DNA of 64,000 nucleotides, taken from contig JABSOM010000006.1 in NCBI GenBank assembly GCA_013215945.1, forward strand, positions 62,001 through 126,000. The letters are read 5' to 3'. The position numbers were made by a program, and so were the translations under genes. This DNA is from Campylobacteraceae bacterium (GTDB taxonomy: Bacteria > Campylobacterota > Campylobacteria > Campylobacterales > Arcobacteraceae). The notes beneath the pieces were generated by a model that saw only the letters and a program-made list of their open reading frames with translations, searched no databases and was not told the origin of the DNA. Below are positions 1 through 64,000 of this stretch, in pieces (the stretch's first letter is position 1; each line of letters starts with the position of its first letter).

Positions 1-603
1 TTTCCTGATACGGGTGGTTTTTTTGGAATTACGAATTCAAAGCGCGCAATTAAAACATTAGAAGATTTTAAAGGTATAAGAATTAGAACTATGACCTTGG
101 CTTCCCATCAAAAAATTCTAAATTCTTTAGGTGCACAAGCGTATCCTTTATCATGGGCTGAAGTATATTCAGGTTTACAAACAGGTGTAATTGATGGACA
201 AATGAATCCAATTCCAACAGTAAGTTTTGCCAAATTTTATGAAGTACAAAAGTACTTAACTGTAACAAATCATTTATTCACGCCTTATACTTTTACTATG
301 AATAAAAAATTCTATAAGTCTTTAAGTGAAGATGAAAAAAGAATTATAAACAGAGCTACAAAAGCTGGAATAATAGCAGGTCGTGGTGTTTCTTTAGCTA
401 TTGCTAATTCCGATTCAAGAGGTCTTGCTTTTTTATCTACAAAAATGGAAGTCACTTCCTTAAGTGCCAAAGAACTAAACAGAATGAGAGCAGTTTCACA
501 ACCCGCAGTAAAAAAACTTATTGAAGAAAAATACGATGCAAAAGCGAAAGAACTTTTAAGCGTATATATCCAAGAAGTAGACAAAGCAAATCAAAAATAC
601 TAA
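1..603 (+). CDS. TRAP transporter solute receptor, DctP family (C-terminal part)
   Basis: The reading frame is open from base 1, so the gene begins before the window; about 200 C-terminal residues are visible. The text fits a DctP-type periplasmic binding protein: an early 'FKGIRIRTM' stretch, which in this family carries the conserved arginine that binds the substrate carboxylate, then 'VIDGQMNPIPT' and a helical C-terminus. Full members are about 320-340 residues. The DctQ/DctM membrane subunits are not in the window and would have to lie upstream. A terminator-like hairpin follows at 611-645, so this closes its transcription unit. Family is secure from several motifs; the substrate (usually an organic or sugar acid) is not determinable here. 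Confidence 0.85.
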   Translation, partial: FPDTGGFFGITNSKRAIKTLEDFKGIRIRTMTLASHQKILNSLGAQAYPLSWAEVYSGLQTGVIDGQMNPIPTVSFAKFYEVQKYLTVTNHLFTPYTFTMNKKFYKSLSEDEKRIINRATKAGIIAGRGVSLAIANSDSRGLAFLSTKMEVTSLSAKELNRMRAVSQPAVKKLIEEKYDAKAKELLSVYIQEVDKANQKY

Positions 604-610
604 AAAGATT

Positions 611-645
611 AAAAAGAGGCATATCTTAAATGTGCTTCTTTTTTG
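611..645 (+). terminator. Intrinsic terminator after the DctP gene
   Basis: An A-rich arm ending GGCA (611-621) pairs with TGC-TTCTTTTT (633-644), with one G-T pair, and runs straight into a T tract. It sits 8 bases after the stop codon. Confidence 0.75.
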
Positions 646-717
646 CATAGCTTATCTCACAAAAACACTACTACCACTCTTTTTTTTAAATATTTCATAT
701 TTAAATAATTTAGGCTA

Positions 718-820
718 AATATATTTCAAAATGAAATATATTACTGATAATAATATTCATAACAATGAATAATAAAACAAAATGAATTCAAGTTTATTAT
801 TAAAAGTTTCAATTTGAAAC
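718..820. promoter_or_regulatory. Two matching palindromes (TTTCA-N3-TGAAA) upstream of the enolase-superfamily operon
   Basis: The 373-base gap 604-976 has no gene. It holds a palindrome at 718-742 (11-base arms AATATATTTCA and its complement, spacer AAA) and a second at 806-820 (GTTTCAATTTGAAAC). Both reduce to TTTCA-NNN-TGAAA. Two copies of one dyad about 80 bases apart, in front of a catabolic operon, look like operators for a regulator that is not encoded next to it. A weaker TTTCATATTTAAA lies just upstream. The first gene has a clear ribosome site (AAAGGA) before 977. No specific regulator can be named. Confidence 0.55.
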
Positions 821-976
821 ATAATTGATATTTAAAGCTTGAATTATTCAATAAATCTTTTTTTCTGCTAATTTAATGTCATAATTGAATATATATTTAC
901 AATCAGATATTCATTTAATACTTTTTCTTAAGTTAATATGAAATTTTGAACCTATATAATATTTTAAAGGATATTT

Positions 977-2122
977 ATGAAGAATAACAAAATCAAATCT
1001 TTTCATTTCACAGAAGTTATCGTACCCGCAAAAGAAGGCATGATATCAAGTAAGAGTATTAACAAACCCTTACATATGTTACCTGTGATAAAAAAAGCAA
1101 GTGATGGCTGGTCTGCACAGTTTGATGAACTTCCTAAACTAATTGTTCGAATGGAATTAGAAAATGGAATCATTGGTTTTGGTGAGTTCTATAGAGACCA
1201 TAACATGGACTTGGTTAAAAATATCGCACAATCCCTTATTGGTGTTGATTTAAGTGATTTGTCTTTAAGAAAACTTCCTATTGGTTTGTACAGAGAATAT
1301 GACGGTTTTGAGTGTTGTATTTGGGATGCTTATGCTAAATCACACGAATTAAGAGTGGTTGATTTATTAGGAGGGCCATTACAAGATAAAGTAAAAGTTG
1401 GTTCTTGGTCATCACATAGAGAAGTATCTGAAGTTGGAGCAGTTGCTAAAAATTTTGCAGATATGGGATATGACAGTATTAAGTTTAAAGCTGATTTAGA
1501 GGATGATGTAGTAGCAACATGTGAAGAGATTAAAAAAGCTGCTCCTAATATGACAGTAATTTTTGATCCCAATCAACGATGGGAAAATTTAGGTGAAACT
1601 AAAAAAATTGTAAGAGACTTAGAAAAAGTAGGAAATGTTTTTTGTTTAGAAGATCCTATGCCTTTTTGGATGATTCAAGATTATGCAAGTTTAAGAGAAT
1701 TCACAGATATAAAGATTGTTAGACATGTTTCTTTACCTTATATTTATCAAGGGCAGAGAATTCATGATGTAATTAATATTTTAAATCACAGATCAGCAGA
1801 TGGTTTTAACTTTAATGCAGGACTTGCAAAATTTCAACAACAAGATTTAATTGCAAATGCTGCAAATATGTATTCTTGGCATGGATCTGAAATTGATTTA
1901 GGTATTTTAGAAGCAATGTATATCCACCAAGTAAGTGCAACTCAAAATTGTATTTGGCCAAGTGATATTTTTGGAAGACTAATAAGAAGTCATGATTTAT
2001 TAAAAACACCACTAAGAATAGAAGCACCGTATGCTTATTTACCAGAAGGTTTAGGTTTGGGGATAGAACTTGATGAGGAGGCTATAGAATCATTTAAGAC
2101 CAATGAAGTATTTGTTTCATAA
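977..2122 (+). CDS. Mandelate racemase/muconate lactonizing-type enzyme (enolase superfamily)
   Basis: 381 residues, normal for the superfamily, whose members use Mg2+ to abstract a proton alpha to a carboxylate and then racemise, dehydrate or cycloisomerise. An N-terminal capping domain (about 1-130) is followed by the barrel. Visible active-site elements: the K-x-K pair K169/K171 in 'IKFKAD', metal ligand D197 in 'FDPNQRW', metal ligand E225 in 'CLEDP', and a late histidine in 'YSWHGSE'. The position after the sixth strand, normally an acidic metal ligand, reads 'IVRHVS' (H250), so the subfamily is not a textbook one. It is the first gene of an operon with a sugar importer, SDR, RidA-fusion, amidohydrolase and aldolase, which suggests a sugar-acid dehydratase or racemase. 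Superfamily secure, reaction unknown. Confidence 0.85.
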   Translation: MKNNKIKSFHFTEVIVPAKEGMISSKSINKPLHMLPVIKKASDGWSAQFDELPKLIVRMELENGIIGFGEFYRDHNMDLVKNIAQSLIGVDLSDLSLRKLPIGLYREYDGFECCIWDAYAKSHELRVVDLLGGPLQDKVKVGSWSSHREVSEVGAVAKNFADMGYDSIKFKADLEDDVVATCEEIKKAAPNMTVIFDPNQRWENLGETKKIVRDLEKVGNVFCLEDPMPFWMIQDYASLREFTDIKIVRHVSLPYIYQGQRIHDVINILNHRSADGFNFNAGLAKFQQQDLIANAANMYSWHGSEIDLGILEAMYIHQVSATQNCIWPSDIFGRLIRSHDLLKTPLRIEAPYAYLPEGLGLGIELDEEAIESFKTNEVFVS

Positions 2123-2132
2123 AATTGTTTAA

Positions 2133-2160
2133 GGATGTTTTTTTTGGCTAGTAAACATCC
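2133..2160 (+). terminator. Stem-loop between the enolase-family gene and the binding-protein gene
   Basis: GGATGTTT (2133-2140) pairs with AAACATCC (2153-2160) around a T-rich loop. No T tract follows, so it may be an mRNA-stabilising or partial-termination hairpin at the start of the 94-base gap. Confidence 0.4.
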
Positions 2161-2216
2161 CTCAGATTTTGTGATTGTTGACATTATTGTCGTATAATTA
2201 ATTAAAAAGGAAGATT

Positions 2217-3443
2217 ATGAAAAAAAGTATTTTAAAAGTATTAACTGGAGTTTGCGTTTTATCAACATTAACTTATGCTTCAACATTAAGAGTATCTGTT
2301 CCTGCATATGCAGACAGTACAAAACCTGCATTTGAAAAAATTGTTGCTGACTTTGAAAAAGAAAACCCAGGAATTGATGTTAAATTAGAAGTAGGTTCTT
2401 GGTCATCATGGCAACAAAAATTACAAACTGATTTTTTCTCTGGGGGAAATGCAGATTTAATTTATTCTACAAGAGCGTGGGTTCCTACTTACGCTGCTGC
2501 TAATAAAATTGTAGCTTTAGATTCATATCTTTCAGACAGTGATAAAGCACAATTTCCAGCATCACTTTTAGAAGCGGCTAAAGTAAATGGAAAATTATAT
2601 GCACTTCCTAGTGTAACATCTGCTAGAAACTTATATGTAAACTTAGATTTATTAAAAAAAGCAGGTGCTACAGTTCCTACTACATGGACCCAACTTCAAG
2701 AAACAGCTAAATTAGTATCTCAAAATACGGATGCGTATGGTTTCGGTATTCAAGGAAAAGAAGTTGAAATGGAAAAATATTTCTATTATGCTTTATGGAA
2801 CTTTGGTGGTTCAGTATTAGACAAAACAGTGGGTGGTACTAAGTCTGCTCTTAATTCAGACGCAGCGTTAAAAGCAGCCAATTTCTATAATGATTTAATT
2901 AAAAAGGGATATGCTCAAAAAAACGTAACCTCATATAACAGAGAAGATTTACAAGAATTATTCAAACAAGGTAAATTAGCAATGATGATTACTCATGGAG
3001 TATTAGCAGAGCAAATTTCAAGTGAAGGTCATAACATTAACTTTGTACAAACTGATGTACCAGGTATGGTTAAAGGTAAAAAAGGTATTACATTAGGTGT
3101 AATCGATGCTGTTCATTTATCTGAAAATTCTAAAAACAAAAAAGATGCTGTTAAGTTTTTAATGTTTTCTGTTAAACCTAAGTACCAAGCAGATTGGATT
3201 GCAAAAGCAAATCTTTTACCTGTAACAATTGAAGCTGGAAAAGATAAAGCTTTTGAAGCAAAACATTTACAAGCTATGATTTCAGCCGTTCCAAATGCTA
3301 AGTTTGCATTTATACATGCAAAATCAACAAAAATTATCGACATTTTAAGAAATGAATTACAAGCAATTTATTCTGGTAAAAAAACTCCGGAACAAGCGCT
3401 AAAAACAGCTCATAAAAAAATTAATAGAGCAGCAAGAAAATAG
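2217..3443 (+). CDS. Sugar ABC transporter periplasmic binding protein
   Basis: 408 residues of the solute-binding protein family 1 (MalE-like). A signal peptide covers about residues 1-21 (MKKS start, hydrophobic core, cleavage after 'TYA'), so it acts in the periplasm. Motifs such as 'ADLIYSTRAWVPTYA' and a late 'LPV' fit carbohydrate-binding members. Start at 2217 follows AAGGAAGA. It precedes two permeases by 2 bases, and the cognate ATPase is encoded three genes later with an SDR in between. Substrate unknown; the operon suggests a sugar, sugar acid or amino-sugar derivative. Confidence 0.9.
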   Translation: MKKSILKVLTGVCVLSTLTYASTLRVSVPAYADSTKPAFEKIVADFEKENPGIDVKLEVGSWSSWQQKLQTDFFSGGNADLIYSTRAWVPTYAAANKIVALDSYLSDSDKAQFPASLLEAAKVNGKLYALPSVTSARNLYVNLDLLKKAGATVPTTWTQLQETAKLVSQNTDAYGFGIQGKEVEMEKYFYYALWNFGGSVLDKTVGGTKSALNSDAALKAANFYNDLIKKGYAQKNVTSYNREDLQELFKQGKLAMMITHGVLAEQISSEGHNINFVQTDVPGMVKGKKGITLGVIDAVHLSENSKNKKDAVKFLMFSVKPKYQADWIAKANLLPVTIEAGKDKAFEAKHLQAMISAVPNAKFAFIHAKSTKIIDILRNELQAIYSGKKTPEQALKTAHKKINRAARK

Positions 3444-3445
3444 TT

Positions 3446-4315
3446 ATGAATAAAAAATCTTTAAAACCACTATTATATATAGCCCCAAGTTTTTTACTTG
3501 CATTTATTATTATTTCTTATCCGATTATTGATTTAATTAGATTATCTGTAAATGATGTAGGAACCTTTGGTGACTTAAACGGTTTTATTGGATTATTGAA
3601 TTATCAAGATGTATTTGAAGATGAATTGTTCTTTGAAGTATTATTAAGAACACTTTTTTGGACAGTAAGCGTAGTTTTAGGAACGGTAATTATTTCCGTT
3701 CCTATTGCTTTAGCACTTAACGAAGATTTTTATGGTAAAGGCATTGCTACTACTATTATTATGTTGCCATGGGCTATTTCTTTAGCTATGACAGCAGTAA
3801 TATGGAAGTGGATATTAAATCCAGAGTATGGAATGTTAAACAGCGTTCTTTTATCATTTGGTTTGATTGATGAAAATATAGGCTGGTTAGCAAATGCTAG
3901 TACTGCTTTTCCCATGCAAATTCTTATTGGAATTTTAGTTTCTATTCCTTTTACTATATCAATATTAATGGGTGGATTAACGTCAATTCCAAGAGATATA
4001 TATGAGGCTGCTTTTTTAGATGGAGCTTCATACTTTACTAGGTTAAGAACATTGACTTTACCTTTATTAAAACCATTTATAAACATAGCGATTGTTTTAA
4101 ATGTAATATATGTCTTTAATTCTTTTCCAATAATTTGGATTTTAACAGAAGGTGGACCTTCTAACTCTACAGATATTCTGCCTACTTATCTTTATAAGAT
4201 GGCATTTCAATATGGAGAGATTGGTTTAGCTGCTGCTGTTTCAATTATTATGTTGTCATTATTATTAATGTTTACCTTTATATATGCTTATGTAGCTATG
4301 AAAGAAAAGAAATGA
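3446..4315 (+). CDS. Sugar ABC transporter permease, MalF-type
   Basis: 289 residues with about six hydrophobic membrane segments. The cytoplasmic EAA loop that docks onto the ATPase is clear: 'EAAFLDGASYFTRLR' with the family G-A-S core. Starts 2 bases after the binding-protein stop and overlaps the next permease by 4 bases (ATGA), the usual translational coupling of paired permeases. Forms the channel with the 4312 product. Confidence 0.93.
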   Translation: MNKKSLKPLLYIAPSFLLAFIIISYPIIDLIRLSVNDVGTFGDLNGFIGLLNYQDVFEDELFFEVLLRTLFWTVSVVLGTVIISVPIALALNEDFYGKGIATTIIMLPWAISLAMTAVIWKWILNPEYGMLNSVLLSFGLIDENIGWLANASTAFPMQILIGILVSIPFTISILMGGLTSIPRDIYEAAFLDGASYFTRLRTLTLPLLKPFINIAIVLNVIYVFNSFPIIWILTEGGPSNSTDILPTYLYKMAFQYGEIGLAAAVSIIMLSLLLMFTFIYAYVAMKEKK

Positions 4316-5142
4316 AAAAGAAAAAAATAATTAGAACCATCATATGTTGGTTGGTATTACTTCCTGTAATGCTTACTGTTTTATTTCCCTTTGTTGTAAC
4401 AGTATTAACGGCTTTGAAACCAAGAAATGAATTAACACAAATTCCACCTAATTTTTTGCCAAGTGAGTTTCAATGGGGCAATTTTATTGAGGTTTGGCAA
4501 AATACAAATATTGCAAGCTCTTTGCTTAATTCCTTGTTCATAAGTACAGTAGCAACTATTATTGCTTTGGTGGTTGCAGCACCTTGTGCTTATGCTATGA
4601 CACGTTTTGATTTTAAAGGGAAAACAGCTTATAGATTCTTTTTACTAGTAACACAAATGTTATCTCCAATTGTTTTAGTACTTGGATTATTTAGATTAAT
4701 GGTGTATATGGGTGTTGTAGATTCACTTGGCTTTTTATCTGTTATTTATGCTGCTTTTAATATTGCCTTTTGTGTATGGATGCTTCAAAGTTATTTTGAA
4801 ACCATTCCTAAAGACTTGGAAGAATCAGCATGGATTGATGGTGCTAGTCGTTTTAGAAGTTTATTAACTATCTTCTTACCTCTTGCACTTCCTGCTGTTG
4901 TAATTGTTGCCATGTTTACTTTTGTAAACTCCTGGAATGAATTTATTATTGCTTTCTCTACATTAAGAGATAGTTCTTCTTATACCATTCAATTAGGAAT
5001 TATTGAGATGACGGGTTATTATTCAGTACGATGGGATTATATTATGGTTTCAGTAATTATTGCAACCATTCCAGTAGCAATATTATTTGCTTGGTTACAA
5101 AAACATTTAGTGGGCGGATTAACTTCTGGTTCCGTGAAATAA
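4312..5142 (+). CDS. Sugar ABC transporter permease, MalG-type
   Basis: 276 residues, about six membrane segments, with an EAA loop 'EESAWIDGASRFRSL' near residue 170. The short charged N-terminus and C-terminal 'GGLTSGSVK' are typical of MalG-like subunits. Overlaps the upstream permease by 4 bases. Partner of the 3446 permease; energised by the 5955 ATPase. Confidence 0.93.
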   Translation: MKKKKIIRTIICWLVLLPVMLTVLFPFVVTVLTALKPRNELTQIPPNFLPSEFQWGNFIEVWQNTNIASSLLNSLFISTVATIIALVVAAPCAYAMTRFDFKGKTAYRFFLLVTQMLSPIVLVLGLFRLMVYMGVVDSLGFLSVIYAAFNIAFCVWMLQSYFETIPKDLEESAWIDGASRFRSLLTIFLPLALPAVVIVAMFTFVNSWNEFIIAFSTLRDSSSYTIQLGIIEMTGYYSVRWDYIMVSVIIATIPVAILFAWLQKHLVGGLTSGSVK

Positions 5143-5155
5143 GTGAAGGAAAAAA

Positions 5156-5953
5156 ATGAGATTTAAAGATAAAGTTGTTGTTATTACAGGAGCTGCCGGT
5201 GAAATGGCGCAAGAGATGACACGTCAAGTTATAAAAGAAGGTGGTTTTGTAGTAACTCTTGGAGTAAGAGCGTCTACTTTAGACCCATTTTTAGATGATT
5301 TAAAAAAAGAAAATTTATTAGCATTTAAACGCGTAATTGCAAATATTTCTAATCAAGAAGAAATAGAAAATATTATAGAAGAAGTAATAAAAGAACACAA
5401 GAAAATTGATATTTTAATCAATCATGTAGGCGTTACTAAAGCAGAAAGTCTAAATACTACAAGTGTTCAATTATGGAAAGACGATATAGAAATTAATATA
5501 AATGGAACTTTTTATATTACCAATGCATGTTTAGTACATATGAAAAAAGCAAAACAAGGCAATATAATTACTATTGGTTCTGTAAATTCAGACCGCTGTG
5601 TTGGAAATCCTGCTTACAGTGCTTCTAAAGCTGCACTTGTTCAATATATGAATGCTATTGCAACTGAATATGGACAATATAATATTAGAGCAAATACAGT
5701 AAGTCCGGGCAGTGTAAGAACAAAAGCTTGGGATTTTAGAATAAAAAATAATCCAGAGACCTTTGATAATTTATTAAAATGGTATCCCTTAAAACGTATT
5801 GCAACACCTGCTTGTATTTCAAAAGCAACACTGTTTTTAGCAAGCGATGATGCATTTTGTATTTCAGGGGTTAATTTAAGAGTGGATGCAGGATTAAGTG
5901 CTGGGGTTGCACCTTTTGCAAAAGATATTACATCTGAAAGTTTTGGAGTATAG
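5156..5953 (+). CDS. Short-chain dehydrogenase/reductase (SDR)
   Basis: 265 residues. Classical SDR order: N-terminal nucleotide-binding fold, 'ILINHVG' where most members have NNAG, catalytic Ser in 'ITIGSVNS', Y-x-x-x-K as 'YSASK', then 'VSPGSVRT' and a C-terminal 'VDAGLSAG'. The glycine-rich loop is odd: it reads TGAAGEMA where the family has TG-x3-G-x-G, with the last two glycines replaced. It sits between the importer permeases and the ATPase, so it probably oxidises or reduces the imported sugar or its acid. Cofactor and substrate are not readable. Confidence 0.85.
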   Translation: MRFKDKVVVITGAAGEMAQEMTRQVIKEGGFVVTLGVRASTLDPFLDDLKKENLLAFKRVIANISNQEEIENIIEEVIKEHKKIDILINHVGVTKAESLNTTSVQLWKDDIEININGTFYITNACLVHMKKAKQGNIITIGSVNSDRCVGNPAYSASKAALVQYMNAIATEYGQYNIRANTVSPGSVRTKAWDFRIKNNPETFDNLLKWYPLKRIATPACISKATLFLASDDAFCISGVNLRVDAGLSAGVAPFAKDITSESFGV

Positions 5954-5954
5954 T

Positions 5955-7028
5955 ATGGGAACAATGGAATTAAAAAATATCAAAAAAGATTATGAAGGAG
6001 TACAAGTTCTTCATGGTATCAATGTAGATATTAAAGATGGTGAGTTTGTCGTTTTAATTGGTGAATCAGGATGTGGAAAATCTACACTCTTAAGAATGAT
6101 TTGTGGTTTAGAAGAAATTTCTTCTGGAGAGTTAATAATTGATGGGCAAGTAGCAAATGAAGTAAGCCCACAAAAAAGAGATATGTCTATGGTATTTCAA
6201 TCTTATGCTTTATATCCACATATGAGTGTATATGACAATATTGCTTATGGTTTAAGAATTTTAAAAATGCCAAAAGGTGAAATTGATCAAAAAGTAAGAG
6301 CCGCAGCAAAATTATTAAATATTGGTGATTATCTTGATAGATTACCTAAAAACCTCTCAGGGGGACAGAGACAAAGAGTTTCTATGGGAAGAGCAATTGT
6401 AAGAAAACCTAAGTTCTTTTTGTTTGATGAACCCTTATCAAATCTTGATGCAAAATTAAGAGTTGTAATGAGAAATGAAATCAAATCTTTACAAAAAAGA
6501 TTAAAAACAACCACTATTTATGTTACACATGATCAAGTAGAAGCGATGACAATGGCAGATAAAGTTGTATTAATGGACAAGGGATATGCCATTCAAATTG
6601 GAACTCCTGAAGATTTATACGACAGACCCAATTGTATTTTTACAGCTACCTTTTTAGGAAGTCCTAATATTTCACTTGTAAAAGGAAATGTAAAATTTGT
6701 GAAAAATATTCCTACTTTATTAACACAAGATGGTACCAGTTTTGCACTAAATCCGGAAACAAGTCTCAGTGAAAATCAAGAAATTATTTTAGGAATAAGA
6801 CCCAGAGATTTCCATTGTGTTAACAAAGACCAAGGTCTTAAAGTAAATATTAAAATTCATGAATATACAGGTGCCGAAAATGTGATATATGGACAAATCG
6901 GAGAAAACGAAATCAATATTGCATTTTCAAGAAAAGAAATATTCGATAAAAATAAAGATTTGTATGTTACGTATGATGTTAAAAAAACACATATATTTGA
7001 TTCTAAAACAGAAAAAATAATTAACTAA
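5955..7028 (+). CDS. Sugar ABC transporter ATPase, MalK/UgpC-type
   Basis: 357 residues from the chosen start. An upstream in-frame ATG at 5898 lies inside the SDR gene; the start at 5955 has GGAG six bases ahead and follows the SDR stop directly. Walker A 'GESGCGKSTLL', signature '[10 protein letters not shown]', Walker B 'FFLFDEPLSNLD' and switch histidine 'VTHDQVEAM' are all intact. A C-terminal TOBE-type regulatory domain contains 'GIRPRDF'. Cytoplasmic, works as a homodimer with the 3446/4312 permeases. Confidence 0.93.
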   Translation: MGTMELKNIKKDYEGVQVLHGINVDIKDGEFVVLIGESGCGKSTLLRMICGLEEISSGELIIDGQVANEVSPQKRDMSMVFQSYALYPHMSVYDNIAYGLRILKMPKGEIDQKVRAAAKLLNIGDYLDRLPKNLSGGQRQRVSMGRAIVRKPKFFLFDEPLSNLDAKLRVVMRNEIKSLQKRLKTTTIYVTHDQVEAMTMADKVVLMDKGYAIQIGTPEDLYDRPNCIFTATFLGSPNISLVKGNVKFVKNIPTLLTQDGTSFALNPETSLSENQEIILGIRPRDFHCVNKDQGLKVNIKIHEYTGAENVIYGQIGENEINIAFSRKEIFDKNKDLYVTYDVKKTHIFDSKTEKIIN

Positions 7029-7037
7029 AGGAAAAAT

Positions 7038-7931
7038 ATGGCCTATGATATAAACCCATTTTCAAAAAATGATAAAGACAGATACAGTATTTGGGAAAAA
7101 GTAGTAAGAATAGATATTGATGCATTTTTAGCACAAGACTGGTCTATGTGTGAAAAAGATTTTCACGAAGAAAACTTCATGGGAATAGATGCCAGAAAAA
7201 GTGCCAATCCAGATTCATGGTCTCTTACTTATGATTCATTAGAAACCTATAAAGAAGACTGGTTAAAACAAGCCGCTGATTTTGCTTCAAATGAATATAA
7301 AGAAGACAAAAGAGAAAGCTTATTTAATGCAACTACCTTAAGAGACATCGAAATAAAAGGCGAATCAGCTGTTTTACATAAAAAGTTTGATGGTGCTATT
7401 ACCAAACTTGATGGAACAGTAGAGCCCATTTTATGGCAAACACTTTATAAAATGCGAAAAATTAATGGGGATTGGAAAATTATTGGTTTTGTAGGTTATA
7501 TGCCAAATCCTATGGGAGCAAATACGGTAACAATTGCAGAAAAAAAACCTAATTTTTCTGTGCCTGCTGGTGCCTCACAACATAAAACTGCGGGTCCTTA
7601 TTCTCCTGTTTTAGTAGTTGAACCTTCTAAAATAGTTGTTATTTCTGGGCAAGCTCCTATTGATGTTGAAGGAAATGTCATAGGAGATACAATAGAAGAA
7701 CAAACAGAATTTACAATTAATGCCTGCAAAAAACAGTTAAATACAGCTGGCGTTGGTTTAGAAGATGTATTTAAAGTAAATGTTTGGCTTACCGACTTAG
7801 ATGAGTGGCCAAGATTTAATAAAGTTTATTCAAGCATGATGTGCGAACCTTATCCTGTACGAGCAGCTGTTCAAGCAGGATTGTTATATACCTTTAAAGT
7901 AGAAATTGAAATGTGGGCGGTAAAAAAATGA
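7038..7931 (+). CDS. Fusion protein: NTF2-like (SnoaL-type) domain plus RidA/YjgF domain
   Basis: 297 residues. Residues about 10-155 look like an NTF2-like alpha+beta domain (charged N-terminal helix, then 'AVLHKKFDG', 'LWQTLYKMRKINGDWKIIGFVGYM'). Residues about 172-297 are a RidA domain: 'VVISGQAPID', 'VFKVNVWLTD', 'YPVRAAVQAGL' with the substrate-carboxylate arginine (R275), and 'VEIEMWA' near the conserved glutamate. RidA proteins hydrolyse reactive enamine/imine intermediates to ketoacid and ammonia. RidA is normally a free protein of about 125 residues, so the fusion is unusual. In this operon it may handle an enamine produced from a nitrogen-bearing substrate. Domain assignment is firm for RidA, moderate for the N-terminus. 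Confidence 0.85.
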   Translation: MAYDINPFSKNDKDRYSIWEKVVRIDIDAFLAQDWSMCEKDFHEENFMGIDARKSANPDSWSLTYDSLETYKEDWLKQAADFASNEYKEDKRESLFNATTLRDIEIKGESAVLHKKFDGAITKLDGTVEPILWQTLYKMRKINGDWKIIGFVGYMPNPMGANTVTIAEKKPNFSVPAGASQHKTAGPYSPVLVVEPSKIVVISGQAPIDVEGNVIGDTIEEQTEFTINACKKQLNTAGVGLEDVFKVNVWLTDLDEWPRFNKVYSSMMCEPYPVRAAVQAGLLYTFKVEIEMWAVKK

Positions 7932-8695
7932 TTTGGAAACACTTAACTTCAAAAGAAATCGGAAATTTGGATAAAAGCATACCTGTTATTCTTCCAATTG
8001 GTGCAATTGAACAACATGGACCACATTTAAACGTGGAAACAGATACTTTGATTGCAGAATATTTTTGTCATGAATTAAATAAAGAGATTGAACAAGAGGT
8101 ATTGATTTTACCTCCTTTAGCTATTTGCTCCTCTGAACATCATATGGAGTTTCCAGGTACGTTAAGCGTATCTCATGAAACACTTATAGCTTATGTAAAA
8201 GATGTTTTAAGCTCAGTTTCTAGAAATGGTTTTAAAAATATTATTATTTTTAATGGCCATGGAGGAAATCAAGCTTGGGGTTCTGTTGTAGTTGAAAGTT
8301 TTGGAGTTAAAAATCCAGATTGTAATTTAGCCATTATGACTTGGTGGAAAATTGCTTCAAAAGAACTTTTTGATATTACTGAAACAGGATTATTTGGAGT
8401 AGGTCATGCTTGTGAATTTGAAACTTCTTTATTACAGTATATTGAAGGTAATAATGTAAGAGAAAAAGAAATTGTAAATGGTCCAGTTACCACTACTTTT
8501 GAGTGGGCAGCAGCTGATTTAATTAGAGGCTCACGTGCAATGTTACACAGATCTATGAAAGAATATACAAGCAATGGTATTTATGGAGATCCACGAGTAG
8601 CTTCAAAAGAAAAAGGAAAACGTATAGTAGATGCCGTAATGAAGCGTTTTGTACCTATGATAAAAGACATGAAAATGCCTTTAGAAAAGAAATAG
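7928..8695 (+). CDS. Creatininase-family amidohydrolase
   Basis: 255 residues from ATG 7928, which overlaps the upstream stop by 4 bases (ATGA); an in-frame ATG 15 bases earlier lies inside the RidA-fusion gene. Metal-site signature 'GAIEQHGPHL..ETDT' (E28, H30, D39), then 'NGHGGNQ' and the late glutamate in 'HACEFETS' match the creatininase/FAPy-deformylase family of metal-dependent cyclic-amide and formamide hydrolases. Its place between a RidA fusion and an RraA-type aldolase suggests opening of a lactam, amide or formamide during catabolism. The exact substrate is unknown. Confidence 0.88.
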   Translation: MIWKHLTSKEIGNLDKSIPVILPIGAIEQHGPHLNVETDTLIAEYFCHELNKEIEQEVLILPPLAICSSEHHMEFPGTLSVSHETLIAYVKDVLSSVSRNGFKNIIIFNGHGGNQAWGSVVVESFGVKNPDCNLAIMTWWKIASKELFDITETGLFGVGHACEFETSLLQYIEGNNVREKEIVNGPVTTTFEWAAADLIRGSRAMLHRSMKEYTSNGIYGDPRVASKEKGKRIVDAVMKRFVPMIKDMKMPLEKK

Positions 8696-8703
8696 GCTTT
8701 AGT

Positions 8704-9399
8704 GTGTATACCTGGAAAAATGATAAAGAATTATTTGCTTTAGCTCAAAAAGAATTATTTACAGCAGTAATTGGGGATGTAATGGATCTTATGAATTTAA
8801 GAAATCAATTCTTAAGTCCTCAAATTAAAGCCTTGAATCCAAAAGCAGATTTATTAATTGGAAGGGCTATGACTGTTTTAGAAACAGATGTATTTGAACT
8901 TACTTTAGGAGATTCTAAAAGTGATGTTTATAACAGAGCTTTTGGAATAATGTTTGAAGCTTTGGATGATTTAAAAGAAGATGAAATTTACATTTGTGCA
9001 GGTTCCTCTCCCACTTATGCTTTATGGGGAGAACTTATGTCTACAAGAGCCTTGCAATTAAAAGCAAGAGGAGCTGTTGTAAATGGTTATCACAGAGATA
9101 CAAGAGGCATTAATAAATTAAACTTCCCCACTTTTTCTTTTGGTTCTTACGGGCAAGATCAAGGTCCAAGAGGAAAAGTTATTGCATACAGAGTAGCTAT
9201 TAAAATTGAAGCAGTTACTATTAATGATGGTGATATTATTGTAGGCGATATAGATGGCGTTTGTATTGTTCCAAAAGAACATGTAAAAGAAGTTTTTATA
9301 AAAGCCTTTGAAAAAGCAAATACTGAGAAAAAAGTAATGGAAGCTTTAAAAGAAGGAATGACGACTGTTGAAGCCTGGGATCATTTTGGAATAATGTAA
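8704..9399 (+). CDS. RraA/HMG-aldolase family protein
   Basis: 231 residues, GTG start at 8704, eight bases after the amidohydrolase stop. Family marks: 'AVIGDVMD' near the N-terminus, 'GRAMTV', then 'GAVVNGYHRDTRGI' with the Arg-Asp pair that binds pyruvate/oxaloacetate and metal in class II pyruvate aldolases, and 'GDIIVGDIDGVCIVP'. Members include RNase E inhibitor RraA and 4-hydroxy-4-methyl-2-oxoglutarate aldolase/oxaloacetate decarboxylase. As last gene of a catabolic operon an aldolase role releasing pyruvate is likelier than RNase inhibition. A strong terminator follows at 9403. Confidence 0.85.
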   Translation: MYTWKNDKELFALAQKELFTAVIGDVMDLMNLRNQFLSPQIKALNPKADLLIGRAMTVLETDVFELTLGDSKSDVYNRAFGIMFEALDDLKEDEIYICAGSSPTYALWGELMSTRALQLKARGAVVNGYHRDTRGINKLNFPTFSFGSYGQDQGPRGKVIAYRVAIKIEAVTINDGDIIVGDIDGVCIVPKEHVKEVFIKAFEKANTEKKVMEALKEGMTTVEAWDHFGIM

Positions 9400-9402
9400 G
9401 TT

Positions 9403-9430
9403 AAAAATAAAGAGTTTACTCTTTATTTTT
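9403..9430. terminator. Terminator after the RraA-family gene
   Basis: Perfect 12-base stem: AAAAATAAAGAG (9403-9414), loop TTTA, complement 9419-9430 ending in a T run. One arm is made of the 3' end of the uxuA remnant described next. Confidence 0.8.
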
Positions 9431-9474
9431 TGCTTTAGAAAGGACTTCCTTAAGTCCCTTTAAATAGTTCTGTC
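9413..9474 (-). pseudogene. Ghost of a uxuA 3' end
   Basis: Read on the minus strand, this stretch matches the end of the intact uxuA at 16697-16748: 28 bases around the stop are identical and the next stretch differs at only four positions, after which 'ACTCT-GTC' resembles the uxuA text again across a gap of about 15 bases. The frame is broken. It encodes the equivalent of the last ~15 UxuA residues (LNEAISKAKNKE). Nothing more of the gene is recognisable towards 9660. Confidence 0.75.
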
Positions 9475-9635
9475 ATAAATTAAATAAGAAATAAAAAAAT
9501 GCTCATATTACTACTTTTAATTATAAAAAGAAGAATTAAAATGTTAAAGTTAAATACAATACATTCCCTTAAATTTATTATCTTAGTTAGTTTTTACTTT
9601 CTAATATTAAAATTTTGTGAGAAACGATTAAAAAA

Positions 9636-9669
9636 GTTAAGTAAAAAAGAAGTTTCTTTTTTACTTAAC
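9636..9669 (-). terminator. Terminator of the ABC/hexosaminidase operon
   Basis: 15-base perfect stem (9636-9650 with 9655-9669). The stem includes the hexosaminidase stop codon, and on the minus strand it is followed by a run of T. This is a classic intrinsic terminator. Confidence 0.85.
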
Positions 9670-11256
9670 ACTGATATTTAATAGTTTTTCTGCAGCTTCT
9701 TTTGCACTTACATTACGGCTTGTATATGCACACATATAATTATTGACACTAGGAAAATGCTTTAATTCATACGAACTTCTTAACCCAAGCACCAGTGTTT
9801 TGTCATTATACTTTGTAAGTATTTCATTAACTCTTTTTATTTGTTCTTTTTTATCAAAATCTTCACCTGGTAAAGGATAGTCTTCTGTTACAAGAATAAT
9901 AGTCTCAAAAGAATCTAAATTTTCTTGCCTTGTATTTTCATAAGAAATAATTTTTGAATTTTTACTAAGAGCTTCAAATGTTTCACTAAATGTTGTAAAT
10001 GCACTAATGCTTTGATTTGGACCAATACCTCTTATATTAACTACATTACTATAAGAGCTAATAGGTGTAGCATTAACCAGTGCTATCTTTTTATTTATTA
10101 AAGGAAATTTAAGTGTTTTATTTTTTAATAACTTAATAGAATCATAGCTAACTTTTTTTTCAACATTTATATTATTTACACGTGTTCTTCTAGCTACTTC
10201 TTTTCTATTATTTAAAATTTTTTCTATTTTGAACGATATAATTCGTTCAAGTTTCTCTTCAATTAATTTTATATCTATATCCTTATTTCTAACGGCATCT
10301 ATAATTGAATGTATGGATTTGATTTGATTTTCTAAATAATCTTCATTATGATCATAATGTTCTTCTGAAAGCATTATAAAATCAGCCCCAGCTTTTAAAG
10401 CTAAAATAGTTGATTCTTCCACTGAATAGGTTTTTCGTATAGCCCCCATATTCATACTATCCGTAATTATTAAGCCTTTAAAGTTCATTTTTTCTTTTAA
10501 TAATTTTGTTAAAATATTATAAGAAAGTGTTGCAGGATATTGTTCATCAAAACTAGGATACAAAATATGGCTTGTCATTATTAAATCAACTCCAGCATCA
10601 ATTGCAGCTTGAAAAGGTAAAAGCTCATTTTTAAATAATTCTTCTTTAGATTTATTTACAATAGGAATCTCTCTATGGCTATCACTATGTGTATCTCCAT
10701 GTCCTGGAAAATGTTTTGCTGCTGTTATACAATTGTTTTGTTTCATTCCTCTAATAGATGCTTTTACATGAGATGAAACCAGCTCTGCATTTTCTCCAAA
10801 AGCTCGCGTTCCTATAATTTGATTGTCTGTATTTAAATTAATATCACAACATGGTCCTAAAATACATTGATAACCTACATCTGTCATTTCTTGTGCAAAA
10901 ATACTGTACATTTCTTCAGTTCTTTTTACATCATTCAATGCGCCCAACGCTAAGTTACCTGGTCCTGTAATTGAGTCATCTGATAGAACACTCCAAGCCC
11001 CTTCTTGATCTACTGCAAGAAGCAAAGGAAGATGTTTATTTTGAGATAAAGCTATTGTTTGTATTTTATTGCTTAACTCTTGTGCTTCATCAAAAGAACG
11101 TGCATTTTCATCTGAAATATAACATCCCCCAATCTGGTATTTTTCAATAAGTGGAGAAATGTTATTTATATCTTTAGAAGGAAAAGCAACTATAAAGAGT
11201 TGTCCAACTTTTTGTTCTAAACTCATTTCTTTGATTATGTTTTTAATCGAATTCAT
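9661..11256 (-). CDS. nagZ: Glycoside hydrolase family 3 beta-N-acetylhexosaminidase (NagZ-like)
   Basis: 531 residues. The GH3 barrel holds the NagZ-type loop 'KHFPGHGDTHSDSH' (about 181-194), whose His/Asp pair acts as acid/base, and the nucleophile region 'GLIITDSMNMGAI' (D266). A C-terminal GH3 domain follows (about 380-531). Classical NagZ (~340 residues) lacks that domain, so this is the longer form. No signal peptide is visible, so it should act in the cytoplasm on imported oligosaccharide. It is the last gene of an operon with a ribose-type ABC importer (gap 11 bases), which suggests hydrolysis of an imported GlcNAc-containing glycoside rather than only peptidoglycan recycling. Family secure, physiological substrate inferred. 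Confidence 0.85.
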   Translation of the reverse strand: MNSIKNIIKEMSLEQKVGQLFIVAFPSKDINNISPLIEKYQIGGCYISDENARSFDEAQELSNKIQTIALSQNKHLPLLLAVDQEGAWSVLSDDSITGPGNLALGALNDVKRTEEMYSIFAQEMTDVGYQCILGPCCDINLNTDNQIIGTRAFGENAELVSSHVKASIRGMKQNNCITAAKHFPGHGDTHSDSHREIPIVNKSKEELFKNELLPFQAAIDAGVDLIMTSHILYPSFDEQYPATLSYNILTKLLKEKMNFKGLIITDSMNMGAIRKTYSVEESTILALKAGADFIMLSEEHYDHNEDYLENQIKSIHSIIDAVRNKDIDIKLIEEKLERIISFKIEKILNNRKEVARRTRVNNINVEKKVSYDSIKLLKNKTLKFPLINKKIALVNATPISSYSNVVNIRGIGPNQSISAFTTFSETFEALSKNSKIISYENTRQENLDSFETIILVTEDYPLPGEDFDKKEQIKRVNEILTKYNDKTLVLGLRSSYELKHFPSVNNYMCAYTSRNVSAKEAAEKLLNISVK

Positions 11257-11267
11257 ATTATACCTTT

Positions 11268-12212
11268 CTATTTTTTTTCAGTTTTCATCATAACTGTTAC
11301 AGCAAGAATAATTATAATTCCTCTTAAAATCATTTGATGATCTATGGATAGTGCCATTAAAATCAGTCCATTGTTTATGATACCCATTAACAATGCCCCT
11401 ATAATTGAACCAATTATTCTACCTTTTCCACCAAATAAACTGGTTCCTCCAATAATAACAGCAGCAATTACCATCATTAAATCATTTTCACCAAGAGTAT
11501 ATCTTGCACCTTCTAATCTACCTGCATATAAAATACCAGCAAGAGCAGCTAAAAATGCGTTTAACATCAATACTTGCATTTTTATTTTACTGACATTAAT
11601 ACCAGAATAAATGGCAGACAACATATTGCCACCCGTTGCTAATACCTGCCTCCCAAAGGAGGTTTTATTTAATAAAATTGCCCCAACAATACCTACAAAT
11701 AACAACCATATAAATAATACTGAGACATTTGCAATATCACCATTTCCAAAAATAAAAGAGAAAGTATCGTTATCAATTGGAATTGATCTAAGTTCTGTAA
11801 TATTTCTTGAAATACCTGCAACAATGCCTGTCATTCCCAGAGTTACTAAAAAACTTGGAATATTGACATATCCCACAAAAAAACCGTTAATAGCACCAAC
11901 TAAGGTACCTGCTGCTAATCCTGCAAAAACACTGATTACAATATTATCTGTGTTCTCAAGTACAAGCGCGCAAACAATAGCACTTAATGCAACAATACTT
12001 CCAAAAGAGAGGTCAATCTCTGCCGTTGATAAAACAAAAGTTACCCCAACTGCCATTATTCCTATCATAGTTGTTTGTCGCACAATATTCATCAAGTTTT
12101 GAGAACTTAAAAAGCCCTTATCTCCTAATGTAACTGCAAAAAAAACAAAAATTGCTATAAAAACAATATATATAATATAGTCATTCCAATTTATATTCTT
12201 AATATTCACCAT
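11268..12212 (-). CDS. Ribose/galactose-type ABC transporter permease (RbsC-like)
   Basis: 314 residues with about eight to ten membrane segments. Family text is clear: 'VGVTFVLSTAEIDLSFGS', 'PSFLVTLGMTGI', 'GGTSLFGGKGRIIGSIIGALLMGIINNGL' (split here only for reading). Ends 11 bases before the hexosaminidase start, begins 8 bases after the ATPase stop. Inner-membrane channel of the carbohydrate uptake family 2. Confidence 0.93.
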   Translation of the reverse strand: MVNIKNINWNDYIIYIVFIAIFVFFAVTLGDKGFLSSQNLMNIVRQTTMIGIMAVGVTFVLSTAEIDLSFGSIVALSAIVCALVLENTDNIVISVFAGLAAGTLVGAINGFFVGYVNIPSFLVTLGMTGIVAGISRNITELRSIPIDNDTFSFIFGNGDIANVSVLFIWLLFVGIVGAILLNKTSFGRQVLATGGNMLSAIYSGINVSKIKMQVLMLNAFLAALAGILYAGRLEGARYTLGENDLMMVIAAVIIGGTSLFGGKGRIIGSIIGALLMGIINNGLILMALSIDHQMILRGIIIILAVTVMMKTEKK

Positions 12213-12220
12213 AATTTTCC

Positions 12221-13723
12221 TTATTGTACTTCTTGTAAAAGTTTTTCTTCACTTAAGCCATCATTGTTTAACTCTTTTACAATTTCTCTTTTTTTTACGA
12301 TATATGTCCTATCACAAAAATCAGCAATTTCTTTAAATTCTGAGGAAACAAAAATGACACAGTTTCCTTCTTTTACGTACTCTTTTATAATATTCATAAT
12401 TTGAAGCTTTGAGTGAATATCAATTCCAAAAGTGGGATCATTTAAAAGTAGAATATTTGATTTACTAGCCAAACACTTTCCTATAACAACTTTTTGTTGA
12501 TTTCCCCCAGATAGATATTTTATTGCCTGCTCTGGACCATTACATTTAATTTTTAGATAGGAAATATTATGCGAAGCAATTTTTATTTCTTTTTTTGAAT
12601 TAATCATAAACATCTTAGATACTTCGTTTAATATTGGCATTACAAGATTATGTTTTATACTAAAGTCTAGAACTAAGCCTTGTGTTCTTCTTTCTTCAGG
12701 AGACATACTAATCTTATTCTTAATCGCATCTTGCACCGAATTAATAGTAACTTTTTCCCCTTTTATAATTACATCACCAGAATCTTTATTTGTTAAACCA
12801 TAAATTAAATCTAATATTTCTGTTCGTCCACTTCCAAGTAAACCAGCTAAACCTACAATTTCACCTTTGTATACTTTTAAATTTATATTATTAACATAAG
12901 AGCTTGAAATATCTTTTAACTCCAATAAAGGCATTTCAGATTTATCAATGACTTCTTTATTATTTCTCCAATTACGCGTGCTTAAATTATCCTCACCTAA
13001 CATGCCTGAAATTATTTCTTCAATAGAAGTATCTTCAGTTTTACAAGAAGAAATAATTTCGCCATCTCTTAAAACACTTACGGCATTACATAAACTCATA
13101 ATATCATCCAAATAATGAGTTATATATACAATACTCATGCCTTTTGCTTGAAGCAATTTAATTGATTCAAATAACTTACTAACTTCAGCTGACGTCAATG
13201 AAGCAGTAGGTTCATCAAGAATTAAAATTTTAGGTTCATTTGCTAATGATTTTGCAATTTCAACTAATTGTGCCTCTCCTACAGAAATGTCACTTACTAA
13301 GGTATTTACATCAATATTATCTATTCCTAATGAAAGAAGAAGTTCTTTTGCTTTTTCATTAGCCAAGGCATCATTTAAGATGCCATATTTACTAAAAGAA
13401 TCGTTATTAAGAAAAATATTCTGACTAATACTCATTGTTTTGACTAAACTTAAGTCCTGATATACCATTGCAATTTTTGATTCAAGAGCCTCAGCAGTAG
13501 TGTACTTATCAAAACTTTTTCCAAAAATTTTAATGCAATGTTTATCAGAGGGATTAATACCTGTAATGGCTTTCATTAAAGTAGATTTTCCAGCACCATT
13601 TTTACCAGCCAAAGCGTGTATTTCCCCCTCACGTAAAGAGAAGTTTACATTTTTTAAAACGCTTACATTATTAAAACTTATGTTTAAGTTCTCAATATCT
13701 ATTGCATATTCTTTTTCTATCAT
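12221..13723 (-). CDS. Double-domain sugar ABC ATPase (RbsA/MglA-like)
   Basis: 500 residues with two ABC cassettes. Cassette 1 has Walker A 'AGKNGAGKSTLM', a degenerate signature 'ISVGEAQLVEIA' as usual in this family, Walker B 'ILILDEPTASL' and 'ITHYLDD'. Cassette 2 has the family's altered P-loop 'GLLGSGRTEIL' and a canonical 'LSGGNQQKVVIGK'. The start overlaps the binding-protein stop by 4 bases (ATGA). Powers the 11268 permease. Confidence 0.94.
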   Translation of the reverse strand: MIEKEYAIDIENLNISFNNVSVLKNVNFSLREGEIHALAGKNGAGKSTLMKAITGINPSDKHCIKIFGKSFDKYTTAEALESKIAMVYQDLSLVKTMSISQNIFLNNDSFSKYGILNDALANEKAKELLLSLGIDNIDVNTLVSDISVGEAQLVEIAKSLANEPKILILDEPTASLTSAEVSKLFESIKLLQAKGMSIVYITHYLDDIMSLCNAVSVLRDGEIISSCKTEDTSIEEIISGMLGEDNLSTRNWRNNKEVIDKSEMPLLELKDISSSYVNNINLKVYKGEIVGLAGLLGSGRTEILDLIYGLTNKDSGDVIIKGEKVTINSVQDAIKNKISMSPEERRTQGLVLDFSIKHNLVMPILNEVSKMFMINSKKEIKIASHNISYLKIKCNGPEQAIKYLSGGNQQKVVIGKCLASKSNILLLNDPTFGIDIHSKLQIMNIIKEYVKEGNCVIFVSSEFKEIADFCDRTYIVKKREIVKELNNDGLSEEKLLQEVQ

Positions 13724-14787
13724 CTAGATAATGCTCTCTTAACCGATTTTGGTAAATCTCTTTTTAATGATTCTTTCCACGCTTCTTCTAAATTATCTTT
13801 TGAAATTTTAATAGCAGGAACTGTAATAAAAGGTGGTGTTTTTATATTAATTACATTTAATGCTCCCACTTTAGCAACCGTTTCCCCTAATTCATAAGGT
13901 AAATCAGCAATTATTCCAGAAATATTTCTTCCTTTTGCCATATCTAGTGCATTAATTTCACCTAAATCCATAGTATATATTTTAATATCTCTTCTATTCG
14001 CTGATCTTGCTGCTGCTACAACACCTTCTGCAATACTGTCCCAAGGTGCATAAATTGCATTAACATTTGGATTTTGAGTAATAATAGCGCCCGCAATTGC
14101 TTCCGCATCACTGGGATTTGCAATTCCTTTTGAGGTGATAATATTAATACTGGGGTATTCTTTGATTAAAACTGATTTAACAGCTTGATCTCTTTGATTG
14201 GTAACATAATAATTCGCATCATGGTACATTAAGGCAACATTACCTTTACCCTTTAACTGTGTATTCATCATTTGTGCAACAGCTTCTCCCATTCCAAATA
14301 AATCATCTGTTACAATAGATGCATAATCTTTAAGATGTTTAAAATCCTTAGGTAAGTTGCTAATTAATACAATTTTTATACCTTTTTCAATAGCTGGTCT
14401 TAATGCCACCGCGCCTGAAACGGGATCTAATATTAATGTAATAATAATATCAGGGTTTAATACCATAGCTGTTTCAATATCCATACGTTGTTTATTTGAA
14501 TCAAAACCAGCATCCGTTGTTAAGACTAAATCTATACCAAGATTTTTAAAAGACTCTTGCACTCCAAGTTTAATCGAATTCGTAAAATCAGAACTCGTAT
14601 GTAACAATAAAACTGCTTTCAAATTCTTCTTTCTTATTTGATCTTTTTGATCATTAGAAATATTAATTTCTTTATATGAAACAGCACTATTACCATTTGG
14701 ACCCTTTGTTTTCAAAATTGAAGCAGCCCCAAGAAGTGAACTTAACATTAAACTTAGGCTTAATACCCAACCAATACTTTTTTTCAT
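13720..14787 (-). CDS. Periplasmic sugar-binding protein (RbsB-like)
   Basis: 355 residues, signal peptide about 1-22 ('MKKSIGWVLSL...GAAS'). The rest is a type-I periplasmic binding fold: 'AVLLLHTSSDFTNSIKLGVQ', 'NKQRMDIETAMVLNPDIII', 'NAIYAPWDSIAEGV'. It is longer than RbsB (~296) because of an N-terminal segment after the signal. First gene of the minus-strand operon with ATPase, permease and hexosaminidase. Ligand probably a sugar or amino-sugar oligosaccharide; not determinable from sequence. Confidence 0.9.
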   Translation of the reverse strand: MKKSIGWVLSLSLMLSSLLGAASILKTKGPNGNSAVSYKEINISNDQKDQIRKKNLKAVLLLHTSSDFTNSIKLGVQESFKNLGIDLVLTTDAGFDSNKQRMDIETAMVLNPDIIITLILDPVSGAVALRPAIEKGIKIVLISNLPKDFKHLKDYASIVTDDLFGMGEAVAQMMNTQLKGKGNVALMYHDANYYVTNQRDQAVKSVLIKEYPSINIITSKGIANPSDAEAIAGAIITQNPNVNAIYAPWDSIAEGVVAAARSANRRDIKIYTMDLGEINALDMAKGRNISGIIADLPYELGETVAKVGALNVINIKTPPFITVPAIKISKDNLEEAWKESLKRDLPKSVKRALSR

Positions 14788-15339
14788 TTTGTTTCCTTTT
14801 TTTATTTTGTTTAATTTATATGGAACATAAACTAAATTAATCCTAGCACAAATAGGTATATTCTACACAAATTAAAAAATATTTTACAATTATAAAAAAC
14901 TATTATTTTTAATATGTAACTTTTAGTATCATTAAATTTAAGAACTTAATATTGCCAGTATTTGTTTCATATGAGAAAAGATAGATATTTTTTAAATGAT
15001 ATCAGCAAAAGTATAATTAAACAAAAATTGAAATTAAATCAATAATAGCCTACTATATCGGTATGGTAAAAATAATTTTATTCACATTTCACAAAATTGA
15101 AGCAAATAAAATAAAATAATTTTGAAATATTTTGAAGAATATTTTTTGAAAATGATATTAAATATTTAGTTTTATTCTTATAAGAGAGAAATATTCACAA
15201 GTATCCATTAATATATATGATTAATTTATCTATATAATTAATAGATATAGCAACTATAAGTAGAATTTTACTTGTTAAAATTGACATCCATTTAATTAGT
15301 AGATATAATTATCTTATATATAACTTGATAAGGATAATA
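14788..15339. other. Gene-free AT-rich region between divergent genes
   Basis: 552 bases with no credible coding frame. It must contain the promoter of the minus-strand binding-protein operon and that of the plus-strand ATPase gene. Imperfect repeats such as TAATTAATAGATATA and TAATTAGTAGATATA occur at about 15235-15310. I see no convincing operator, RNA gene or mobile-element end. Confidence 0.5.
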
Positions 15340-16458
15340 ATGTTTATAACGGGTAAACCAGTAACGGGAGAAAATTTTATTGGTAGAAACAAACATTTAG
15401 CACTGTTTAAAACTTATATTGACCACAATCAGTCATTTATGATTAAAGCGCCAAGAAGATTTGGGAAAACCTCTTTGGTAAAACATATGCTAAAAAATAA
15501 AAAAGAGTATGAATTTGTATATGTTGATATTAAAAGAGCTAGTTCTCTTACCGCATTAGCAGATACGATAATAGACAGTGCATATAAAATATATTCGATT
15601 GATAACTTCTTATATCAAACAAAAAACTCAATGTTTGATCTTTTCAAAGCTATTCAAAAATTAAAAATAGATGATATTGCAGAATCTACAATTAAGATAC
15701 TTGAAAATAAAAAGATTGATGACGTTGAATACTATTTACATAGTTTAAATATTATGAATAGTATTGCAAAAAAGAAAAATATAAATATTAAGTTTGCTCT
15801 TGATGAATTTCAAGATATTTTAAATATAGCTACAGATGAAATTTTAATTAAAAGCAGTTCTGTGATGAAACAGCATGAAAATATTACCTATATTTTTCTG
15901 GGGAGTATGGAGACAATTATGACGAAAATCTTTGAATACAGAACTTCGCCCTTCTTTCCTTTTGTAACAATTGTTTCACTTTTACCCTTAGACATAGATG
16001 AGTTATACGAATATAGTATTTTACAGTTTAAAAATAAAGGTATTAAATGTGAATCACTAAGGTATCTACTAGATTACTTGGGAGGACATCCTGATTATTC
16101 ATTACAAGTATTGCAGCACTTATATTTTAAAGCCATTGTAAATAATATAAAGGAGCTTACAAATAAAGATGGGTATGAAAGTTTAATAGATGTAATTTTA
16201 AATAATAAAGCTTACTTAGATGAAGTATTATCTAACGCAAAACTGAAAAAACACTCGTTAAATGTTTTATATTCAATTGCAAACAAAGAGAAAATTAACC
16301 TAAATAGTAAAACTTTATATAATGTAAACAGTTCTTTAGAAGATAAAGGACTAATAAAAAAAATTGGACAAGGAAAATATATAATTAATAATATCTTTTT
16401 AGATATATATTTTCAACAAAAAGAAGAAAAAATTACTTTACCAAATTATATTTTATAA
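15340..16458 (+). CDS. AAA-type ATP-binding protein of the archaeal-ATPase-like group (COG1672-like)
   Basis: 372 residues from ATG 15340, preceded by AAGGA; a TTG 15 bases upstream is less likely. N-terminal 'FIGRNKHLALF' is the GR-x-x-x-L box that precedes the P-loop in this group; Walker A 'APRRFGKTSLV' (about 37-47); Walker B 'KFALDEFQDIL' with D155/E156; sensor-like 'TYIFLGSMETIM'; C-terminal winged-helix-like part (about 300-372). Such stand-alone STAND/AAA proteins are widespread, often mobile, and mostly without assigned function. It has no operon partner and sits in a large AT-rich gap between sugar operons. Family likely, role unknown. Confidence 0.8.
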   Translation: MFITGKPVTGENFIGRNKHLALFKTYIDHNQSFMIKAPRRFGKTSLVKHMLKNKKEYEFVYVDIKRASSLTALADTIIDSAYKIYSIDNFLYQTKNSMFDLFKAIQKLKIDDIAESTIKILENKKIDDVEYYLHSLNIMNSIAKKKNINIKFALDEFQDILNIATDEILIKSSSVMKQHENITYIFLGSMETIMTKIFEYRTSPFFPFVTIVSLLPLDIDELYEYSILQFKNKGIKCESLRYLLDYLGGHPDYSLQVLQHLYFKAIVNNIKELTNKDGYESLIDVILNNKAYLDEVLSNAKLKKHSLNVLYSIANKEKINLNSKTLYNVNSSLEDKGLIKKIGQGKYIINNIFLDIYFQQKEEKITLPNYIL

Positions 16459-16467
16459 TTTGGTAAA
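16437..16467. terminator. Long palindrome at the end of the ATPase gene
   Basis: 14-base perfect arms (16437-16450 and 16454-16467, loop TTT) spanning the stop codon. No long T tract follows, so termination is plausible but not certain. The remaining 231 bases to uxuA show only a weak GTTAATA/TATTAAC dyad near 16474. Confidence 0.5.
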
Positions 16468-16698
16468 AGGGTGTTAATAATTCTACTTATTAGGATATTA
16501 ACAACTCTTATTTACAAGGAATGCAGTATTCTGAGAGAAAGTGGGAATTTAGTTTCATATATTTTTTCATTATTGCTAAATTAAATTTCTGTCATATATT
16601 ATCTTTTAACAAACTTCTTTTCAATATAGAACTATTAAGAGTGAATTTATCTCCTATTCTACAGTGTAAGTATCTATTTTAAGGCATAAATAATTAGT

Positions 16699-17775
16699 TT
16701 ACTCTTTATTTTTTGCTTTAGAAATGGCTTCATTAAGTCCATTTAAATACGTAATTCCAAGAGCTCTGTCGTATAATCCATATCCAGGCATACCTTTTTC
16801 TCCCCAAATCATTCTTCCATGATCGGGACGTATATGTCCTTGGAAATTAATATCATTATAGGCTTTCATAATTTCATAAATATCCAAAGAACCATCACTT
16901 GATAAATGAGAGCTCTCATGAAAACTTTTTTCACCTTTGCGTTTTACATTTCGTACATGGGCAAAATGAATTTTTCCCTGCGCTCCAAAATCTCTTATCA
17001 TAGAAGGAATATCATTGTCTTCATTTGGCCCTAATGAACCAGAGCAAAGAGCTAAACCATTTGAAAGCGAAGGAATAATATCAAGTACTCTTTGTAAATT
17101 AGAAGCATTGGTCATGATTCTTGGAAGTCCAAAAATACTAAAAGGAGGATCATCTGGATGTATTGCCATTTTAATATTGCAGTTTTGGGCATAAGGAATA
17201 ATTTCTTTTAAAAAATATTCTAAGTTTTTCCAAAGTTGTTCTTCATTTACTTTTTCATAGGCTTCAAATAAACCTTCAATTTTATCCAAACGCTCAGTTT
17301 CCCAACCTGGTAAGTCCATGTCATTTGAATCTTTTTTTATTCGCTCAATTAGTTCTTTGGCGCTAAGATCTTTTAATTGTGTATAGTCAAAAGATAAAAC
17401 GGTAGATTTATCCTCTAATTCTTTTGCAAGTTCCGTTCTTGTCCAATCGAATATTGGCATAAAATTATAACAAACCGTTTCAATACCAAATTCAGATAAA
17501 TTTTTTAGTGTTTCTTTGTAGTTTTGTATATATTTATCTCTTGAAGGTAAACCCAGTTTAATATCTTCATGAACATTTACACTCTCAATAATTTCTAAAG
17601 CTAAACCATGTGCATGTACTTCATCTTGTAAATTCTTTATATCTTTTTTCTGCCATACTTCACCTACTGGAATATCTACTAAAGAACTAACTACTCCAGA
17701 AATTCCAGGTATTTGTTTAATATGGGCTAAAGAAATCACATCATTTGTTCCATACCATCTGAATGTCATTTTCAT
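16699..17775 (-). CDS. uxuA: Mannonate dehydratase
   Basis: 358 residues, the usual length. UxuA dehydrates D-mannonate to 2-keto-3-deoxygluconate in hexuronate breakdown. Matching text: N-terminal 'MTFRWYGTNDVISLAHIKQIPG', 'GLALCSGSLG', 'HVRNVKR', 'HLSSDGSLDIYEIMKAYND' and C-terminal 'PGYGLYDRALGITYLNGL'. Start overlaps the dgoK stop by 4 bases. Distal gene of a minus-strand operon dgoA-dgoK-uxuA behind a lacI-type regulator; its product is the natural substrate type for a keto-deoxy sugar acid kinase. No uxaC or uxuB lies in the window, so mannonate would have to arise elsewhere or from an SDR here. A broken copy of its 3' end lies at 9413. Confidence 0.95.
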   Translation of the reverse strand: MKMTFRWYGTNDVISLAHIKQIPGISGVVSSLVDIPVGEVWQKKDIKNLQDEVHAHGLALEIIESVNVHEDIKLGLPSRDKYIQNYKETLKNLSEFGIETVCYNFMPIFDWTRTELAKELEDKSTVLSFDYTQLKDLSAKELIERIKKDSNDMDLPGWETERLDKIEGLFEAYEKVNEEQLWKNLEYFLKEIIPYAQNCNIKMAIHPDDPPFSIFGLPRIMTNASNLQRVLDIIPSLSNGLALCSGSLGPNEDNDIPSMIRDFGAQGKIHFAHVRNVKRKGEKSFHESSHLSSDGSLDIYEIMKAYNDINFQGHIRPDHGRMIWGEKGMPGYGLYDRALGITYLNGLNEAISKAKNKE

Positions 17776-18671
17776 ATTAAATTCCTTGAATTTCTTATTT
17801 CTTTATATAAAACTTTCATTGATTCTTGCGTAGCAAGTCCTGCATCAACCTTTTGTATCTTAATTTTGTAAAAATTAAGAGCTAGCGTATATAAATCATT
17901 TAAAGAAGAAGAACCAACTACAATAACTTCCTTACATTCATATACATTTTTCATTTCTTTAATTTCATTTCCAATAATTATTCCAGAAAGAAAAGAATAT
18001 ACATTATGCTCACCTAGAATAGAAGCTTGTGCTCGTGCTTGAAAAATTTGATTAAGTAAACCGGTATCAGTAAAAGATAATTCCAAACCTTTTTTAAAAG
18101 TATCTTCGTTTATTACATGAGATGAAATTGATTTTGCCAAAAGACTTTTGGTACTTAATAAATTAAACACCTCTCCTGTCATATTGCTTTTAAAATCAAT
18201 AATCTTTTCACCTCTTACTTCTACCCATTTAGAATGAGTTCCTGGAAGAATCAACATTGCATCTTTTTTATTTAATAATTTTAAAGCACCAAAAACTTGT
18301 ACTTCTTCTCCTCTCATTAGATCAATTTTATTATTTTTTAAACTTTTAACGCCAGGAACAATATAAATATTTTCTTTGATATCAGGAATTTTTACAAGTT
18401 CTTTAGAAAGTAAAGATAAAGAAGTATCACAGACTACATAAGGAGTTTCTATCCAACCATTCATACTTCCAACCATTCCAGACATTATTATAATGCTGTT
18501 TTCATCTAAATAGTCTTTTAGAATATTAATTAAATACGCATGAAATTCATTTTTTTTTAATTGTAACATTCCCTCATTTGAAGAAATACTGTGAACTTCT
18601 TCAAGTTTTTCATTTAGAACCTGTGCTCTAAAATTACTTGTACCCCAATCTACTATTATGAGCTTAGTCAT
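17772..18671 (-). CDS. dgoK: 2-dehydro-3-deoxygalactonokinase
   Basis: 299 residues from ATG 18671; an in-frame upstream ATG (18695) adds eight unlikely residues inside dgoA. DgoK phosphorylates 2-keto-3-deoxygalactonate at the 6-hydroxyl. Seen: 'LIIVDWGTSNFRAQ' nucleotide loop, 'GMVGSMNGW', 'ILPGTHSKW', 'FLSGIIIGNEI', 'VVGSS'. The start overlaps the dgoA stop by 8 bases and the end overlaps uxuA by 4, so all three are tightly coupled. With dgoA it converts keto-deoxy sugar acids to pyruvate and glyceraldehyde 3-phosphate. It may also accept the gluconate epimer formed by UxuA. Confidence 0.9.
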   Translation of the reverse strand: MTKLIIVDWGTSNFRAQVLNEKLEEVHSISSNEGMLQLKKNEFHAYLINILKDYLDENSIIIMSGMVGSMNGWIETPYVVCDTSLSLLSKELVKIPDIKENIYIVPGVKSLKNNKIDLMRGEEVQVFGALKLLNKKDAMLILPGTHSKWVEVRGEKIIDFKSNMTGEVFNLLSTKSLLAKSISSHVINEDTFKKGLELSFTDTGLLNQIFQARAQASILGEHNVYSFLSGIIIGNEIKEMKNVYECKEVIVVGSSSLNDLYTLALNFYKIKIQKVDAGLATQESMKVLYKEIRNSRNLI

Positions 18672-19296
18672 AATAGTTCTTGATTGCTTTAACAAAAAAA
18701 TCTGCTTTTGTTTTAAGTAAACCTAGGTCCATAGAAGGTTTATATAAAGAACTTCCTAATCCAAAATATTCCACTCCCTCTTCTAATAAAGTAGAAATAT
18801 TTTCCTCATCTACTCCACCTACTACAACTAAAGGATATTCTTTGGGAATAATAACTTTTATATCATTGTAATAACCAATACCAAAACGTTTGAAAGGAAA
18901 GAGTTTTAAAGAATGAGCACCTGCTTTAATAGCAATATAAGCCTCACTTGGAGTTAAAAACCCAGGGCTTGAAATAAGATTTAATTCCCTGCTTCTTTTA
19001 ATAACTTCTGCATCAACATTCGGGGAAATAACCAAAGATGCACCTGTTTCTTTTAATGTTTCAACATCTTTTACAGTGCATACTGTTCCAGCACCAATAA
19101 AAATATCTTTGTCATTTTTATACTCATCAACAAGCATTTTAATACTTTTAAAAGCATCAGGAGAATTTAAAGGAACCTCAATTATTTTAAATCCACTTTT
19201 AACCAATATTTTTGCCACCCCTAATATTTCAGAAGGTGTAATACCTCTTAAAATAGCAATCAACCTAGTCTCGTCTAAAACTTCATTATAATTCAT
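18664..19296 (-). CDS. dgoA: 2-dehydro-3-deoxy-6-phosphogalactonate aldolase
   Basis: 210 residues, class I KDPG/KDPGal aldolase. 'LIAILRGITP' and 'IEVPLNSP' at the N-terminus closely resemble E. coli DgoA (which reads IEIPLNSP) rather than Eda. Schiff-base lysine in 'SLKLFPF', phosphate-binding 'VVGGVDEENI' and 'GLGSSLYKP'. Cleaves the DgoK product to pyruvate and glyceraldehyde 3-phosphate. First gene of the operon, AAGGGA before the start, 14 bases downstream of the lacI-type gene. An Eda-like dual specificity is possible. Confidence 0.9.
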   Translation of the reverse strand: MNYNEVLDETRLIAILRGITPSEILGVAKILVKSGFKIIEVPLNSPDAFKSIKMLVDEYKNDKDIFIGAGTVCTVKDVETLKETGASLVISPNVDAEVIKRSRELNLISSPGFLTPSEAYIAIKAGAHSLKLFPFKRFGIGYYNDIKVIIPKEYPLVVVGGVDEENISTLLEEGVEYFGLGSSLYKPSMDLGLLKTKADFFVKAIKNYYD

Positions 19297-19310
19297 TTTT
19301 TCCCTTTTTA

Positions 19311-20291
19311 TTAATAGTGTATTTTATAATTAACGATTTCTCTAATTAAACCCTTTGTTCCAACAAATTTATTTTTTAATATTGTAACGCTTTTTTCACC
19401 CATAGATTCAACCGGATGCTCTACATAAGAAATGTCAAAATTGTTTAAATAAGAGGCATCTAATTTGTTAAAAGAAAACAGTTTAATATCTTTTCCCACT
19501 CTTAAACCATGCTCGGAAATTGCTTTTAAACAGCCAATAGTAATTTCATTTGCACACGAAAATATCGCTTCTGGTAGCACTTTTTTCTTTAAAATCTCTC
19601 TGGTTAACTCGAGTCCACTTTGCATTGAAAAATCACCCCTGTAAATATTACTTTCTTGGCTTATAATATTATGTTTATTCAAGGCTTCTTTATAACCGTC
19701 TAAGCGTTGATTAGAATTTAAACTGTTTTTACTTCCTGCAATAATGGAAATGTTTTCATAACCATCTTGCAGCAATAAATTAATAGCATCGTACACTGCA
19801 TTTGCATTTGATAAAAATACCCCAGAGTTATTAGTAGAAGAAATATCTCTGTCAACTAAAACAAAAGGAATATTGTATTTGTTCAATTTTAAAATTGTTT
19901 TAGAAGATTCTTTTTCTTTATTACGAGAACGAATTAAAATAACACCTCTTGTTTGTTTTTGAAGAATAGTATCTACTGCTATGAGTTCTTCTTCTGGATC
20001 ATCATGCGTTAAATAGAGGTTTAATGGCAATTTTAGTGCTTTTGCTTGTTTAACAATACCTTCAAGTATTCTTGCAAAAAAGGAGTTTATTACATCAGGC
20101 ATAATTACTGCAATTTCATCTTTTTTCAAAGCGGGAGTATAAGAACTATTGTATTTATGATACTCAAGTTCTTGAGCAATTTTCAATACTTTGTTTCTGG
20201 TGTTTTCTTTTACTAACTCTGGTGTATTTAGTACTCTTGAAACAGTTGCAATTGAAACATTTGCTAAAGCAGCTATTTTTCTAATTCCCAT
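19311..20291 (-). CDS. LacI-family transcriptional regulator
   Basis: 326 residues. N-terminal helix-turn-helix and hinge 'IRKIAALANVSIATVSRVLNT' followed by a periplasmic-binding-like ligand domain ('AVIMPDVINSFFARILEGI', 'DRDISSTNNSGVFLSN'). It leads the dgoA-dgoK-uxuA operon and is divergent from the importer/oxidative operon starting at 20546. A palindrome at 20458-20472 in the shared gap is the best operator candidate. Likely senses a sugar or sugar-acid intermediate. Confidence 0.94.
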   Translation of the reverse strand: MGIRKIAALANVSIATVSRVLNTPELVKENTRNKVLKIAQELEYHKYNSSYTPALKKDEIAVIMPDVINSFFARILEGIVKQAKALKLPLNLYLTHDDPEEELIAVDTILQKQTRGVILIRSRNKEKESSKTILKLNKYNIPFVLVDRDISSTNNSGVFLSNANAVYDAINLLLQDGYENISIIAGSKNSLNSNQRLDGYKEALNKHNIISQESNIYRGDFSMQSGLELTREILKKKVLPEAIFSCANEITIGCLKAISEHGLRVGKDIKLFSFNKLDASYLNNFDISYVEHPVESMGEKSVTILKNKFVGTKGLIREIVNYKIHY

Positions 20292-20457
20292 AAATTTTCC
20301 TTAATGTAACTAATTATATGTAAATTTTTTCATAAATATTCTATCATTATTTTCTTTATATTCTCTTTAAGTACTATTTAATCGATATTCATACTTTTTA
20401 ATATAAGCTAAATTTAAGCTTGTTAATGTAAATATGTAAAGCATGAAAAGCATTTTC

Positions 20458-20472
20458 TGTAACAGTGTTACA
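20458..20472. promoter_or_regulatory. Candidate LacI-type operator
   Basis: TGTAACAGTGTTACA: perfect 7-base arms around one central G, in the 254-base gap between the lacI-type gene and the divergent importer operon. Half-site-like TGTAA words recur at 20302, 20317 and 20426. The importer gene has AAGGAG before its start at 20546. Confidence 0.6.
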
Positions 20473-20545
20473 TAATAAGGTGAAACACTTAAACAGCTAA
20501 CTATTTTCTTATATGATGGAATGAATATAAGATTAAGGAGAATAA

Positions 20546-21793
20546 ATGAAAACATTAAAAAAAATGACAGTGGCTCTATCATTACTTGGGTCTTTATCTT
20601 TATACAGTGCAGAAGTAGAAGTTTTACATTGGTGGTCAAGTGGTTCTGAAGCTGAGTCAATTGGAAAATTAAAAGGTTTATTAGAAGAAAGTGGTCATAC
20701 ATGGAAAGATTTTTCAGTGGCTGGTGGAAATGGTGTAAATGCTATGACTGTACTTAAAAGTAGAGTTATTGCTGGTAATCCTCCTAGTGCTGCACAAATT
20801 AAAGGACCAAGTATTCAAGAGTGGTCAGAAATTGGTTCAACCCTTAATCTTAATGACGTTGCAAAAGCAAATAACTGGGATAAAATAATTCCTGCTCGTT
20901 TTGCTGAACATATGAAATACAAAGGTAATTATGTAGCTGTTCCTGTAAATGTACATAAAATTAACTGGATGTGGGTTAATCCAGCTATTTTCAAAAAAGC
21001 AGGTGCTTCTATTCCAACTACATGGGAACAATTTGAAGTAGCCGCTAAAAAAATCAAAGCAGCTGGATTTATTCCTGTAGCAGCTGGTGGACAAGCATGG
21101 CAAGAAACTACAATGTTTGAAACTATTGTTTTAGGTGTTGGTGGAGCTGATTTTTATACGAAAGCATTAGTTGATTTAGATGAAAAAGCGCTGGCGTCTG
21201 ATACGATCAAAAAATCTTTTGACATCTTAAGAATGGTTAAATCATTTACTGATAAAAATGCCCCAGGAAGAGACTGGAATTTAGCTACATCAATGGTATA
21301 CAAAGGTGAAGCAGCTATGTTATTTATGGGAGATTGGGCTAAAGGAGAATTTAAAGTTGCTGGTAAAAAAGTAGGTATTGATTATGTTGCTTTAGATACA
21401 CCTCAAACGTCTGGTTCTTATATTTATAATATTGATTCATTTGTAATGTTTGATCAAAAAGATGCTAAAAAAGCAGTTGCTCAGAAAAAACTGGCACAAC
21501 TTATTTTAGATAAAAGTTTTCAAGTTACCTTTAATACAAAAAAAGGTTCAATTCCAATTTCACTAGAAGCTCCAAGAACACAGTTTGATGATATTGCTTT
21601 AAGATCAATGGATCAATTAAATGCTGCATCTTATTCTAAAACATTAGTACCTAGTATGGCGCATCAAATGGCTATTACTGATAATTTAAAAGGTGTATTT
21701 TTTGATGTAGTTACAAACTTCTATAATTCAAAAATGTCTTCAGCTGAAGCTACTAAAATATTAGCTTCTACAATTAAAAGCGAAAAAGAATAA
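20546..21793 (+). CDS. Sugar ABC transporter periplasmic binding protein
   Basis: 415 residues; signal peptide about 1-21 ending 'LYSAEVEV'. Solute-binding family 1 with glucose/mannose-type text: 'VLHWWSSGSEAESIGKLK', 'MTVLKSRVIAGNPPSAAQIKGP', 'GAAMLFMGDWAKGE'-like segment. These phrases are shared with glucose/galactose-binding proteins of MalEFGK-type systems. First gene of the operon divergent from the LacI-type regulator; followed 9 bases later by its permease. Likely ligand an aldose (glucose or galactose class), consistent with the oxidative enzymes downstream. Confidence 0.92.
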   Translation: MKTLKKMTVALSLLGSLSLYSAEVEVLHWWSSGSEAESIGKLKGLLEESGHTWKDFSVAGGNGVNAMTVLKSRVIAGNPPSAAQIKGPSIQEWSEIGSTLNLNDVAKANNWDKIIPARFAEHMKYKGNYVAVPVNVHKINWMWVNPAIFKKAGASIPTTWEQFEVAAKKIKAAGFIPVAAGGQAWQETTMFETIVLGVGGADFYTKALVDLDEKALASDTIKKSFDILRMVKSFTDKNAPGRDWNLATSMVYKGEAAMLFMGDWAKGEFKVAGKKVGIDYVALDTPQTSGSYIYNIDSFVMFDQKDAKKAVAQKKLAQLILDKSFQVTFNTKKGSIPISLEAPRTQFDDIALRSMDQLNAASYSKTLVPSMAHQMAITDNLKGVFFDVVTNFYNSKMSSAEATKILASTIKSEKE

Positions 21794-21802
21794 AGGTTAA
21801 AT

Positions 21803-22681
21803 ATGAAAAGTAAACTTAAGATTTTAGAGAATGCTATTCCTAAATTAATTGTAAGTCCTACTTTTCTAATTATGATCATCTTTATATACGGGTTTATTTT
21901 TTGGAATATGATTTTATCATTGACCAATTCAAAAATATTACCTGTATATACCTTTGCCGGACTGAAACAATATATTTCTTTGTTCGGCAATGCAAAATGG
22001 TGGCTAGCAATGGAAAATTTATTTATTTTCTCATCATTATTTATAGGTTTTTGCCTATTAATAGGTCTATTGTTAGCTATCTTTATTGATCAAAAAATTA
22101 GATTTGAAGGTATTTTTAGAACCATTTATTTATATCCTATGGCTTTATCTTTTATAGCAACAGGAACGGTATGGCAATGGATGTTAAATCCTGGTTTGGG
22201 TTTAGAAAATTTTGTAATACAAATGGGTTTTCCTAACTTTACCTTTGACTGGATTGTAAATTCAGAAATGTCCATTTATACTATTGTAATAGCAGCCGTT
22301 TGGCAATCTACTGGTTTTGTCATGGTTATGATTCTTGCAGGGTTAAGAGGAATATCTTCTGAAGTTATGAATGCAGCGAAACTGGATGGTGCATCAATGC
22401 CTAGAATTTATTGGAAGATAATTATTCCTCAATTAGGACCAGTATTTTTTTCAAGCGTAATAATATTAATGCACTTAGCAATTAAAACCTTCGATTTAGT
22501 TTTAGTTATGACAAAAGCAGGTCCTGGATACTCAAGTATCATGCCTTCACTGTTTATGTTTGATTATTCATTCGCAAGAAATAAATTGGCTTTTGGAGCA
22601 TCATCTGCCATGATAATGTTGTTTATTATCATGATATTTATTGTTCCGTACTTATACAGAGAATTAAGGAAAAATTCATGA
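21803..22681 (+). CDS. Sugar ABC transporter permease, MalF-type
   Basis: 292 residues, about six membrane segments, EAA loop 'NAAKLDGASMPRIYWK' near residue 193. Start 21803 has AAGG upstream. Overlaps the next permease by 4 bases. Pairs with the 22678 product. Confidence 0.93.
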   Translation: MKSKLKILENAIPKLIVSPTFLIMIIFIYGFIFWNMILSLTNSKILPVYTFAGLKQYISLFGNAKWWLAMENLFIFSSLFIGFCLLIGLLLAIFIDQKIRFEGIFRTIYLYPMALSFIATGTVWQWMLNPGLGLENFVIQMGFPNFTFDWIVNSEMSIYTIVIAAVWQSTGFVMVMILAGLRGISSEVMNAAKLDGASMPRIYWKIIIPQLGPVFFSSVIILMHLAIKTFDLVLVMTKAGPGYSSIMPSLFMFDYSFARNKLAFGASSAMIMLFIIMIFIVPYLYRELRKNS

Positions 22682-23553
22682 TGAAAACAAAAAAAAGAGT
22701 AAGTTTTTCAAGTATTCTTTCACGTGTACTCATTTATACAATATTAGTCATTTGTGCTATTTATTTTTTATTACCAATTTTTGTAATGATTATTACTTCA
22801 TTAAAAAGTATTGAAGAAATTAAAAATGGAAGTTTATTGTCTTTACCTCAAGTAGTTACTTTTCAACCATGGATTGATGCTTGGAGCAATGCTCGAATTG
22901 GGCCTGATTCAAGTGGAATTAAACCCTATTTCATTAACTCAGTTATGCTTACTATTCCTGCTGTATTAATTACTTCAGTTATTGGTGCATTTAATGGTTA
23001 TGTATTTGCAAAATGGAAATTTAAGTATTCTGAGATTTTTTTCTCATTATTATTATTTGGATGTTTTATTCCTTTTCAAGTAATTTTACTTCCAATGTCA
23101 CAAACAATGGGATTTATGGGCTTATCGGGAAGTATTTGGGGTTTAGTATTTGTACATGTTGTATATGGAATTGCTTTTACAACGCTGTTTTTTAGAAATT
23201 TTTATGTTTCTATTCCAACAGAATTAATCAATGCTGCCAAAATAGAAGGAGCTGGTTTTTTTAGGATTTTCTTTAAAATTTTATTGCCTGTTTCTATGCC
23301 TATTTTTATGGTTTGTTTTATCTGGCAAATGACACAAGTATGGAATGAATTCTTATTTGGAATTGTTTTTACAGATTCAGATACACAACCTATTACGGTT
23401 GCTTTAAATAATTTAGTTAACTCAACATCTGCTGTTAAAATGTATAACATTGATATGGCAGCAGCACTTATAGCAGTAGCACCTACATTAATTGCTTATG
23501 TTGTTTCAGGGAAATATTTTGTAAAAGGATTAATGGCTGGGGCCATTAAATAA
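22678..23553 (+). CDS. Sugar ABC transporter permease, MalG-type
   Basis: 291 residues with about six membrane segments and an EAA loop 'NAAKIEGAGFFRIFFK'. The C-terminus 'YFVKGLMAGAIK' is the usual MalG-like end. Start ATG 22678 overlaps the upstream stop; ATG 22681 is an equivalent alternative one codon later. Confidence 0.93.
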   Translation: MMKTKKRVSFSSILSRVLIYTILVICAIYFLLPIFVMIITSLKSIEEIKNGSLLSLPQVVTFQPWIDAWSNARIGPDSSGIKPYFINSVMLTIPAVLITSVIGAFNGYVFAKWKFKYSEIFFSLLLFGCFIPFQVILLPMSQTMGFMGLSGSIWGLVFVHVVYGIAFTTLFFRNFYVSIPTELINAAKIEGAGFFRIFFKILLPVSMPIFMVCFIWQMTQVWNEFLFGIVFTDSDTQPITVALNNLVNSTSAVKMYNIDMAAALIAVAPTLIAYVVSGKYFVKGLMAGAIK

Positions 23554-23563
23554 AAGAGGTAAA

Positions 23564-24679
23564 ATGAAATCACTAATAATAAAAAATTTACATAAAAGTT
23601 ATGATCAAACCGAAGTATTAAAAGGTATTGACATCGATTTAAAAGCAGGAGAATTTTTAGTTCTTGTAGGACCTAGTGGTTGCGGAAAATCAACTCTATT
23701 AGCAAGTATTGCTGGCTTTGAAGATATTAATCAAGGAACTATCTCTTTAGGAGAGAATGATTTGACTCAGCTTGAACCAAAAGACAGAGGACTTGCAATG
23801 GTATTTCAATCCTATGCTTTGTATCCTAATATGACAGTTAAAGAAAACATTGAATTTGGGTTGAAAATATCAAAATATTCAAAAGAAGAAATAAAAAATA
23901 GAATTAAAAAATCAGCTGATATTTTACATATTGAAGAATTGTTAAATAGAAAACCTGCACAATTATCAGGAGGTCAAAGACAAAGAGTTGCGATTGCAAG
24001 AGCAATTTCACGAGAACCGGATATGTATCTTTTTGATGAGCCCTTATCAAATCTTGATGCAGAGCTTAGAGTAAAAATGCGAGCAGAAATTAAAAAACTG
24101 CATAAAAGAGTTAAAAAAACAATTGTATATGTTACACATGATCAAGTTGAAGCTATGACTTTGGCTGATAAAATTGCCATTATGAACAAAGGAAGAATTC
24201 AACAATTTGATAGCCCATCTAATGTTTATGAAAACCCATGCAATCTTTTTACAGCTGGTTTTATAGGCTCTCCTTCTATGAATTTCATTGAAGTAGAAAT
24301 ACAAAAAGAAGACGATAAGTATTTTGTTAATTATATTAATGAGTCGGGTGTAGATAATATTATTTACCTAGATCATAAATATGAAGATTTAGAAAAGTAT
24401 CTTGGCAAAACAGTTATTTCTGGTTTAAGACCGGAGCATATTCAAAACGGTTTTAGGGATGCAAGTGTTACCAATGAACTGCAAGATTTAAGTGCAAAAA
24501 TTGATTTCTCTGAATTAACTGGGTCTGATGTATTTTTACATATTAATTTAAACAATACAGAAGTAGTATCAAGAGTATCTCCTAGTGGTTCAAAAAAAGA
24601 TGGAGAAGATATTAATTTAAAAGTTTGGGCTAAAAAAATACTCTTTTTTGATAAAGAAACAAAAAATAGAATTAGATAG
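23564..24679 (+). CDS. Sugar ABC transporter ATPase, MalK/UgpC-type
   Basis: 371 residues. Walker A 'GPSGCGKSTLL', signature '[14 protein letters not shown]', Walker B 'MYLFDEPLSNLD', switch His 'VTHDQVEAM', and C-terminal TOBE domain with 'GLRPEHI'. Energises the 21803/22678 permeases; 10 bases after the permease stop, 9 bases before the SDR. Confidence 0.94.
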   Translation: MKSLIIKNLHKSYDQTEVLKGIDIDLKAGEFLVLVGPSGCGKSTLLASIAGFEDINQGTISLGENDLTQLEPKDRGLAMVFQSYALYPNMTVKENIEFGLKISKYSKEEIKNRIKKSADILHIEELLNRKPAQLSGGQRQRVAIARAISREPDMYLFDEPLSNLDAELRVKMRAEIKKLHKRVKKTIVYVTHDQVEAMTLADKIAIMNKGRIQQFDSPSNVYENPCNLFTAGFIGSPSMNFIEVEIQKEDDKYFVNYINESGVDNIIYLDHKYEDLEKYLGKTVISGLRPEHIQNGFRDASVTNELQDLSAKIDFSELTGSDVFLHINLNNTEVVSRVSPSGSKKDGEDINLKVWAKKILFFDKETKNRIR

Positions 24680-24688
24680 GAAAAGAAG

Positions 24689-25471
24689 ATGAACTTAAAT
24701 AATAAAGTAGTTATTGTTACAGGTGGAACCTCTGGTATTGGTTTAGAAATCGTTAAAGAAGCTCTTAACAAAGGGGCTAAAGTAATGATACATTCTTCTC
24801 ATAATTCAAAAGATAAAGCCATAGCTTTATGTAAAGAATTAGGAGAGAATACCTCTTATGTGTGCGCAGATTTATCAAAAGCAATTGAACTTCAGCCCAT
24901 TGTAGATAAAACTATTGAGGTATTTGGAAGAATTGATTCTTTGGTAAATAATGCAGGAGTTTTTCCTAGAAATACTATTTTAGATATCAATTATGAAGAT
25001 TATGATTATATTATGAATGTAAACTATAAAGCCCCCTTATTTTTATGTCAAGCTGTCATCAAACATTTTATGGAACATAAAATAAAAGGCTCAATTGTAA
25101 ATATGGGTTCTATTAACTCTTATTGTGGGCAAGATAATCTTCTTGTTTATTCCTCTTCTAAGGGTGCATTAATGACAATGACACGAAATTTAGCTGATTA
25201 TTTAGGTTCATATGAAATCAGAGTCAATCAAATAAATGTAGGTTGGACCCATACAGATAAAGAGAATGAAACACAATTAGGAGAAGGAAATTCTAAAGAT
25301 TGGTATAAAAATATTAATAAAGCTTTTGCACCAAGGGGGACTATTTTAGCACCACAAGAAATTGCAAAACATGCTATTTTTTGGTTAAGTGATTACTCAA
25401 TTCCTGCAAATGGTTCTATTTATGAAGTAGAACAATACCCAGTAATTGGAAGAAACAAGATAAATGCATAA
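24689..25471 (+). CDS. SDR-family sugar dehydrogenase (probable aldose 1-dehydrogenase)
   Basis: 260 residues, complete classical SDR: 'VTGGTSGIGLEI' dinucleotide loop, 'LVNNAGVF', Ser in 'NMGSINS', Y-x-x-x-K in 'VYSSSKGAL', 'INVGWTHTD'. Position immediately before a lactonase (8-base overlap) and a sugar-acid dehydratase fits oxidation of an aldose to its lactone, the first step of a DeLey-Doudoroff or Weimberg/Dahms-type route. The sugar (galactose favoured by dgoK/dgoA, but pentoses or fucose possible) is inference. Confidence 0.85.
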   Translation: MNLNNKVVIVTGGTSGIGLEIVKEALNKGAKVMIHSSHNSKDKAIALCKELGENTSYVCADLSKAIELQPIVDKTIEVFGRIDSLVNNAGVFPRNTILDINYEDYDYIMNVNYKAPLFLCQAVIKHFMEHKIKGSIVNMGSINSYCGQDNLLVYSSSKGALMTMTRNLADYLGSYEIRVNQINVGWTHTDKENETQLGEGNSKDWYKNINKAFAPRGTILAPQEIAKHAIFWLSDYSIPANGSIYEVEQYPVIGRNKINA

Positions 25472-26333
25472 ACTTACCTTTATTCCCGATTCTAAATGTA
25501 TTTTAGGGGAAGGTCCTTTATACAAAGAAAATGAAAATTCTTTGTATTGGAGCGATATAAAAGATAAAAGAATATATAAATACGATTTAAATTCAAAAAC
25601 AGTAGAACATTTTCAATTTCAAAAAACAATTGCTTCTTTTGTTTTTACAAGTGAGAATAAATTACTCGCAACTACTAATGAAGGTTATGAGTATTTAGAT
25701 TTAAAAACAAAAGAAATCACTTCCTTAATTAATCCTGAAGAGGAGTTAATTAATAACCGTTTTAATGATGGAAAATGCGATGCAAAAGGCAGATATTTTG
25801 CAGGAACGATGGACAATAATGAAGAAAAAATTACTGGTTCTTTATATTGTTTAGATAAAAACATTTGTGTAAAAAAAGAAAAAGATTTGTTTATTTCTAA
25901 TGGTTTGGGTTGGAATAAAAACTCAAGTAAGTTTTATTTAACAGACAGTCCAAAAAGAGTTATTTATGTTTATGATTATGATTTGGAAACATCTACTATG
26001 AGCAATAAACAAATCTTTGTTCGTATAAAAGATGAAGATGGTTATCCTGATGGTTTATGCCTTGATGAAGAAGATTATATTTGGTCAGCTCATTGGGCAG
26101 GATCAAAAATTACACGATATAAAGCCGATGGTTCAATTGATAAAATAATTGAACTTCCTGTTCCCAATGTAACTTCTTGTTGTTTTGGAGGAAAAGATTT
26201 TAAAACACTTTTTATTACAAGTGCACAAAAAGGTCTAAGTAAAGAAGAATTACTTGCTTTCCCTTTAAGTGGGAGTACCTTTATATTAGAAACAAATGTA
26301 AAAGGTCAAAAGCCTAATTTATATCAACATTAA
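25464..26333 (+). CDS. SMP-30/gluconolactonase-family sugar lactonase
   Basis: 289 residues of the six-bladed propeller lactonase family. Metal-site residues are recognisable: E in 'LGEGPLY', N in 'NRFNDGKCDAKGRYFAGTM', N in 'ISNGLGWN', D in 'GYPDGLCLD'. Opens aldono-lactones to aldonic acids. Start overlaps the dehydrogenase by 8 bases. Cytoplasmic, no signal peptide. Confidence 0.9.
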   Translation: MHKLTFIPDSKCILGEGPLYKENENSLYWSDIKDKRIYKYDLNSKTVEHFQFQKTIASFVFTSENKLLATTNEGYEYLDLKTKEITSLINPEEELINNRFNDGKCDAKGRYFAGTMDNNEEKITGSLYCLDKNICVKKEKDLFISNGLGWNKNSSKFYLTDSPKRVIYVYDYDLETSTMSNKQIFVRIKDEDGYPDGLCLDEEDYIWSAHWAGSKITRYKADGSIDKIIELPVPNVTSCCFGGKDFKTLFITSAQKGLSKEELLAFPLSGSTFILETNVKGQKPNLYQH

Positions 26334-26349
26334 TTTGAAAAGAGAAAAA

Positions 26350-28125
26350 ATGGATAAAAATAGAAAACTATTTAAGTACCGAAGTCAAGCTTGGTTTGAT
26401 AATCAAAAAGACCCTGGAATGACTGCTTTATATTTGGAGCGCTATTTAAATTATGGATTAACAAGAGGTGAGCTTCAAGGAAACAGACCTATCATTGGAA
26501 TAGCTCAAACGGGAAGTGATTTATCTCCTTGTAACAGACACCATATAGAATTAGCATCAAGATTAAAAGATGGAATAAGAGATGCTGGTGGTATTCCTAT
26601 TGAGTTTCCTACCCATCCCATTCAAGAAACAGGGAAACGCCCAACAGCAGGATTGGATAGAAACTTATCTTATTTATCTATGGTAGAAACTATTTATGGT
26701 TATCCTCTTGATGGGGTAATTTTTACCATTGGTTGTGATAAAACAACACCTGCTGCGTTAATGGCAGCAGGGACTTTAAATATTCCTTCTATAACATTTT
26801 CTGTAGGCCCTATGTTAAATGGTTATCATAAAGGAAAACTTTGTGGTTCAGGAACTGCTATTTGGCATGCACGAAAAGAATTTGCAAAAGGTGAGATTGA
26901 TTATGATGAGTTTATGGACATAGCAGCTGCTTCTGCTCCTAGTGTTGGCTATTGTAATACAATTGGAACAGCCACTTCTATGAATTGCCTTAGTGAAGTT
27001 TTAGGAATGTCTTTAGCACACAGTGCAACCATTCCAGCACCTTATAGAGAAAGAGGTCAAAATGCCTATGAAACAGGAAAACAAATTGTATCTTTGGTTA
27101 ACAAAGACATAAAACCCTCTGATATTATGACAAAAGAGTCTTTTATTAATGCTATTGTTGCTTGTACTGCAATAGGCGCTTCTACAAATGCGCCTATTCA
27201 TATTAATGCTATTGCTAAAAGTATTGGTATTACTATTACTACTGATGATTGGCAAGAATATGGTTATAAAATTCCACTCTTGTTAAACTGCCAACCCGCA
27301 GGGAAATATTTAAGTGAAGATTTTCATCGTGCAGGAGGTTTGGGTGCTATTATGAATGAGTTAATTAAAAAAGACAAAATTCATTTAGATACTTATACAG
27401 TAAATGAGAAAACAACCCAAGAAAATTACCAGAACTCCAGTATTTTAAATGAAGATGTCATAAAAACATATGATCAACCTCTTTTAGAAAATGCAGGTTT
27501 TTTAGTAATGAGTGGAAATTTATTTGACTCTGCTATTATGAAAACTTCAGTAATTGATGAGAAGTTTTTAAAAGATTTTATTCATGATGGAAAAATTGAA
27601 GGAAAAGCCGTTGTTTTTGAAGGCCCTGAAGATTATCATGACAGAATCAATGACGAGAGTTTAAATATAAATAAAAAATCAATTTTGTTTATGCGAAACT
27701 GTGGGCCTTTAGGTTATCCAGGTTCAGGAGAAGTTATTAATATGCTTCCACCTGATAAACTAGTAAGGCAAGGAATACTTGCTCTTCCAACGCTTGGGGA
27801 TGGAAGACAAAGTGGAACAAGTGCTAGTGCATCTATTTTGAATGCAACACCAGAAAGCCATGCAGGTGGAGGTTTAGCTATATTAAAAACAGGCGATGAT
27901 ATTTTAATTGATTTAAATCAAAGAGAAGTACAAATGTTGGTTTCAAAAGAAGAGATTCTTGAGCGTAAAAAAAACCTAGTTCTTCCTCGATTAGAAAATG
28001 AAACACCTTGGCAAGAAATCTACAGAGATTTTGTAGAAGGATTAGCAGATGGAGCATGTTTGAAGTTACAGCAACCTTATACTAAAATACTTGATAAAAA
28101 ATGGTTTGCAAGAGATTCACACTAA
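26350..28125 (+). CDS. IlvD/Edd-family [2Fe-2S] sugar-acid dehydratase
   Basis: 591 residues from ATG 26350, which follows an AAAGAG ribosome site; a TTG 15 bases upstream is unlikely. Three iron-sulfur cysteines at the spacing known for arabinonate/xylonate dehydratases: C61 in 'LSPCNRHH', C129 in 'IGCDKTTPAALMAAG' with the neighbouring Asp/Lys Mg site, and C202 in 'VGYCNTIG'. Also 'LCGSGTAIWHA' and 'RNCGPLGYPGSGEV'. Length (~590) fits the sugar-acid group rather than IlvD. Makes a 2-keto-3-deoxy aldonate, matching the kinase/aldolase encoded by dgoK/dgoA across the divergent promoter. Substrate (galactonate, arabinonate, xylonate or fuconate) not decidable here. Confidence 0.92.
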   Translation: MDKNRKLFKYRSQAWFDNQKDPGMTALYLERYLNYGLTRGELQGNRPIIGIAQTGSDLSPCNRHHIELASRLKDGIRDAGGIPIEFPTHPIQETGKRPTAGLDRNLSYLSMVETIYGYPLDGVIFTIGCDKTTPAALMAAGTLNIPSITFSVGPMLNGYHKGKLCGSGTAIWHARKEFAKGEIDYDEFMDIAAASAPSVGYCNTIGTATSMNCLSEVLGMSLAHSATIPAPYRERGQNAYETGKQIVSLVNKDIKPSDIMTKESFINAIVACTAIGASTNAPIHINAIAKSIGITITTDDWQEYGYKIPLLLNCQPAGKYLSEDFHRAGGLGAIMNELIKKDKIHLDTYTVNEKTTQENYQNSSILNEDVIKTYDQPLLENAGFLVMSGNLFDSAIMKTSVIDEKFLKDFIHDGKIEGKAVVFEGPEDYHDRINDESLNINKKSILFMRNCGPLGYPGSGEVINMLPPDKLVRQGILALPTLGDGRQSGTSASASILNATPESHAGGGLAILKTGDDILIDLNQREVQMLVSKEEILERKKNLVLPRLENETPWQEIYRDFVEGLADGACLKLQQPYTKILDKKWFARDSH

Positions 28126-28153
28126 TATTTCTTTTGTTAAATAAAGGTTAAAA

Positions 28154-29002
28154 ATGATTTATGAAATAAGTAATAATATATATGCACTAAAAGTTGATTC
28201 TCTTGGGGCAGAACTTATTTCTGCTTCTTATAAGAAAGAAGAATATTTACACCAAAAAGAAAAAGTTTACTGGAACAGAAGCTCCCCTGTTTTATTTCCA
28301 ATTGTTGGAAAATTAAAAAACAATAACTACAAATACAATAATAAAAACTATTCTTTACCTATTCACGGCCTTGCAAGACACAAAGAGTTTACTTTTGTAA
28401 AACAAGATACAAATACTTTGGTATTTTCTTTAAAAGAAGACAGTAATTCATTAAAACACTATCCTTTTACTTTTTTTTTACAAATCACTTATACATTAAA
28501 AGAAGACTCTTTTGATATTAACTATGAAGTATCTTCAAACGAAGATATTCTATTTTCTTTAGGCGCTCACCCTGCTTTTATTTTAAAAGCTGGAATTGAT
28601 GAGTCTTATTTAGAATTTGAAGAAAAAGAAAATCTTGATTTATTGTGTTTAAATCTGGATAATGGTTGTATTTCTAAAACAAAAAAAGACTATTTAAATT
28701 CTAAGATACTTAAACTAGAAAAAAATATTTTCCAAAAAGATGCTCTCATTTTTGAAAATATAAAATCAAAAAAAGTATCTTTGAAAAACACCAAAAATAC
28801 TAAAAGTGTTAATATAAGTTATGAAGGTTTCCCTTTTATTGGTTTTTGGGCTCCAATGAATGCTGATTTTGTTTGTTTAGAACCTTGGTGTGGTATTGCA
28901 GATGATGACAATACTAAGTATATATTTAAAGACAAAAAAGGTATTATTTCTTTAAAAAAGAATAAACTATTTTCAAGAACTGTAGGAATTTCTTTTACTT
29001 AA
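28154..29002 (+). CDS. Aldose 1-epimerase family protein (LacX/YeaD-like)
   Basis: 282 residues of the galactose-mutarotase fold. Catalytic-site text: 'PIHGLARHKEF' and 'FSLGAHPAF' with the two histidines, late 'CLEPWCGIADD'. Interconverts alpha and beta sugar anomers, which supplies the anomer used by the dehydrogenase upstream. Last gene of the plus-strand operon; its stop codon overlaps the stop of the convergent Na/Pi gene by 2-3 bases, so no separate terminator space exists. Confidence 0.88.
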   Translation: MIYEISNNIYALKVDSLGAELISASYKKEEYLHQKEKVYWNRSSPVLFPIVGKLKNNNYKYNNKNYSLPIHGLARHKEFTFVKQDTNTLVFSLKEDSNSLKHYPFTFFLQITYTLKEDSFDINYEVSSNEDILFSLGAHPAFILKAGIDESYLEFEEKENLDLLCLNLDNGCISKTKKDYLNSKILKLEKNIFQKDALIFENIKSKKVSLKNTKNTKSVNISYEGFPFIGFWAPMNADFVCLEPWCGIADDDNTKYIFKDKKGIISLKKNKLFSRTVGISFT

Positions 29003-30777
29003 GAAACATCCAGTTCTTCATTGTTCTCTTTTACAAATAATATATTAGAAATTAACAATAGTTTTTTGCACAAATGGTAGGTTGTTGAAGCATCCGTTAT
29101 TAAAGATGATGCCATTTTCGCATTGATTTTATTTTCTCTTATAAGTGAGTCAATTTTACCATTACTTAAAATATCTAAAGCAGCTATATGCTCATTTATT
29201 TTATTCAATTTGCTGGTTTTTTTTTCAAAACTGTATTTATCATTTGCTAATAAATCTATTTCTTTTAAAGCATTAGCAAGTCCCATGCGCAAAACATTGT
29301 ATTCATTTTTTATAAAAGTATTTTTTGATTTTAAATATAAAGAAGTATTTTTCTCCAATTTTTTCACTTCTTTTACTCCATTAATAATCTCTTTTGCAGC
29401 AATTTTCAATTTGAATACTTTATGTATATCTTCTTTATTCATATATTTTTGGGATAAAGAAGCAAAATGCATAATATCCCCATATAAAGATTTCATATTT
29501 TTATTATAAATATTGTCTAAATAAATATGTTTATTCGATTTTTGAATGGTTTTTTCTAAATTCTTTTTACCAAAAACATCCGATTTATGTAAAGAAATGG
29601 TATGTAAAATAATCTTTTGGGAACTCTTATATAAGTGAACCAGTTCATTTTCTAAAGCTTTTAAAGAAATTACGGGCACGTCTATTAATTCTTTTGATAT
29701 AAACTTAGGTTTATAGGTGGCTTGGTATTTTTCTTTAATAAGAAACTTAGAAAAATATTCAAATTTAGAAATAAAAGGACTTAAAACCACTATGCCTATT
29801 AAATTAAAAAGAGTGTGAAAAAGCGAGAGTTTAATAGCATAATTATCATCATTTATTCCAAAATATACAGCAATAACATCAATAAAATCTTTTAGAAACA
29901 CTAAAAATACTAATGCAAATAATGCTGTTATTACATTAAATAATAGATGTACCAAAGCCAAACGTTTTCCATTTACATTTGAACCAAGGGAGGCTAAAAC
30001 AGCGGTAAAAGGAGTTCCTACATTAACTCCAATAGTTAGAGCGATAGCATTATCATAAGAAATTTGGCCCAAAGCAAGGGCTGTAATTATGAGTGCCATA
30101 GAAGCAGCGCTTGATTGCATAATAATTGTAGCAAATGCACCAATGAGAGCAAAAATAATAAAACCCAAATAACCATCAATTATATACAAAGAAAAGTCGA
30201 TATTTCCTTGCAAATTTTCAAAACCACTTTTCATATAAAAAATAGCTAAAAAAACGAACCCCAAACCTAAAAGTACGTTTCCTATTGCTTCATAGGTTCT
30301 GGTTTTTAAAAAAGTAGCTAAAACGCCTAAAATTATCATCGGCATTGCATAAGAAGAAATATTTAATTTTAATCCCAAAAATGCAACCAACCATGCTGTT
30401 GTTGTTGATCCTAAGTTTGCACCAAAAATTACGCCAATGGCTTGGGATAAAGTTATGATTTTAATACTTAAAAAAGAGATAATTATAATAGATATCAAAG
30501 AAGAACTTTGGACCAAGGTAGTTGCAAAAAAACCTGTAAACATTGATTTTGGTAAAGAATTGGTTGATTTTTCTAAAAAAGCTTCTAAACTATTTCCAGA
30601 AAATAATTTAAAACCTGCTTCCATAAATTTCATACCAATAATAAAAATAGCAATGCCAGCAAAAATAGTTTTCATATTTTCATCTGAAAACAAAAAATAC
30701 GATATAAATAAAATACCTAAAGGAAGTAAAACAATTTTAATTCTACTTTTTTCAATAATCGCATTTATTCCCATCAT
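28999..30777 (-). CDS. Na/Pi-cotransporter family protein with PhoU-like tail (NptA/YjbB type)
   Basis: 592 residues from ATG 30777, which has AAAGGA seven bases upstream; an in-frame ATG at 30837 lacks a ribosome site. Two inverted Na/Pi repeats ('GANLGSTTTAWLVAF' and 'IGVNVGTPFTAVLASLG') each carrying the Q-S-S motif ('TLVQSSSLISI', 'IIMQSSAASMAL'), then a helical cytoplasmic PhoU-like region (about 390-592). Probably a sodium-coupled phosphate transporter or exporter in the inner membrane. Stands alone between sugar and glycerol-phosphate operons; a role in balancing phosphate released from phospho-glycerol compounds is possible but unproven. Confidence 0.9.
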   Translation of the reverse strand: MMGINAIIEKSRIKIVLLPLGILFISYFLFSDENMKTIFAGIAIFIIGMKFMEAGFKLFSGNSLEAFLEKSTNSLPKSMFTGFFATTLVQSSSLISIIIISFLSIKIITLSQAIGVIFGANLGSTTTAWLVAFLGLKLNISSYAMPMIILGVLATFLKTRTYEAIGNVLLGLGFVFLAIFYMKSGFENLQGNIDFSLYIIDGYLGFIIFALIGAFATIIMQSSAASMALIITALALGQISYDNAIALTIGVNVGTPFTAVLASLGSNVNGKRLALVHLLFNVITALFALVFLVFLKDFIDVIAVYFGINDDNYAIKLSLFHTLFNLIGIVVLSPFISKFEYFSKFLIKEKYQATYKPKFISKELIDVPVISLKALENELVHLYKSSQKIILHTISLHKSDVFGKKNLEKTIQKSNKHIYLDNIYNKNMKSLYGDIMHFASLSQKYMNKEDIHKVFKLKIAAKEIINGVKEVKKLEKNTSLYLKSKNTFIKNEYNVLRMGLANALKEIDLLANDKYSFEKKTSKLNKINEHIAALDILSNGKIDSLIRENKINAKMASSLITDASTTYHLCKKLLLISNILFVKENNEELDVS

Positions 30778-30969
30778 TTCAATCCTTTTATTATACAAAA
30801 AAAGCGAATACTTATAAAAACTACTTATCATTAGCACTGTATTTTAAAAATAATTGTTTATATTTTTAATGTAAGTGTTTTTATATTACACATAGCCTTA
30901 ATATTTTTCTTTATTGTAACTCTTATGTAATTTAAAAATTTTATACTACGTGCAAGTCATTTTATATTA

Positions 30970-31150
30970 ACATGATAAGGTTATGATGATTAAAAGAATA
31001 TAAAAAAAAAGAATTACTTCTATATTTTATATACAATGGCTACAAAAAGTTGTAGTATTGACACAATTATTGTAAAAAGAAATCTTTTTAAGAAAGTTTT
31101 AAAATTCTATACGTCATTATAAATCATAACATTAGAATGTTATGATGTTA
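30970..31150. promoter_or_regulatory. Two operator-like sites of the proposed GntR regulon upstream of the Pot-type operon
   Basis: The gap 30778-31336 has no gene. At 30970-30990 lies ACATGATAAGGTTATGATG, nearly the same as 52103-52121 upstream of glpD copy 2 (ACATCATAAGGTTATAATG). At 31123-31146 is a perfect palindrome (arms ATCATAACATT, spacer AG), overlapping a match to the shared core at 31130-31150. Just before it, TACGTCAYTATAAA (31110-31123) recurs at 45736 and 52382 upstream of the phnD-like and glpS operons. Confidence 0.6.
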
Positions 31151-31269
31151 ATATTCATGTATTCGAATTTCTATAACTTGCCTTATTATTTTTTTAAATA
31201 ATATACAAATTAATGACTCATAAAATTTATATTGGATTAGATTTTATTTGAAATAACGATACTTTTGTG

Positions 31270-31292
31270 TCTTTTTCTGCCACAGAAAAAGA
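31270..31292 (+). other. Leader hairpin in the Pot-type operon 5' region
   Basis: TCTTTTTCTG and its exact complement (10-base arms, loop CCA) end 45 bases before the start codon at 31337. A smaller TTGTC/GACAA hairpin lies between it and the start. Could affect mRNA stability or translation; not followed by a T tract, so not a plain terminator. Confidence 0.45.
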
Positions 31293-31336
31293 TAAACCAC
31301 TTTATTGTCAAGAGACAAGATCAATTGGAGAAGAAT

Positions 31337-32401
31337 ATGAAAAAAACCATTTTATTAAGCGCTGGATTAATTGCTTTACTTTCAAGTACAAGTTTACTGG
31401 CACAAGATACCCTAAAAATACTAACGTGGAAAGGTTATGCACCTAAAGCTTTGGTTGAAAAATTCGAGAAACAAACAGGTCTTAAAGTTGAACTTACGTA
31501 TTCAAATAATGAAGAAATGATTGCAAAACTTAGAGCTACTAGAGGAGCTGGTTTTGACCTTGCACAACCCAGTCAAGATAGAATTTCATCTGTTCAAAAA
31601 AAATACAAAATTTATCAAGCTTTAGATTATTCTAAAATTGAAGAAAATCAAATTATTGATTCTATGTTAAAAGCAGTAAAAACAAATACTAAAGTTAAAG
31701 GTGAATCTTATGCAGTTCCTTTTAATTATGGTACTTCTGGTTTAATTATTAATAAAAGAATGGCTCCAAATGCGAGCGATTATAGTGATTTATTAAATAA
31801 AGAATATACAGGAAGAATTACATACAGATTAAAAAGACCTACTTTATTAGCAATAGCACTTTCAAAAGGTATGGATCCATTTTCTAAGTATAACGATACA
31901 AAAGCATACAAAACAATGATGGAAGGCGTAGCTAAAGATTTAATCAAAGCTAAACCTTATGCTAAAAACTATTATGCAAATGGAGATGCTTTACTTGAAC
32001 TGTTACGAACAGGTGAAGTATATGTAGCAATGGGTTGGGATAATGGCGGATGGAAACTTCATAAAGAGAATCCAGATATTGACTTTGTTGCTCCTAAAAG
32101 TGGTGCTTTAGGTTGGATTGATACTTTTGCAATTCCTGCAAAAGCTAAAAATGTTGAAGGTGCTTATAAATGGATTAACTTTATGTTAAAACCAGAAAAT
32201 GCGGCATACTTTACGAATAAAGAGAGTTATGGAACAGCTTCTAAAGGCGCTAATGAATTTTTAAATGCCGAAATTAAAGCAAACTTTGAGCGTTCTTACT
32301 CAAAAGCAGACCTTGATAATATCAATTGGTACCCACCAGTACCTGCAAAAATTGAAAAATTAGAAGGTAAGTTATTAGATAAAATTAAAGCATCAAGATA
32401 A
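31337..32401 (+). CDS. Periplasmic binding protein of a Pot-type (spermidine/putrescine-like) ABC transporter
   Basis: 354 residues from ATG 31337, preceded by GGAGAAG; the open frame extends 24 codons upstream through the leader without a ribosome site. Signal peptide about 1-23 ('MKKTILLSAG..LLAQ'). Mature protein is PotD/PotF-like: 'LKILTWKGYAPKALVEKFEKQ', 'VPFNYGTSGLIIN', 'VAMGWDNGGWK', 'PKSGALGWIDTFAIP'. The family also binds ligands other than polyamines. Here the operon ends in a glycerophosphodiesterase, which suggests a glycerophosphodiester such as glycerophosphocholine instead. A terminator follows at 32403. Confidence 0.88.
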   Translation: MKKTILLSAGLIALLSSTSLLAQDTLKILTWKGYAPKALVEKFEKQTGLKVELTYSNNEEMIAKLRATRGAGFDLAQPSQDRISSVQKKYKIYQALDYSKIEENQIIDSMLKAVKTNTKVKGESYAVPFNYGTSGLIINKRMAPNASDYSDLLNKEYTGRITYRLKRPTLLAIALSKGMDPFSKYNDTKAYKTMMEGVAKDLIKAKPYAKNYYANGDALLELLRTGEVYVAMGWDNGGWKLHKENPDIDFVAPKSGALGWIDTFAIPAKAKNVEGAYKWINFMLKPENAAYFTNKESYGTASKGANEFLNAEIKANFERSYSKADLDNINWYPPVPAKIEKLEGKLLDKIKASR

Positions 32402-32402
32402 A

Positions 32403-32424
32403 AAAAGAGGGTTTACCCTCTTTT
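32403..32424 (+). terminator. Terminator/attenuator between binding-protein gene and ATPase gene
   Basis: AAAAGAGGG, loop TTTA, complement ending CTCTTTT, right after the stop codon. Partial termination here would keep binding-protein mRNA above the membrane subunits. Confidence 0.75.
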
Positions 32425-32491
32425 CCAAATTTATGCAATATAAATAGCGTTTGTATTGCATAAATTTGTTTATTATAAACAAAGGGAATGA

Positions 32492-33556
32492 ATGAAGAAT
32501 GTATTAGAAATAAAGGATTTGCAAAAACAATTTGCAGACCATAATGCAGTAAATGGTATTGATTTTGTTGTAGAAGAAGGAAAGTTTTTTTCAATTCTAG
32601 GACCCTCAGGATGTGGGAAAACCACACTTCTGCGAATGATTGCAGGTTTTTTAGAACCAAGTTCTGGTTCTATTTTAATACGAGACGAAGAAATGATTGG
32701 AATTGCTCCTAATAATCGTCCAGTAAACTTAGTTTTTCAAAACTTGGCACTTTTCCCTATGATGAATGTTGAAGAAAATATTGCCTTTGGATTAAAACGA
32801 AAAAAACTTTCAAAAAAAGTGATTGAAGAAAAAGTAGCTGCTATTTTAGAAAAAGTTCATTTAAAAGGTTATGGAAAAAAAGAAGTATCACAACTTTCAG
32901 GAGGACAGAGACAACGTGTAGCAATTGCTAGATCACTTGTATTAGAACCTTCTATCTTACTACTTGATGAACCTTTAGGAGCGCTGGATTTAAAACTGCG
33001 AGAAACAATGAAAATTGAACTTAAAAAACTTCAAAAAGAATTTGGAACGACTTTTATTTATATTACTCACGATCAAAGTGAAGCTTTAGTAATGAGTGAT
33101 AAAGTAGCTGTTATGAACAATGGAGTTTTTGAGCAAATTGATACACCCAAAAATCTCTATTCAAACCCAAAAACATCTTTTGTAGCAGGTTTTGTTGGAG
33201 AATCCAATATATTCCAAGGAAAATTCACCCAAAATGATACGGTAGTTTTAGAGAATTCTTTGCAGTTAAAGGTTATTTGTATAGAAGAAATAAAAGATAC
33301 TTGTAAAGTATATATAAGGCCCGAAGCTATTATATTAATGCCAGAGAAGGAATTAACGGATTTAAATCGTTTTACCTTAGATATTAAAAGTATTTTATTT
33401 GATGGTTCTAATACAAAACTTCTAGCAATTATTCAAGGTACAAAAGAAGAAATTCAAGTATCACTTCCCCAAAACAGACAGTTTTCTCATATTAAAGTAG
33501 GAGATACAATAGAAGCAGCCGTACATTTTAATGACTGCAAAACATATAGGGCATAA
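32492..33556 (+). CDS. Pot-type ABC transporter ATPase
   Basis: 354 residues. Walker A 'GPSGCGKTTLLRM', Q-loop 'VFQNLALFP', signature '[15 protein letters not shown]', Walker B 'ILLLDEPLGALD', switch His 'ITHDQSEAL', then TOBE domain ('YIRPEAI'). PotA/FbpC-like. Ends 1 base before the first permease start (TAATATG). Cytoplasmic motor of the importer. Confidence 0.93.
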   Translation: MKNVLEIKDLQKQFADHNAVNGIDFVVEEGKFFSILGPSGCGKTTLLRMIAGFLEPSSGSILIRDEEMIGIAPNNRPVNLVFQNLALFPMMNVEENIAFGLKRKKLSKKVIEEKVAAILEKVHLKGYGKKEVSQLSGGQRQRVAIARSLVLEPSILLLDEPLGALDLKLRETMKIELKKLQKEFGTTFIYITHDQSEALVMSDKVAVMNNGVFEQIDTPKNLYSNPKTSFVAGFVGESNIFQGKFTQNDTVVLENSLQLKVICIEEIKDTCKVYIRPEAIILMPEKELTDLNRFTLDIKSILFDGSNTKLLAIIQGTKEEIQVSLPQNRQFSHIKVGDTIEAAVHFNDCKTYRA

Positions 33557-33557
33557 T

Positions 33558-34415
33558 ATGAAAAATGCAACATCTTTAGGGTTTTATATTTTTTTAGTGC
33601 CTATTATTTTATGGTTGGCTTTATTAATTGTAATTCCGCAAATTGAGCTCTTAATTATGTCTTTACGTTTTGAGAACGATGATGAAATAATGGTTTGGAG
33701 TTTTGAAAATTATAAAGAGTTTTTTAACAATGATATTTATTGGTTGACTTTTTTAAGAACAGCAATGTATGCTATTTTTGTTACTTTTTTAACTTTTATT
33801 ATTACATTTCCTATTGCTTTTTATATCACCAAAATAGTAAATAAACGTTACAGTGCTTTTTTAATTATACTTTTACTTTTACCTTTTTGGGTGAGTGAAC
33901 TTGTACGTGTTTATGGATGGACAATACTGTTGCGAGAAAGTGGTGTGATTAACTATTTTTTACAAAGTATGGGATTTACTAGTTCAGGTATTGAATTTTT
34001 ATACAATGATGCGGCCATGATTATGGGACTTGTTTATACTTCCATGTTATTTATGGCTGTGCCTTTAATTTCTTCTTTAGAAGGCATGGATGATTCATAT
34101 ATAGAAGCAGCACATGATTTAGGGGCTTCAAAACTAACAATATTCTTTAAAATAGTCATTCCTTATAGTGCCTCAGGTATTGTCTCTGGTTCTATTGTTG
34201 TTTTTATGTTAACACTTGGAAATTATTTGACCCCTAATTTAATGGGAGGTAAAAATTCTTTATGGTTTACAGAACAAATTTATAATGAATTTATAGCATC
34301 TTTAAATTGGAATCAAGGTGCAGCTTTTGGTTTTTTACTTTTGGCTTTATCCTCTTTTATTATTTGGTTAGGACTTAAACTCACCAAACAAAATCTATCT
34401 AAGGCTTTATCATGA
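33558..34415 (+). CDS. Pot-type ABC transporter permease 1 (PotB-like)
   Basis: 285 residues from ATG 33558; the longer frame from 33531 would overlap the ATPase gene. About six membrane segments, EAA loop 'EAAHDLGASKLTIFFK'. Overlaps permease 2 by 4 bases (ATGA). Confidence 0.93.
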   Translation: MKNATSLGFYIFLVPIILWLALLIVIPQIELLIMSLRFENDDEIMVWSFENYKEFFNNDIYWLTFLRTAMYAIFVTFLTFIITFPIAFYITKIVNKRYSAFLIILLLLPFWVSELVRVYGWTILLRESGVINYFLQSMGFTSSGIEFLYNDAAMIMGLVYTSMLFMAVPLISSLEGMDDSYIEAAHDLGASKLTIFFKIVIPYSASGIVSGSIVVFMLTLGNYLTPNLMGGKNSLWFTEQIYNEFIASLNWNQGAAFGFLLLALSSFIIWLGLKLTKQNLSKALS

Positions 34416-35266
34416 TTCGTACCCTACCCAATTCTAAGGCCTATTCAATAGGTTTTAAACTTTATGTTATAGCTTTTTTTATTTTTTTATTTGCACCTTT
34501 AATGGTTACATCTGTTTTGGCTTTTAATGATTCTAATTTCCCTTCTTTACCTTGGAATGGTTTTACTTTGGACTGGTTTATAAGTGATACAGAAGAGCGC
34601 CTTGGAATATTAAAAGATACTCAGAATCTATTGTCTATTTGGGTTTCAGCTCAAACTGCCTTTTTTGTATCTATTTCCTCATTAATTATAGGTACGCTGG
34701 CCGCATTTTTATTTGAAAGAGAACACTTTAGATACAAACAATTTTTATTCTTTTTAGCCCTAACACCTTTAGTTATTCCAGGTGTTATTTTAGGAATATC
34801 TTTATTATTGTCTGTTAATTCTACGGGTTTATTTTTAGAAGATAATTTTGCTTTGGACTTAGAGATTTTACGCCCTAGTTTTTGGTTGGTTGTACTTGGA
34901 CAATTTGCTTTTATTACTACTTTTGTATTATTAGTTGTATCTGCAAGACTTAAAAAATTTGATAATTCGCTGGAAGAAGCAGCCCTTAATTTAGGTGCTA
35001 GTAAATTTCAAAGCATTCGTTATATAATTATTCCTTTTTTAAAACCTGCTTTAATAGGAGCTGGTGCCGTGGCATTTTTAATGAGTTTTGAAAATTTTAA
35101 TACTACTTTATTTTTAATTGGTTCTGAAACTACTTTACCCGTAAACTTATATTTGCAAGTAAGAGATGGAAGTACTCCTGTTATTAATGCTATTTCATTT
35201 TTACTTATTATGGGAACCTCTGTACTTGCTATCTTAAATTTAATTTTTTCAAAGAAAAAATCATGA
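34412..35266 (+). CDS. Pot-type ABC transporter permease 2 (PotC-like)
   Basis: 284 residues, about six membrane segments, EAA loop 'EEAALNLGASKFQSI'. 4-base overlaps on both sides show it is coupled to permease 1 and to the phosphodiesterase gene. Confidence 0.93.
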   Translation: MIRTLPNSKAYSIGFKLYVIAFFIFLFAPLMVTSVLAFNDSNFPSLPWNGFTLDWFISDTEERLGILKDTQNLLSIWVSAQTAFFVSISSLIIGTLAAFLFEREHFRYKQFLFFLALTPLVIPGVILGISLLLSVNSTGLFLEDNFALDLEILRPSFWLVVLGQFAFITTFVLLVVSARLKKFDNSLEEAALNLGASKFQSIRYIIIPFLKPALIGAGAVAFLMSFENFNTTLFLIGSETTLPVNLYLQVRDGSTPVINAISFLLIMGTSVLAILNLIFSKKKS

Positions 35267-36066
35267 TAGGGTTTTATGATACGCTAGAGAACAAATCCAA
35301 GCTAATTGCAGCACATAGGGGGTTTAGGGCAATTCGTCCTGAAAATACTATGAGCGCTTTTAAAGCAGCTCTTGGAAAATGTGATTTTATTGAATTTGAT
35401 GTAACCTTATGTAAAGATGGTATTGCTGTTGTTATTCATGACAAAACCTTAAAACGTACATCTAATATCATTAGAAATAAAAAAACACATAAAAAAAAGA
35501 AAATACATGATTTTACCTATCAAGAATTATTAATGCTTGATTTTGCTTCTTGGTTTAAAGAAAAAGATCCTTTTGATACTATTAAAGATAAAAGAGTCAA
35601 TAAAAATGACATCAAAGCAGATCAAATTCTTACACTAACACAAGTATTAGAGTTTTGTAAAAAAAAGAACCTTTTAGCAAATATTGAAATAAAAAATATG
35701 AAAAAAACACCTTTTCATAAAAAAATAGTCAAAGAAATCATAAAAATAGTTCAAGAAACACATATGCAAGAAAAGGTACTTTTATCTTCTTTTAATCATT
35801 CTTATTTAAAAAAAGCAAAAAAGATTGCGCCTGATATACACAGAGCCGCTTTGGTTGAAAAAAAACATCCAAAAGATTTATTGCTTTATCTTAAAAAACT
35901 AGATGTCAAAGCGTATAATTGTGAAGATTCTTTGGTTGATAAAAAACTGGTAAAACTTATAAAAGATGCTAATTATAAAATAAATGTTTTCACTGTTAAT
36001 AATAAAAAGAGAAAAAAAGAACTTTTTTCCCTGGGAGTTGATGCTATTTTTACGGATTTTTTATAA
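35263..36066 (+). CDS. Glycerophosphodiester phosphodiesterase (UgpQ-like, cytoplasmic)
   Basis: 267 residues. GDPD active-site residues all present: H18-R19 in 'IAAHRGF', E27-N28 in 'RPENTMSAF', E44/D46 in 'FIEFDVTLCKDG', H59 in 'VVIHDKTLKRT', and a late 'LANIEIK'. Hydrolyses glycerophosphodiesters to glycerol 3-phosphate plus an alcohol. No signal peptide, so it works on imported diesters. Start overlaps the permease by 4 bases, giving an uptake-and-hydrolysis unit similar in logic to ugpBAEC-ugpQ. Its product is the substrate of the two GlpD copies downstream. Lysine-rich in the second half, as expected at this base composition. Confidence 0.93.
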   Translation: MIGFYDTLENKSKLIAAHRGFRAIRPENTMSAFKAALGKCDFIEFDVTLCKDGIAVVIHDKTLKRTSNIIRNKKTHKKKKIHDFTYQELLMLDFASWFKEKDPFDTIKDKRVNKNDIKADQILTLTQVLEFCKKKNLLANIEIKNMKKTPFHKKIVKEIIKIVQETHMQEKVLLSSFNHSYLKKAKKIAPDIHRAALVEKKHPKDLLLYLKKLDVKAYNCEDSLVDKKLVKLIKDANYKINVFTVNNKKRKKELFSLGVDAIFTDFL

Positions 36067-36077
36067 ACATAAGATAA

Positions 36078-36224
36078 GATGCAATTCTTAATAAAAAACT
36101 TGTAGAAAAGTTAAAAAATGCTAATTATAAAGTAAATGTATTTACAGTCAATAACGATAAAAGAAAAAAAGAGCTTTATGCTATGGGAGTAGATGGAATT
36201 TTCACAGATTTTTTAAAGATTTAA
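36078..36224 (+). pseudogene. Ghost of a second GDPD gene (last 48 codons)
   Basis: Open frame without start, 11 bases after the intact GDPD stop. Its translation (ending 'MGVDGIFTDFLKI') parallels the end of the intact protein (ending 'LGVDAIFTDFL') over about 45 residues, with 'NANYKVNVFTVNNDKRKKEL' against 'DANYKINVFTVNNKKRKKEL'. The two differ at many synonymous sites, so this is an old tandem paralogue that lost its first 80 percent. Confidence 0.85.
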
Positions 36225-36234
36225 AAAATCTGTG
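36203..36234 (+). terminator. Stem-loop ending the GDPD region
   Basis: Perfect 15-base arms (36203-36217 and 36220-36234), two central bases, covering the ghost gene's stop codon. The T run is inside the stem rather than after it, so termination is plausible, not certain. A smaller GTCTTATA/TATAAGAC hairpin at 36308-36338 precedes the convergent regulator end. Confidence 0.55.
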
Positions 36235-36353
36235 CTTCATTGCTTTACATATTTTTTATTCAAAGTATCTAAGAAAGAATATCTTTTAAATTATATTGAA
36301 AGTTATCGTCTTATAAAAATCTAATCTTTATATAAGACTTGTGAAAACTTTCC

Positions 36354-37064
36354 TTATGATTTAAAAGTTTCTTCAAGCTCTTTCCACCCATTTGTAAGGT
36401 GTTCTCTTAATGCTTTTTCAGCTTCATCAGGATCTCTGTTTAAAATAGCTTCAAATATTTTTTTATGTGCATAATAATTGACTTCATTTCTTTGTTCATG
36501 CATTTTCATTTTTTTCCAATAACCAGATAACCAATTTACAAAAGCCTTCTGCACCAAAGGGAATATTGGATTATTAGGAATTGCATAAAGAATAGAGTGA
36601 AATAATACATCTGTAGTATGGAATATATCTGAATCATTTATTGCAAGGTAATTGGCTTCTAAAGCCTGTCTTAATGCTTTTATATCATCCTTATTGGCAT
36701 GAATTGCAGCTTCACGTACTAACATAGCTTCAATCATTAATCGCGTATAAAATAGATTTTTCACCCCATCAGCTTCACTTAAAAGATGAGATACTATCCC
36801 ACTAATAGAATTTAAAGCAGAATCAATATCTGGTTTTCTTGCAACGGGTCTAAATCTTGGTTTTGTAACTACTAAACCTTTACTTGACAATGTAGCAATG
36901 GCTTCTCTAACAACCGTTCTACTTACATTATATTGATTCATTAATTCTCTCTCAGCCGGCAAAGTTTCCCCATCTTTTATATTATTGGATAATATTCTTG
37001 CTTCTAATTGATCTACTAAATAATCAGAAATTCTTCCTTTCTGAGCTGATTCTGTTTTATTCAC
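36354..37064 (-). CDS. GntR-family regulator, FadR/FCD subgroup
   Basis: 236 residues if translation starts at GTG 37064, which has AAAGGAG nine bases upstream; the frame also allows ATG 37100, without a ribosome site. N-terminal winged helix: 'LEARILSNNIKDGETLPAERELM', 'NVSRTVVREAIATLSSKGLV'. C-terminal all-helical FCD domain with histidine/aspartate metal sites ('TTDVLFHSILY', 'HKKIFEAI'). Divergent from tctCBA; two TGGT-N3-ACCA dyads in the shared gap are likely its operators. Probably represses the transporter until an organic acid is present. Confidence 0.92.
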   Translation of the reverse strand: MNKTESAQKGRISDYLVDQLEARILSNNIKDGETLPAERELMNQYNVSRTVVREAIATLSSKGLVVTKPRFRPVARKPDIDSALNSISGIVSHLLSEADGVKNLFYTRLMIEAMLVREAAIHANKDDIKALRQALEANYLAINDSDIFHTTDVLFHSILYAIPNNPIFPLVQKAFVNWLSGYWKKMKMHEQRNEVNYYAHKKIFEAILNRDPDEAEKALREHLTNGWKELEETFKS

Positions 37065-37120
37065 AATTATTATCTCCTTTAAATTTATTAATTGTACCAT
37101 AATTACATATTGTCCTAGTT

Positions 37121-37131
37121 TGGTACAACCA
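37121..37131. promoter_or_regulatory. FadR-type operator 1
   Basis: TGGTACAACCA, the TGGT-N3-ACCA dyad typical of FadR-subgroup regulators, 57 bases upstream of the regulator's GTG start. A half-site (TTGTACCAT) follows at 37092-37100. Confidence 0.6.
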
Positions 37132-37290
37132 TATTAAAAAATATACCTAACTATATACATAGAAAAATCAAAACAAATCTTTCTTTACTAATAAATAATC
37201 ACGATATTAAGTCATTTTTTGTCTTAATTTAGAATTACATAGATAAATTAAGCAATATTTAAAAAAAACTAGTATAAGATGGAATTACTA

Positions 37291-37307
37291 ATTTGGTCAT
37301 ACCAAAT
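37291..37307. promoter_or_regulatory. FadR-type operator 2
   Basis: ATTTGGTCATACCAAAT, perfect 7-base arms around CAT, about 94 bases before the tctC start. Same TGGT-N3-ACCA core as operator 1. It follows an AGTATAAGAT stretch that could be a -10 element for tctC. The rest of the 336-base gap is plain AT-rich DNA. Confidence 0.7.
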
Positions 37308-37400
37308 AGGAGAATTGGATTTTATAATTGATACAATGAATAATTAATTTTGATTGTTCTAATGTGTAATTTAAAAACTAAATATAATTAAGGAAAAAAA

Positions 37401-38363
37401 ATGAAACAAGTAAAACAAATTAGAAGTGTACTATTGGCTATAGGACTTTCTGTAAGTACTGCATTTGCAGCATTCCCTGAAAAAGACATCACGTTAATTG
37501 TACCATGGTCAGCAGGTGGTGGAACAGATACAATTGCAAGAGCATTGGTTAAAAATGCGAAAAAGCACATTGGTGTAAATGTAAATGTAGTTAATAAAAC
37601 AGGCGGTCAAGGTGTTGTTGGTATGAGTGCAGCTAGACTTGCAAGGCCAGATGGTTATACAGTTGGTATGATTACTTTTGGACTTAGTACCTATAAATTA
37701 ATGGGTTTATCAAAACTTAACTTTCGTGATTTTAAATTATTACAATTATTAAATCAAAGTGCTCCTGCTTTAAGTGTAAAAGCTGATTCTAAATGGTCAT
37801 CAATTGCTGATGTTGTTAAATATGCAAAAGCAAATCCTGGCAAAGTAACAATTGGTCATACAGGTGCTGGTGTAGCTTGGCATTTATCTGCTGCTTCTTT
37901 AGGTATTAAAAATGGTATTGAATTTAACTTTATTCCTTTTGATGGAGGAGCTCCTACACGTTCTGCTCTACTTGGTGGACATATTGATTTAGCAGCAACG
38001 GGTATTGATGAAATGAAGCAATTAAAGGAAGCGGGTCAAGTTAATATTATTGTAACAGATGATACAAAACGTCATCCTTTATTCCCAAATGTTCCAACAC
38101 TTAAAGAAGAAGGTTTCGCATCTGATGCTCCTATCTTAGATTGGCGTGGATTAGCATTGGCTAAAAATGTACCAGCTGATCGTACAAAAATTTTAGAAGC
38201 TGGATTCAAAAAAATGTTTGATGATCCTGAATTTAGAGAATTTACAAAAAAAGTTGGTCTTAACTTAGTGTATGCAGATGCTAAAGGTTTTAAAGAATTT
38301 TTAGAAAATATGGAAAATGTACTTAAACCAACATTAGATTCTGTTGGTCTACTTAAAAAGTAA
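37401..38363 (+). CDS. tctC: Tripartite tricarboxylate transporter binding protein (TctC/Bug family)
   Basis: 320 residues, signal peptide about 1-23 ('...STAFA'). Bug-family phrases: 'FPEKDITLIVPWSAGGGTDTIAR', 'VVNKTGGQGVVG', 'HTGAGVAWHLSA', 'VPTLKEEGF'. Periplasmic receptor for carboxylates. First gene of tctCBA, divergent from the FadR-type regulator. Ligand not predictable; the neighbouring beta-hydroxyacid dehydrogenase suggests a hydroxy acid. Confidence 0.93.
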   Translation: MKQVKQIRSVLLAIGLSVSTAFAAFPEKDITLIVPWSAGGGTDTIARALVKNAKKHIGVNVNVVNKTGGQGVVGMSAARLARPDGYTVGMITFGLSTYKLMGLSKLNFRDFKLLQLLNQSAPALSVKADSKWSSIADVVKYAKANPGKVTIGHTGAGVAWHLSAASLGIKNGIEFNFIPFDGGAPTRSALLGGHIDLAATGIDEMKQLKEAGQVNIIVTDDTKRHPLFPNVPTLKEEGFASDAPILDWRGLALAKNVPADRTKILEAGFKKMFDDPEFREFTKKVGLNLVYADAKGFKEFLENMENVLKPTLDSVGLLKK

Positions 38364-38369
38364 TTTTTG

Positions 38370-38825
38370 ATGTATAACAAGACTATTGATGTTTGTAGTG
38401 GTATTTTCTTAAGCTTATTAAGTATTGCCATTTATTTATATGCAGAACAACAATATGTGGGAAGTGGAGTTAACCGTTACGGGCCTAATTTCTTCCCACA
38501 GGTCGTATCTGTAATGTTGCTCTTAGCTTCTCTTACCCTTATTTATCAAGCATTAAAAGGGAATTCCTTAAAAAACTTTGAGACAATAAATAAAAAAGGT
38601 TTTATTCGTACTTCTATTGTTTTAGGATTTGCCATTGCTTATTTATTTTTGATGCAAGTTGCAGGATTTTATCTTGCTACGGGAATATTTTTATTTGTAA
38701 CTATGAAGTTTTTAGGTCTAAAAAGTTATTTAGTTACCTTGATAGTTAGTGCATGTGTTGCTACTATTGTTTTTGGAATTTTTAAAGTGTTTTTAAAAAT
38801 ACCTTTACCAGAAGGGCTCTTTTGA
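38370..38825 (+). CDS. tctB: Tripartite tricarboxylate transporter small membrane subunit (TctB)
   Basis: 151 residues from ATG 38370 (a TTG codon directly precedes it in frame). About four membrane segments, 'GPNFFPQVVSVMLL' is typical of TctB. Only 6 bases after tctC. Confidence 0.88.
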   Translation: MYNKTIDVCSGIFLSLLSIAIYLYAEQQYVGSGVNRYGPNFFPQVVSVMLLLASLTLIYQALKGNSLKNFETINKKGFIRTSIVLGFAIAYLFLMQVAGFYLATGIFLFVTMKFLGLKSYLVTLIVSACVATIVFGIFKVFLKIPLPEGLF

Positions 38826-38876
38826 AAAAGTTTATAAAAAATTTAAAACAAGAATTTTATTTTATAGGAGAATGCA

Positions 38877-40388
38877 ATGACACTTGATTATTTATTAGAC
38901 GCATTCCAACTAATTTTTAGTACGCCTTCTAGTTTATTATTTATTGTAATTGGAGTTACTGCTGGTATTGTAGTTGGGTCTTTACCTGGATTAACTGCAA
39001 CTATGGGCTGTGCTTTATTAATTCCTTTTACTTACAGTCTTCCTCCAGTTGAGGGATTATTGTTATTAATGGGAATATTTACGGGGGGAATTTATGGGGG
39101 TTCTATTTCAGGAATCCTTATAAGAACACCTGGAACACCAGCAGCAGCAGCTACCTTACTTGATGGTTACCCTTTAACTCAAAAAGGTGAAGGTGGTAAG
39201 GCCATTGGTATTGCAACTGTTTCTTCTTTTGTGGGTGGTACTATTGGTGCATTAATTATGGCATTTTTAGCCCCTGAAATTGCACAATTTGGTTTACGTT
39301 TTGGACCTCCAGAGTTTTTTGCTTTGGCTGTTTTTGGACTTACTATGATTATCTCAATTTCGGGAGAATCACTTCTTAAAGGTGTAATCGTAGTTTTAAT
39401 TGGTTTATTATTAACAACTATTGGTTTTGATCCTTTATCTGGAGTGGCACGTTTTTCTTTTGAAAACGATAACTTATTAGGTGGAATTACTTTTATTCCA
39501 GTATTAATTGGTTTATTTGGTTTTGCTCAAGTATTTAGAAATGTAGAAACTATGGGCCTAGTACCACAGGTAAAATCAAAAGTTGGTAGAATTTTACCAA
39601 GATTTAAAGATATTAAAGCCCTTCTTCCTACTATGGGTAAGTCTGGAACTATTGGTGCATTAATGGGAAGTGTTCCTGGACTTGGTTGTGATGTTGCTGC
39701 ATTTGTTGCATACGGTGAAGCAAAAAGAACATCTAAAACACCAGAAGAATTTGGTAAAGGTTCACATGAAGGTATTGCTGCACCAGAATCTGCTAATAAT
39801 GGAGCAGTTGGTGGTGCGATGATTCCAATGTTAACCCTAGGAGTTCCTGGTGATGCTGTTACTGCTGTATTACTTGGAGCTTTAACTATTCATGGTTTAC
39901 AACCTGGACCTTTATTATTTAAAGATCATATTGATATTGTTTACCCTTTATTTGCTGGTATGATTTTATGTCAATTTGTTTTATTAATTGTAGGTTTAAG
40001 TGGTGCAAAATTATTTGCTAAATTAATTAATATTAATGTTAGTATTTTGACACCAATCATATTTCTTCTTTGTATTACAGGAGCTTATGCTATGAGATTT
40101 TCTTTCTTTGATGTAGGATTAGCTCTTATTGTAGGTATTCTGGCTTATTTTATGGATAAAGCGAAATTTCCGATTTCACCCATATTATTGGCATTAATTC
40201 TAGGGCCAATGGCTGAGCAAAATATGCGACGGGCATTATTAATGTCTCATGATGATCCTAGTATCTTTTTTACACGACCAATTAGTGCTTCATTCTTAGC
40301 ACTGGCTTTATTTATGGCTATTACTTCTTATAGAAGGTTTGTAAAATTGAAAAAAGCTGAAAAAGAATTGGAAAAAAAAGCTTCATAA
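38877..40388 (+). CDS. tctA: Tripartite tricarboxylate transporter large membrane subunit (TctA)
   Basis: 503 residues, about ten to twelve membrane segments. TctA signatures: 'GLLPG'-like 'GSLPGLTATMG', 'GGIYGGSISGILIRTPGTPAAAAT', 'GVPGDAVTAVLLGAL'. Inner-membrane channel. Ribosome site GGAG before 38877. A terminator-like palindrome follows. Confidence 0.95.
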   Translation: MTLDYLLDAFQLIFSTPSSLLFIVIGVTAGIVVGSLPGLTATMGCALLIPFTYSLPPVEGLLLLMGIFTGGIYGGSISGILIRTPGTPAAAATLLDGYPLTQKGEGGKAIGIATVSSFVGGTIGALIMAFLAPEIAQFGLRFGPPEFFALAVFGLTMIISISGESLLKGVIVVLIGLLLTTIGFDPLSGVARFSFENDNLLGGITFIPVLIGLFGFAQVFRNVETMGLVPQVKSKVGRILPRFKDIKALLPTMGKSGTIGALMGSVPGLGCDVAAFVAYGEAKRTSKTPEEFGKGSHEGIAAPESANNGAVGGAMIPMLTLGVPGDAVTAVLLGALTIHGLQPGPLLFKDHIDIVYPLFAGMILCQFVLLIVGLSGAKLFAKLININVSILTPIIFLLCITGAYAMRFSFFDVGLALIVGILAYFMDKAKFPISPILLALILGPMAEQNMRRALLMSHDDPSIFFTRPISASFLALALFMAITSYRRFVKLKKAEKELEKKAS

Positions 40389-40425
40389 GAAACAAAAAAT
40401 AATAAACAATAATTAAAATCAAAGA

Positions 40426-40445
40426 TAAAGGGGCTAGCCCCTTTA
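40426..40445. terminator. Palindromic terminator after tctA
   Basis: TAAAGGGGC-TA-GCCCCTTTA, GC-rich for this genome, followed by a short T/A stretch. It separates tctCBA from the dehydrogenase gene at 40501. Confidence 0.65.
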
Positions 40446-40500
40446 TTAAGTATAGAAATATATTAATTGAAAAATATAAATTAAAATTAGGAAATAAATA

Positions 40501-41406
40501 ATGTCAAATACACAAAGAAAAAGAATTGGATTCATTGGTTTAGGATTAATGGGTTCTGCCATCGTAAATAGACTACAAGATAAAAATTATGAAGTAACAG
40601 TTTTCAGTAGAAGCCGTAATGCAGGGATAGTAAAAGCTGAAAGTCGTGGTGCTAAAGTTGCTTCTAATAACAGAGAAGTAGCTTCTAATTCTGATATTAT
40701 CATTATTTGTGTTGATACATCAAAAGCTGTTGAATCTATTATGTTAGGTGAAAATGGCCTAATTGAAGCACTTAATCCTGGCACGATAGTCATAGACTTT
40801 GGGACATCTTTACCTGCATCAACTAAAATGCTTGCTGCAGAAATAAAAGAGAAAGGCTCAAGTTATATGGATGCTCCACTAGGAAGAACTCCTAAACATG
40901 CACTTGATGGTTTATTAAATATAATGTCTGCTGGGGAAAAAACTGATTTTGATAAAGTTAAATCTCTATTAGCGGATATTGGTGAAAATGTATTTCATGT
41001 AGGTACTTTAGGTGCTGGACATACCTTAAAACTTATCAATAATTTCTTTGGAATGACACTTGCAACTGCAATGTCAGAATCCTTTGCTATGGCTGATTTA
41101 GCAGGAATTAAAAGAGAAGACCTTTATAATATTATGTCAGCAGGACCTCTTCATTCTATGATGATGGATTTTGTAAAATCAAATGCAGTTGATGGAAATA
41201 CTAAATCTTTAGGTTTCTCAATTGGAAATGCACATAAAGATTTAGCTTATTATGTAAGTATGACTGAATCATTAAATGTTTCTTCTGCCATCGCAGCAGG
41301 TACAAAAGCATCACTTGGAAGCGCAGTAGAAGATGGAAAAGCAAACAATGATGTTCCTGATATGGTTGCTCATTTTGCTAAAATATTTGCTAAGACTGCA
41401 AAATAA
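40501..41406 (+). CDS. Beta-hydroxyacid dehydrogenase (3-hydroxyisobutyrate/tartronate-semialdehyde reductase family)
   Basis: 301 residues. N-terminal Rossmann 'IGFIGLGLMGSAI', substrate loop 'DAPLGRTPKHALDG' where many members have DAPVSGG, catalytic lysine in 'GHTLKLINNFF'. NAD(P)-dependent oxidation or reduction of a short beta-hydroxy acid. Located behind tctCBA and coupled (1-base overlap, TAATG) to the 142-residue gene, suggesting it acts on the acid taken up by the Tct system. The altered substrate loop hints at a substrate different from the classical ones. Confidence 0.88.
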   Translation: MSNTQRKRIGFIGLGLMGSAIVNRLQDKNYEVTVFSRSRNAGIVKAESRGAKVASNNREVASNSDIIIICVDTSKAVESIMLGENGLIEALNPGTIVIDFGTSLPASTKMLAAEIKEKGSSYMDAPLGRTPKHALDGLLNIMSAGEKTDFDKVKSLLADIGENVFHVGTLGAGHTLKLINNFFGMTLATAMSESFAMADLAGIKREDLYNIMSAGPLHSMMMDFVKSNAVDGNTKSLGFSIGNAHKDLAYYVSMTESLNVSSAIAAGTKASLGSAVEDGKANNDVPDMVAHFAKIFAKTAK

Positions 41407-41834
41407 TGAATCATCTAAACATTGCGAAACAAGCTGTTGAGCTCGTTAAACCTTCAATTGAAGAATTATTCAAACGTACCAATAGAAAAGAACTTCATAT
41501 TGTGATTATGGACCCAAGGTTAAAACCTTGGGAGTCTTCTTTTTCTGATGCAATTTTATATGAAGAATCAATTAAAAATTCTACTTGGGAAAAACCCTTT
41601 GATGACTTTGCACGAAGTAAAGCACAACAAGCTTGGAGAGAAAGTCAAGCAAATCTTGTAACACAAGCGATGCACCCATCGTCTTTAAGAGAAGGAGATT
41701 TACCCTTCTATGGATCTTTTGTTTATGGAAATGTTGTAGTTGCTTGTTCTGGTGTTGAACAATGGTTTGATATGTTAGTTAGCGGATGGATTGCTCTAGC
41801 TTTTGAACAGCTTGCAATACATGAAGTTCAATAA
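41406..41834 (+). CDS. Small protein of unknown function, possibly GlcG/HbpS-like
   Basis: 142 residues, not firmly recognised. The middle 'FARSKAQQAWRESQANLV' and 'YGSFVYGNVVVACSGVEQWFDMLVSGWIALAFE' recall the GlcG/HbpS fold (KA-x-TA helix, G-x-V-x-GA/SG strand, D-x3-A helix), proteins often found beside hydroxy-acid metabolism genes. No signal peptide or membrane segment. Translationally coupled to the dehydrogenase. The GlcG link is a pattern impression, not a secure assignment. Confidence 0.6.
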   Translation: MNHLNIAKQAVELVKPSIEELFKRTNRKELHIVIMDPRLKPWESSFSDAILYEESIKNSTWEKPFDDFARSKAQQAWRESQANLVTQAMHPSSLREGDLPFYGSFVYGNVVVACSGVEQWFDMLVSGWIALAFEQLAIHEVQ

Positions 41835-41868
41835 GCTCCTACTAATAATTGGTTTATTTTTACGTCCT

Positions 41869-41894
41869 TTAAATAAGAATTGTTTCTTATTTAA
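41869..41894 (+). terminator. Terminator-like hairpin after the tct/dehydrogenase unit
   Basis: TTAAATAAGAA (41869-41879), loop TTGT, complement 41884-41894, 35 bases after the stop. Flanking CCT/AGG bases can extend the stem. Confidence 0.55.
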
Positions 41895-42027
41895 GAGGAC
41901 CTCTACACTTTTTATTTAGAGGACAAAAACGTATTTTCTTAAATATAAAACGTGAATATAGATAATAAACATCGTATTATTATCTGTATGCATTGCTTAG
42001 AATAGATAAAAACTTAAAGGATTACAC

Positions 42028-42876
42028 ATGTATTATAAAAAACTATTTTTCCCAATTGGTGGTGGAGATGAGTTAGAAGAAAGAATTTATGGTGCACTAT
42101 TAATCGCAAAAAAACTTAATATAAAATTAGATATTTTAAAGTCAAGTTTAAAAGACAATAACACACTTTATAAAAGATATGCAATTCCTGAAAAAATCAT
42201 AAATGAGCTTGACCAAATCGTTGATATGAAGTATAAAGAAGAAAATGAAGTTTTTTTAGAACTTTTTAATAAGGTAGCAAAAGACTTAGCAGTCGATATT
42301 TCTATTGATACTAATAAAAATAATGCTTTGGTTCGTGTAAAAGTCTTAGAAGGATTAAGAAGTAGTTTAGTAGAACAAGAATCAAAATTTTGTGATCTTG
42401 TAATTGCTGCTGCTCCACCCTCTGGTCTTACTACTGCAACATTTGAAACTGCCGTTTTAAAAAGTGGTAAACCTGTTTTAATGTTTCCAAGAGTTTTAAG
42501 AAAGTTTTCTACTGATTCAATAATTATTGGATGGAATAATTCTACAGAAGCATCACGTGCACTCACTTCTTCAATTGAGCTATTAAAAACTGCTAAAAAA
42601 GTACATATAATTTCATCAATAGAATATGTGGAAAATTTAGATGTTTTGGAAAATCTTATTGATTATTTAAAAGAGCATGATATATGTGCCACTTATGAAA
42701 TTATTAAAACTACTAGAATACCAGGACAAGCATTATTAAATGCTGCAATAAATGGAGATTTTGACATAATAATAGCTGGAGCATACGGACATAAAGGCCT
42801 AAAAGAACTTATGTTTGGTGGTGCTACTAGGTATCTACTAGAAAATACAAGTATTCCTGTATTTATGTCTCATTAA
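42028..42876 (+). CDS. Universal stress protein with two Usp domains
   Basis: 282 residues. N-terminal Usp half (about 1-150, 'LVIAAAPPSG...SGKPVLMFPR') and C-terminal half (about 160-282) ending in the ATP-binding pattern G-x2-G-x9-G as 'GAYGHKGLKELMFGGATRYL' (20 residues). The second half therefore probably binds ATP, the first lacks that motif. Single-gene unit, hairpin at 42931 downstream. General stress role by family. Confidence 0.88.
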   Translation: MYYKKLFFPIGGGDELEERIYGALLIAKKLNIKLDILKSSLKDNNTLYKRYAIPEKIINELDQIVDMKYKEENEVFLELFNKVAKDLAVDISIDTNKNNALVRVKVLEGLRSSLVEQESKFCDLVIAAAPPSGLTTATFETAVLKSGKPVLMFPRVLRKFSTDSIIIGWNNSTEASRALTSSIELLKTAKKVHIISSIEYVENLDVLENLIDYLKEHDICATYEIIKTTRIPGQALLNAAINGDFDIIIAGAYGHKGLKELMFGGATRYLLENTSIPVFMSH

Positions 42877-42930
42877 AAAATTAATTTGAAAGTTCATTAT
42901 AGTAAGTGGATTAAGAGATTAGATAGAAAA

Positions 42931-42959
42931 AAGCTTAGTTTTCATTTTACACTAAGCTT
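42931..42959. terminator. Bidirectional terminator between the Usp gene and the GntR gene
   Basis: AAGCTTAGT (42931-42939) pairs with ACTAAGCTT (42951-42959); A tract before and TTTTAT after, so usable from both sides by the two convergent genes. Confidence 0.65.
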
Positions 42960-42979
42960 AGCGTTTTATAGTAAAGAAA

Positions 42980-43705
42980 TTAAATATTTGTTACTTTATC
43001 ACTAAATAACATTATTTTATGTTTATACATATCTGATTTTATCACCAAATCAGAGTATTCAACTGCTTTCCCTTTTTTATCAGAAGACAATCTATGAAGA
43101 GATAAAACAGGTGTTCCTTCTTCTATTTCAAGCTTTTTAGCTTCTGATTTATTTGCAGCTTTTGCTTCTACTGTTTCTTCTGCTGTAAAAAATTCAATAT
43201 TGTATTCTTTTTTTAAGTAGGTATATAAAGAATCTTCATCTAATTTATGTTCTATATTAGGAACAGTATTAATATCAAAATAATTAATCATTAAAGCAAA
43301 AGGAATTTTATTTAACAATCTTGTTCTTCTAATACATATAAGCGTATCACACTTTAATAAATCTTTTACAAAATGTTCTTCTTTAATTATTTCAAAGGTT
43401 ATAGATTTGGTACTTAAGAATTTGTTTTGTTTTGCAAGCCTTTGAGTTAAAGAACCAATAGCATTTGCATCATAAAGAATTTTTTCTTCTGTTACAAAAG
43501 TTCCTTTTCCTTGTTTTTTAACAACAACATTACTTCTTTCTAATTCCTCAATTGCTTTACGTACTGTAATGCGGGAAACCTTATACATAGCCTCTAGTTT
43601 GCCTTCAGCAGGTATTAGATCATTAACTTTATAATTACGTTGAATGTCTTCTAAAAGTTTTTCTTTTAATTGAAGATAAAGAGGTATACCATTTTTTATA
43701 AACAA
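42980..43705 (-). CDS. GntR-family regulator, HutC/UTRA subgroup
   Basis: 241 residues from TTG 43705, preceded by AAAAGGA; an in-frame TGA six bases upstream excludes a longer form. N-terminal winged helix 'PLYLQLKEKLLEDI...IPAEGKLEAMYKVSRITVRKAIEEL', then 'KKQGKGTFVTEE', then a UTRA ligand domain (about 85-235). Lies beside glpD copy 1 and the phn-type operon. An operator-like direct repeat (43781) is in its own promoter, and related sites precede the glycerol and glycerophosphodiester operons, so it is the prime candidate regulator of that regulon. A 5' fragment of a second copy lies at 50323. Confidence 0.92.
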   Translation of the reverse strand: MFIKNGIPLYLQLKEKLLEDIQRNYKVNDLIPAEGKLEAMYKVSRITVRKAIEELERSNVVVKKQGKGTFVTEEKILYDANAIGSLTQRLAKQNKFLSTKSITFEIIKEEHFVKDLLKCDTLICIRRTRLLNKIPFALMINYFDINTVPNIEHKLDEDSLYTYLKKEYNIEFFTAEETVEAKAANKSEAKKLEIEEGTPVLSLHRLSSDKKGKAVEYSDLVIKSDMYKHKIMLFSDKVTNI

Positions 43706-43780
43706 AAGTCATATCCTTTTAAATACTAGCACCAAAAAAATTGTAAAATCAAATAAGTTTTACTAATATAGGTACTTAAG

Positions 43781-43800
43781 TCATAACATTATAACATTAT
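43781..43800. promoter_or_regulatory. Operator-like direct repeat upstream of the GntR gene
   Basis: Two adjacent ATAACATT units. On the minus strand this reads ATAATGTTATAATGTTAT, which carries the same core as sites at 45755 and 52402. One unit is missing in the duplicated copy at 50421. Suggests autoregulation. Confidence 0.6.
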
Positions 43801-43831
43801 TTATTTACTATAGGATATTTTTACTTCTAGA

Positions 43832-43866
43832 GTGTATTTAAATTTATACTTTTTTTTTAAATACAC
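43832..43866 (-). terminator. Terminator of glpD copy 1
   Basis: GTGTATTTAAA (43832-43842) pairs with its exact complement at 43856-43866; a T-rich loop. Same structure follows glpD copy 2. Confidence 0.6.
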
Positions 43867-43884
43867 CTATTTACGCAGTTTTTT

Positions 43885-45444
43885 TTATAAGTTATTGTTT
43901 AATATTCTTAGAGCAGTTGTTTTTTCATTTTCTTTTTTCTCATCGTTCCACTTAAAATACTCAGCCATTATATTAACAACTGTATCTAATGATTCTTTAG
44001 CAGCATCTTTATCTATTAGAGCTAAACTTGTTCGTCTTACTAAAAAATCCAAAGGTTTTTTAACAAATTCATATTCTAAACAATACATTAATTCAGCATG
44101 TGTATAAAGATAGTTTTTGTTGATATACTCATTTTTATTCCCAGAAGAAAGAACCAAAGAAGTTTTATCACCATACAAAGAAACAAGATGTTGAAATGTT
44201 TTATCTTCATTATTATTGTCTTTTTTGAAAGAATCAAAATTTTCACTTCCAATTAATTTTAATTTTTTTGTAAAACATTTATTTTTATTTAAATCAAACT
44301 TTTTATCAAGATAATCTACTACTTCTTGTGACATTTTTCTATACGTAGTCCATTTTCCACCAATAATACTTACCAAACCAGATTTTGAGCTAGTAATTAC
44401 ATGATCACGTACTATTGTTGATGTATCTGCATCTTTATCAGGCGCAACCAAAGGTCTAATTCCACACCAAGAAGATAAAATTTCACTCTTATTAATTTTT
44501 AATGAAAAATATATTTCTAAGTGTTTTAAAATATATTCAATATCTTTATCACTTACTTCTGGTCTTTCTTGCAGTTTTGTACTTTCATCTGTAGTACCTA
44601 CTAAACATTTTCCCATCCAAGGTAAAATAAATAATACTCTTCCATCTTCCGTTTTTGGTATCATTAAACCTTCACCTAAAGGCAAGTATTTTTTGTCCAA
44701 TACAATATGAATTCCAGAACTTAAATCCAGCATCTTTTTTGCTTCTTTATCATCTAAGCGTCTAATATTATCTGAAAATACTCCCGTAGCATTTACAATC
44801 ATGTCTGCTTCTACTGTGTATTCTTCATTATTGATTTTATCTTTTATTCTTAAACCACTAACTTTTTCATTCTCATATTCAAAACCAAGTACTTCTTGAT
44901 AGTTTTTACAAACAGCTCCATGTTTTTGCGCCGTTTGCAAAAGAGATACATTTAGTTTACTGTCATTAAATGATCCATCATAGTATTTAACCCCACCAAC
45001 AAGGCCATCTTTTTTTATAATAGGAAAAGATTTTATCATGGTATCTTTAGAAACAATAGAAGATCTTCCTAGACCTTTTTTTCCTGCAACTAAATCATAT
45101 AAAGTTAAACCAATAAACATATACGGCAGTTCCCACCATTTATATATAGGAGTTACAAGTGTTAATCTTGAACATAAATGCGGTGCATTCTTAAGTAAAC
45201 GTGATCTTTCTTTTAAACCTTCTTTGACCAATAAGAACTGATCTTTGTTTAATTTTTTTACTGCTGCTTCTAAATAACGAACGCCGCCATGAACTAATTT
45301 AGTACTTCTTGAGCTTGTACCTTCTGAAAAATCATTTTTTTCTAATAATAATGTTTTAATTCCCCTAGAAGCTGCATCCAATGCTATTCCACTTCCAGTT
45401 GCTCCACCACCTATAATAATAAGTTCATATTTGTTTTTTTTCAT
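43885..45444 (-). CDS. glpD: Aerobic glycerol-3-phosphate dehydrogenase, copy 1
   Basis: 519 residues. FAD-binding 'IIIGGGATGSGIALDAASRG', 'EGTSSRSTKLVHGGVRYLE', 'SSWCGIRPLV', 'GGKWTTYRKM', and a C-terminal domain. Membrane-associated flavoenzyme oxidising glycerol 3-phosphate to dihydroxyacetone phosphate with electrons to quinone. Only three residues differ from the copy at 50518 (here K in 'TMIKSFPI', E in 'LGFEYENE', E in 'IMAEYFKW'). Transcribed away from the phn-type operon; operator-like sites lie just upstream (45481). It may serve glycerol 3-phosphate from that operon or from the GDPD unit. Confidence 0.96.
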   Translation of the reverse strand: MKKNKYELIIIGGGATGSGIALDAASRGIKTLLLEKNDFSEGTSSRSTKLVHGGVRYLEAAVKKLNKDQFLLVKEGLKERSRLLKNAPHLCSRLTLVTPIYKWWELPYMFIGLTLYDLVAGKKGLGRSSIVSKDTMIKSFPIIKKDGLVGGVKYYDGSFNDSKLNVSLLQTAQKHGAVCKNYQEVLGFEYENEKVSGLRIKDKINNEEYTVEADMIVNATGVFSDNIRRLDDKEAKKMLDLSSGIHIVLDKKYLPLGEGLMIPKTEDGRVLFILPWMGKCLVGTTDESTKLQERPEVSDKDIEYILKHLEIYFSLKINKSEILSSWCGIRPLVAPDKDADTSTIVRDHVITSSKSGLVSIIGGKWTTYRKMSQEVVDYLDKKFDLNKNKCFTKKLKLIGSENFDSFKKDNNNEDKTFQHLVSLYGDKTSLVLSSGNKNEYINKNYLYTHAELMYCLEYEFVKKPLDFLVRRTSLALIDKDAAKESLDTVVNIMAEYFKWNDEKKENEKTTALRILNNNL

Positions 45445-45480
45445 GGATTCTATTCCTTATTTTCTAACTACATCATAAGG

Positions 45481-45775
45481 CTATAATGTTATGGGTTAGA
45501 TTATAAGGTCATAACCTTTTAAAGTAGATTAAACTAAAAGATTGCATTATTTTTTAATAAAACCCTCATAATATTTAAGTAAATAACGCCAAACAAAAAA
45601 ACAAAATAATTGATTTATTAGCCTTGGATGTCCCTTCTAGTCGCTTTAAATAATAAAATAAATATTATTTGAATTAAAATAGTTTTTAAGAACTTTTGAA
45701 ATTTAGAAACAATTTAAGCTATCTTTAAAATTTGATACGTCACTATAAAACTATCATTATGATGTTATAATGTTG
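45481..45775. promoter_or_regulatory. Divergent glpD1/phnD control region with two operator-like sites
   Basis: The 414-base gap 45445-45858 has no gene. CTATAATGTTATGGGTTAG (45481-45499) lies 37 bases before glpD copy 1, followed by a GGTTA/TAACC dyad to 45515. CATTATGATGTTATAATGTT (45755-45774) lies 84 bases before the binding-protein gene, with TACGTCACTATAAA just upstream. The second contains a TATAAT that could be the -10 element. Confidence 0.6.
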
Positions 45776-45858
45776 CTAGATATTTATAAGATTGTGATTA
45801 AGTATATATGTCTGACTTGATAGTGTATAGTTAAACATACAAAATTAAAGGAAAAACA

Positions 45859-46914
45859 ATGAACACACAAAAATATGTACAAAAACTAAAAATAGCTTTT
45901 ATGAGTATGTTATTTTTAGCAGGAAGTATGGCTCAAGCTGAAGGTTGTAGTAATAGAGGCGTTTTAGACAATAGATATTGTGATGAAAACAAAGATATGG
46001 TTGCCGATGCTCCTCAAAATTCGGAAAACTATAAAAACCCAAGTACATTAGTATTTACTTATACACCAGTTGAAGATCCAGCTGTTTATAAAGATGCTTT
46101 TGCTGATTTTCAAGCCTATTTATCAAAAGCTACAGGTAAAAGAATTATTTATTACACTGTGCATTCTAATGCAGCTGAAGTTGAAGCTTTACGTTCAGGA
46201 CGTTTACATATTGCTGGATTCTCTACAGGACCTACAGGTTATGCAGTTAATTTAGGTGGTTTTGTACCTATCGCTGTAAAGGGAACAAGCGAAGGTTTTC
46301 AAGGGTATAACTTAATTATGATAGTTAGAAAAGACAGTCCTATCAAAAAAATGAGCGACATAAAGGGCAAAACAGTTGCTCACACATCTTCTTCTTCAAA
46401 TTCAGGAAATTTAGCTCCTAGAGCGCTCTTCCCTAAAATAGGAATCACTCCAGGTGTTGACTATACTGTTAAATATTCTGGTAAGCATGATCAATCTATT
46501 TTAGGTGTTTTATCTGGAGATTATGATGCTGCACCAGTTGCTTCTGATGTTTTCAAAAGAATGAGTGCAGCAGGTAGAATTAATAGTGAAGACTTTAGAA
46601 TTTTATATACTAGTCCTCAGTTTCCAACATCTTCATTTGGTTACTCAAGTGAATTAGCACCTGAATTGGCTAAAAAAATTAAAGATGCTTTTTATTCTTA
46701 CCGTTTTACACCAGAAATGACAAAAACTTTTGGTGGTGCTGATAGGTTTTTCCCTATAACATACAAAAAAGAATGGCAAGTAATTCGTGATATAGCTCAC
46801 TCTACAGGAGTAGCGTATACTGAAAGTGGTTTGAAAAAACTAGCAGCAAAAGATGCTGCTAAGAAAGCAAAAAAAGCTGCTAAGAAAGCTGCTGCTGCAA
46901 AAAATAAAAGCTAA
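45859..46914 (+). CDS. phnD: Phosphonate/phosphate-ester-type ABC binding protein (PhnD family)
   Basis: 351 residues, signal peptide about 1-27 (cleavage near 'SMAQAEG'). PhnD family text: 'FTYTPVEDPAVYKDAFADFQAYLSKATG', 'ALRSGRLHIAGFSTGPTGYAV', 'VAHTSSSSNSGNLAPRALF', 'KHDQSILGVLSGDYDAAPVASDV'. The serine-rich phosphonate/oxyanion-binding segment is recognisable. The last ~25 residues are an unusual lysine/alanine repeat tail. Followed by an imperfect terminator and phnC. No C-P lyase genes are in the window, so the ligand may be a phosphate ester rather than a phosphonate. Confidence 0.88.
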   Translation: MNTQKYVQKLKIAFMSMLFLAGSMAQAEGCSNRGVLDNRYCDENKDMVADAPQNSENYKNPSTLVFTYTPVEDPAVYKDAFADFQAYLSKATGKRIIYYTVHSNAAEVEALRSGRLHIAGFSTGPTGYAVNLGGFVPIAVKGTSEGFQGYNLIMIVRKDSPIKKMSDIKGKTVAHTSSSSNSGNLAPRALFPKIGITPGVDYTVKYSGKHDQSILGVLSGDYDAAPVASDVFKRMSAAGRINSEDFRILYTSPQFPTSSFGYSSELAPELAKKIKDAFYSYRFTPEMTKTFGGADRFFPITYKKEWQVIRDIAHSTGVAYTESGLKKLAAKDAAKKAKKAAKKAAAAKNKS

Positions 46915-46935
46915 CACAAGTATTTTGAAATAATT

Positions 46936-46960
46936 TAAGCCCACTTTTTATGTGGCTTAG
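46936..46960 (+). terminator. Imperfect terminator between phnD and phnC
   Basis: TAAGCCCAC pairs with GTGGCTTA (one bulged base) around a T-rich loop. As in the Pot-type operon, it separates the binding-protein gene from the membrane-subunit genes. Confidence 0.55.
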
Positions 46961-46990
46961 ATTACTCATTCAGTTCTCTAAATCTTCCAT

Positions 46991-47074
46991 ATTTAAAAGA
47001 GGTTAGTATGTCGAAAACAAAAAGTTATATTGATTTAAAAGAGGTCCCTATGTCGAAAACAAAAAGTTATCTTG
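46991..47074 (+). repeat. 42-base in-frame tandem duplication of the phnC start region
   Basis: 46991-47032 and 47033-47074 are two copies of one unit containing the ribosome site (AAAAGAGG), the ATG and the first codons (MSKTKSY). They differ at about five positions. Being 14 codons long, either ATG gives a functional frame. Confidence 0.9.
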
Positions 47075-47817
47075 AAATTAAAAATCTTAAAAAATGGTAC
47101 GTACCTGGAGATTTGATTTTAAAAGGTATTAATATATCAATTACAAAACCAGAAGTAATAGCCATAATTGGTCCTTCTGGTACAGGAAAAAGTACTTTGC
47201 TTCGTTGCATAAACAGACTTGTTGATCCAAATGGTGGAGAAATTATTTTTAAAGATTTAGACCTTTGTCAAATAAAAGGTTCTACTTTACGGAAAGTCAG
47301 GCGTCATATGGGAATGGTTTTTCAAGAATATAACTTAGTTGAAAGACTAAGTGTTATTGAAAATGTTTTAACAGGACGACTTGGTTATATGACTTCATGG
47401 CAGGCTTTTAGAAAAAAATTCTCGCAAAAAGATATTAATACTGCTTATGAATTGCTAAAAACTGTTGGTTTGTCTGATCACGCAAAAAAGCGTGCAGATA
47501 GTTTATCTGGGGGTCAGAGACAAAGAGTTGGTATTGCCCGCGCAGTAATGCAAAATCCAGATATTTTATTAGCTGACGAACCTACATCCTCTCTGGATCC
47601 AAAGACGGCAGTTGAGATAATGGAACTAATAACAGATTTTTCTAAGAAAAACAATATTCCAGCTATTGTAAACATGCATGATGTTAAATTGGCACAGCGT
47701 TTTGCAACTAGAATTATTGGTATGTCTGAGGGTTATGTTGTTTACGATGGAGAACCATCAGGAATTACAGACACTTTGCTTAAGGAAATATATGGAGGCG
47801 AAGAATGGATGGAATAA
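47008..47817 (+). CDS. phnC: PhnC-type ABC transporter ATPase
   Basis: 269 residues from 47008, or 255 from the equivalent start at 47050 (see tandem duplication). Walker A '[17 protein letters not shown]', '[14 protein letters not shown]', signature '[17 protein letters not shown]', Walker B '[12 protein letters not shown]', switch His 'NMHDVKLA'. These are PhnC-specific phrases. The 255-residue form matches the family length, so the upstream start probably adds a dispensable tail. Overlaps the first permease by 13 bases. Confidence 0.93.
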
Positions 47818-48593
47818 AAAATAATTATCCCAATCCCTTTCCTACAAATTGGAAATTAATTGGATTGACCGTACTTTTTGTTCTATATGTAATTTATTCT
47901 GTAGAGGCAATGGGCTTGAGTTGGCCTCGATTTATTCAGGGATTATCTCACGCTGGGGATTTGTTGGCACGAATGGTTCCACCAAATTTTACGCGTTGGG
48001 CATTGTTATTAGAAGGATTGATTGAAAGTATTGAAATAGCTGTTATTTCTAGCTCTATAGGTATCTTTTTATCACTATTTATAGGACTATTGGCCGCTCG
48101 TAACTTTATGCCACTTTGGGTAAGTTCTTCTGTTCGAGTTTTTATTGCATTATGTCGTTCTTTTCACCCTGTAATTATTGCTATTTTATTCGTAAAGAGC
48201 GTTGGTTTTGGACCATTGGCAGGGATATTAACTCTTATTACTGCTTCTATTGGTTTTATTGCTAAACTCTTTGCAGAAGCAATTGAAGAGATATCTCTAA
48301 AACAAGTTGAAGCCATAAGAGCAACAGGTGCTAGTTTTTCAAGTATTATTTTGTTTTCTGTTCTACCACAGGTTTTTTCCAGATTTATAGGTTTTGCAAC
48401 ATATCAATTTGATTCTAACTTAAGAAACTCTACAATGATTGGAATTGTAGGAGCCGGTGGACTTGGTGGTACTTTATTCTCAGCATTTCAACGTTTTGAC
48501 TACGATTTTGTTGCAGCTATTTTAATTACAACCATCTTTGTCATACTAGTATGGGAATTTATATCTATTTTAGTGAGAAGGATTTTTATATGA
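47805..48593 (+). CDS. phnE: PhnE-type permease 1
   Basis: 262 residues, about five to six membrane segments, docking loop '[21 protein letters not shown]' cut to its core 'IRATGAS' and 'VGAGGLGG' typical of PhnE. Starts inside phnC and overlaps permease 2 by 4 bases. Confidence 0.92.
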
Positions 48594-49387
48594 ATAACAT
48601 AGATTATTATTGGGAAAGATTCACTTTAAAACAACGTCTATTGCGTTATTTAGTATATGTTTGTTTTGTATCAGCTTTATTTTTCTCAATACGAACGGTA
48701 GAAGTTATTCCTGAATTTTTCTACGATGCACCAGAGCAAATGATGGATTTATTTTCCAGAATGTGGCCTATAGAATTTGAATACTATCCTATTGCTGTTC
48801 ACACTGCTATTATAGAAACATTAAACATTGCAACACTTGGTACTCTTGTAGCTTTAGTACTGGCTTTACCTTTAGCATTAATGAGTGCCTCAACTATTGT
48901 TTCTTATTCTTGGGTACATTGGGTAGCACGATTTTTTCTAGTTTCATCACGTACGGTCAATTCTTTAGTTTGGGCTTTACTTTTTGTTGCTGTTTTTGGA
49001 CCAGGTATTATATCAGGGGTTCTTGCTATCGCTTTTAGATCTATTGGTTTTATAGGAAAACTTTTAGGTGAAGCATTGGACGAGGTTAACATGGGATCTG
49101 TTGAAGCATTAAGAGCAACAGGTGCTCCTATGATTACCATTCTACTTAAAGCTTACTGGCCTCAAGTAATGCCAGCATTTTTTAGTATTATACTATTTAG
49201 GTGGGATATAAATGTTAGAGAATCTGCAGTTCTTGGCTTAGTTGGCGCTGGTGGAATTGGTGTAATCTTAAGTGATTCTATGAACTTATTTCAATGGAGA
49301 CAAGTTTCAATTGCATTATTGGCAATTTTTGCAGTAGTTATTATTGCTGAAATTATTGTTGTAAATATTCGAAAAAAATTAATATAA
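48590..49387 (+). CDS. phnE: PhnE-type permease 2
   Basis: 265 residues from ATG 48590 (ATGA overlap with permease 1); the frame opens earlier at 48551 inside permease 1, without a ribosome site. Docking loop 'EALRATGAPMITILLK', 'VGAGGIGVIL', about six membrane segments. Two different PhnE subunits build a heterodimeric channel, as in several phosphonate-type systems. Confidence 0.92.
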   Translation: MNNIDYYWERFTLKQRLLRYLVYVCFVSALFFSIRTVEVIPEFFYDAPEQMMDLFSRMWPIEFEYYPIAVHTAIIETLNIATLGTLVALVLALPLALMSASTIVSYSWVHWVARFFLVSSRTVNSLVWALLFVAVFGPGIISGVLAIAFRSIGFIGKLLGEALDEVNMGSVEALRATGAPMITILLKAYWPQVMPAFFSIILFRWDINVRESAVLGLVGAGGIGVILSDSMNLFQWRQVSIALLAIFAVVIIAEIIVVNIRKKLI

Positions 49388-49397
49388 ATAGGAAATT

Positions 49398-50165
49398 ATG
49401 AAAAGCCAAAAAATACAAAGCTTACCCATTAAAATAGATAATAATATTGAAGTAATTTTCAGTGATCTTGATGATACTTTAACATGGGAAGGAAAAATGC
49501 ACCAAGAGACGTACCTATCATTAGGTGCACTTAAAAAAAATGGAAAAAAAATTGTAGTAGTAACTGGCGCTTGCGCTGGTTGGTGCGACTGTATTATTAG
49601 AACTTGGCCAATAGATTGTATCATTGGCGAAAATGGTGCTTTTTGGTTATATTTAGATGAAAATGGAAATTTAATTAAACAATATCAACTAGCAGAGGAT
49701 GTGCGTAAAAAAAATTATTTGAAATTTATCAGTTATGCTGAAGAAATAAAACAATTATTTGGAATACCCTTAGCACAAGATCAAAATTTTCGTATTACAG
49801 ATATTGCATTTGATATCAATCAAGAAGTAAAAATTGATAAAGATATTGTTATTAAAGCATCTAATTGGCTAAGAAAAAAAGGCTTAAATGTTTCTGCTAG
49901 TTCAATTCATATTAATGCTTGGTTTGGTGACTACAACAAGGCTAAAACTTCGCTTTCTTGGCTTGAAAAACATGGTATCAAAAAAGAAAAATGTGCATTC
50001 ATTGGAGATTCTTCTAATGATGAACCAATGTATGAAGCTTTTGAACTAACAGTGGGAGTGGCAAATATTGCAAAAGTATTAGATACCCTTACTCATAAGC
50101 CAAAATATATCACCCATAGTAACGGAGGTTTTGGATTTGTTGAGTTTGCTCATTCTTTGATATAA
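49398..50165 (+). CDS. HAD-superfamily phosphatase (type IIB, Cof/MPGP-like)
   Basis: 255 residues. Motif I 'IFSDLDDTLTW' with nucleophile D23 and D25, motif II 'VVVTGACAG', motif IV 'CAFIGDSSNDEPM'. The cap between motifs II and III is the type-IIB alpha/beta kind, as in Cof-like and mannosyl-3-phosphoglycerate phosphatases. Ten bases after permease 2, so it most likely dephosphorylates the imported compound or a derivative. This supports a phosphate-ester substrate for the transporter. Exact substrate unknown. Confidence 0.88.
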   Translation: MKSQKIQSLPIKIDNNIEVIFSDLDDTLTWEGKMHQETYLSLGALKKNGKKIVVVTGACAGWCDCIIRTWPIDCIIGENGAFWLYLDENGNLIKQYQLAEDVRKKNYLKFISYAEEIKQLFGIPLAQDQNFRITDIAFDINQEVKIDKDIVIKASNWLRKKGLNVSASSIHINAWFGDYNKAKTSLSWLEKHGIKKEKCAFIGDSSNDEPMYEAFELTVGVANIAKVLDTLTHKPKYITHSNGGFGFVEFAHSLI

Positions 50166-50207
50166 TCTAAAACTTTTTTTATCAGTTTATGATTGTGAAA
50201 ATTGGTT

Positions 50208-50330
50208 TGTTCATGGTGTGAGGAATCAGAGTTAATGATAAACGCAAGCAGTAGCTTCTAGTGTAGTTAGAGGTGAAGCAAACAATAGTTCTGCTGCTGT
50301 TTATGCAATTGAAACATACAACGAATATCT
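50208..50330 (+). pseudogene. Ghost of a glpV-like binding-protein gene
   Basis: The plus strand at 50219-50241 (GGAATCAGAGTTAATGATAA) and 50257-50330 matches glpV at about 57632-57742. In one frame it reads SSVVRGEANNSSAAVYAIE where GlpV has SCVARGGATNSPAAVYAIE. A frameshift and a stop lie between the two parts. It ends exactly where the duplicated gntR fragment begins. Confidence 0.8.
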
Positions 50331-50386
50331 TCTAAAAGTTTTTCTTTTAATTGAAGATAAAGAGGTATGCCATTTTTTATAAACAA
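50323..50386 (-). pseudogene. 5' fragment of a second GntR/UTRA gene
   Basis: 64 bases corresponding to the TTG start and first 21 codons of the gene at 42980-43705 (GIPLYLQLKEKLLEDI part retained, one ATA-to-GCA-type change in the Ile-Pro region). Truncated by the junction with the glpV-like ghost. The following promoter lacks about 38 bases and one operator unit present in copy 1. Confidence 0.85.
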
Positions 50387-50463
50387 AAGTTATATCCTTT
50401 TACTAATATAGGTACTTAAGTCATAACATTATTTATTTACTATAGGATATTTTTACTTCTAGA

Positions 50464-50498
50464 GTGTATTTAAATTTATAAGTTTTTTTTAAATACAC
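50464..50498 (-). terminator. Terminator of glpD copy 2
   Basis: GTGTATTTAAA (50464-50474) pairs with its complement at 50488-50498, same structure as after copy 1. Confidence 0.6.
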
Positions 50499-50517
50499 CT
50501 ATTTACGCATTTGTTTT

Positions 50518-52077
50518 TTATAAGTTATTGTTTAATATTCTAAGAGCAGTAGTTTTTTCATTTTCTTTTTTCTCATCGTTCCACTTAAAATACAAAGCCA
50601 TTATATTAACAACTGTATCTAATGATTCTTTTGCAGCATCTTTATCTATTAGTGCTAAACTTGTTCGTCTTACTAAAAAATCCAAAGGTTTTTTAACAAA
50701 TTCATATTCTAAACAATACATTAATTCAGCATGTGTATAAAGATAGTTTTTGTTGATATACTCATTTTTATTCCCAGAAGAAAGAACCAAAGAAGTTTTA
50801 TCACCATACAAAGAAACAAGATGTTGAAATGTTTTATCTTCATTATTATTGTCTTTTTTGAAAGAATCAAAATTTTCACTTCCAATTAACTTTAATTTTT
50901 TAGTAAAACATTTATTTTTATTTAAATCAAACTTTTTATCAAGATAATCAACTACTTCTTGTGACATTTTTCTATACGTAGTCCATTTTCCACCAATAAT
51001 ACTTACCAAACCAGATTTTGAGCTGGTAATTACATGATCACGTACTATTGTTGATGTATCTGCATCTTTATCAGGCGCTACCAAAGGTCTAATCCCACAC
51101 CAAGAAGATAAAATTTCACTCTTATTAATTTTTAATGAAAAATATATTTCTAAGTGTTTTAAAATATACTCAATATCTTTGTCACTTACTTCTGGTCTTT
51201 CTTGAAGTTTTGTACTTTCATCCGTAGTTCCTACTAAACATTTTCCCATCCAAGGTAAAATAAATAATACTCTTCCATCTTCCGTTTTTGGAATCATTAA
51301 ACCTTCACCTAAAGGCAAGTATTTTTTGTCCAATACAATATGAATTCCAGAACTTAAATCCAGCATCTTTTTTGCTTCTTTATCATCTAAGCGTCTAATA
51401 TTATCTGAAAATACTCCCGTAGCATTTACAATCATGTCTGCTTCTACTGTGTATTCTTCATTATTGATTTTATCTTTTATTCTTAAACCACTAACTTTTT
51501 CATTTTCATATAAAAAACCAAGTACTTCTTGATAGTTTTTACAAACAGCTCCGTGTTTTTGTGCCGTTTGCAAAAGAGATACATTTAATTTACTGTCATT
51601 AAATGATCCATCATAGTATTTAACCCCACCAACTAAACCATCTTTTTTTATAATAGGAAAAGAGTTTATCATGGTATCTTTAGAAACAATAGAAGATCTT
51701 CCTAGCCCTTTTTTTCCTGCAACTAAATCATATAAAGTTAAGCCAATAAACATATACGGCAGTTCCCACCATTTATATATAGGAGTAACTAGTGTTAATC
51801 TTGAACATAAATGCGGTGCATTCTTAAGTAAACGTGATCTTTCTTTTAAACCTTCTTTAACCAATAAGAACTGATCTTTGTTTAATTTTTTTACTGCTGC
51901 TTCTAAATAACGAACCCCGCCATGAACTAATTTAGTACTTCTTGAGCTTGTACCTTCTGAAAAATCATTTTTTTCTAATAATAATGTTTTAATTCCCCTA
52001 GAAGCTGCATCCAATGCTATTCCACTTCCAGTTGCTCCACCACCTATAATAATAAGTTCATATTTGTTTTTTTTCAT
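50518..52077 (-). CDS. glpD: Aerobic glycerol-3-phosphate dehydrogenase, copy 2
   Basis: 519 residues with the same FAD and substrate motifs as copy 1 and three differences: N in 'TMINSFPI', L in 'LGFLYENE', L in 'IMALYFKW'. Both Glu-to-Leu changes need two base substitutions. Divergent from glpSTPQUV and upstream of glpK in the block, the arrangement known for rhizobial glycerol loci (glpD with glpSTPQUV), so this copy is the natural partner of glycerol uptake. Confidence 0.96.
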   Translation of the reverse strand: MKKNKYELIIIGGGATGSGIALDAASRGIKTLLLEKNDFSEGTSSRSTKLVHGGVRYLEAAVKKLNKDQFLLVKEGLKERSRLLKNAPHLCSRLTLVTPIYKWWELPYMFIGLTLYDLVAGKKGLGRSSIVSKDTMINSFPIIKKDGLVGGVKYYDGSFNDSKLNVSLLQTAQKHGAVCKNYQEVLGFLYENEKVSGLRIKDKINNEEYTVEADMIVNATGVFSDNIRRLDDKEAKKMLDLSSGIHIVLDKKYLPLGEGLMIPKTEDGRVLFILPWMGKCLVGTTDESTKLQERPEVSDKDIEYILKHLEIYFSLKINKSEILSSWCGIRPLVAPDKDADTSTIVRDHVITSSKSGLVSIIGGKWTTYRKMSQEVVDYLDKKFDLNKNKCFTKKLKLIGSENFDSFKKDNNNEDKTFQHLVSLYGDKTSLVLSSGNKNEYINKNYLYTHAELMYCLEYEFVKKPLDFLVRRTSLALIDKDAAKESLDTVVNIMALYFKWNDEKKENEKTTALRILNNNL

Positions 52078-52103
52078 GGATTCTATTCCTTATTTCCTAA
52101 CTA

Positions 52104-52422
52104 CATCATAAGGTTATAATGTTATGGATTAGATTATAAGGTCATAACCTTTAAAACTAGATTAAACTAAAATATTATATTACTTTTTAATAAAATCCAC
52201 ATGCTATTTAAGTAAACTAACACTAAGATAACGCCCAAACAAAAATTCAATATAATTAATCTTTTATACTTAGACTGACCTTATAGTGGCTTTAAATAAT
52301 AATAAAAATATTATCTGCATTAAAATGTTTTTTAAAAACTTTTGAAATTTAGGAACAATTTAAGCTATATTTAAATTTTGATACGTCACTATAAAGGCTA
52401 TCATTATAATGTTATAACGTTG
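52104..52422. promoter_or_regulatory. Divergent glpD2/glpS control region with two operator-like sites
   Basis: The 421-base gap 52078-52498 has no gene. ACATCATAAGGTTATAATG (52103-52121) with following TTATGG precedes glpD copy 2 by about 30 bases. CATTATAATGTTATAACGTT (52402-52421) precedes glpS by 77 bases, with TACGTCACTATAAA at 52382. Same pair and order as in the glpD1/phnD gap. Confidence 0.6.
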
Positions 52423-52498
52423 CTAAATATTTATAACAACATAGAGATTTTAATTATTAATATGAAATTGATAAAACTGAGAATTAGGAGTAAAGTGA

Positions 52499-53587
52499 AT
52501 GTCATTAGAACTACAAAATATATCTATGAGCGTTGATGGTAACATGCATATTTATAATACAAACTTGACACTGAAAAAAGGAACGATGAATGTTCTTCTA
52601 GGAAGAACCTCTTCTGGAAAAACCACCTTAATGCGAATTATGGCTGGATTAGATGTACCAACATCTGGTAAAATCCTGTGGGAAGGTAAAGATGTTACTG
52701 GTATGAAAGTACAAGATAGAAAAATTGCAATGGTATATCAGCAATTTATTAATTACCCAGCAATGACTGTATATGAAAATATAGCCGCACCCTTACGATT
52801 AATGAAAAAAAGCGAAGATTTCATTGATAAAGCCGTAAGAAAAACTGCTGGATTAATGAGAATGACAGATATGTTGCATAAAAAACCCCTTGAATTATCA
52901 GGTGGACAGCAACAACGCTGTGCTTTGGCACGCTCACTTGTAAAAGGGTCTGGGCTAGTTCTTTTAGATGAACCATTGGCGAATTTAGATTATAAACTAA
53001 GAGAAGAATTAAGAGCAGAAATACCAAAATTATTTGAAGAATCGGGTGCAATTTTTGTATATGCAACAACTGAACCAGAAGAAGCACTTCTATTAGGTGG
53101 TAATGTGGCTACCTTATGGGAAGGTAAAATAACACAATTTGGAAAAACAGCAGATGTTTATCACAATCCGAACAATGCAACTACTGCGAAGGTTTTTTCT
53201 AACCCAGCAATGAACTTTTTAAATATAGAGAAAAAAGATGGATTTATTTATTTTCACAATTCAAATAAAATTCCAGCTACTGACATCTTTCTTAAACTTG
53301 AAGATGGGGAGTATTTAGCTGGGTTTAGACCAAATCACCTAGAGTTAAAAGCAAAAAGTGATTCTGCTTTTCATTTTGATACGAACTTATCAGTAACAGA
53401 AATTACAGGCTCTGAAACTTTTTTACATTTGTCTTATGACAATGAAAATTGGATTGGTTTGGTTCATGGCGTACATGATTTAGAATATGGTTCAAATTTA
53501 AGTGTTTACTTAGATTTACGACATATTTTTATTTTTAAAAAAGATGGTGATTTATTACAAACTGCCTCTTATGTAACAAACAGATAG
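52499..53587 (+). CDS. glpS: Glycerol ABC transporter ATPase 1 (GlpS)
   Basis: 362 residues. Walker A 'GRTSSGKTTLM' (35-45), Q-loop at 81-82, canonical signature 'LSGGQQQRCALARSL' (133-147), Walker B 'VLLDEPLANLD' with E158, TOBE-like C-terminus ('GFRPNHL'). The switch (H-loop) histidine is missing: 'VYATTEPEEAL' has Thr191 where MalK-type proteins have His. Together with GlpT this predicts one active and one degenerate composite ATP site. Assigned from gene order glpD-glpS-glpT-glpP-glpQ-glpU-glpV, as in the Rhizobium glycerol importer. Confidence 0.9.
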   Translation: MSLELQNISMSVDGNMHIYNTNLTLKKGTMNVLLGRTSSGKTTLMRIMAGLDVPTSGKILWEGKDVTGMKVQDRKIAMVYQQFINYPAMTVYENIAAPLRLMKKSEDFIDKAVRKTAGLMRMTDMLHKKPLELSGGQQQRCALARSLVKGSGLVLLDEPLANLDYKLREELRAEIPKLFEESGAIFVYATTEPEEALLLGGNVATLWEGKITQFGKTADVYHNPNNATTAKVFSNPAMNFLNIEKKDGFIYFHNSNKIPATDIFLKLEDGEYLAGFRPNHLELKAKSDSAFHFDTNLSVTEITGSETFLHLSYDNENWIGLVHGVHDLEYGSNLSVYLDLRHIFIFKKDGDLLQTASYVTNR

Positions 53588-53600
53588 AAGGAGAAAATTT

Positions 53601-54680
53601 ATGGCTAGAATAACTCTTTCAAAATTAGCACATTCTTATGTTAAAGATCCAAAAAGTGACAAAGATTATGCTTTAAGAGAATTAAATCACGAATGGGAAG
53701 ATGGTGCGGCTTATGCCCTACTTGGACCCTCAGGTTGTGGAAAATCAACTTTACTAAATATTATTTCAGGAATAGTAACTCCTTCTCATGGACGTATTTT
53801 ATTTGATGATATAGACGTAACATTTGAAGATACAACAGACAGAAATATTGCACAAGTTTTTCAGTTTCCTGTTGTATACGATACGATGACAGTACAACAA
53901 AACCTTGAGTTTCCTTTAAAAAACAGAGGAAAAGATGCTAAGTATATTGCTCAGAGAGTAGCTTCAATTGCACGCTCAATTCAAGTAGAAGATATCTTAC
54001 ATAAAAAAGCACGAGGCTTAAGTGCAGATCAAAAACAAAAAATTTCACTTGGCCGTGGAATGGTTAGAGAAGATGTAAATGCTATTTTATTTGATGAACC
54101 TTTAACAGTAATTGACCCTCATATGAAGTGGGAATTAAGAACTCAATTAAAAGCTTTACATAAAGAACTTAAACATACTATGATTTTTGTAACCCATGAT
54201 CAAACAGAAGCTTTGACATTCGCAGACAAAGTAGTTGTTATGAATGTAGGAGAAGTGGTTCAAATAGGAACACCTCAAGAGCTTTTTGAAAAACCTGCTC
54301 ATACTTTTGTAGGTTATTTTATAGGCTCTCCTGGTATGAATATTTTAGATGTAGAAATTTCAGGAAATCAAGCAAAACTTTTTGATGCCAATGTTGAATT
54401 AACGCAAAGTTATTCTGGTTTAGAAGGTAAGTTAGAACTTGGAATCAGACCTGAATTCATGACTTTATGCGAAGAAGGTCAAGGAATTAAAATAGAAATA
54501 ACTAGAATTGAAGATGTTGCACATCATAAAATAGTGAGAGCTCGTTATGATAATAAAGATATCAATATTATTGTACAAGAAGATGTAGTTATTACGGAAA
54601 CGATGAACAATATGACTTTTGATATGAGTAGAGTAAATATTTACGAAAACTCATGGTTAGTTGAAGGAGAAAAAATATAA
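53601..54680 (+). CDS. glpT: Glycerol ABC transporter ATPase 2 (GlpT of the ABC system)
   Basis: 359 residues. Walker A 'GPSGCGKSTLL' (42-52), Q88, Walker B 'AILFDEPLTVID' with E166, and switch His199 in 'VTHDQTEAL' are intact. The ABC signature is degenerate: 'GLSADQKQKISLGRG' (139-153) instead of LSGGQ. D-loop 'TVID' is also unusual. This is the complement of the GlpS defect. Not the antiporter GlpT of enteric bacteria. 13 bases after glpS, 1-base overlap with glpP. Confidence 0.9.
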   Translation: MARITLSKLAHSYVKDPKSDKDYALRELNHEWEDGAAYALLGPSGCGKSTLLNIISGIVTPSHGRILFDDIDVTFEDTTDRNIAQVFQFPVVYDTMTVQQNLEFPLKNRGKDAKYIAQRVASIARSIQVEDILHKKARGLSADQKQKISLGRGMVREDVNAILFDEPLTVIDPHMKWELRTQLKALHKELKHTMIFVTHDQTEALTFADKVVVMNVGEVVQIGTPQELFEKPAHTFVGYFIGSPGMNILDVEISGNQAKLFDANVELTQSYSGLEGKLELGIRPEFMTLCEEGQGIKIEITRIEDVAHHKIVRARYDNKDINIIVQEDVVITETMNNMTFDMSRVNIYENSWLVEGEKI

Positions 54681-55549
54681 TGAAAAAAACAGTCAATCAA
54701 AAAGCATGGTTTTTAGTTTTACCAGTGCTTCTTCTTGTTGGGTTTTCAGCCGTTATTCCTTTAATGACTGTTGTGAATTATTCGATTCAAGATACTTTTG
54801 GAAACAATCAGTTTTTTCCAGTAGGTCTTGAGTGGTTTGAAGAAATTCTGCATTCAGAACGTATTCATGATGCACTTGGACGACAAGTTTTATTTACAAG
54901 TATTATTATGGCCATTGAAATTCCTTTAGGAATTTATATTGCTTTACAAATGCCTAAAAGTGGAATTTGGGCTTCTGTATGTTTGGTACTAATTTCACTT
55001 CCTTTATTAATACCTTGGAATGTTGTAGGTACTATTTGGCAAATATTTGCAAGAACAGATATTGGTCTTTTAGGGCATACCGTTGCTGCTATGGGTATTG
55101 ATTATAATTATTCCCAAGATATATTATCCGCTTGGATTACTATTATTGTTATGGATGTATGGCATTGGACTTCATTAGTTGTTTTACTTTGTTATGCAGG
55201 ATTACAATCAATTCCAAGTGCTTATTATCAAGCGGCAAAAATTGATCAGGCTTCAAGATGGAATGTTTTTAGATATATAGAATTACCTAAAATGATGGGT
55301 GTTTTATTAATTGCAGCTCTTTTACGTTTTATGGACAGTTTTATGATTTATACAGAACCTATGGTTTTAACAGGTGGAGGACCAGGAAATGCAACAACGT
55401 TCCTTTCTATTGATTTAGTAAAAATGGCTATTGGACAGTTTGACTTAGGACCTGCGGCTGCATTTTCATTAATGTATTTTTTAGTAATTTTATTAGTATC
55501 TTGGGTGTTCTTTACTGTTATGTCCAATATTGACAAAGAAGAAGGTTAG
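54680..55549 (+). CDS. glpP: Glycerol ABC transporter permease (GlpP)
   Basis: 289 residues, about six membrane segments; docking loop 'QAAKIDQASRWNVFRY', where the usual glycine of DGAS is Gln. 'MVLTGGGPGNATTFLSIDL' is typical of MalF-like subunits. Start overlaps glpT stop (TAATG). Confidence 0.92.
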   Translation: MKKTVNQKAWFLVLPVLLLVGFSAVIPLMTVVNYSIQDTFGNNQFFPVGLEWFEEILHSERIHDALGRQVLFTSIIMAIEIPLGIYIALQMPKSGIWASVCLVLISLPLLIPWNVVGTIWQIFARTDIGLLGHTVAAMGIDYNYSQDILSAWITIIVMDVWHWTSLVVLLCYAGLQSIPSAYYQAAKIDQASRWNVFRYIELPKMMGVLLIAALLRFMDSFMIYTEPMVLTGGGPGNATTFLSIDLVKMAIGQFDLGPAAAFSLMYFLVILLVSWVFFTVMSNIDKEEG

Positions 55550-55552
55550 ACA

Positions 55553-56383
55553 ATGAATAACGCTCCTGTAAAAAAAGGTTTTTTCTCTAGTAAATCACCT
55601 GCAATTATGCTTTTATATATAATATTTTTAATGTTGCCAATTTATTGGTTATTGAATATGAGTTTAAAAACCAATCAAGAAATACTGGGAACCTTTTCTA
55701 TGTTTCCAAATGATATAACTTTTGATAATTATATAGTTATCTTTACTGACCCTGATTGGTACTGGGGTTATATCAACTCAATGACATATGTTGTTATGAA
55801 TACGCTTATTTCATTAGGGGTAGCTTTACCTGCTGCTTATGCATTTTCTCGTTATCGTTTTTTAGGAGATAAACACCTATTCTTTTGGTTATTAACCAAT
55901 AGAATGGCACCTCCTGCTGTATTTGCTTTGCCATTTTTTCAACTGTATTCAAGTGTAGGTTTATTTGATACACATATAGCAGTTGCACTTGCACATACAC
56001 TTTTTAATGTTCCTTTAACCGTATGGATTTTAGAAGGATTTATGAAAGGTGTGCCAAAAGAAATAGATGAAACTGCTTATGTAGATGGGTTTTCATTCTT
56101 TGGTTTCTTTACAAAAATTTTTACGCCAATGATTGCTTCAGGTATAGGTGTAGCAGCGTTCTTTTGTTTTATGTTTTCATGGGTTGAGCTTCTATTAAGT
56201 AGAACCTTAACAGCAGTTGATGCTAAATCTATTGCAGCAACAATGACTAAAACAGTTTCTGCTTCAGGCGTTGACTGGGGTGTATTATCAGCAGCAGGAA
56301 TATTAACTATTTTACCTGGGGCTATTGTTATTTATTTTGTGAGACATCACATTGCTAAGGGTTTATCTCTTGGAAGAGTATAA
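55553..56383 (+). CDS. glpQ: Glycerol ABC transporter permease (GlpQ)
   Basis: 276 residues, about six membrane segments. The docking loop 'ETAYVDGFSFFGFFTK' departs from the DGAS core (DGFS), as if adapted to a particular ATPase partner. Three bases after glpP. Not the periplasmic phosphodiesterase called GlpQ in enteric bacteria. Confidence 0.92.
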   Translation: MNNAPVKKGFFSSKSPAIMLLYIIFLMLPIYWLLNMSLKTNQEILGTFSMFPNDITFDNYIVIFTDPDWYWGYINSMTYVVMNTLISLGVALPAAYAFSRYRFLGDKHLFFWLLTNRMAPPAVFALPFFQLYSSVGLFDTHIAVALAHTLFNVPLTVWILEGFMKGVPKEIDETAYVDGFSFFGFFTKIFTPMIASGIGVAAFFCFMFSWVELLLSRTLTAVDAKSIAATMTKTVSASGVDWGVLSAAGILTILPGAIVIYFVRHHIAKGLSLGRV

Positions 56384-56392
56384 GGAAGAATT

Positions 56393-56671
56393 ATGAATTT
56401 ATCTTGGATGGCATGGACAACACCAACAGCTATATTTTTTATCTGTATTTTTATGGCTTTGTTCGTGATGACAATTTGGGCTATTAAAGCACCACAAGCA
56501 CCACGTCTTGGAATTTTACGTATAGAAACAACACCAGGGGATAGACTTTTTTTAAGTCTACTTGGATCAGCTTTTATTTCTTTAGCGTATTTGGCAGCTT
56601 TTGGAGCACCCATTTTTGGAGCTTTAATCGTTTGTTTTTTTTATAGCCTTTGCGTTTTTCGTTGGGTATAA
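56393..56671 (+). CDS. glpU: Small membrane protein of the glycerol importer (GlpU, DUF2160-like)
   Basis: 92 residues with two long membrane segments separated by a charged cytoplasmic loop ('IKAPQAPRLGILRIETTPGDRLF' cut: core 'RLGILRIETTPGDR'). Position between glpQ and glpV and this sequence match the DUF2160 protein of glycerol ABC loci. Function unknown; probably an accessory subunit. A terminator follows before glpV. Confidence 0.85.
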   Translation: MNLSWMAWTTPTAIFFICIFMALFVMTIWAIKAPQAPRLGILRIETTPGDRLFLSLLGSAFISLAYLAAFGAPIFGALIVCFFYSLCVFRWV

Positions 56672-56679
56672 AATTTAAT

Positions 56680-56702
56680 GTAAAAACCTTTTTGGTTTTT
56701 AC
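56680..56702 (+). terminator. Terminator/attenuator between glpU and glpV
   Basis: GTAAAAACC, loop TTTTT, GGTTTTTAC, then CTTTTT. glpV probably depends on read-through or its own promoter. Confidence 0.75.
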
Positions 56703-56747
56703 CTTTTTACATAATTCCACACCTAAGTATTAATTTAATATTTAGGC

Positions 56748-56779
56748 GTGCGATTATCGCACCTTCCCATTTATGGGAA
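56748..56779 (+). other. Tandem hairpins in the glpV leader
   Basis: GTGCGA-TTA-TCGCAC (56748-56762) directly followed by TTCCCAT-TT-ATGGGAA (56764-56779), ending 22 bases before the glpV start. They are relatively GC-rich for this genome. Could stabilise the abundant binding-protein mRNA or regulate its translation. Confidence 0.5.
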
Positions 56780-56801
56780 AACATTAACATAGGAGAATGA
56801 A

Positions 56802-58505
56802 ATGAAAATTAGAAATGGAATGACGACTTCAATTCTATTAACTGCCTTAGTTTCTAGTACTGCTGCATTTGGCGCAGCAGATATGAGTAAATGGTTGAAA
56901 GAATTTCAACCATCAGTTTTAAGTGTTTCTGAACAAAAGAAAGAATTATCTTGGTTTGAGAATGCAGCACAACCTTATAAAGGAATGACTATTAAAGTTG
57001 TTTCTGAAGGTATTGGTACTCACGTTTATGAGAGTAAAACATTAACAAAAGCATTTTTTGATTTAACTGGTATTAAAGTTATTCACGACATTATTGGAGA
57101 AGGTGATGTTGTTGAAAAACTTCAAACACAAATGCAAACAGGTCAAAATATATATGATGCATATATTAATGATTCAGATTTAATTGGAACGCATTGGAGA
57201 TATCAACAAGCTAGAGATTTAACTTCGTGGATGAAAAACGAAGGTAAAGATGTAACTAACCCAGGTTTAGATTTAAATGATTTTATTGGTTTAGATTTTA
57301 CAACTGGTCCTGATGGAAAATTATATCAATTACCAGATCAACAATTTGCTAACCTTTATTGGTTTAGAGCGGATTGGTTTGCAGACAAAAAAAACATGGC
57401 TGATTTTAAAACAAGATATGGTTATGACTTAGGTGTTCCAGTTAACTGGTCTGCTTATGAAGATATTGCAGAATTTTTTACAGGTCGAGTTATTGATGGT
57501 AAAAAAGTATATGGACACATGGATTATGGTAAAAAAGATCCTTCTTTAGGTTGGAGATTTACTGATGCTTGGATGTCTATGGCTGGTATGGGCGATATTG
57601 GTGAGCCAAATGGATTACCTGTTGATGAATGGGGAATTAGAGTAAATGATAAATCTCAGCCTGTTGGTTCTTGTGTAGCAAGAGGTGGAGCTACAAATTC
57701 ACCAGCTGCTGTTTATGCAATTGAAAAATACTCTGAATGGTTGAAAAAATATGCACCACCAAGTGCTGCTGGAATGGTATTCTCTGAAGCTGGTCCAGTA
57801 CCTGCACAAGGTGAAATTGCACAACAAATGTTCTGGTACACAGCTTTTACAGCTGATATGGTTAAAGAAAAAATTGCTGTTGTAAATGCAGATGGAACTC
57901 CTAAATGGAGAATGGCTCCATCACCACATGGTGCATATTGGAAAGAAGGAATGAAAATTGGTTATCAAGATGCTGGTTCTTGGACTTTAATGAAATCTAC
58001 TCCTGTTAAAAGAGCAAAAGCTGCATGGTTATATGCACAATTTGTTACATCTAAAACTGTGGATTTAAAGAAATCTCATGTAGGATTAACTTTTATTAGA
58101 GAGTCTTCTATTAATCATGAATCGTTTACGAAAAGAGCTCCTATGCTTGGTGGATTAATTGAATTCTATAGATCTCCTGCAAGAGTTCAATGGTCTCCAA
58201 CTGGTACTAATGTTCCTGATTATCCAAAATTAGCACAATTATGGTGGCAAAATATTGGTGATGCATCATCTGGGCAAAAAACTGCACAAGAAGCTTTAAA
58301 TTCTTTATGTAAAGCTCAAGAAAAAGTTCTTAAAAGAATCGAAAGAGCTGGTGTTCAAGGTGATATTGGTCCTAAATTAAATGACAAAAAAGCTGAGTCA
58401 TATTGGTTAGCACAACCAGGTTCTCCAAAACCTAAATTAGCAAATGAGAAACCTCAAGCAATTACAGTTTCTTATGATGAATTAATTAAATCTTGGTCTA
58501 AATAA
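56802..58505 (+). CDS. glpV: Glycerol ABC transporter periplasmic binding protein (GlpV)
   Basis: 567 residues, long as expected for GlpV-type proteins. Signal peptide about 1-24 ('..STAAFGAAD'). 'TIKVVSEGIGTHVYESKTLTKAFFDLTGIKV' (core 'EGIGTHVYES'), 'GEGDVVEKLQTQMQTG', 'YWFRADWF', 'GMVFSEAGPVPAQGEIAQQMFWY' (core 'GPVPAQGEIAQQMFW'). Captures glycerol in the periplasm for glpSTPQ. Good ribosome site AGGAGA before 56802. A truncated relative is found at 50208-50330. Confidence 0.92.
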   Translation: MKIRNGMTTSILLTALVSSTAAFGAADMSKWLKEFQPSVLSVSEQKKELSWFENAAQPYKGMTIKVVSEGIGTHVYESKTLTKAFFDLTGIKVIHDIIGEGDVVEKLQTQMQTGQNIYDAYINDSDLIGTHWRYQQARDLTSWMKNEGKDVTNPGLDLNDFIGLDFTTGPDGKLYQLPDQQFANLYWFRADWFADKKNMADFKTRYGYDLGVPVNWSAYEDIAEFFTGRVIDGKKVYGHMDYGKKDPSLGWRFTDAWMSMAGMGDIGEPNGLPVDEWGIRVNDKSQPVGSCVARGGATNSPAAVYAIEKYSEWLKKYAPPSAAGMVFSEAGPVPAQGEIAQQMFWYTAFTADMVKEKIAVVNADGTPKWRMAPSPHGAYWKEGMKIGYQDAGSWTLMKSTPVKRAKAAWLYAQFVTSKTVDLKKSHVGLTFIRESSINHESFTKRAPMLGGLIEFYRSPARVQWSPTGTNVPDYPKLAQLWWQNIGDASSGQKTAQEALNSLCKAQEKVLKRIERAGVQGDIGPKLNDKKAESYWLAQPGSPKPKLANEKPQAITVSYDELIKSWSK

Positions 58506-58514
58506 TTTATCTTT

Positions 58515-58544
58515 ATCTGATTTAAGATTTTTCTTAAATCAGAT
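58515..58544. terminator. Terminator after glpV
   Basis: 13-base perfect arms (58515-58527 and 58532-58544, loop TTTT), ten bases after the stop. glpK follows 86 bases later. Confidence 0.65.
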
Positions 58545-58630
58545 ATACTTCTTCAAAACATCACAAGATTATTTCACAGTAAGTATTTTTAAAACTTTTT
58601 GTGTAATGAACTTAAAATAAAGTAGGTATT

Positions 58631-60130
58631 ATGAAATATATTTTAGCCATTGATCAAGGAACTACATCAAGTAGAGCTATTTTGTTCAATAAAGAAATGA
58701 AAATTGAAGCCATTTCCCAAGAAGAGTTTCCACAACACTTTCCAAATTCTGGGTGGGTTGAACATGATTGTAAAGATATATATGCAACGGTGCTCTCAAC
58801 TTGTAAAGATGTACTAAAAAAAGCCAATGCAAGTTCTTCTGATATAGTATCAATTGGAATTACCAATCAAAGAGAAACAACAGTCGTTTGGAATAAACAT
58901 ACAGGTGAAGAAATTTATAATGCAATAGTTTGGCAAGACAGAAGAACAGCTGCTTTATGTGATAGTTTAAAAGAACAAGGTCATGAAAACGCATTAAGAG
59001 AAAAAACGGGCTTATTATTTGACCCCTATTTCTCAGGTACAAAATTAAAATGGATTTTGGATAATGTAGAAGGTGCAAGAAAAGAAGCAAGTATTGGCAA
59101 TCTTCTTTTTGGAACCATTGACTCTTATTTAATATGGAAGTTTACAAGAGGTAAAAACCATGTGACAGATGCTACAAATGCTGCAAGAACAATGTTATAC
59201 AATATAAAAGAAGGCAAGTGGGATAAAGACATTTGTGAACTTTTAGATATTCCAATGTCTATGTTACCCAAGGTTCAAGATTGCGCAAGCGATTTTGGAA
59301 GTATGGACGCTTCAATATTAGGAACAAGTATAGCTATTAATGGAGTTGCAGGGGATCAACAAGCTGCAACTATAGGGCAAGCGTGTTTTGAGCCGGGAAT
59401 GCTAAAATCTACTTATGGAACAGGATGTTTTGCACTTTTAAATACAGGCAATGAAATGGTTTTATCTAAAAACAGACTTTTAAGTACTATTGCTTATCAA
59501 CTGGATGGAAAAACAACCTATGCACTAGAAGGTTCAATTTTTGTAGCAGGTGCTGTAGTTCAGTGGTTAAGAGATGGTTTAAAAATCATCAAAGATGCTA
59601 AAGAAACGCAAGACATGGCTATAAATGCAGACCCTTCTCAACAATTATATATAGTTCCTGCTTTTACTGGTTTAGGGGCTCCTTATTGGGATGCAAACTG
59701 TAGAGGTGCTATTTATGGACTAACAAGAAATTCTGGACCTAATGAATTTGCAAAAGCTGCACTGCAAAGTGTTGCTTACCAAACGCGTGATTTACTTGAA
59801 GCCATGTATAACGATTGGAATGTAAGTGATGATGCAATAAAATCCAATGCAACACTGAGAGTTGATGGAGGAATGTCAGCTTCTTCATGGACAATACAAT
59901 TTTTATCAGATATTCTAGGAAAAAGTGTAGATAGACCTGAAATACTTGAAACTACTGCTTTAGGTGTAGCTTGGTTAGCAGGAATGCAAGCAGGTTTTTA
60001 TCCTAAAAAAGAAGAATTTGCAAAAACATGGAAACTTGAAAAACGCTTTACTTCAAGTATGAAAAAAGAAGAAAGTGAAGCTTTATACATGGGATGGAAA
60101 GATGCTGTGAAACGTACACTGTCCACATAA
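58631..60130 (+). CDS. glpK: Glycerol kinase
   Basis: 499 residues, the standard length. '[16 protein letters not shown]', '[13 protein letters not shown]', '[11 protein letters not shown]', '[12 protein letters not shown]', '[13 protein letters not shown]', '[12 protein letters not shown]', '[10 protein letters not shown]' are all glycerol-kinase marks. Phosphorylates imported glycerol to glycerol 3-phosphate for GlpD. AGTAGGT-type ribosome site before 58631. Confidence 0.97.
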
Positions 60131-60169
60131 ACTTCATTTTATAATTCACATACACTCAAAATAATACAG

Positions 60170-60199
60170 GCTTTTTAGTAGAGAAATCTACTGAAAAGC
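60170..60199 (+). terminator. Terminator after glpK
   Basis: GCTTTTTAGTAGA (60170-60182) pairs with TCTACTGAAAAGC (60187-60199), one T-G pair, loop GAAA. Confidence 0.65.
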
Positions 60200-60269
60200 T
60201 AAGTACTCATAGCTAACATTAATAATAATTTTCTTCTTTAATAATACATACTAAGATAATAATTTTTAA

Positions 60270-60341
60270 TGACATACTATCATGTCATTATGACAACTAA
60301 GCTAATATTAAGATTATATTCATTATAATGACATAACAATT
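60270..60341. promoter_or_regulatory. Operator-like sites upstream of the aldehyde dehydrogenase
   Basis: TGACAT-N6-ATGTCA dyad at 60270-60287, and CATTATAATGACATAACAAT at 60321-60340, which shares CATTATAATG and ATAAC with the sites at 45755 and 52402. Lies 19 bases before the start codon. The match is partial, so regulon membership is less certain than for the ABC operons. Confidence 0.5.
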
Positions 60342-60359
60342 AATCAAGGAAGATACAAA

Positions 60360-61853
60360 ATGAAAAACTTATTACATAATGATATATTAAAAGCAACATT
60401 TATGAAATCACTTAAAACAAAAACTATGAAAAATTTAATCTGTGGAGAATGGGTAGACAGTGAAGAAACTGCGCAAAATGTTAATCCATCTGACCCCTCA
60501 GATATTGTTTCAACATTTTATAAAGCAAGCTTGAACCAAGTTTTTGATGGAATTAACTTTGCACATGAAGCTCAAAAAGAATGGGCAAAATCATCAATGA
60601 AACTAAGAGAAGAAGTACTTAACGATATTGCAAATAAGTTAATGCACAATAAAGAATATTACGGAGAAGTAATTGCAAGGGAAGCTGGTAAACCTATTAA
60701 AGAAGCTACTGATGAAGTAGTAAAATCAGCTGAATTCTTTTCATACTTTGCAGCAGAAGCAAGTAGAAATAAGGGTGCATACATGGACTCACCAAGAGAA
60801 AATGTTGATATTGAAATCATCAACGAACCTATTGGAGTAGTTGGAGTTATTACCCCTTGGAATTATCCTTTAGCAATTCCTGCATGGAAAATTGCACCAG
60901 CATTAGCTTATGGGAATTCTGTTATTTTAAAACCATCAAGTCAAACTCCTGCAATTGCTTATATATTAGCTGAGATTATTGATTCAAGTAATTTGCCTAA
61001 AGGTGTATTTTCATATATATCAGGTGCAGGTTCTGTAATTGGAAATGCTATTGCTGATTCTAAAAAAGTACAAGCTATTACCTTTACAGGTTCTGTTGAT
61101 GTTGGAAAAGATTTAGCATTTAGATCTATGAGATCTATGACTAAATTACAGCTTGAAATGGGAAGTAAAAACTCTCTTATCATTTTAGACGATGCCAATT
61201 TAGATTTAGCTGTTGATGCTGCTATTAAAGGAGCTTACAATGCGAATGGTCAAAAATGTACTTCGTGTTCAAAACTAATAGTAACACCTGGTATTTATGA
61301 TGAATTTATAGCTGCTTTTACTAAGAAAATGAAAACACTTGTTGTTGGAAATGCTATGGATAAAGACTCTGCAATTGGACCTTGTATTGATAAAAAACAA
61401 TTGGATTCAAACTTAGCTTATATTAAATTAGGTATTGAAGAAGGTGCTACTTTAGTTTGTGGCGGAGAAGCAATCAAAAGTGAAACAGGTGGATATTTTT
61501 TCAGCCCAGCATTGTTTGTAGATGGAAAATCACAAATGAGACTAAACCAAGAAGAAATATTTGGTGCAGTTGCTTGTGTAATTAGAGCTGAAAATTATGA
61601 AGAAGCAGTTGAAATTTTAAATGATACTGAATTTGGATTATCAGGTGGAATTATAACTGAGTCGTTAAGCATGGCTATGAAATTCAAACACGATGCAGTA
61701 GTAGGAAATGTAATGATTAACCTAGCAACAGCTGGAATGGATAACCATGTACCCTTTGGTGGAAGAAAAAATTCTTCTTATGGATCACGTGAAAAATCTT
61801 ATGCTGCTAGTGATTTTTACACAACAAGTAAAACAGCCTATATTAAATACTAG
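60360..61853 (+). CDS. NAD(P)-dependent aldehyde dehydrogenase, ketoglutarate-semialdehyde-dehydrogenase-like
   Basis: 497 residues from ATG 60360, preceded by AAGGAAG; an internal ATG at 60426 would remove a 22-residue extension. 'TPWNYPLAIPAWKIAPAL', 'FTGSVDVGK', general base E266 in 'LQLEMGSKN', nucleophile C300 in 'NANGQKCTSCSK', and C-terminal 'NLATAGMDNHVPFGGRKNSSYG'. The last phrase and GQKCT resemble 2,5-dioxovalerate (alpha-ketoglutarate semialdehyde) dehydrogenases, but betaine-aldehyde-type function is possible. Follows glpK with its own promoter and operator-like sites; could oxidise an aldehyde released from a head-group alcohol. Confidence 0.9.
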   Translation: MKNLLHNDILKATFMKSLKTKTMKNLICGEWVDSEETAQNVNPSDPSDIVSTFYKASLNQVFDGINFAHEAQKEWAKSSMKLREEVLNDIANKLMHNKEYYGEVIAREAGKPIKEATDEVVKSAEFFSYFAAEASRNKGAYMDSPRENVDIEIINEPIGVVGVITPWNYPLAIPAWKIAPALAYGNSVILKPSSQTPAIAYILAEIIDSSNLPKGVFSYISGAGSVIGNAIADSKKVQAITFTGSVDVGKDLAFRSMRSMTKLQLEMGSKNSLIILDDANLDLAVDAAIKGAYNANGQKCTSCSKLIVTPGIYDEFIAAFTKKMKTLVVGNAMDKDSAIGPCIDKKQLDSNLAYIKLGIEEGATLVCGGEAIKSETGGYFFSPALFVDGKSQMRLNQEEIFGAVACVIRAENYEEAVEILNDTEFGLSGGIITESLSMAMKFKHDAVVGNVMINLATAGMDNHVPFGGRKNSSYGSREKSYAASDFYTTSKTAYIKY

Positions 61854-61870
61854 AATTTCTAGTATTTAAT
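61842..61870. terminator. Bidirectional terminator between the aldehyde dehydrogenase and folA
   Basis: ATTAAATACTAGAA (61842-61855) and its complement (61857-61870) cover the stop codons of both convergent genes; T/A-rich on both sides. Confidence 0.7.
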
Positions 61871-62373
61871 TAAGACTTTTTTTCTAAAACCTTAAAAACC
61901 CAAGATGGAGATATAATTTCTTCATCTTCCTTGATTTCTTCATAAAACTTTTCTTCTTTTATATTCCATAAACCTTGATCATATGTTCTAAAATAAGCAT
62001 CGGCTTCACCCTCATAATTTACTTCGGACACATACATTCTATCTACTAGATCAAATGCCAAATCATAAATTAATGCCCCACCTATAATAAACAATTCTTT
62101 TTCACCCTTTTCTTTAGCATAGTTGATGGCTTTTTTTAAATCAGTATAAACATTCACACCCACATATTCAAAAGTACTTTGTGATAAAACAAGAGAGGTT
62201 CTATTGGGTAAAGGTTTTCCAATAGACTCAAACGTTTTTCTTCCCATTAAAATATGATGACCTGATGTTATTTTTTTGAAGTTCTTAAAATCTTGCGAAA
62301 TATGCCAAAGCATTTGATTGTTTAAACCAATTTGATAATCTTTTCCATAAGCAACGATAAGTGAAACTATCAT
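61870..62373 (-). CDS. folA: Dihydrofolate reductase
   Basis: 167 residues. 'IGLNNQMLWHISQDFKNFK' with the active-site Asp, 'HHILMGRKTFESIGKPLPNR', 'FIIGGALIYDLA', 'YEGEADAYF'. Reduces dihydrofolate formed by thymidylate synthase. Start codon overlaps the thyA stop by one base (TAATG), so the pair is co-translated, a common thyA-folA arrangement. Confidence 0.95.
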   Translation of the reverse strand: MIVSLIVAYGKDYQIGLNNQMLWHISQDFKNFKKITSGHHILMGRKTFESIGKPLPNRTSLVLSQSTFEYVGVNVYTDLKKAINYAKEKGEKELFIIGGALIYDLAFDLVDRMYVSEVNYEGEADAYFRTYDQGLWNIKEEKFYEEIKEDEEIISPSWVFKVLEKKS

Positions 62374-63236
62374 TATACTGCCATCTTTGCTTTAATAGAA
62401 TCATGACATTTATAATCTTCTAAAACAAAATCTTCCATCTTAAAATCAAAAATAGATTTAATATCTTTATTAATTTTCATTCTTGGTTTTGCAAAGGGTG
62501 TTCTGCTTAATTGTAAAGTACTTTGTTCAATATGATTAGAGTACAAATGCGCATCCCCAAAGGTATGTACAAAGTCTCCTAACTCTAAATCACATACTTG
62601 TGCAATCATCATAGTTAAAAGAGCATAAGAAGCGATATTAAAAGGCACGCCTAAAAAGATATCCGCACTTCGTTGATACAATTGGCAAGACAGTTTCCCC
62701 TTAGCAACATAAAATTGGAAAAAGGTATGACAAGGAGGCAAGGCCATTTTATCAATCTCACCTGCATTCCATGCGGATAAGATTAAACGTCTTGAATCGG
62801 GATTGGTTTTTATTTGATGAATAAGCTCACTTAATTGATCAAGTGACTCTCCATTGTTTTTCTTCCATGAACGCCACTGTGATCCATAAACAGGTCCTAA
62901 TTCTTTAATAGTATCACTGTTCGTATAACCTAAGTCTTTTCCTTGTTGATCTGCATTTGCAGTCCATACTGTTTTTTTACCAATTAAATTTTTAGCTTCA
63001 TCTGCATAATGAATTTCAGCCAAACGTCTTTCATCAGTAGAACCTTCTATAAACCATAATAATTCAGAAACAATTGCTTTTAGATGACATTTTTTTGTAG
63101 TAACTAAAGGGAAACCTTCATTTAAATCAAAACGCATTTGGTAACCAAATACAGAGGTAGTTCCCGTACCCGTTCTGTCTTCTTTTTTTACGCCATTAGC
63201 TAAGACGTGTTGCATTAAATCTAAATATTGTTTCAT
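62373..63236 (-). CDS. thyA: Thymidylate synthase
   Basis: 287 residues. '[20 protein letters not shown]', '[13 protein letters not shown]', catalytic Cys in '[12 protein letters not shown]', '[20 protein letters not shown]', '[12 protein letters not shown]'. About 20 residues longer than E. coli ThyA (264), with extra sequence in the region around '[20 protein letters not shown]' typical of the longer subgroup. Core gene, first of thyA-folA. Confidence 0.97.
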
Positions 63237-63307
63237 TAAAATTCCTGTAAGATAAAACCTATGGTTTTTATTTTTTGTATTTTACAATAATGTAGATTAA
63301 GAAGAAT

Positions 63308-63339
63308 AAAACAAAAGTAAAATAATTTACTTTTGTTTT
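63308..63339 (-). terminator. Terminator of the edge gene
   Basis: AAAACAAAAGTAAA (63308-63321) pairs with TTTACTTTTGTTTT (63326-63339); placed directly after the minus-strand gene's coding part. A-rich on the distal side gives T's on the minus strand. Confidence 0.6.
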
Positions 63340-64000
63340 TAGCCGTTTCTTAGTTTGTCTCTTAATTCACCCAGTTTTTGAGCAATAATATTGGCTTGTT
63401 TTTCTAGTTTGGAAACATGTCCTAAAGCTTCTAATATAACAATATGGTTTTGTGAAATAGCTTCATTTACTAACTCTAATAAGGGAACAAAGTTTTCAAC
63501 ATAAGAAGATTTATCTTTCATTTTGTCTTTAAAATCATAATCAATACCTTGCAAAAATTTAGATATTGCGATTAAATTTCCTTTTAACTGATAAAATTTA
63601 TCATCATCAGTAAAAAAACTTGATTTCACCATAGTATTGGTTTGTAATTGTTGTTTTAATTTATCAAGAACTTCTGCTAAATTATCAGAATTTATAATAA
63701 ATACAGCTTCTTTTTTATTCATGCCTACATTTTTATCTTTTTGCAATTGTACGACATAAGAATCAATATTAGATACTGTTTGTTTTAATCTTGTAGTATA
63801 AGAAGTAAAAATAGGCAAGGTATAATCGGCATAAATATTTGATCGCGCTTTTACTAAATATTTATTAGCCCCACCCGTACCCCTATTTCTTGCAAGATTA
63901 TTTTCTAAGGTATTAACAGCAATACGGTACATTTCAATTTGACCTACTTGCTCATAATATTTATTATCAATGTATAAATTAACCCCTGTAAAATTAGTAA
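63339..64000 (-). CDS. Unrecognised protein (C-terminal part, helical)
   Basis: The frame is open to the window edge; above the internal ATG at 63932 the in-frame text 'NLYIDNKYYEQVGQIE' continues without stop, so the gene begins outside. About 220 residues visible, strongly charged, mostly helical, with a coiled-coil-like C-terminus ('LGHVSKLEKQANIIAQKLGE'). No signal peptide or membrane segment in the visible part. I do not recognise the family. Not obviously related to thyA-folA downstream. Confidence 0.8.
   Translation of the reverse strand, partial: TNFTGVNLYIDNKYYEQVGQIEMYRIAVNTLENNLARNRGTGGANKYLVKARSNIYADYTLPIFTSYTTRLKQTVSNIDSYVVQLQKDKNVGMNKKEAVFIINSDNLAEVLDKLKQQLQTNTMVKSSFFTDDDKFYQLKGNLIAISKFLQGIDYDFKDKMKDKSSYVENFVPLLELVNEAISQNHIVILEALGHVSKLEKQANIIAQKLGELRDKLRNG

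Follow-up and report, generated by a model that had tools for sequence, protein, structure and literature searches.

A Polyamine-Type ABC Transporter of Campylobacteraceae as a Probable Importer of Amine-Headed Glycerophosphodiesters

Introduction

The window, a 64,000-nucleotide stretch of DNA from a Campylobacteraceae bacterium, carries at positions 31337-36066 five genes in one operon, which encode a PotD-like binding protein, PotA-, PotB-, and PotC-like subunits, and a UgpQ-like glycerophosphodiester phosphodiesterase (GDPD). Judged from sequence, this system is probably an ABC importer of the Pot type in which a former polyamine pocket now accepts a glycerophosphodiester with an amine head, most likely sn-glycero-3-phosphoethanolamine (GPE). 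GPE arises when phosphatidylethanolamine, the main phospholipid of many bacteria, is deacylated. In the open-access literature, neither a Pot-type glycerophosphodiester importer nor a description of a bacterial importer dedicated to GPE was found.

Transporters of the same clade, which is widespread and uncharacterised in Campylobacterota, Desulfobacterota, and Gammaproteobacteria, would carry a spermidine/putrescine annotation. With somewhat less assurance, we lean towards regarding this clade of "polyamine" ABC importers as a whole as GPE importers, which would have evolved by charge reversal in the Pot pocket and would bring in the P, C, and N of phosphatidylethanolamine debris as one molecule. 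If this is true, the label of a clade common in many marine and sediment bacteria would be corrected, the Pot pocket would prove convertible from acidic to cationic, and a third independent route of lipid-backbone recycling would be added to those of Ugp and Gpx.

Operon Organization

The features of the operon and of the related loci in the window are listed in Table 1. All four transporter proteins match NCBIfam Pot models, but none reaches the curated equivalog cut-off; the PotD model, for example, gives 128.7 bits for the binding protein against a cut-off of 582. The start of the PotB-like permease is best set at 33558, where MKNATS aligns with MKNTTS of E. coli PotB. The GDPD scores 158.8 bits against PF03009 (cut-off 23.6) and 151.5 bits against the UgpQ-type model NF006989 (cut-off 264), has no signal peptide, and retains the catalytic residues H18-R19, E44, D46, and H59 in alignment with 2PZ0 and 2OTD. 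Its gene shares ATGA at 35263-35266 with potC, an overlap of the same kind as that between potB and potC. Pot-like subunits, followed by a cytoplasmic GDPD that ends the operon with a 4-base overlap, had been described in the original prediction, and both descriptions hold, the former through models matched under their equivalog cut-offs.

Table 1. Features of the pot operon and of associated loci (positions in the window)
Feature	Position	Strand	Remark
Operator-like motif, second weaker copy	30964..30987		3 mismatches; same sequence in L004
Operator-like inverted repeat AAATCATAACATTAGAATGTTATGATGT	31121..31148		5' of pot operon; core CATAACATtagaATGTTATG at 31125-31144
Periplasmic substrate-binding protein	31337..32401	+	Pot fold, cationic pocket; putative ligand GPE or a related glycerophosphodiester
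Hairpin AAAAGAGGGTTTACCCTCTTTT	32403..32424	+	3' of binding-protein gene; probably attenuator or partial terminator, judged by position
PotA-like ATPase	32492..33556	+	
PotB-like permease	33558..34415	+	
PotC-like permease	34412..35266	+	
Cytoplasmic GDPD, UgpQ-like	35263..36066	+	ATGA overlap with potC
Second GDPD copy, remnant	36093..36215	+	last ~41 codons, 68-70% identical; also one in sister genome G001
GntR/HutC-family regulator	42980..43705	-	candidate for pot/glpD sites
Operator-like site	43782..43801		5' of GntR-family gene
glpD1, FAD-dependent glycerol-3-phosphate dehydrogenase	43885..45444	-	
Operator-like site CATAAGGCTATAATGTTATG	45474..45493		5' of glpD1
glpD2, second glycerol-3-phosphate dehydrogenase	50518..52077	-	
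Operator-like site CATAAGGTTATAATGTTATG	52107..52126		5' of glpD2

Binding Pocket and Permease Residues

The fold of the binding protein is that of the polyamine receptors, which are the solved structures nearest to its AF2 model (pLDDT 92.6; Z 30-34), and phmmer matches it to PotD (2.6e-31) and Lmo0810 (5.8e-38). UgpB was found by fold only, with a Z of 26.1 compared to 30-34 for the Pot receptors, which make up the sequence matches; the GpxB structures 9LF9/9LFB are absent from these matches.

In PotD, the amine-binding acids are E36, D168, E171, and D257 (PMC11414716). Conservation at these positions was counted across 55 relatives, the residues being assigned by sequence alignment at 27-30% identity. 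Three of the four acids are replaced, so that the set taken as the mark of polyamine function is incomplete: the E36 position is occupied by G, or once by S; the D168 position is K in 55/55, a reversal of charge; and the E171 position varies among T, L, I, V, and A. Only the D257 position is kept, as D in 55/55 (D262 in the window protein). The motifs QDR and YRLKRP are invariant in the same relatives. The aromatic box of PotD (W34, Y37, W229, and W255) is present as W, Y, W, and W in 55/55, corresponding to W31, Y34, W234, and W260 of the window protein. Such a pocket is ill-suited to a polyamine but could be compatible with a phosphate ester bearing a cationic head.

The intact aromatic box may also be a matter of simple inheritance, which is a point against the GPE reading.

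Substitutions are found in the permeases as well, at gate and scoop-loop positions taken from PMC11414716. At the gate positions of E. coli PotB, the PotB-like permease shows S113>E, Y223>L, D226>N, and K241>Y, and in the PotC-like permease the scoop-loop K223 is R, which keeps its basic character and so likewise counts against the GPE reading, and D198 is E.

Neighbourhood Conservation and Operator-Like Sites

A GDPD is linked to the transporter in 24 of 47 informative loci from three bacterial groups. In most loci of Campylobacterota and other proteobacteria it follows 0-35 bp downstream; loci of the Desulfobulbaceae type have it ~1 kb upstream. These differing positions across groups suggest that the linkage outlasts rearrangement. 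Within Campylobacterota, all seven transporters that are >70% identical and lie on long-enough contigs have a GDPD within ~4 kb, compared to none of five other PotD-like proteins (Fisher 0.0013, a value that overstates independence, as the genomes are related). In GDPD-less loci, a calcineurin-type phosphodiesterase fills the downstream or divergent slot, accompanied by GlpA-like, GlpR, or GlpD genes, and GlpD, GlpA-like dehydrogenases, or GlpR adjoin the transporter in many loci. Neither phosphodiesterase nor glp genes were found in the flanks read at some other loci, for example L015, L021, L037, and L043.

The pot and glpD operons of the window have operator-like sites in common, as had been predicted earlier. 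At up to 3 mismatches, the gapped motif has 7 matches in the window against 0.95 expected, a count reached in 0/100 shuffles, and the whole 3.24-Mb genome has only five places with at most 1 mismatch: the pot, glpD1, glpD2, and GntR-gene sites of the window, and a fifth that precedes a UspA-like gene in a different contig. These counts indicate that the sharing of sites is more than chance; plain 18-mer matching between the upstream regions was not above shuffles, and only the gapped motif was. The pot site forms a true inverted repeat, from which the glpD sites deviate at 2-3 positions, and the motif also occurs 5' of the pot operon in L004 and, with 2 mismatches, in L006. One copy lies 77 bp upstream of the start of the GntR-family gene, whose product might act at the pot and glpD sites. 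No good copy was found upstream of the ethanolamine operon of the same genome or in the intergenic regions of L007 and L009, described below, which leaves a common control of uptake and ethanolamine breakdown unsupported.

Link to Ethanolamine

In two closely related genomes, L007 and L009, the transporter operon is divergent from an operon of GS-like, ALDH, Fe-ADH, and GATase genes, which agrees with the gamma-glutamyl ethanolamine route proposed in PMC6529630. The window's own genome holds an operon of the same four kinds of genes (L086), unlinked to the transporter, whose last gene encodes an ethanolamine permease (486 bits compared to an NCBI equivalog cut-off of 382). All four kinds of gene thus stand together at each of the three loci. 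The GS-like enzyme scores below the cut-offs of both glutamine synthetase and gamma-glutamylputrescine synthetase; the activity that we propose for it is glutamylation of ethanolamine. In a set of 60 related genomes, 7 of the 8 that have the transporter also carry ethanolamine genes, as does 1 of the 52 that lack it (Fisher 1.6e-7; genus-level 2.4e-4), values which overstate independence because the compared genomes are kin. The transporter-bearing genome G025 is the one in which none of the three ethanolamine markers was found.

Taken with the phosphodiesterase and glycerol 3-phosphate (G3P) linkage, the pocket changes, and the operator-like sites, this linkage and co-occurrence support the original prediction that a transporter labelled as polyamine would import a glycerophosphodiester with a cationic head. 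Glycerophosphocholine, named there as an example, is less supported than GPE, ethanolamine being the better fit for the head group.

Proposed Function and Alternative Ligands

In the periplasm, the phosphate of GPE would be held by new cationic residues, among R164, K166, R167, K32, and R82, and its amine by the inherited aromatic box together with D262. The PotABC-like subunits would carry the intact diester inwards with ATP, and the co-translated GDPD would cleave it in the cytoplasm to G3P and ethanolamine. G3P could then enter glycolysis via GlpD, whose operons have the operator-like site, and ethanolamine could pass into the gamma-glutamyl route (GS-like, Fe-ADH, ALDH, and GATase) encoded elsewhere in the genome.

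GDPDs usually tolerate different head groups, and many lineages link a GDPD to the transporter, whereas few link ethanolamine genes. The importer might therefore have a broad head-group range, covering glycerophosphocholine, GPE, glycerophosphoglycerol, and glycerophosphoinositol, in which case the ethanolamine link would merely mirror the commonest bacterial lipid. We regard this as unlikely, although it deserves weight, since the invariant D262 and the aromatic box favour a cationic head and the transporter co-occurs with ethanolamine genes.

The GlpD, GlpA-like, and GlpR neighbours and the sites in common with glpD would also suit import of glycerol phosphate (G3P or glycerol 1-phosphate) instead of diesters, the GDPD then acting in lipid turnover or in a second pathway. 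This appears improbable: a relative of GpxB, which binds these two monoesters, is encoded in the window at 45859-46914 (251 bits to 9LF9/9LFB) and would make a second such importer redundant, and the direct coupling to a cytoplasmic phosphodiesterase, with an unrelated phosphodiesterase substituting elsewhere, indicates a diester.

An importer dedicated to glycerophosphocholine is very improbable. The aromatic box is the usual choline cage, and the linked Fe-ADH and ALDH match the models of the choline dehydrogenase GbsB and of betaine-aldehyde dehydrogenase, but weakly and far below the cut-offs; none of the 60 genomes has a betA match above cut-off, the 8 that carry the transporter have no betA match of any score, and the GS-like enzyme, GATase, and ethanolamine permease in one operon suit ethanolamine.

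A true polyamine importer adjoining a GDPD by chance, for which the nearest solved structures, the still basic scoop residue of PotC, and a GS-like/ALDH/GATase set similar to Puu putrescine catabolism could be adduced, is scarcely credible in view of the loss of three of four amine-binding acids, one of them reversed to Lys in every relative, the phosphodiesterase linkage in three groups, the alcohol dehydrogenase and ethanolamine permease of the linked operon, and the lack of a gamma-glutamylputrescine synthetase above cut-off in the 60 genomes. On these last two observations, a Puu-type role in putrescine breakdown was rejected for the GS/ALDH/GATase set itself. A 2-aminoethylphosphonate importer, suggested by phnS/phnT2 models among the matches, was rejected as well: the binding protein reaches only 24 bits against 393, and the recurrent neighbours include no phosphonate enzymes.

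Comparison with Known Systems

The system favoured here, a GPE importer, resembles PotABCD/PotFGHI (TC 3.A.1.11; E. coli PotD 1POT and PotF 1A99) in gene set, domain order, PotB/PotC permeases, aromatic box, D257, and binding-protein fold (Z 30-34, 26-28% identity). It differs in the replacement of E36, D168, and E171, in its new invariant cationic motifs, and in an operon that ends in a GDPD and has operator-like sites in common with glpD.

With UgpBAEC and UgpQ of E. coli, it shares the genetic coupling of an ABC importer to a cytoplasmic GDPD and the proposed logic of importing a diester, cutting it inside, and feeding G3P. UgpB of M. tuberculosis binds glycerophosphocholine, according to PMC12718374. 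UgpB, however, belongs to the CUT1 (sugar) family, whereas the whole ABC module of the window is of the Pot family and would thus be a solution independent of Ugp.

GpxBCD, an importer of glycerol 1- and 3-phosphate described in PMC12718374, is likewise devoted to lipid-backbone scavenging and has its GpxB relative in the same window. Its binding protein, by contrast, is of the PhnD family, without sequence match to the Pot-type one of the window, and binds monoesters, and the text consulted describes no GDPD for it.

The gamma-glutamyl ethanolamine pathway (GlnA4, Streptomyces coelicolor, PMC6529630) has its counterpart in the GS-like, dehydrogenase, ALDH, and GATase genes, which lie beside the transporter in L007 and L009 and form one operon in the window's genome. 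Here, an iron-type ADH would replace the short-chain dehydrogenase at the alcohol step, and the genes can stand next to those of the proposed glycerophosphodiester importer.

Features of the operon region and a related locus (window coordinates unless stated)
Coordinates	Strand	Feature	Remarks
28999-30837		Na/Pi-cotransporter-like gene	Divergent neighbour of the operon here and in loci L004, L005 and L006; nearby in L007
31337-32401		Binding-protein gene	Signal sequence present
32426-32468		Near-perfect palindrome, 19-bp arms	Immediately 3' of the hairpin that lies between the genes for binding protein and ATPase
35263-35266		ATGA	ATG of the GDPD start on the potC stop
35263-36066		GDPD gene	Signal sequence absent
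36093-36215		Duplicated-GDPD remnant	Directly 3' of the intact GDPD gene; last 41 codons, 68-70% identical; retained in sister genome G001
36354-37100		NanR-like GntR gene	Divergent from 37401-40388
37292-37306		TTTGGTCATACCAAA	FadR/NanR-type palindrome between the divergent units
37401-40388		Tripartite tricarboxylate transporter-like operon
42028-42876		Usp gene	Similar to the UspA-family gene below; no motif
42980-43705	-	GntR-family gene	Motif copy upstream
43885-45444	-	glpD1
45859-46914	+	PhnD-family binding-protein gene	Adjoins glpD1; 251 bits to solved GpxB (9LF9/9LFB), next best 84
47008-50165			With 45859-46914, probable glycerol-1/3-phosphate importer
50518-52077	-	glpD2
52499-60130		ABC operon	Two UgpC-like ATPases, two permeases, 567-aa binding protein, then glpK
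L084 4144-5031 (G000:C5:127411)		UspA-family gene on another contig	Perfect motif copy directly upstream

Operon and conserved neighbours

The operon at 31337-36066 belongs to a 3.24-Mb genome close to Arcobacter-type MAGs (98% identity to the binding protein of locus L004), and its five genes, their coordinates and the 4-base overlap leading into the glycerophosphodiester phosphodiesterase (GDPD) gene are as in the original prediction. Every ABC component hits Pot models, each under the curated equivalog cut-off. The genome has a second GDPD gene on a different contig, its product bearing a signal sequence. The Na/Pi-cotransporter-like gene is perhaps a phosphate outlet while glycerol-3-phosphate (G3P) is burned for carbon. 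Locus L005, filed as Nonlabens dokdonensis, carries an Arcobacter-type binding protein (84% identical) plus a neighbour gene, and its contig is probably mis-binned.

A GTDB genome scan yielded 80 loci in Campylobacterota, Desulfobacterota and Gammaproteobacteria with binding proteins 60-98% identical, 47 of which had sufficient flank for neighbour counts. GDPD is found at 24 of these 47, GDPD or a calcineurin-type phosphodiesterase at 27, and either of these or a G3P gene at 28; random placement would put a GDPD within 2.5 kb at ~0.3% of loci. The GDPD gene lies directly downstream in Campylobacterota and Desulfovibrio-type genomes and directly upstream in Desulfobulbaceae-type ones. In a set of 60 related genomes, a GDPD lies ~3.6 kb from each of the seven transporters >70% identical whose contigs continue, and none accompanies the five PotD-like proteins of lower similarity. 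The gene for the calcineurin-type enzyme is downstream or divergent in Desulfuromusa-, Thiotrichaceae- and some Desulfobacula-type loci, in company with GlpA-like (type 2 G3P oxidase model, 230 bits), GlpB-like and GlpR-like genes. GlpD occupies the immediately upstream position in L008, L018, L038 and L047, and a downstream one in L048 and L053. The calcineurin-type enzyme, which replaces or adjoins GDPD in L060, L063, L064, L065, L069, L075, L076 and L079, is possibly a non-orthologous replacement with putative GpdQ-like glycerophosphodiesterase activity.

Binding pocket

The structure model of the binding protein (pLDDT 92.6) has the fold of a Pot receptor. PotD contacts spermidine through the acids E36, D168, E171 and D257 and the aromatics W34, Y37, W229 and W255 (PMC11414716; residues grouped as in PMC8666671). 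In an alignment of 55 relatives and three Pot proteins, the acid positions are occupied by G33, K166, T169 and D262 in the window's protein, and the aromatic box is the same as that of PotD. K166, D262, Q80-D81-R82 and Y163-R164-L165-K166-R167-P168 are invariant among the relatives, 51 of which (of 55) also carry K32. Judged from sequence, the transporter is probably not a polyamine importer by function, because the acid quartet, a defining feature, is not retained as a whole. The natural reading of the pocket, whose listed side chains would face the ligand as their PotD counterparts do, is that an anion site adjoins a cation site that has been kept, an arrangement that would suit a phosphodiester bearing an amine head.

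Head group

In L007 and L009, whose binding proteins are 77-79% identical to that of the window, a GS-like enzyme, an aldehyde dehydrogenase, an iron-type alcohol dehydrogenase and a class I glutamine amidotransferase are encoded divergently from the transporter. The set corresponds to the gamma-glutamyl ethanolamine route, of which the first step (GlnA4) has been shown in Streptomyces and the remaining steps proposed (PMC6529630). The same four-gene set (50-68% identical) occurs on another contig of the window's genome, in an operon ending in an ethanolamine permease (486 bits; equivalog cut-off 382). A gene for a related amidotransferase separates GDPD from the binding protein in Desulfobulbaceae-type loci; L057 and L062 also encode an aldehyde dehydrogenase, and several other such loci a short-chain dehydrogenase.

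Of 60 Campylobacterota genomes, 7 of the 8 that carry the transporter and 1 of the 52 others have one or more ethanolamine markers (GS-like enzyme >60% identical, EutB, or permease above cut-off; Fisher 1.6e-7; 2.4e-4 counted by genera), and in genera g15 and g19 sister genomes vary in transporter and markers together. The choline dehydrogenase betA had no match in the eight carriers, a result that still allows a choline route by GbsA/GbsB-like enzymes, and no gamma-glutamylputrescine synthetase scored above cut-off in the 60 genomes. Import of a glycerophosphodiester with a cationic head by a Pot-type transporter, as originally predicted, is supported, with ethanolamine favoured over the choline first offered as the example.

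Operator-like sites and proposed lipid-backbone setting

The proposed sharing of operator-like sites with the glpD genes also held. The pot site, 212 to 193 bp ahead of the binding-protein gene, is the perfect inverted repeat CATAACATTAGAATGTTATG; when as many as 3 mismatches are allowed, the window contains 7 matches to it versus 0.95 expected, including the upstream regions of glpD1, glpD2 and the GntR-family gene. The relaxed motif CATAANNTTANAATGTTATG (up to 1 mismatch) occurs at five places genome-wide, four of them being these three sites and the pot site (chance of four of five falling in the window, ~7e-7). The pot site is kept in L004, and in L006 at 2 mismatches. The GntR-family product would be the natural candidate for the binder. 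The TTTGGTCATACCAAA system is separate from the glp regulon.

With a GpxB relative, a glycerol-type ABC importer, glycerol kinase and two glpD genes, the region has the look of a lipid-backbone scavenging island, within which the operon would supply the diester. The ABC operon at 52499-60130 resembles GlpSTPQV, the rhizobial glycerol importer. GpxB is a newly described G1P/G3P-binding protein (PMC12718374), and the Gpx importer is described to date from Alpha-, Gamma- and Betaproteobacteria and haloarchaea. The mode of working proposed for the operon is that of Ugp with UgpQ, from which it differs in that its transporter is built on a Pot chassis.
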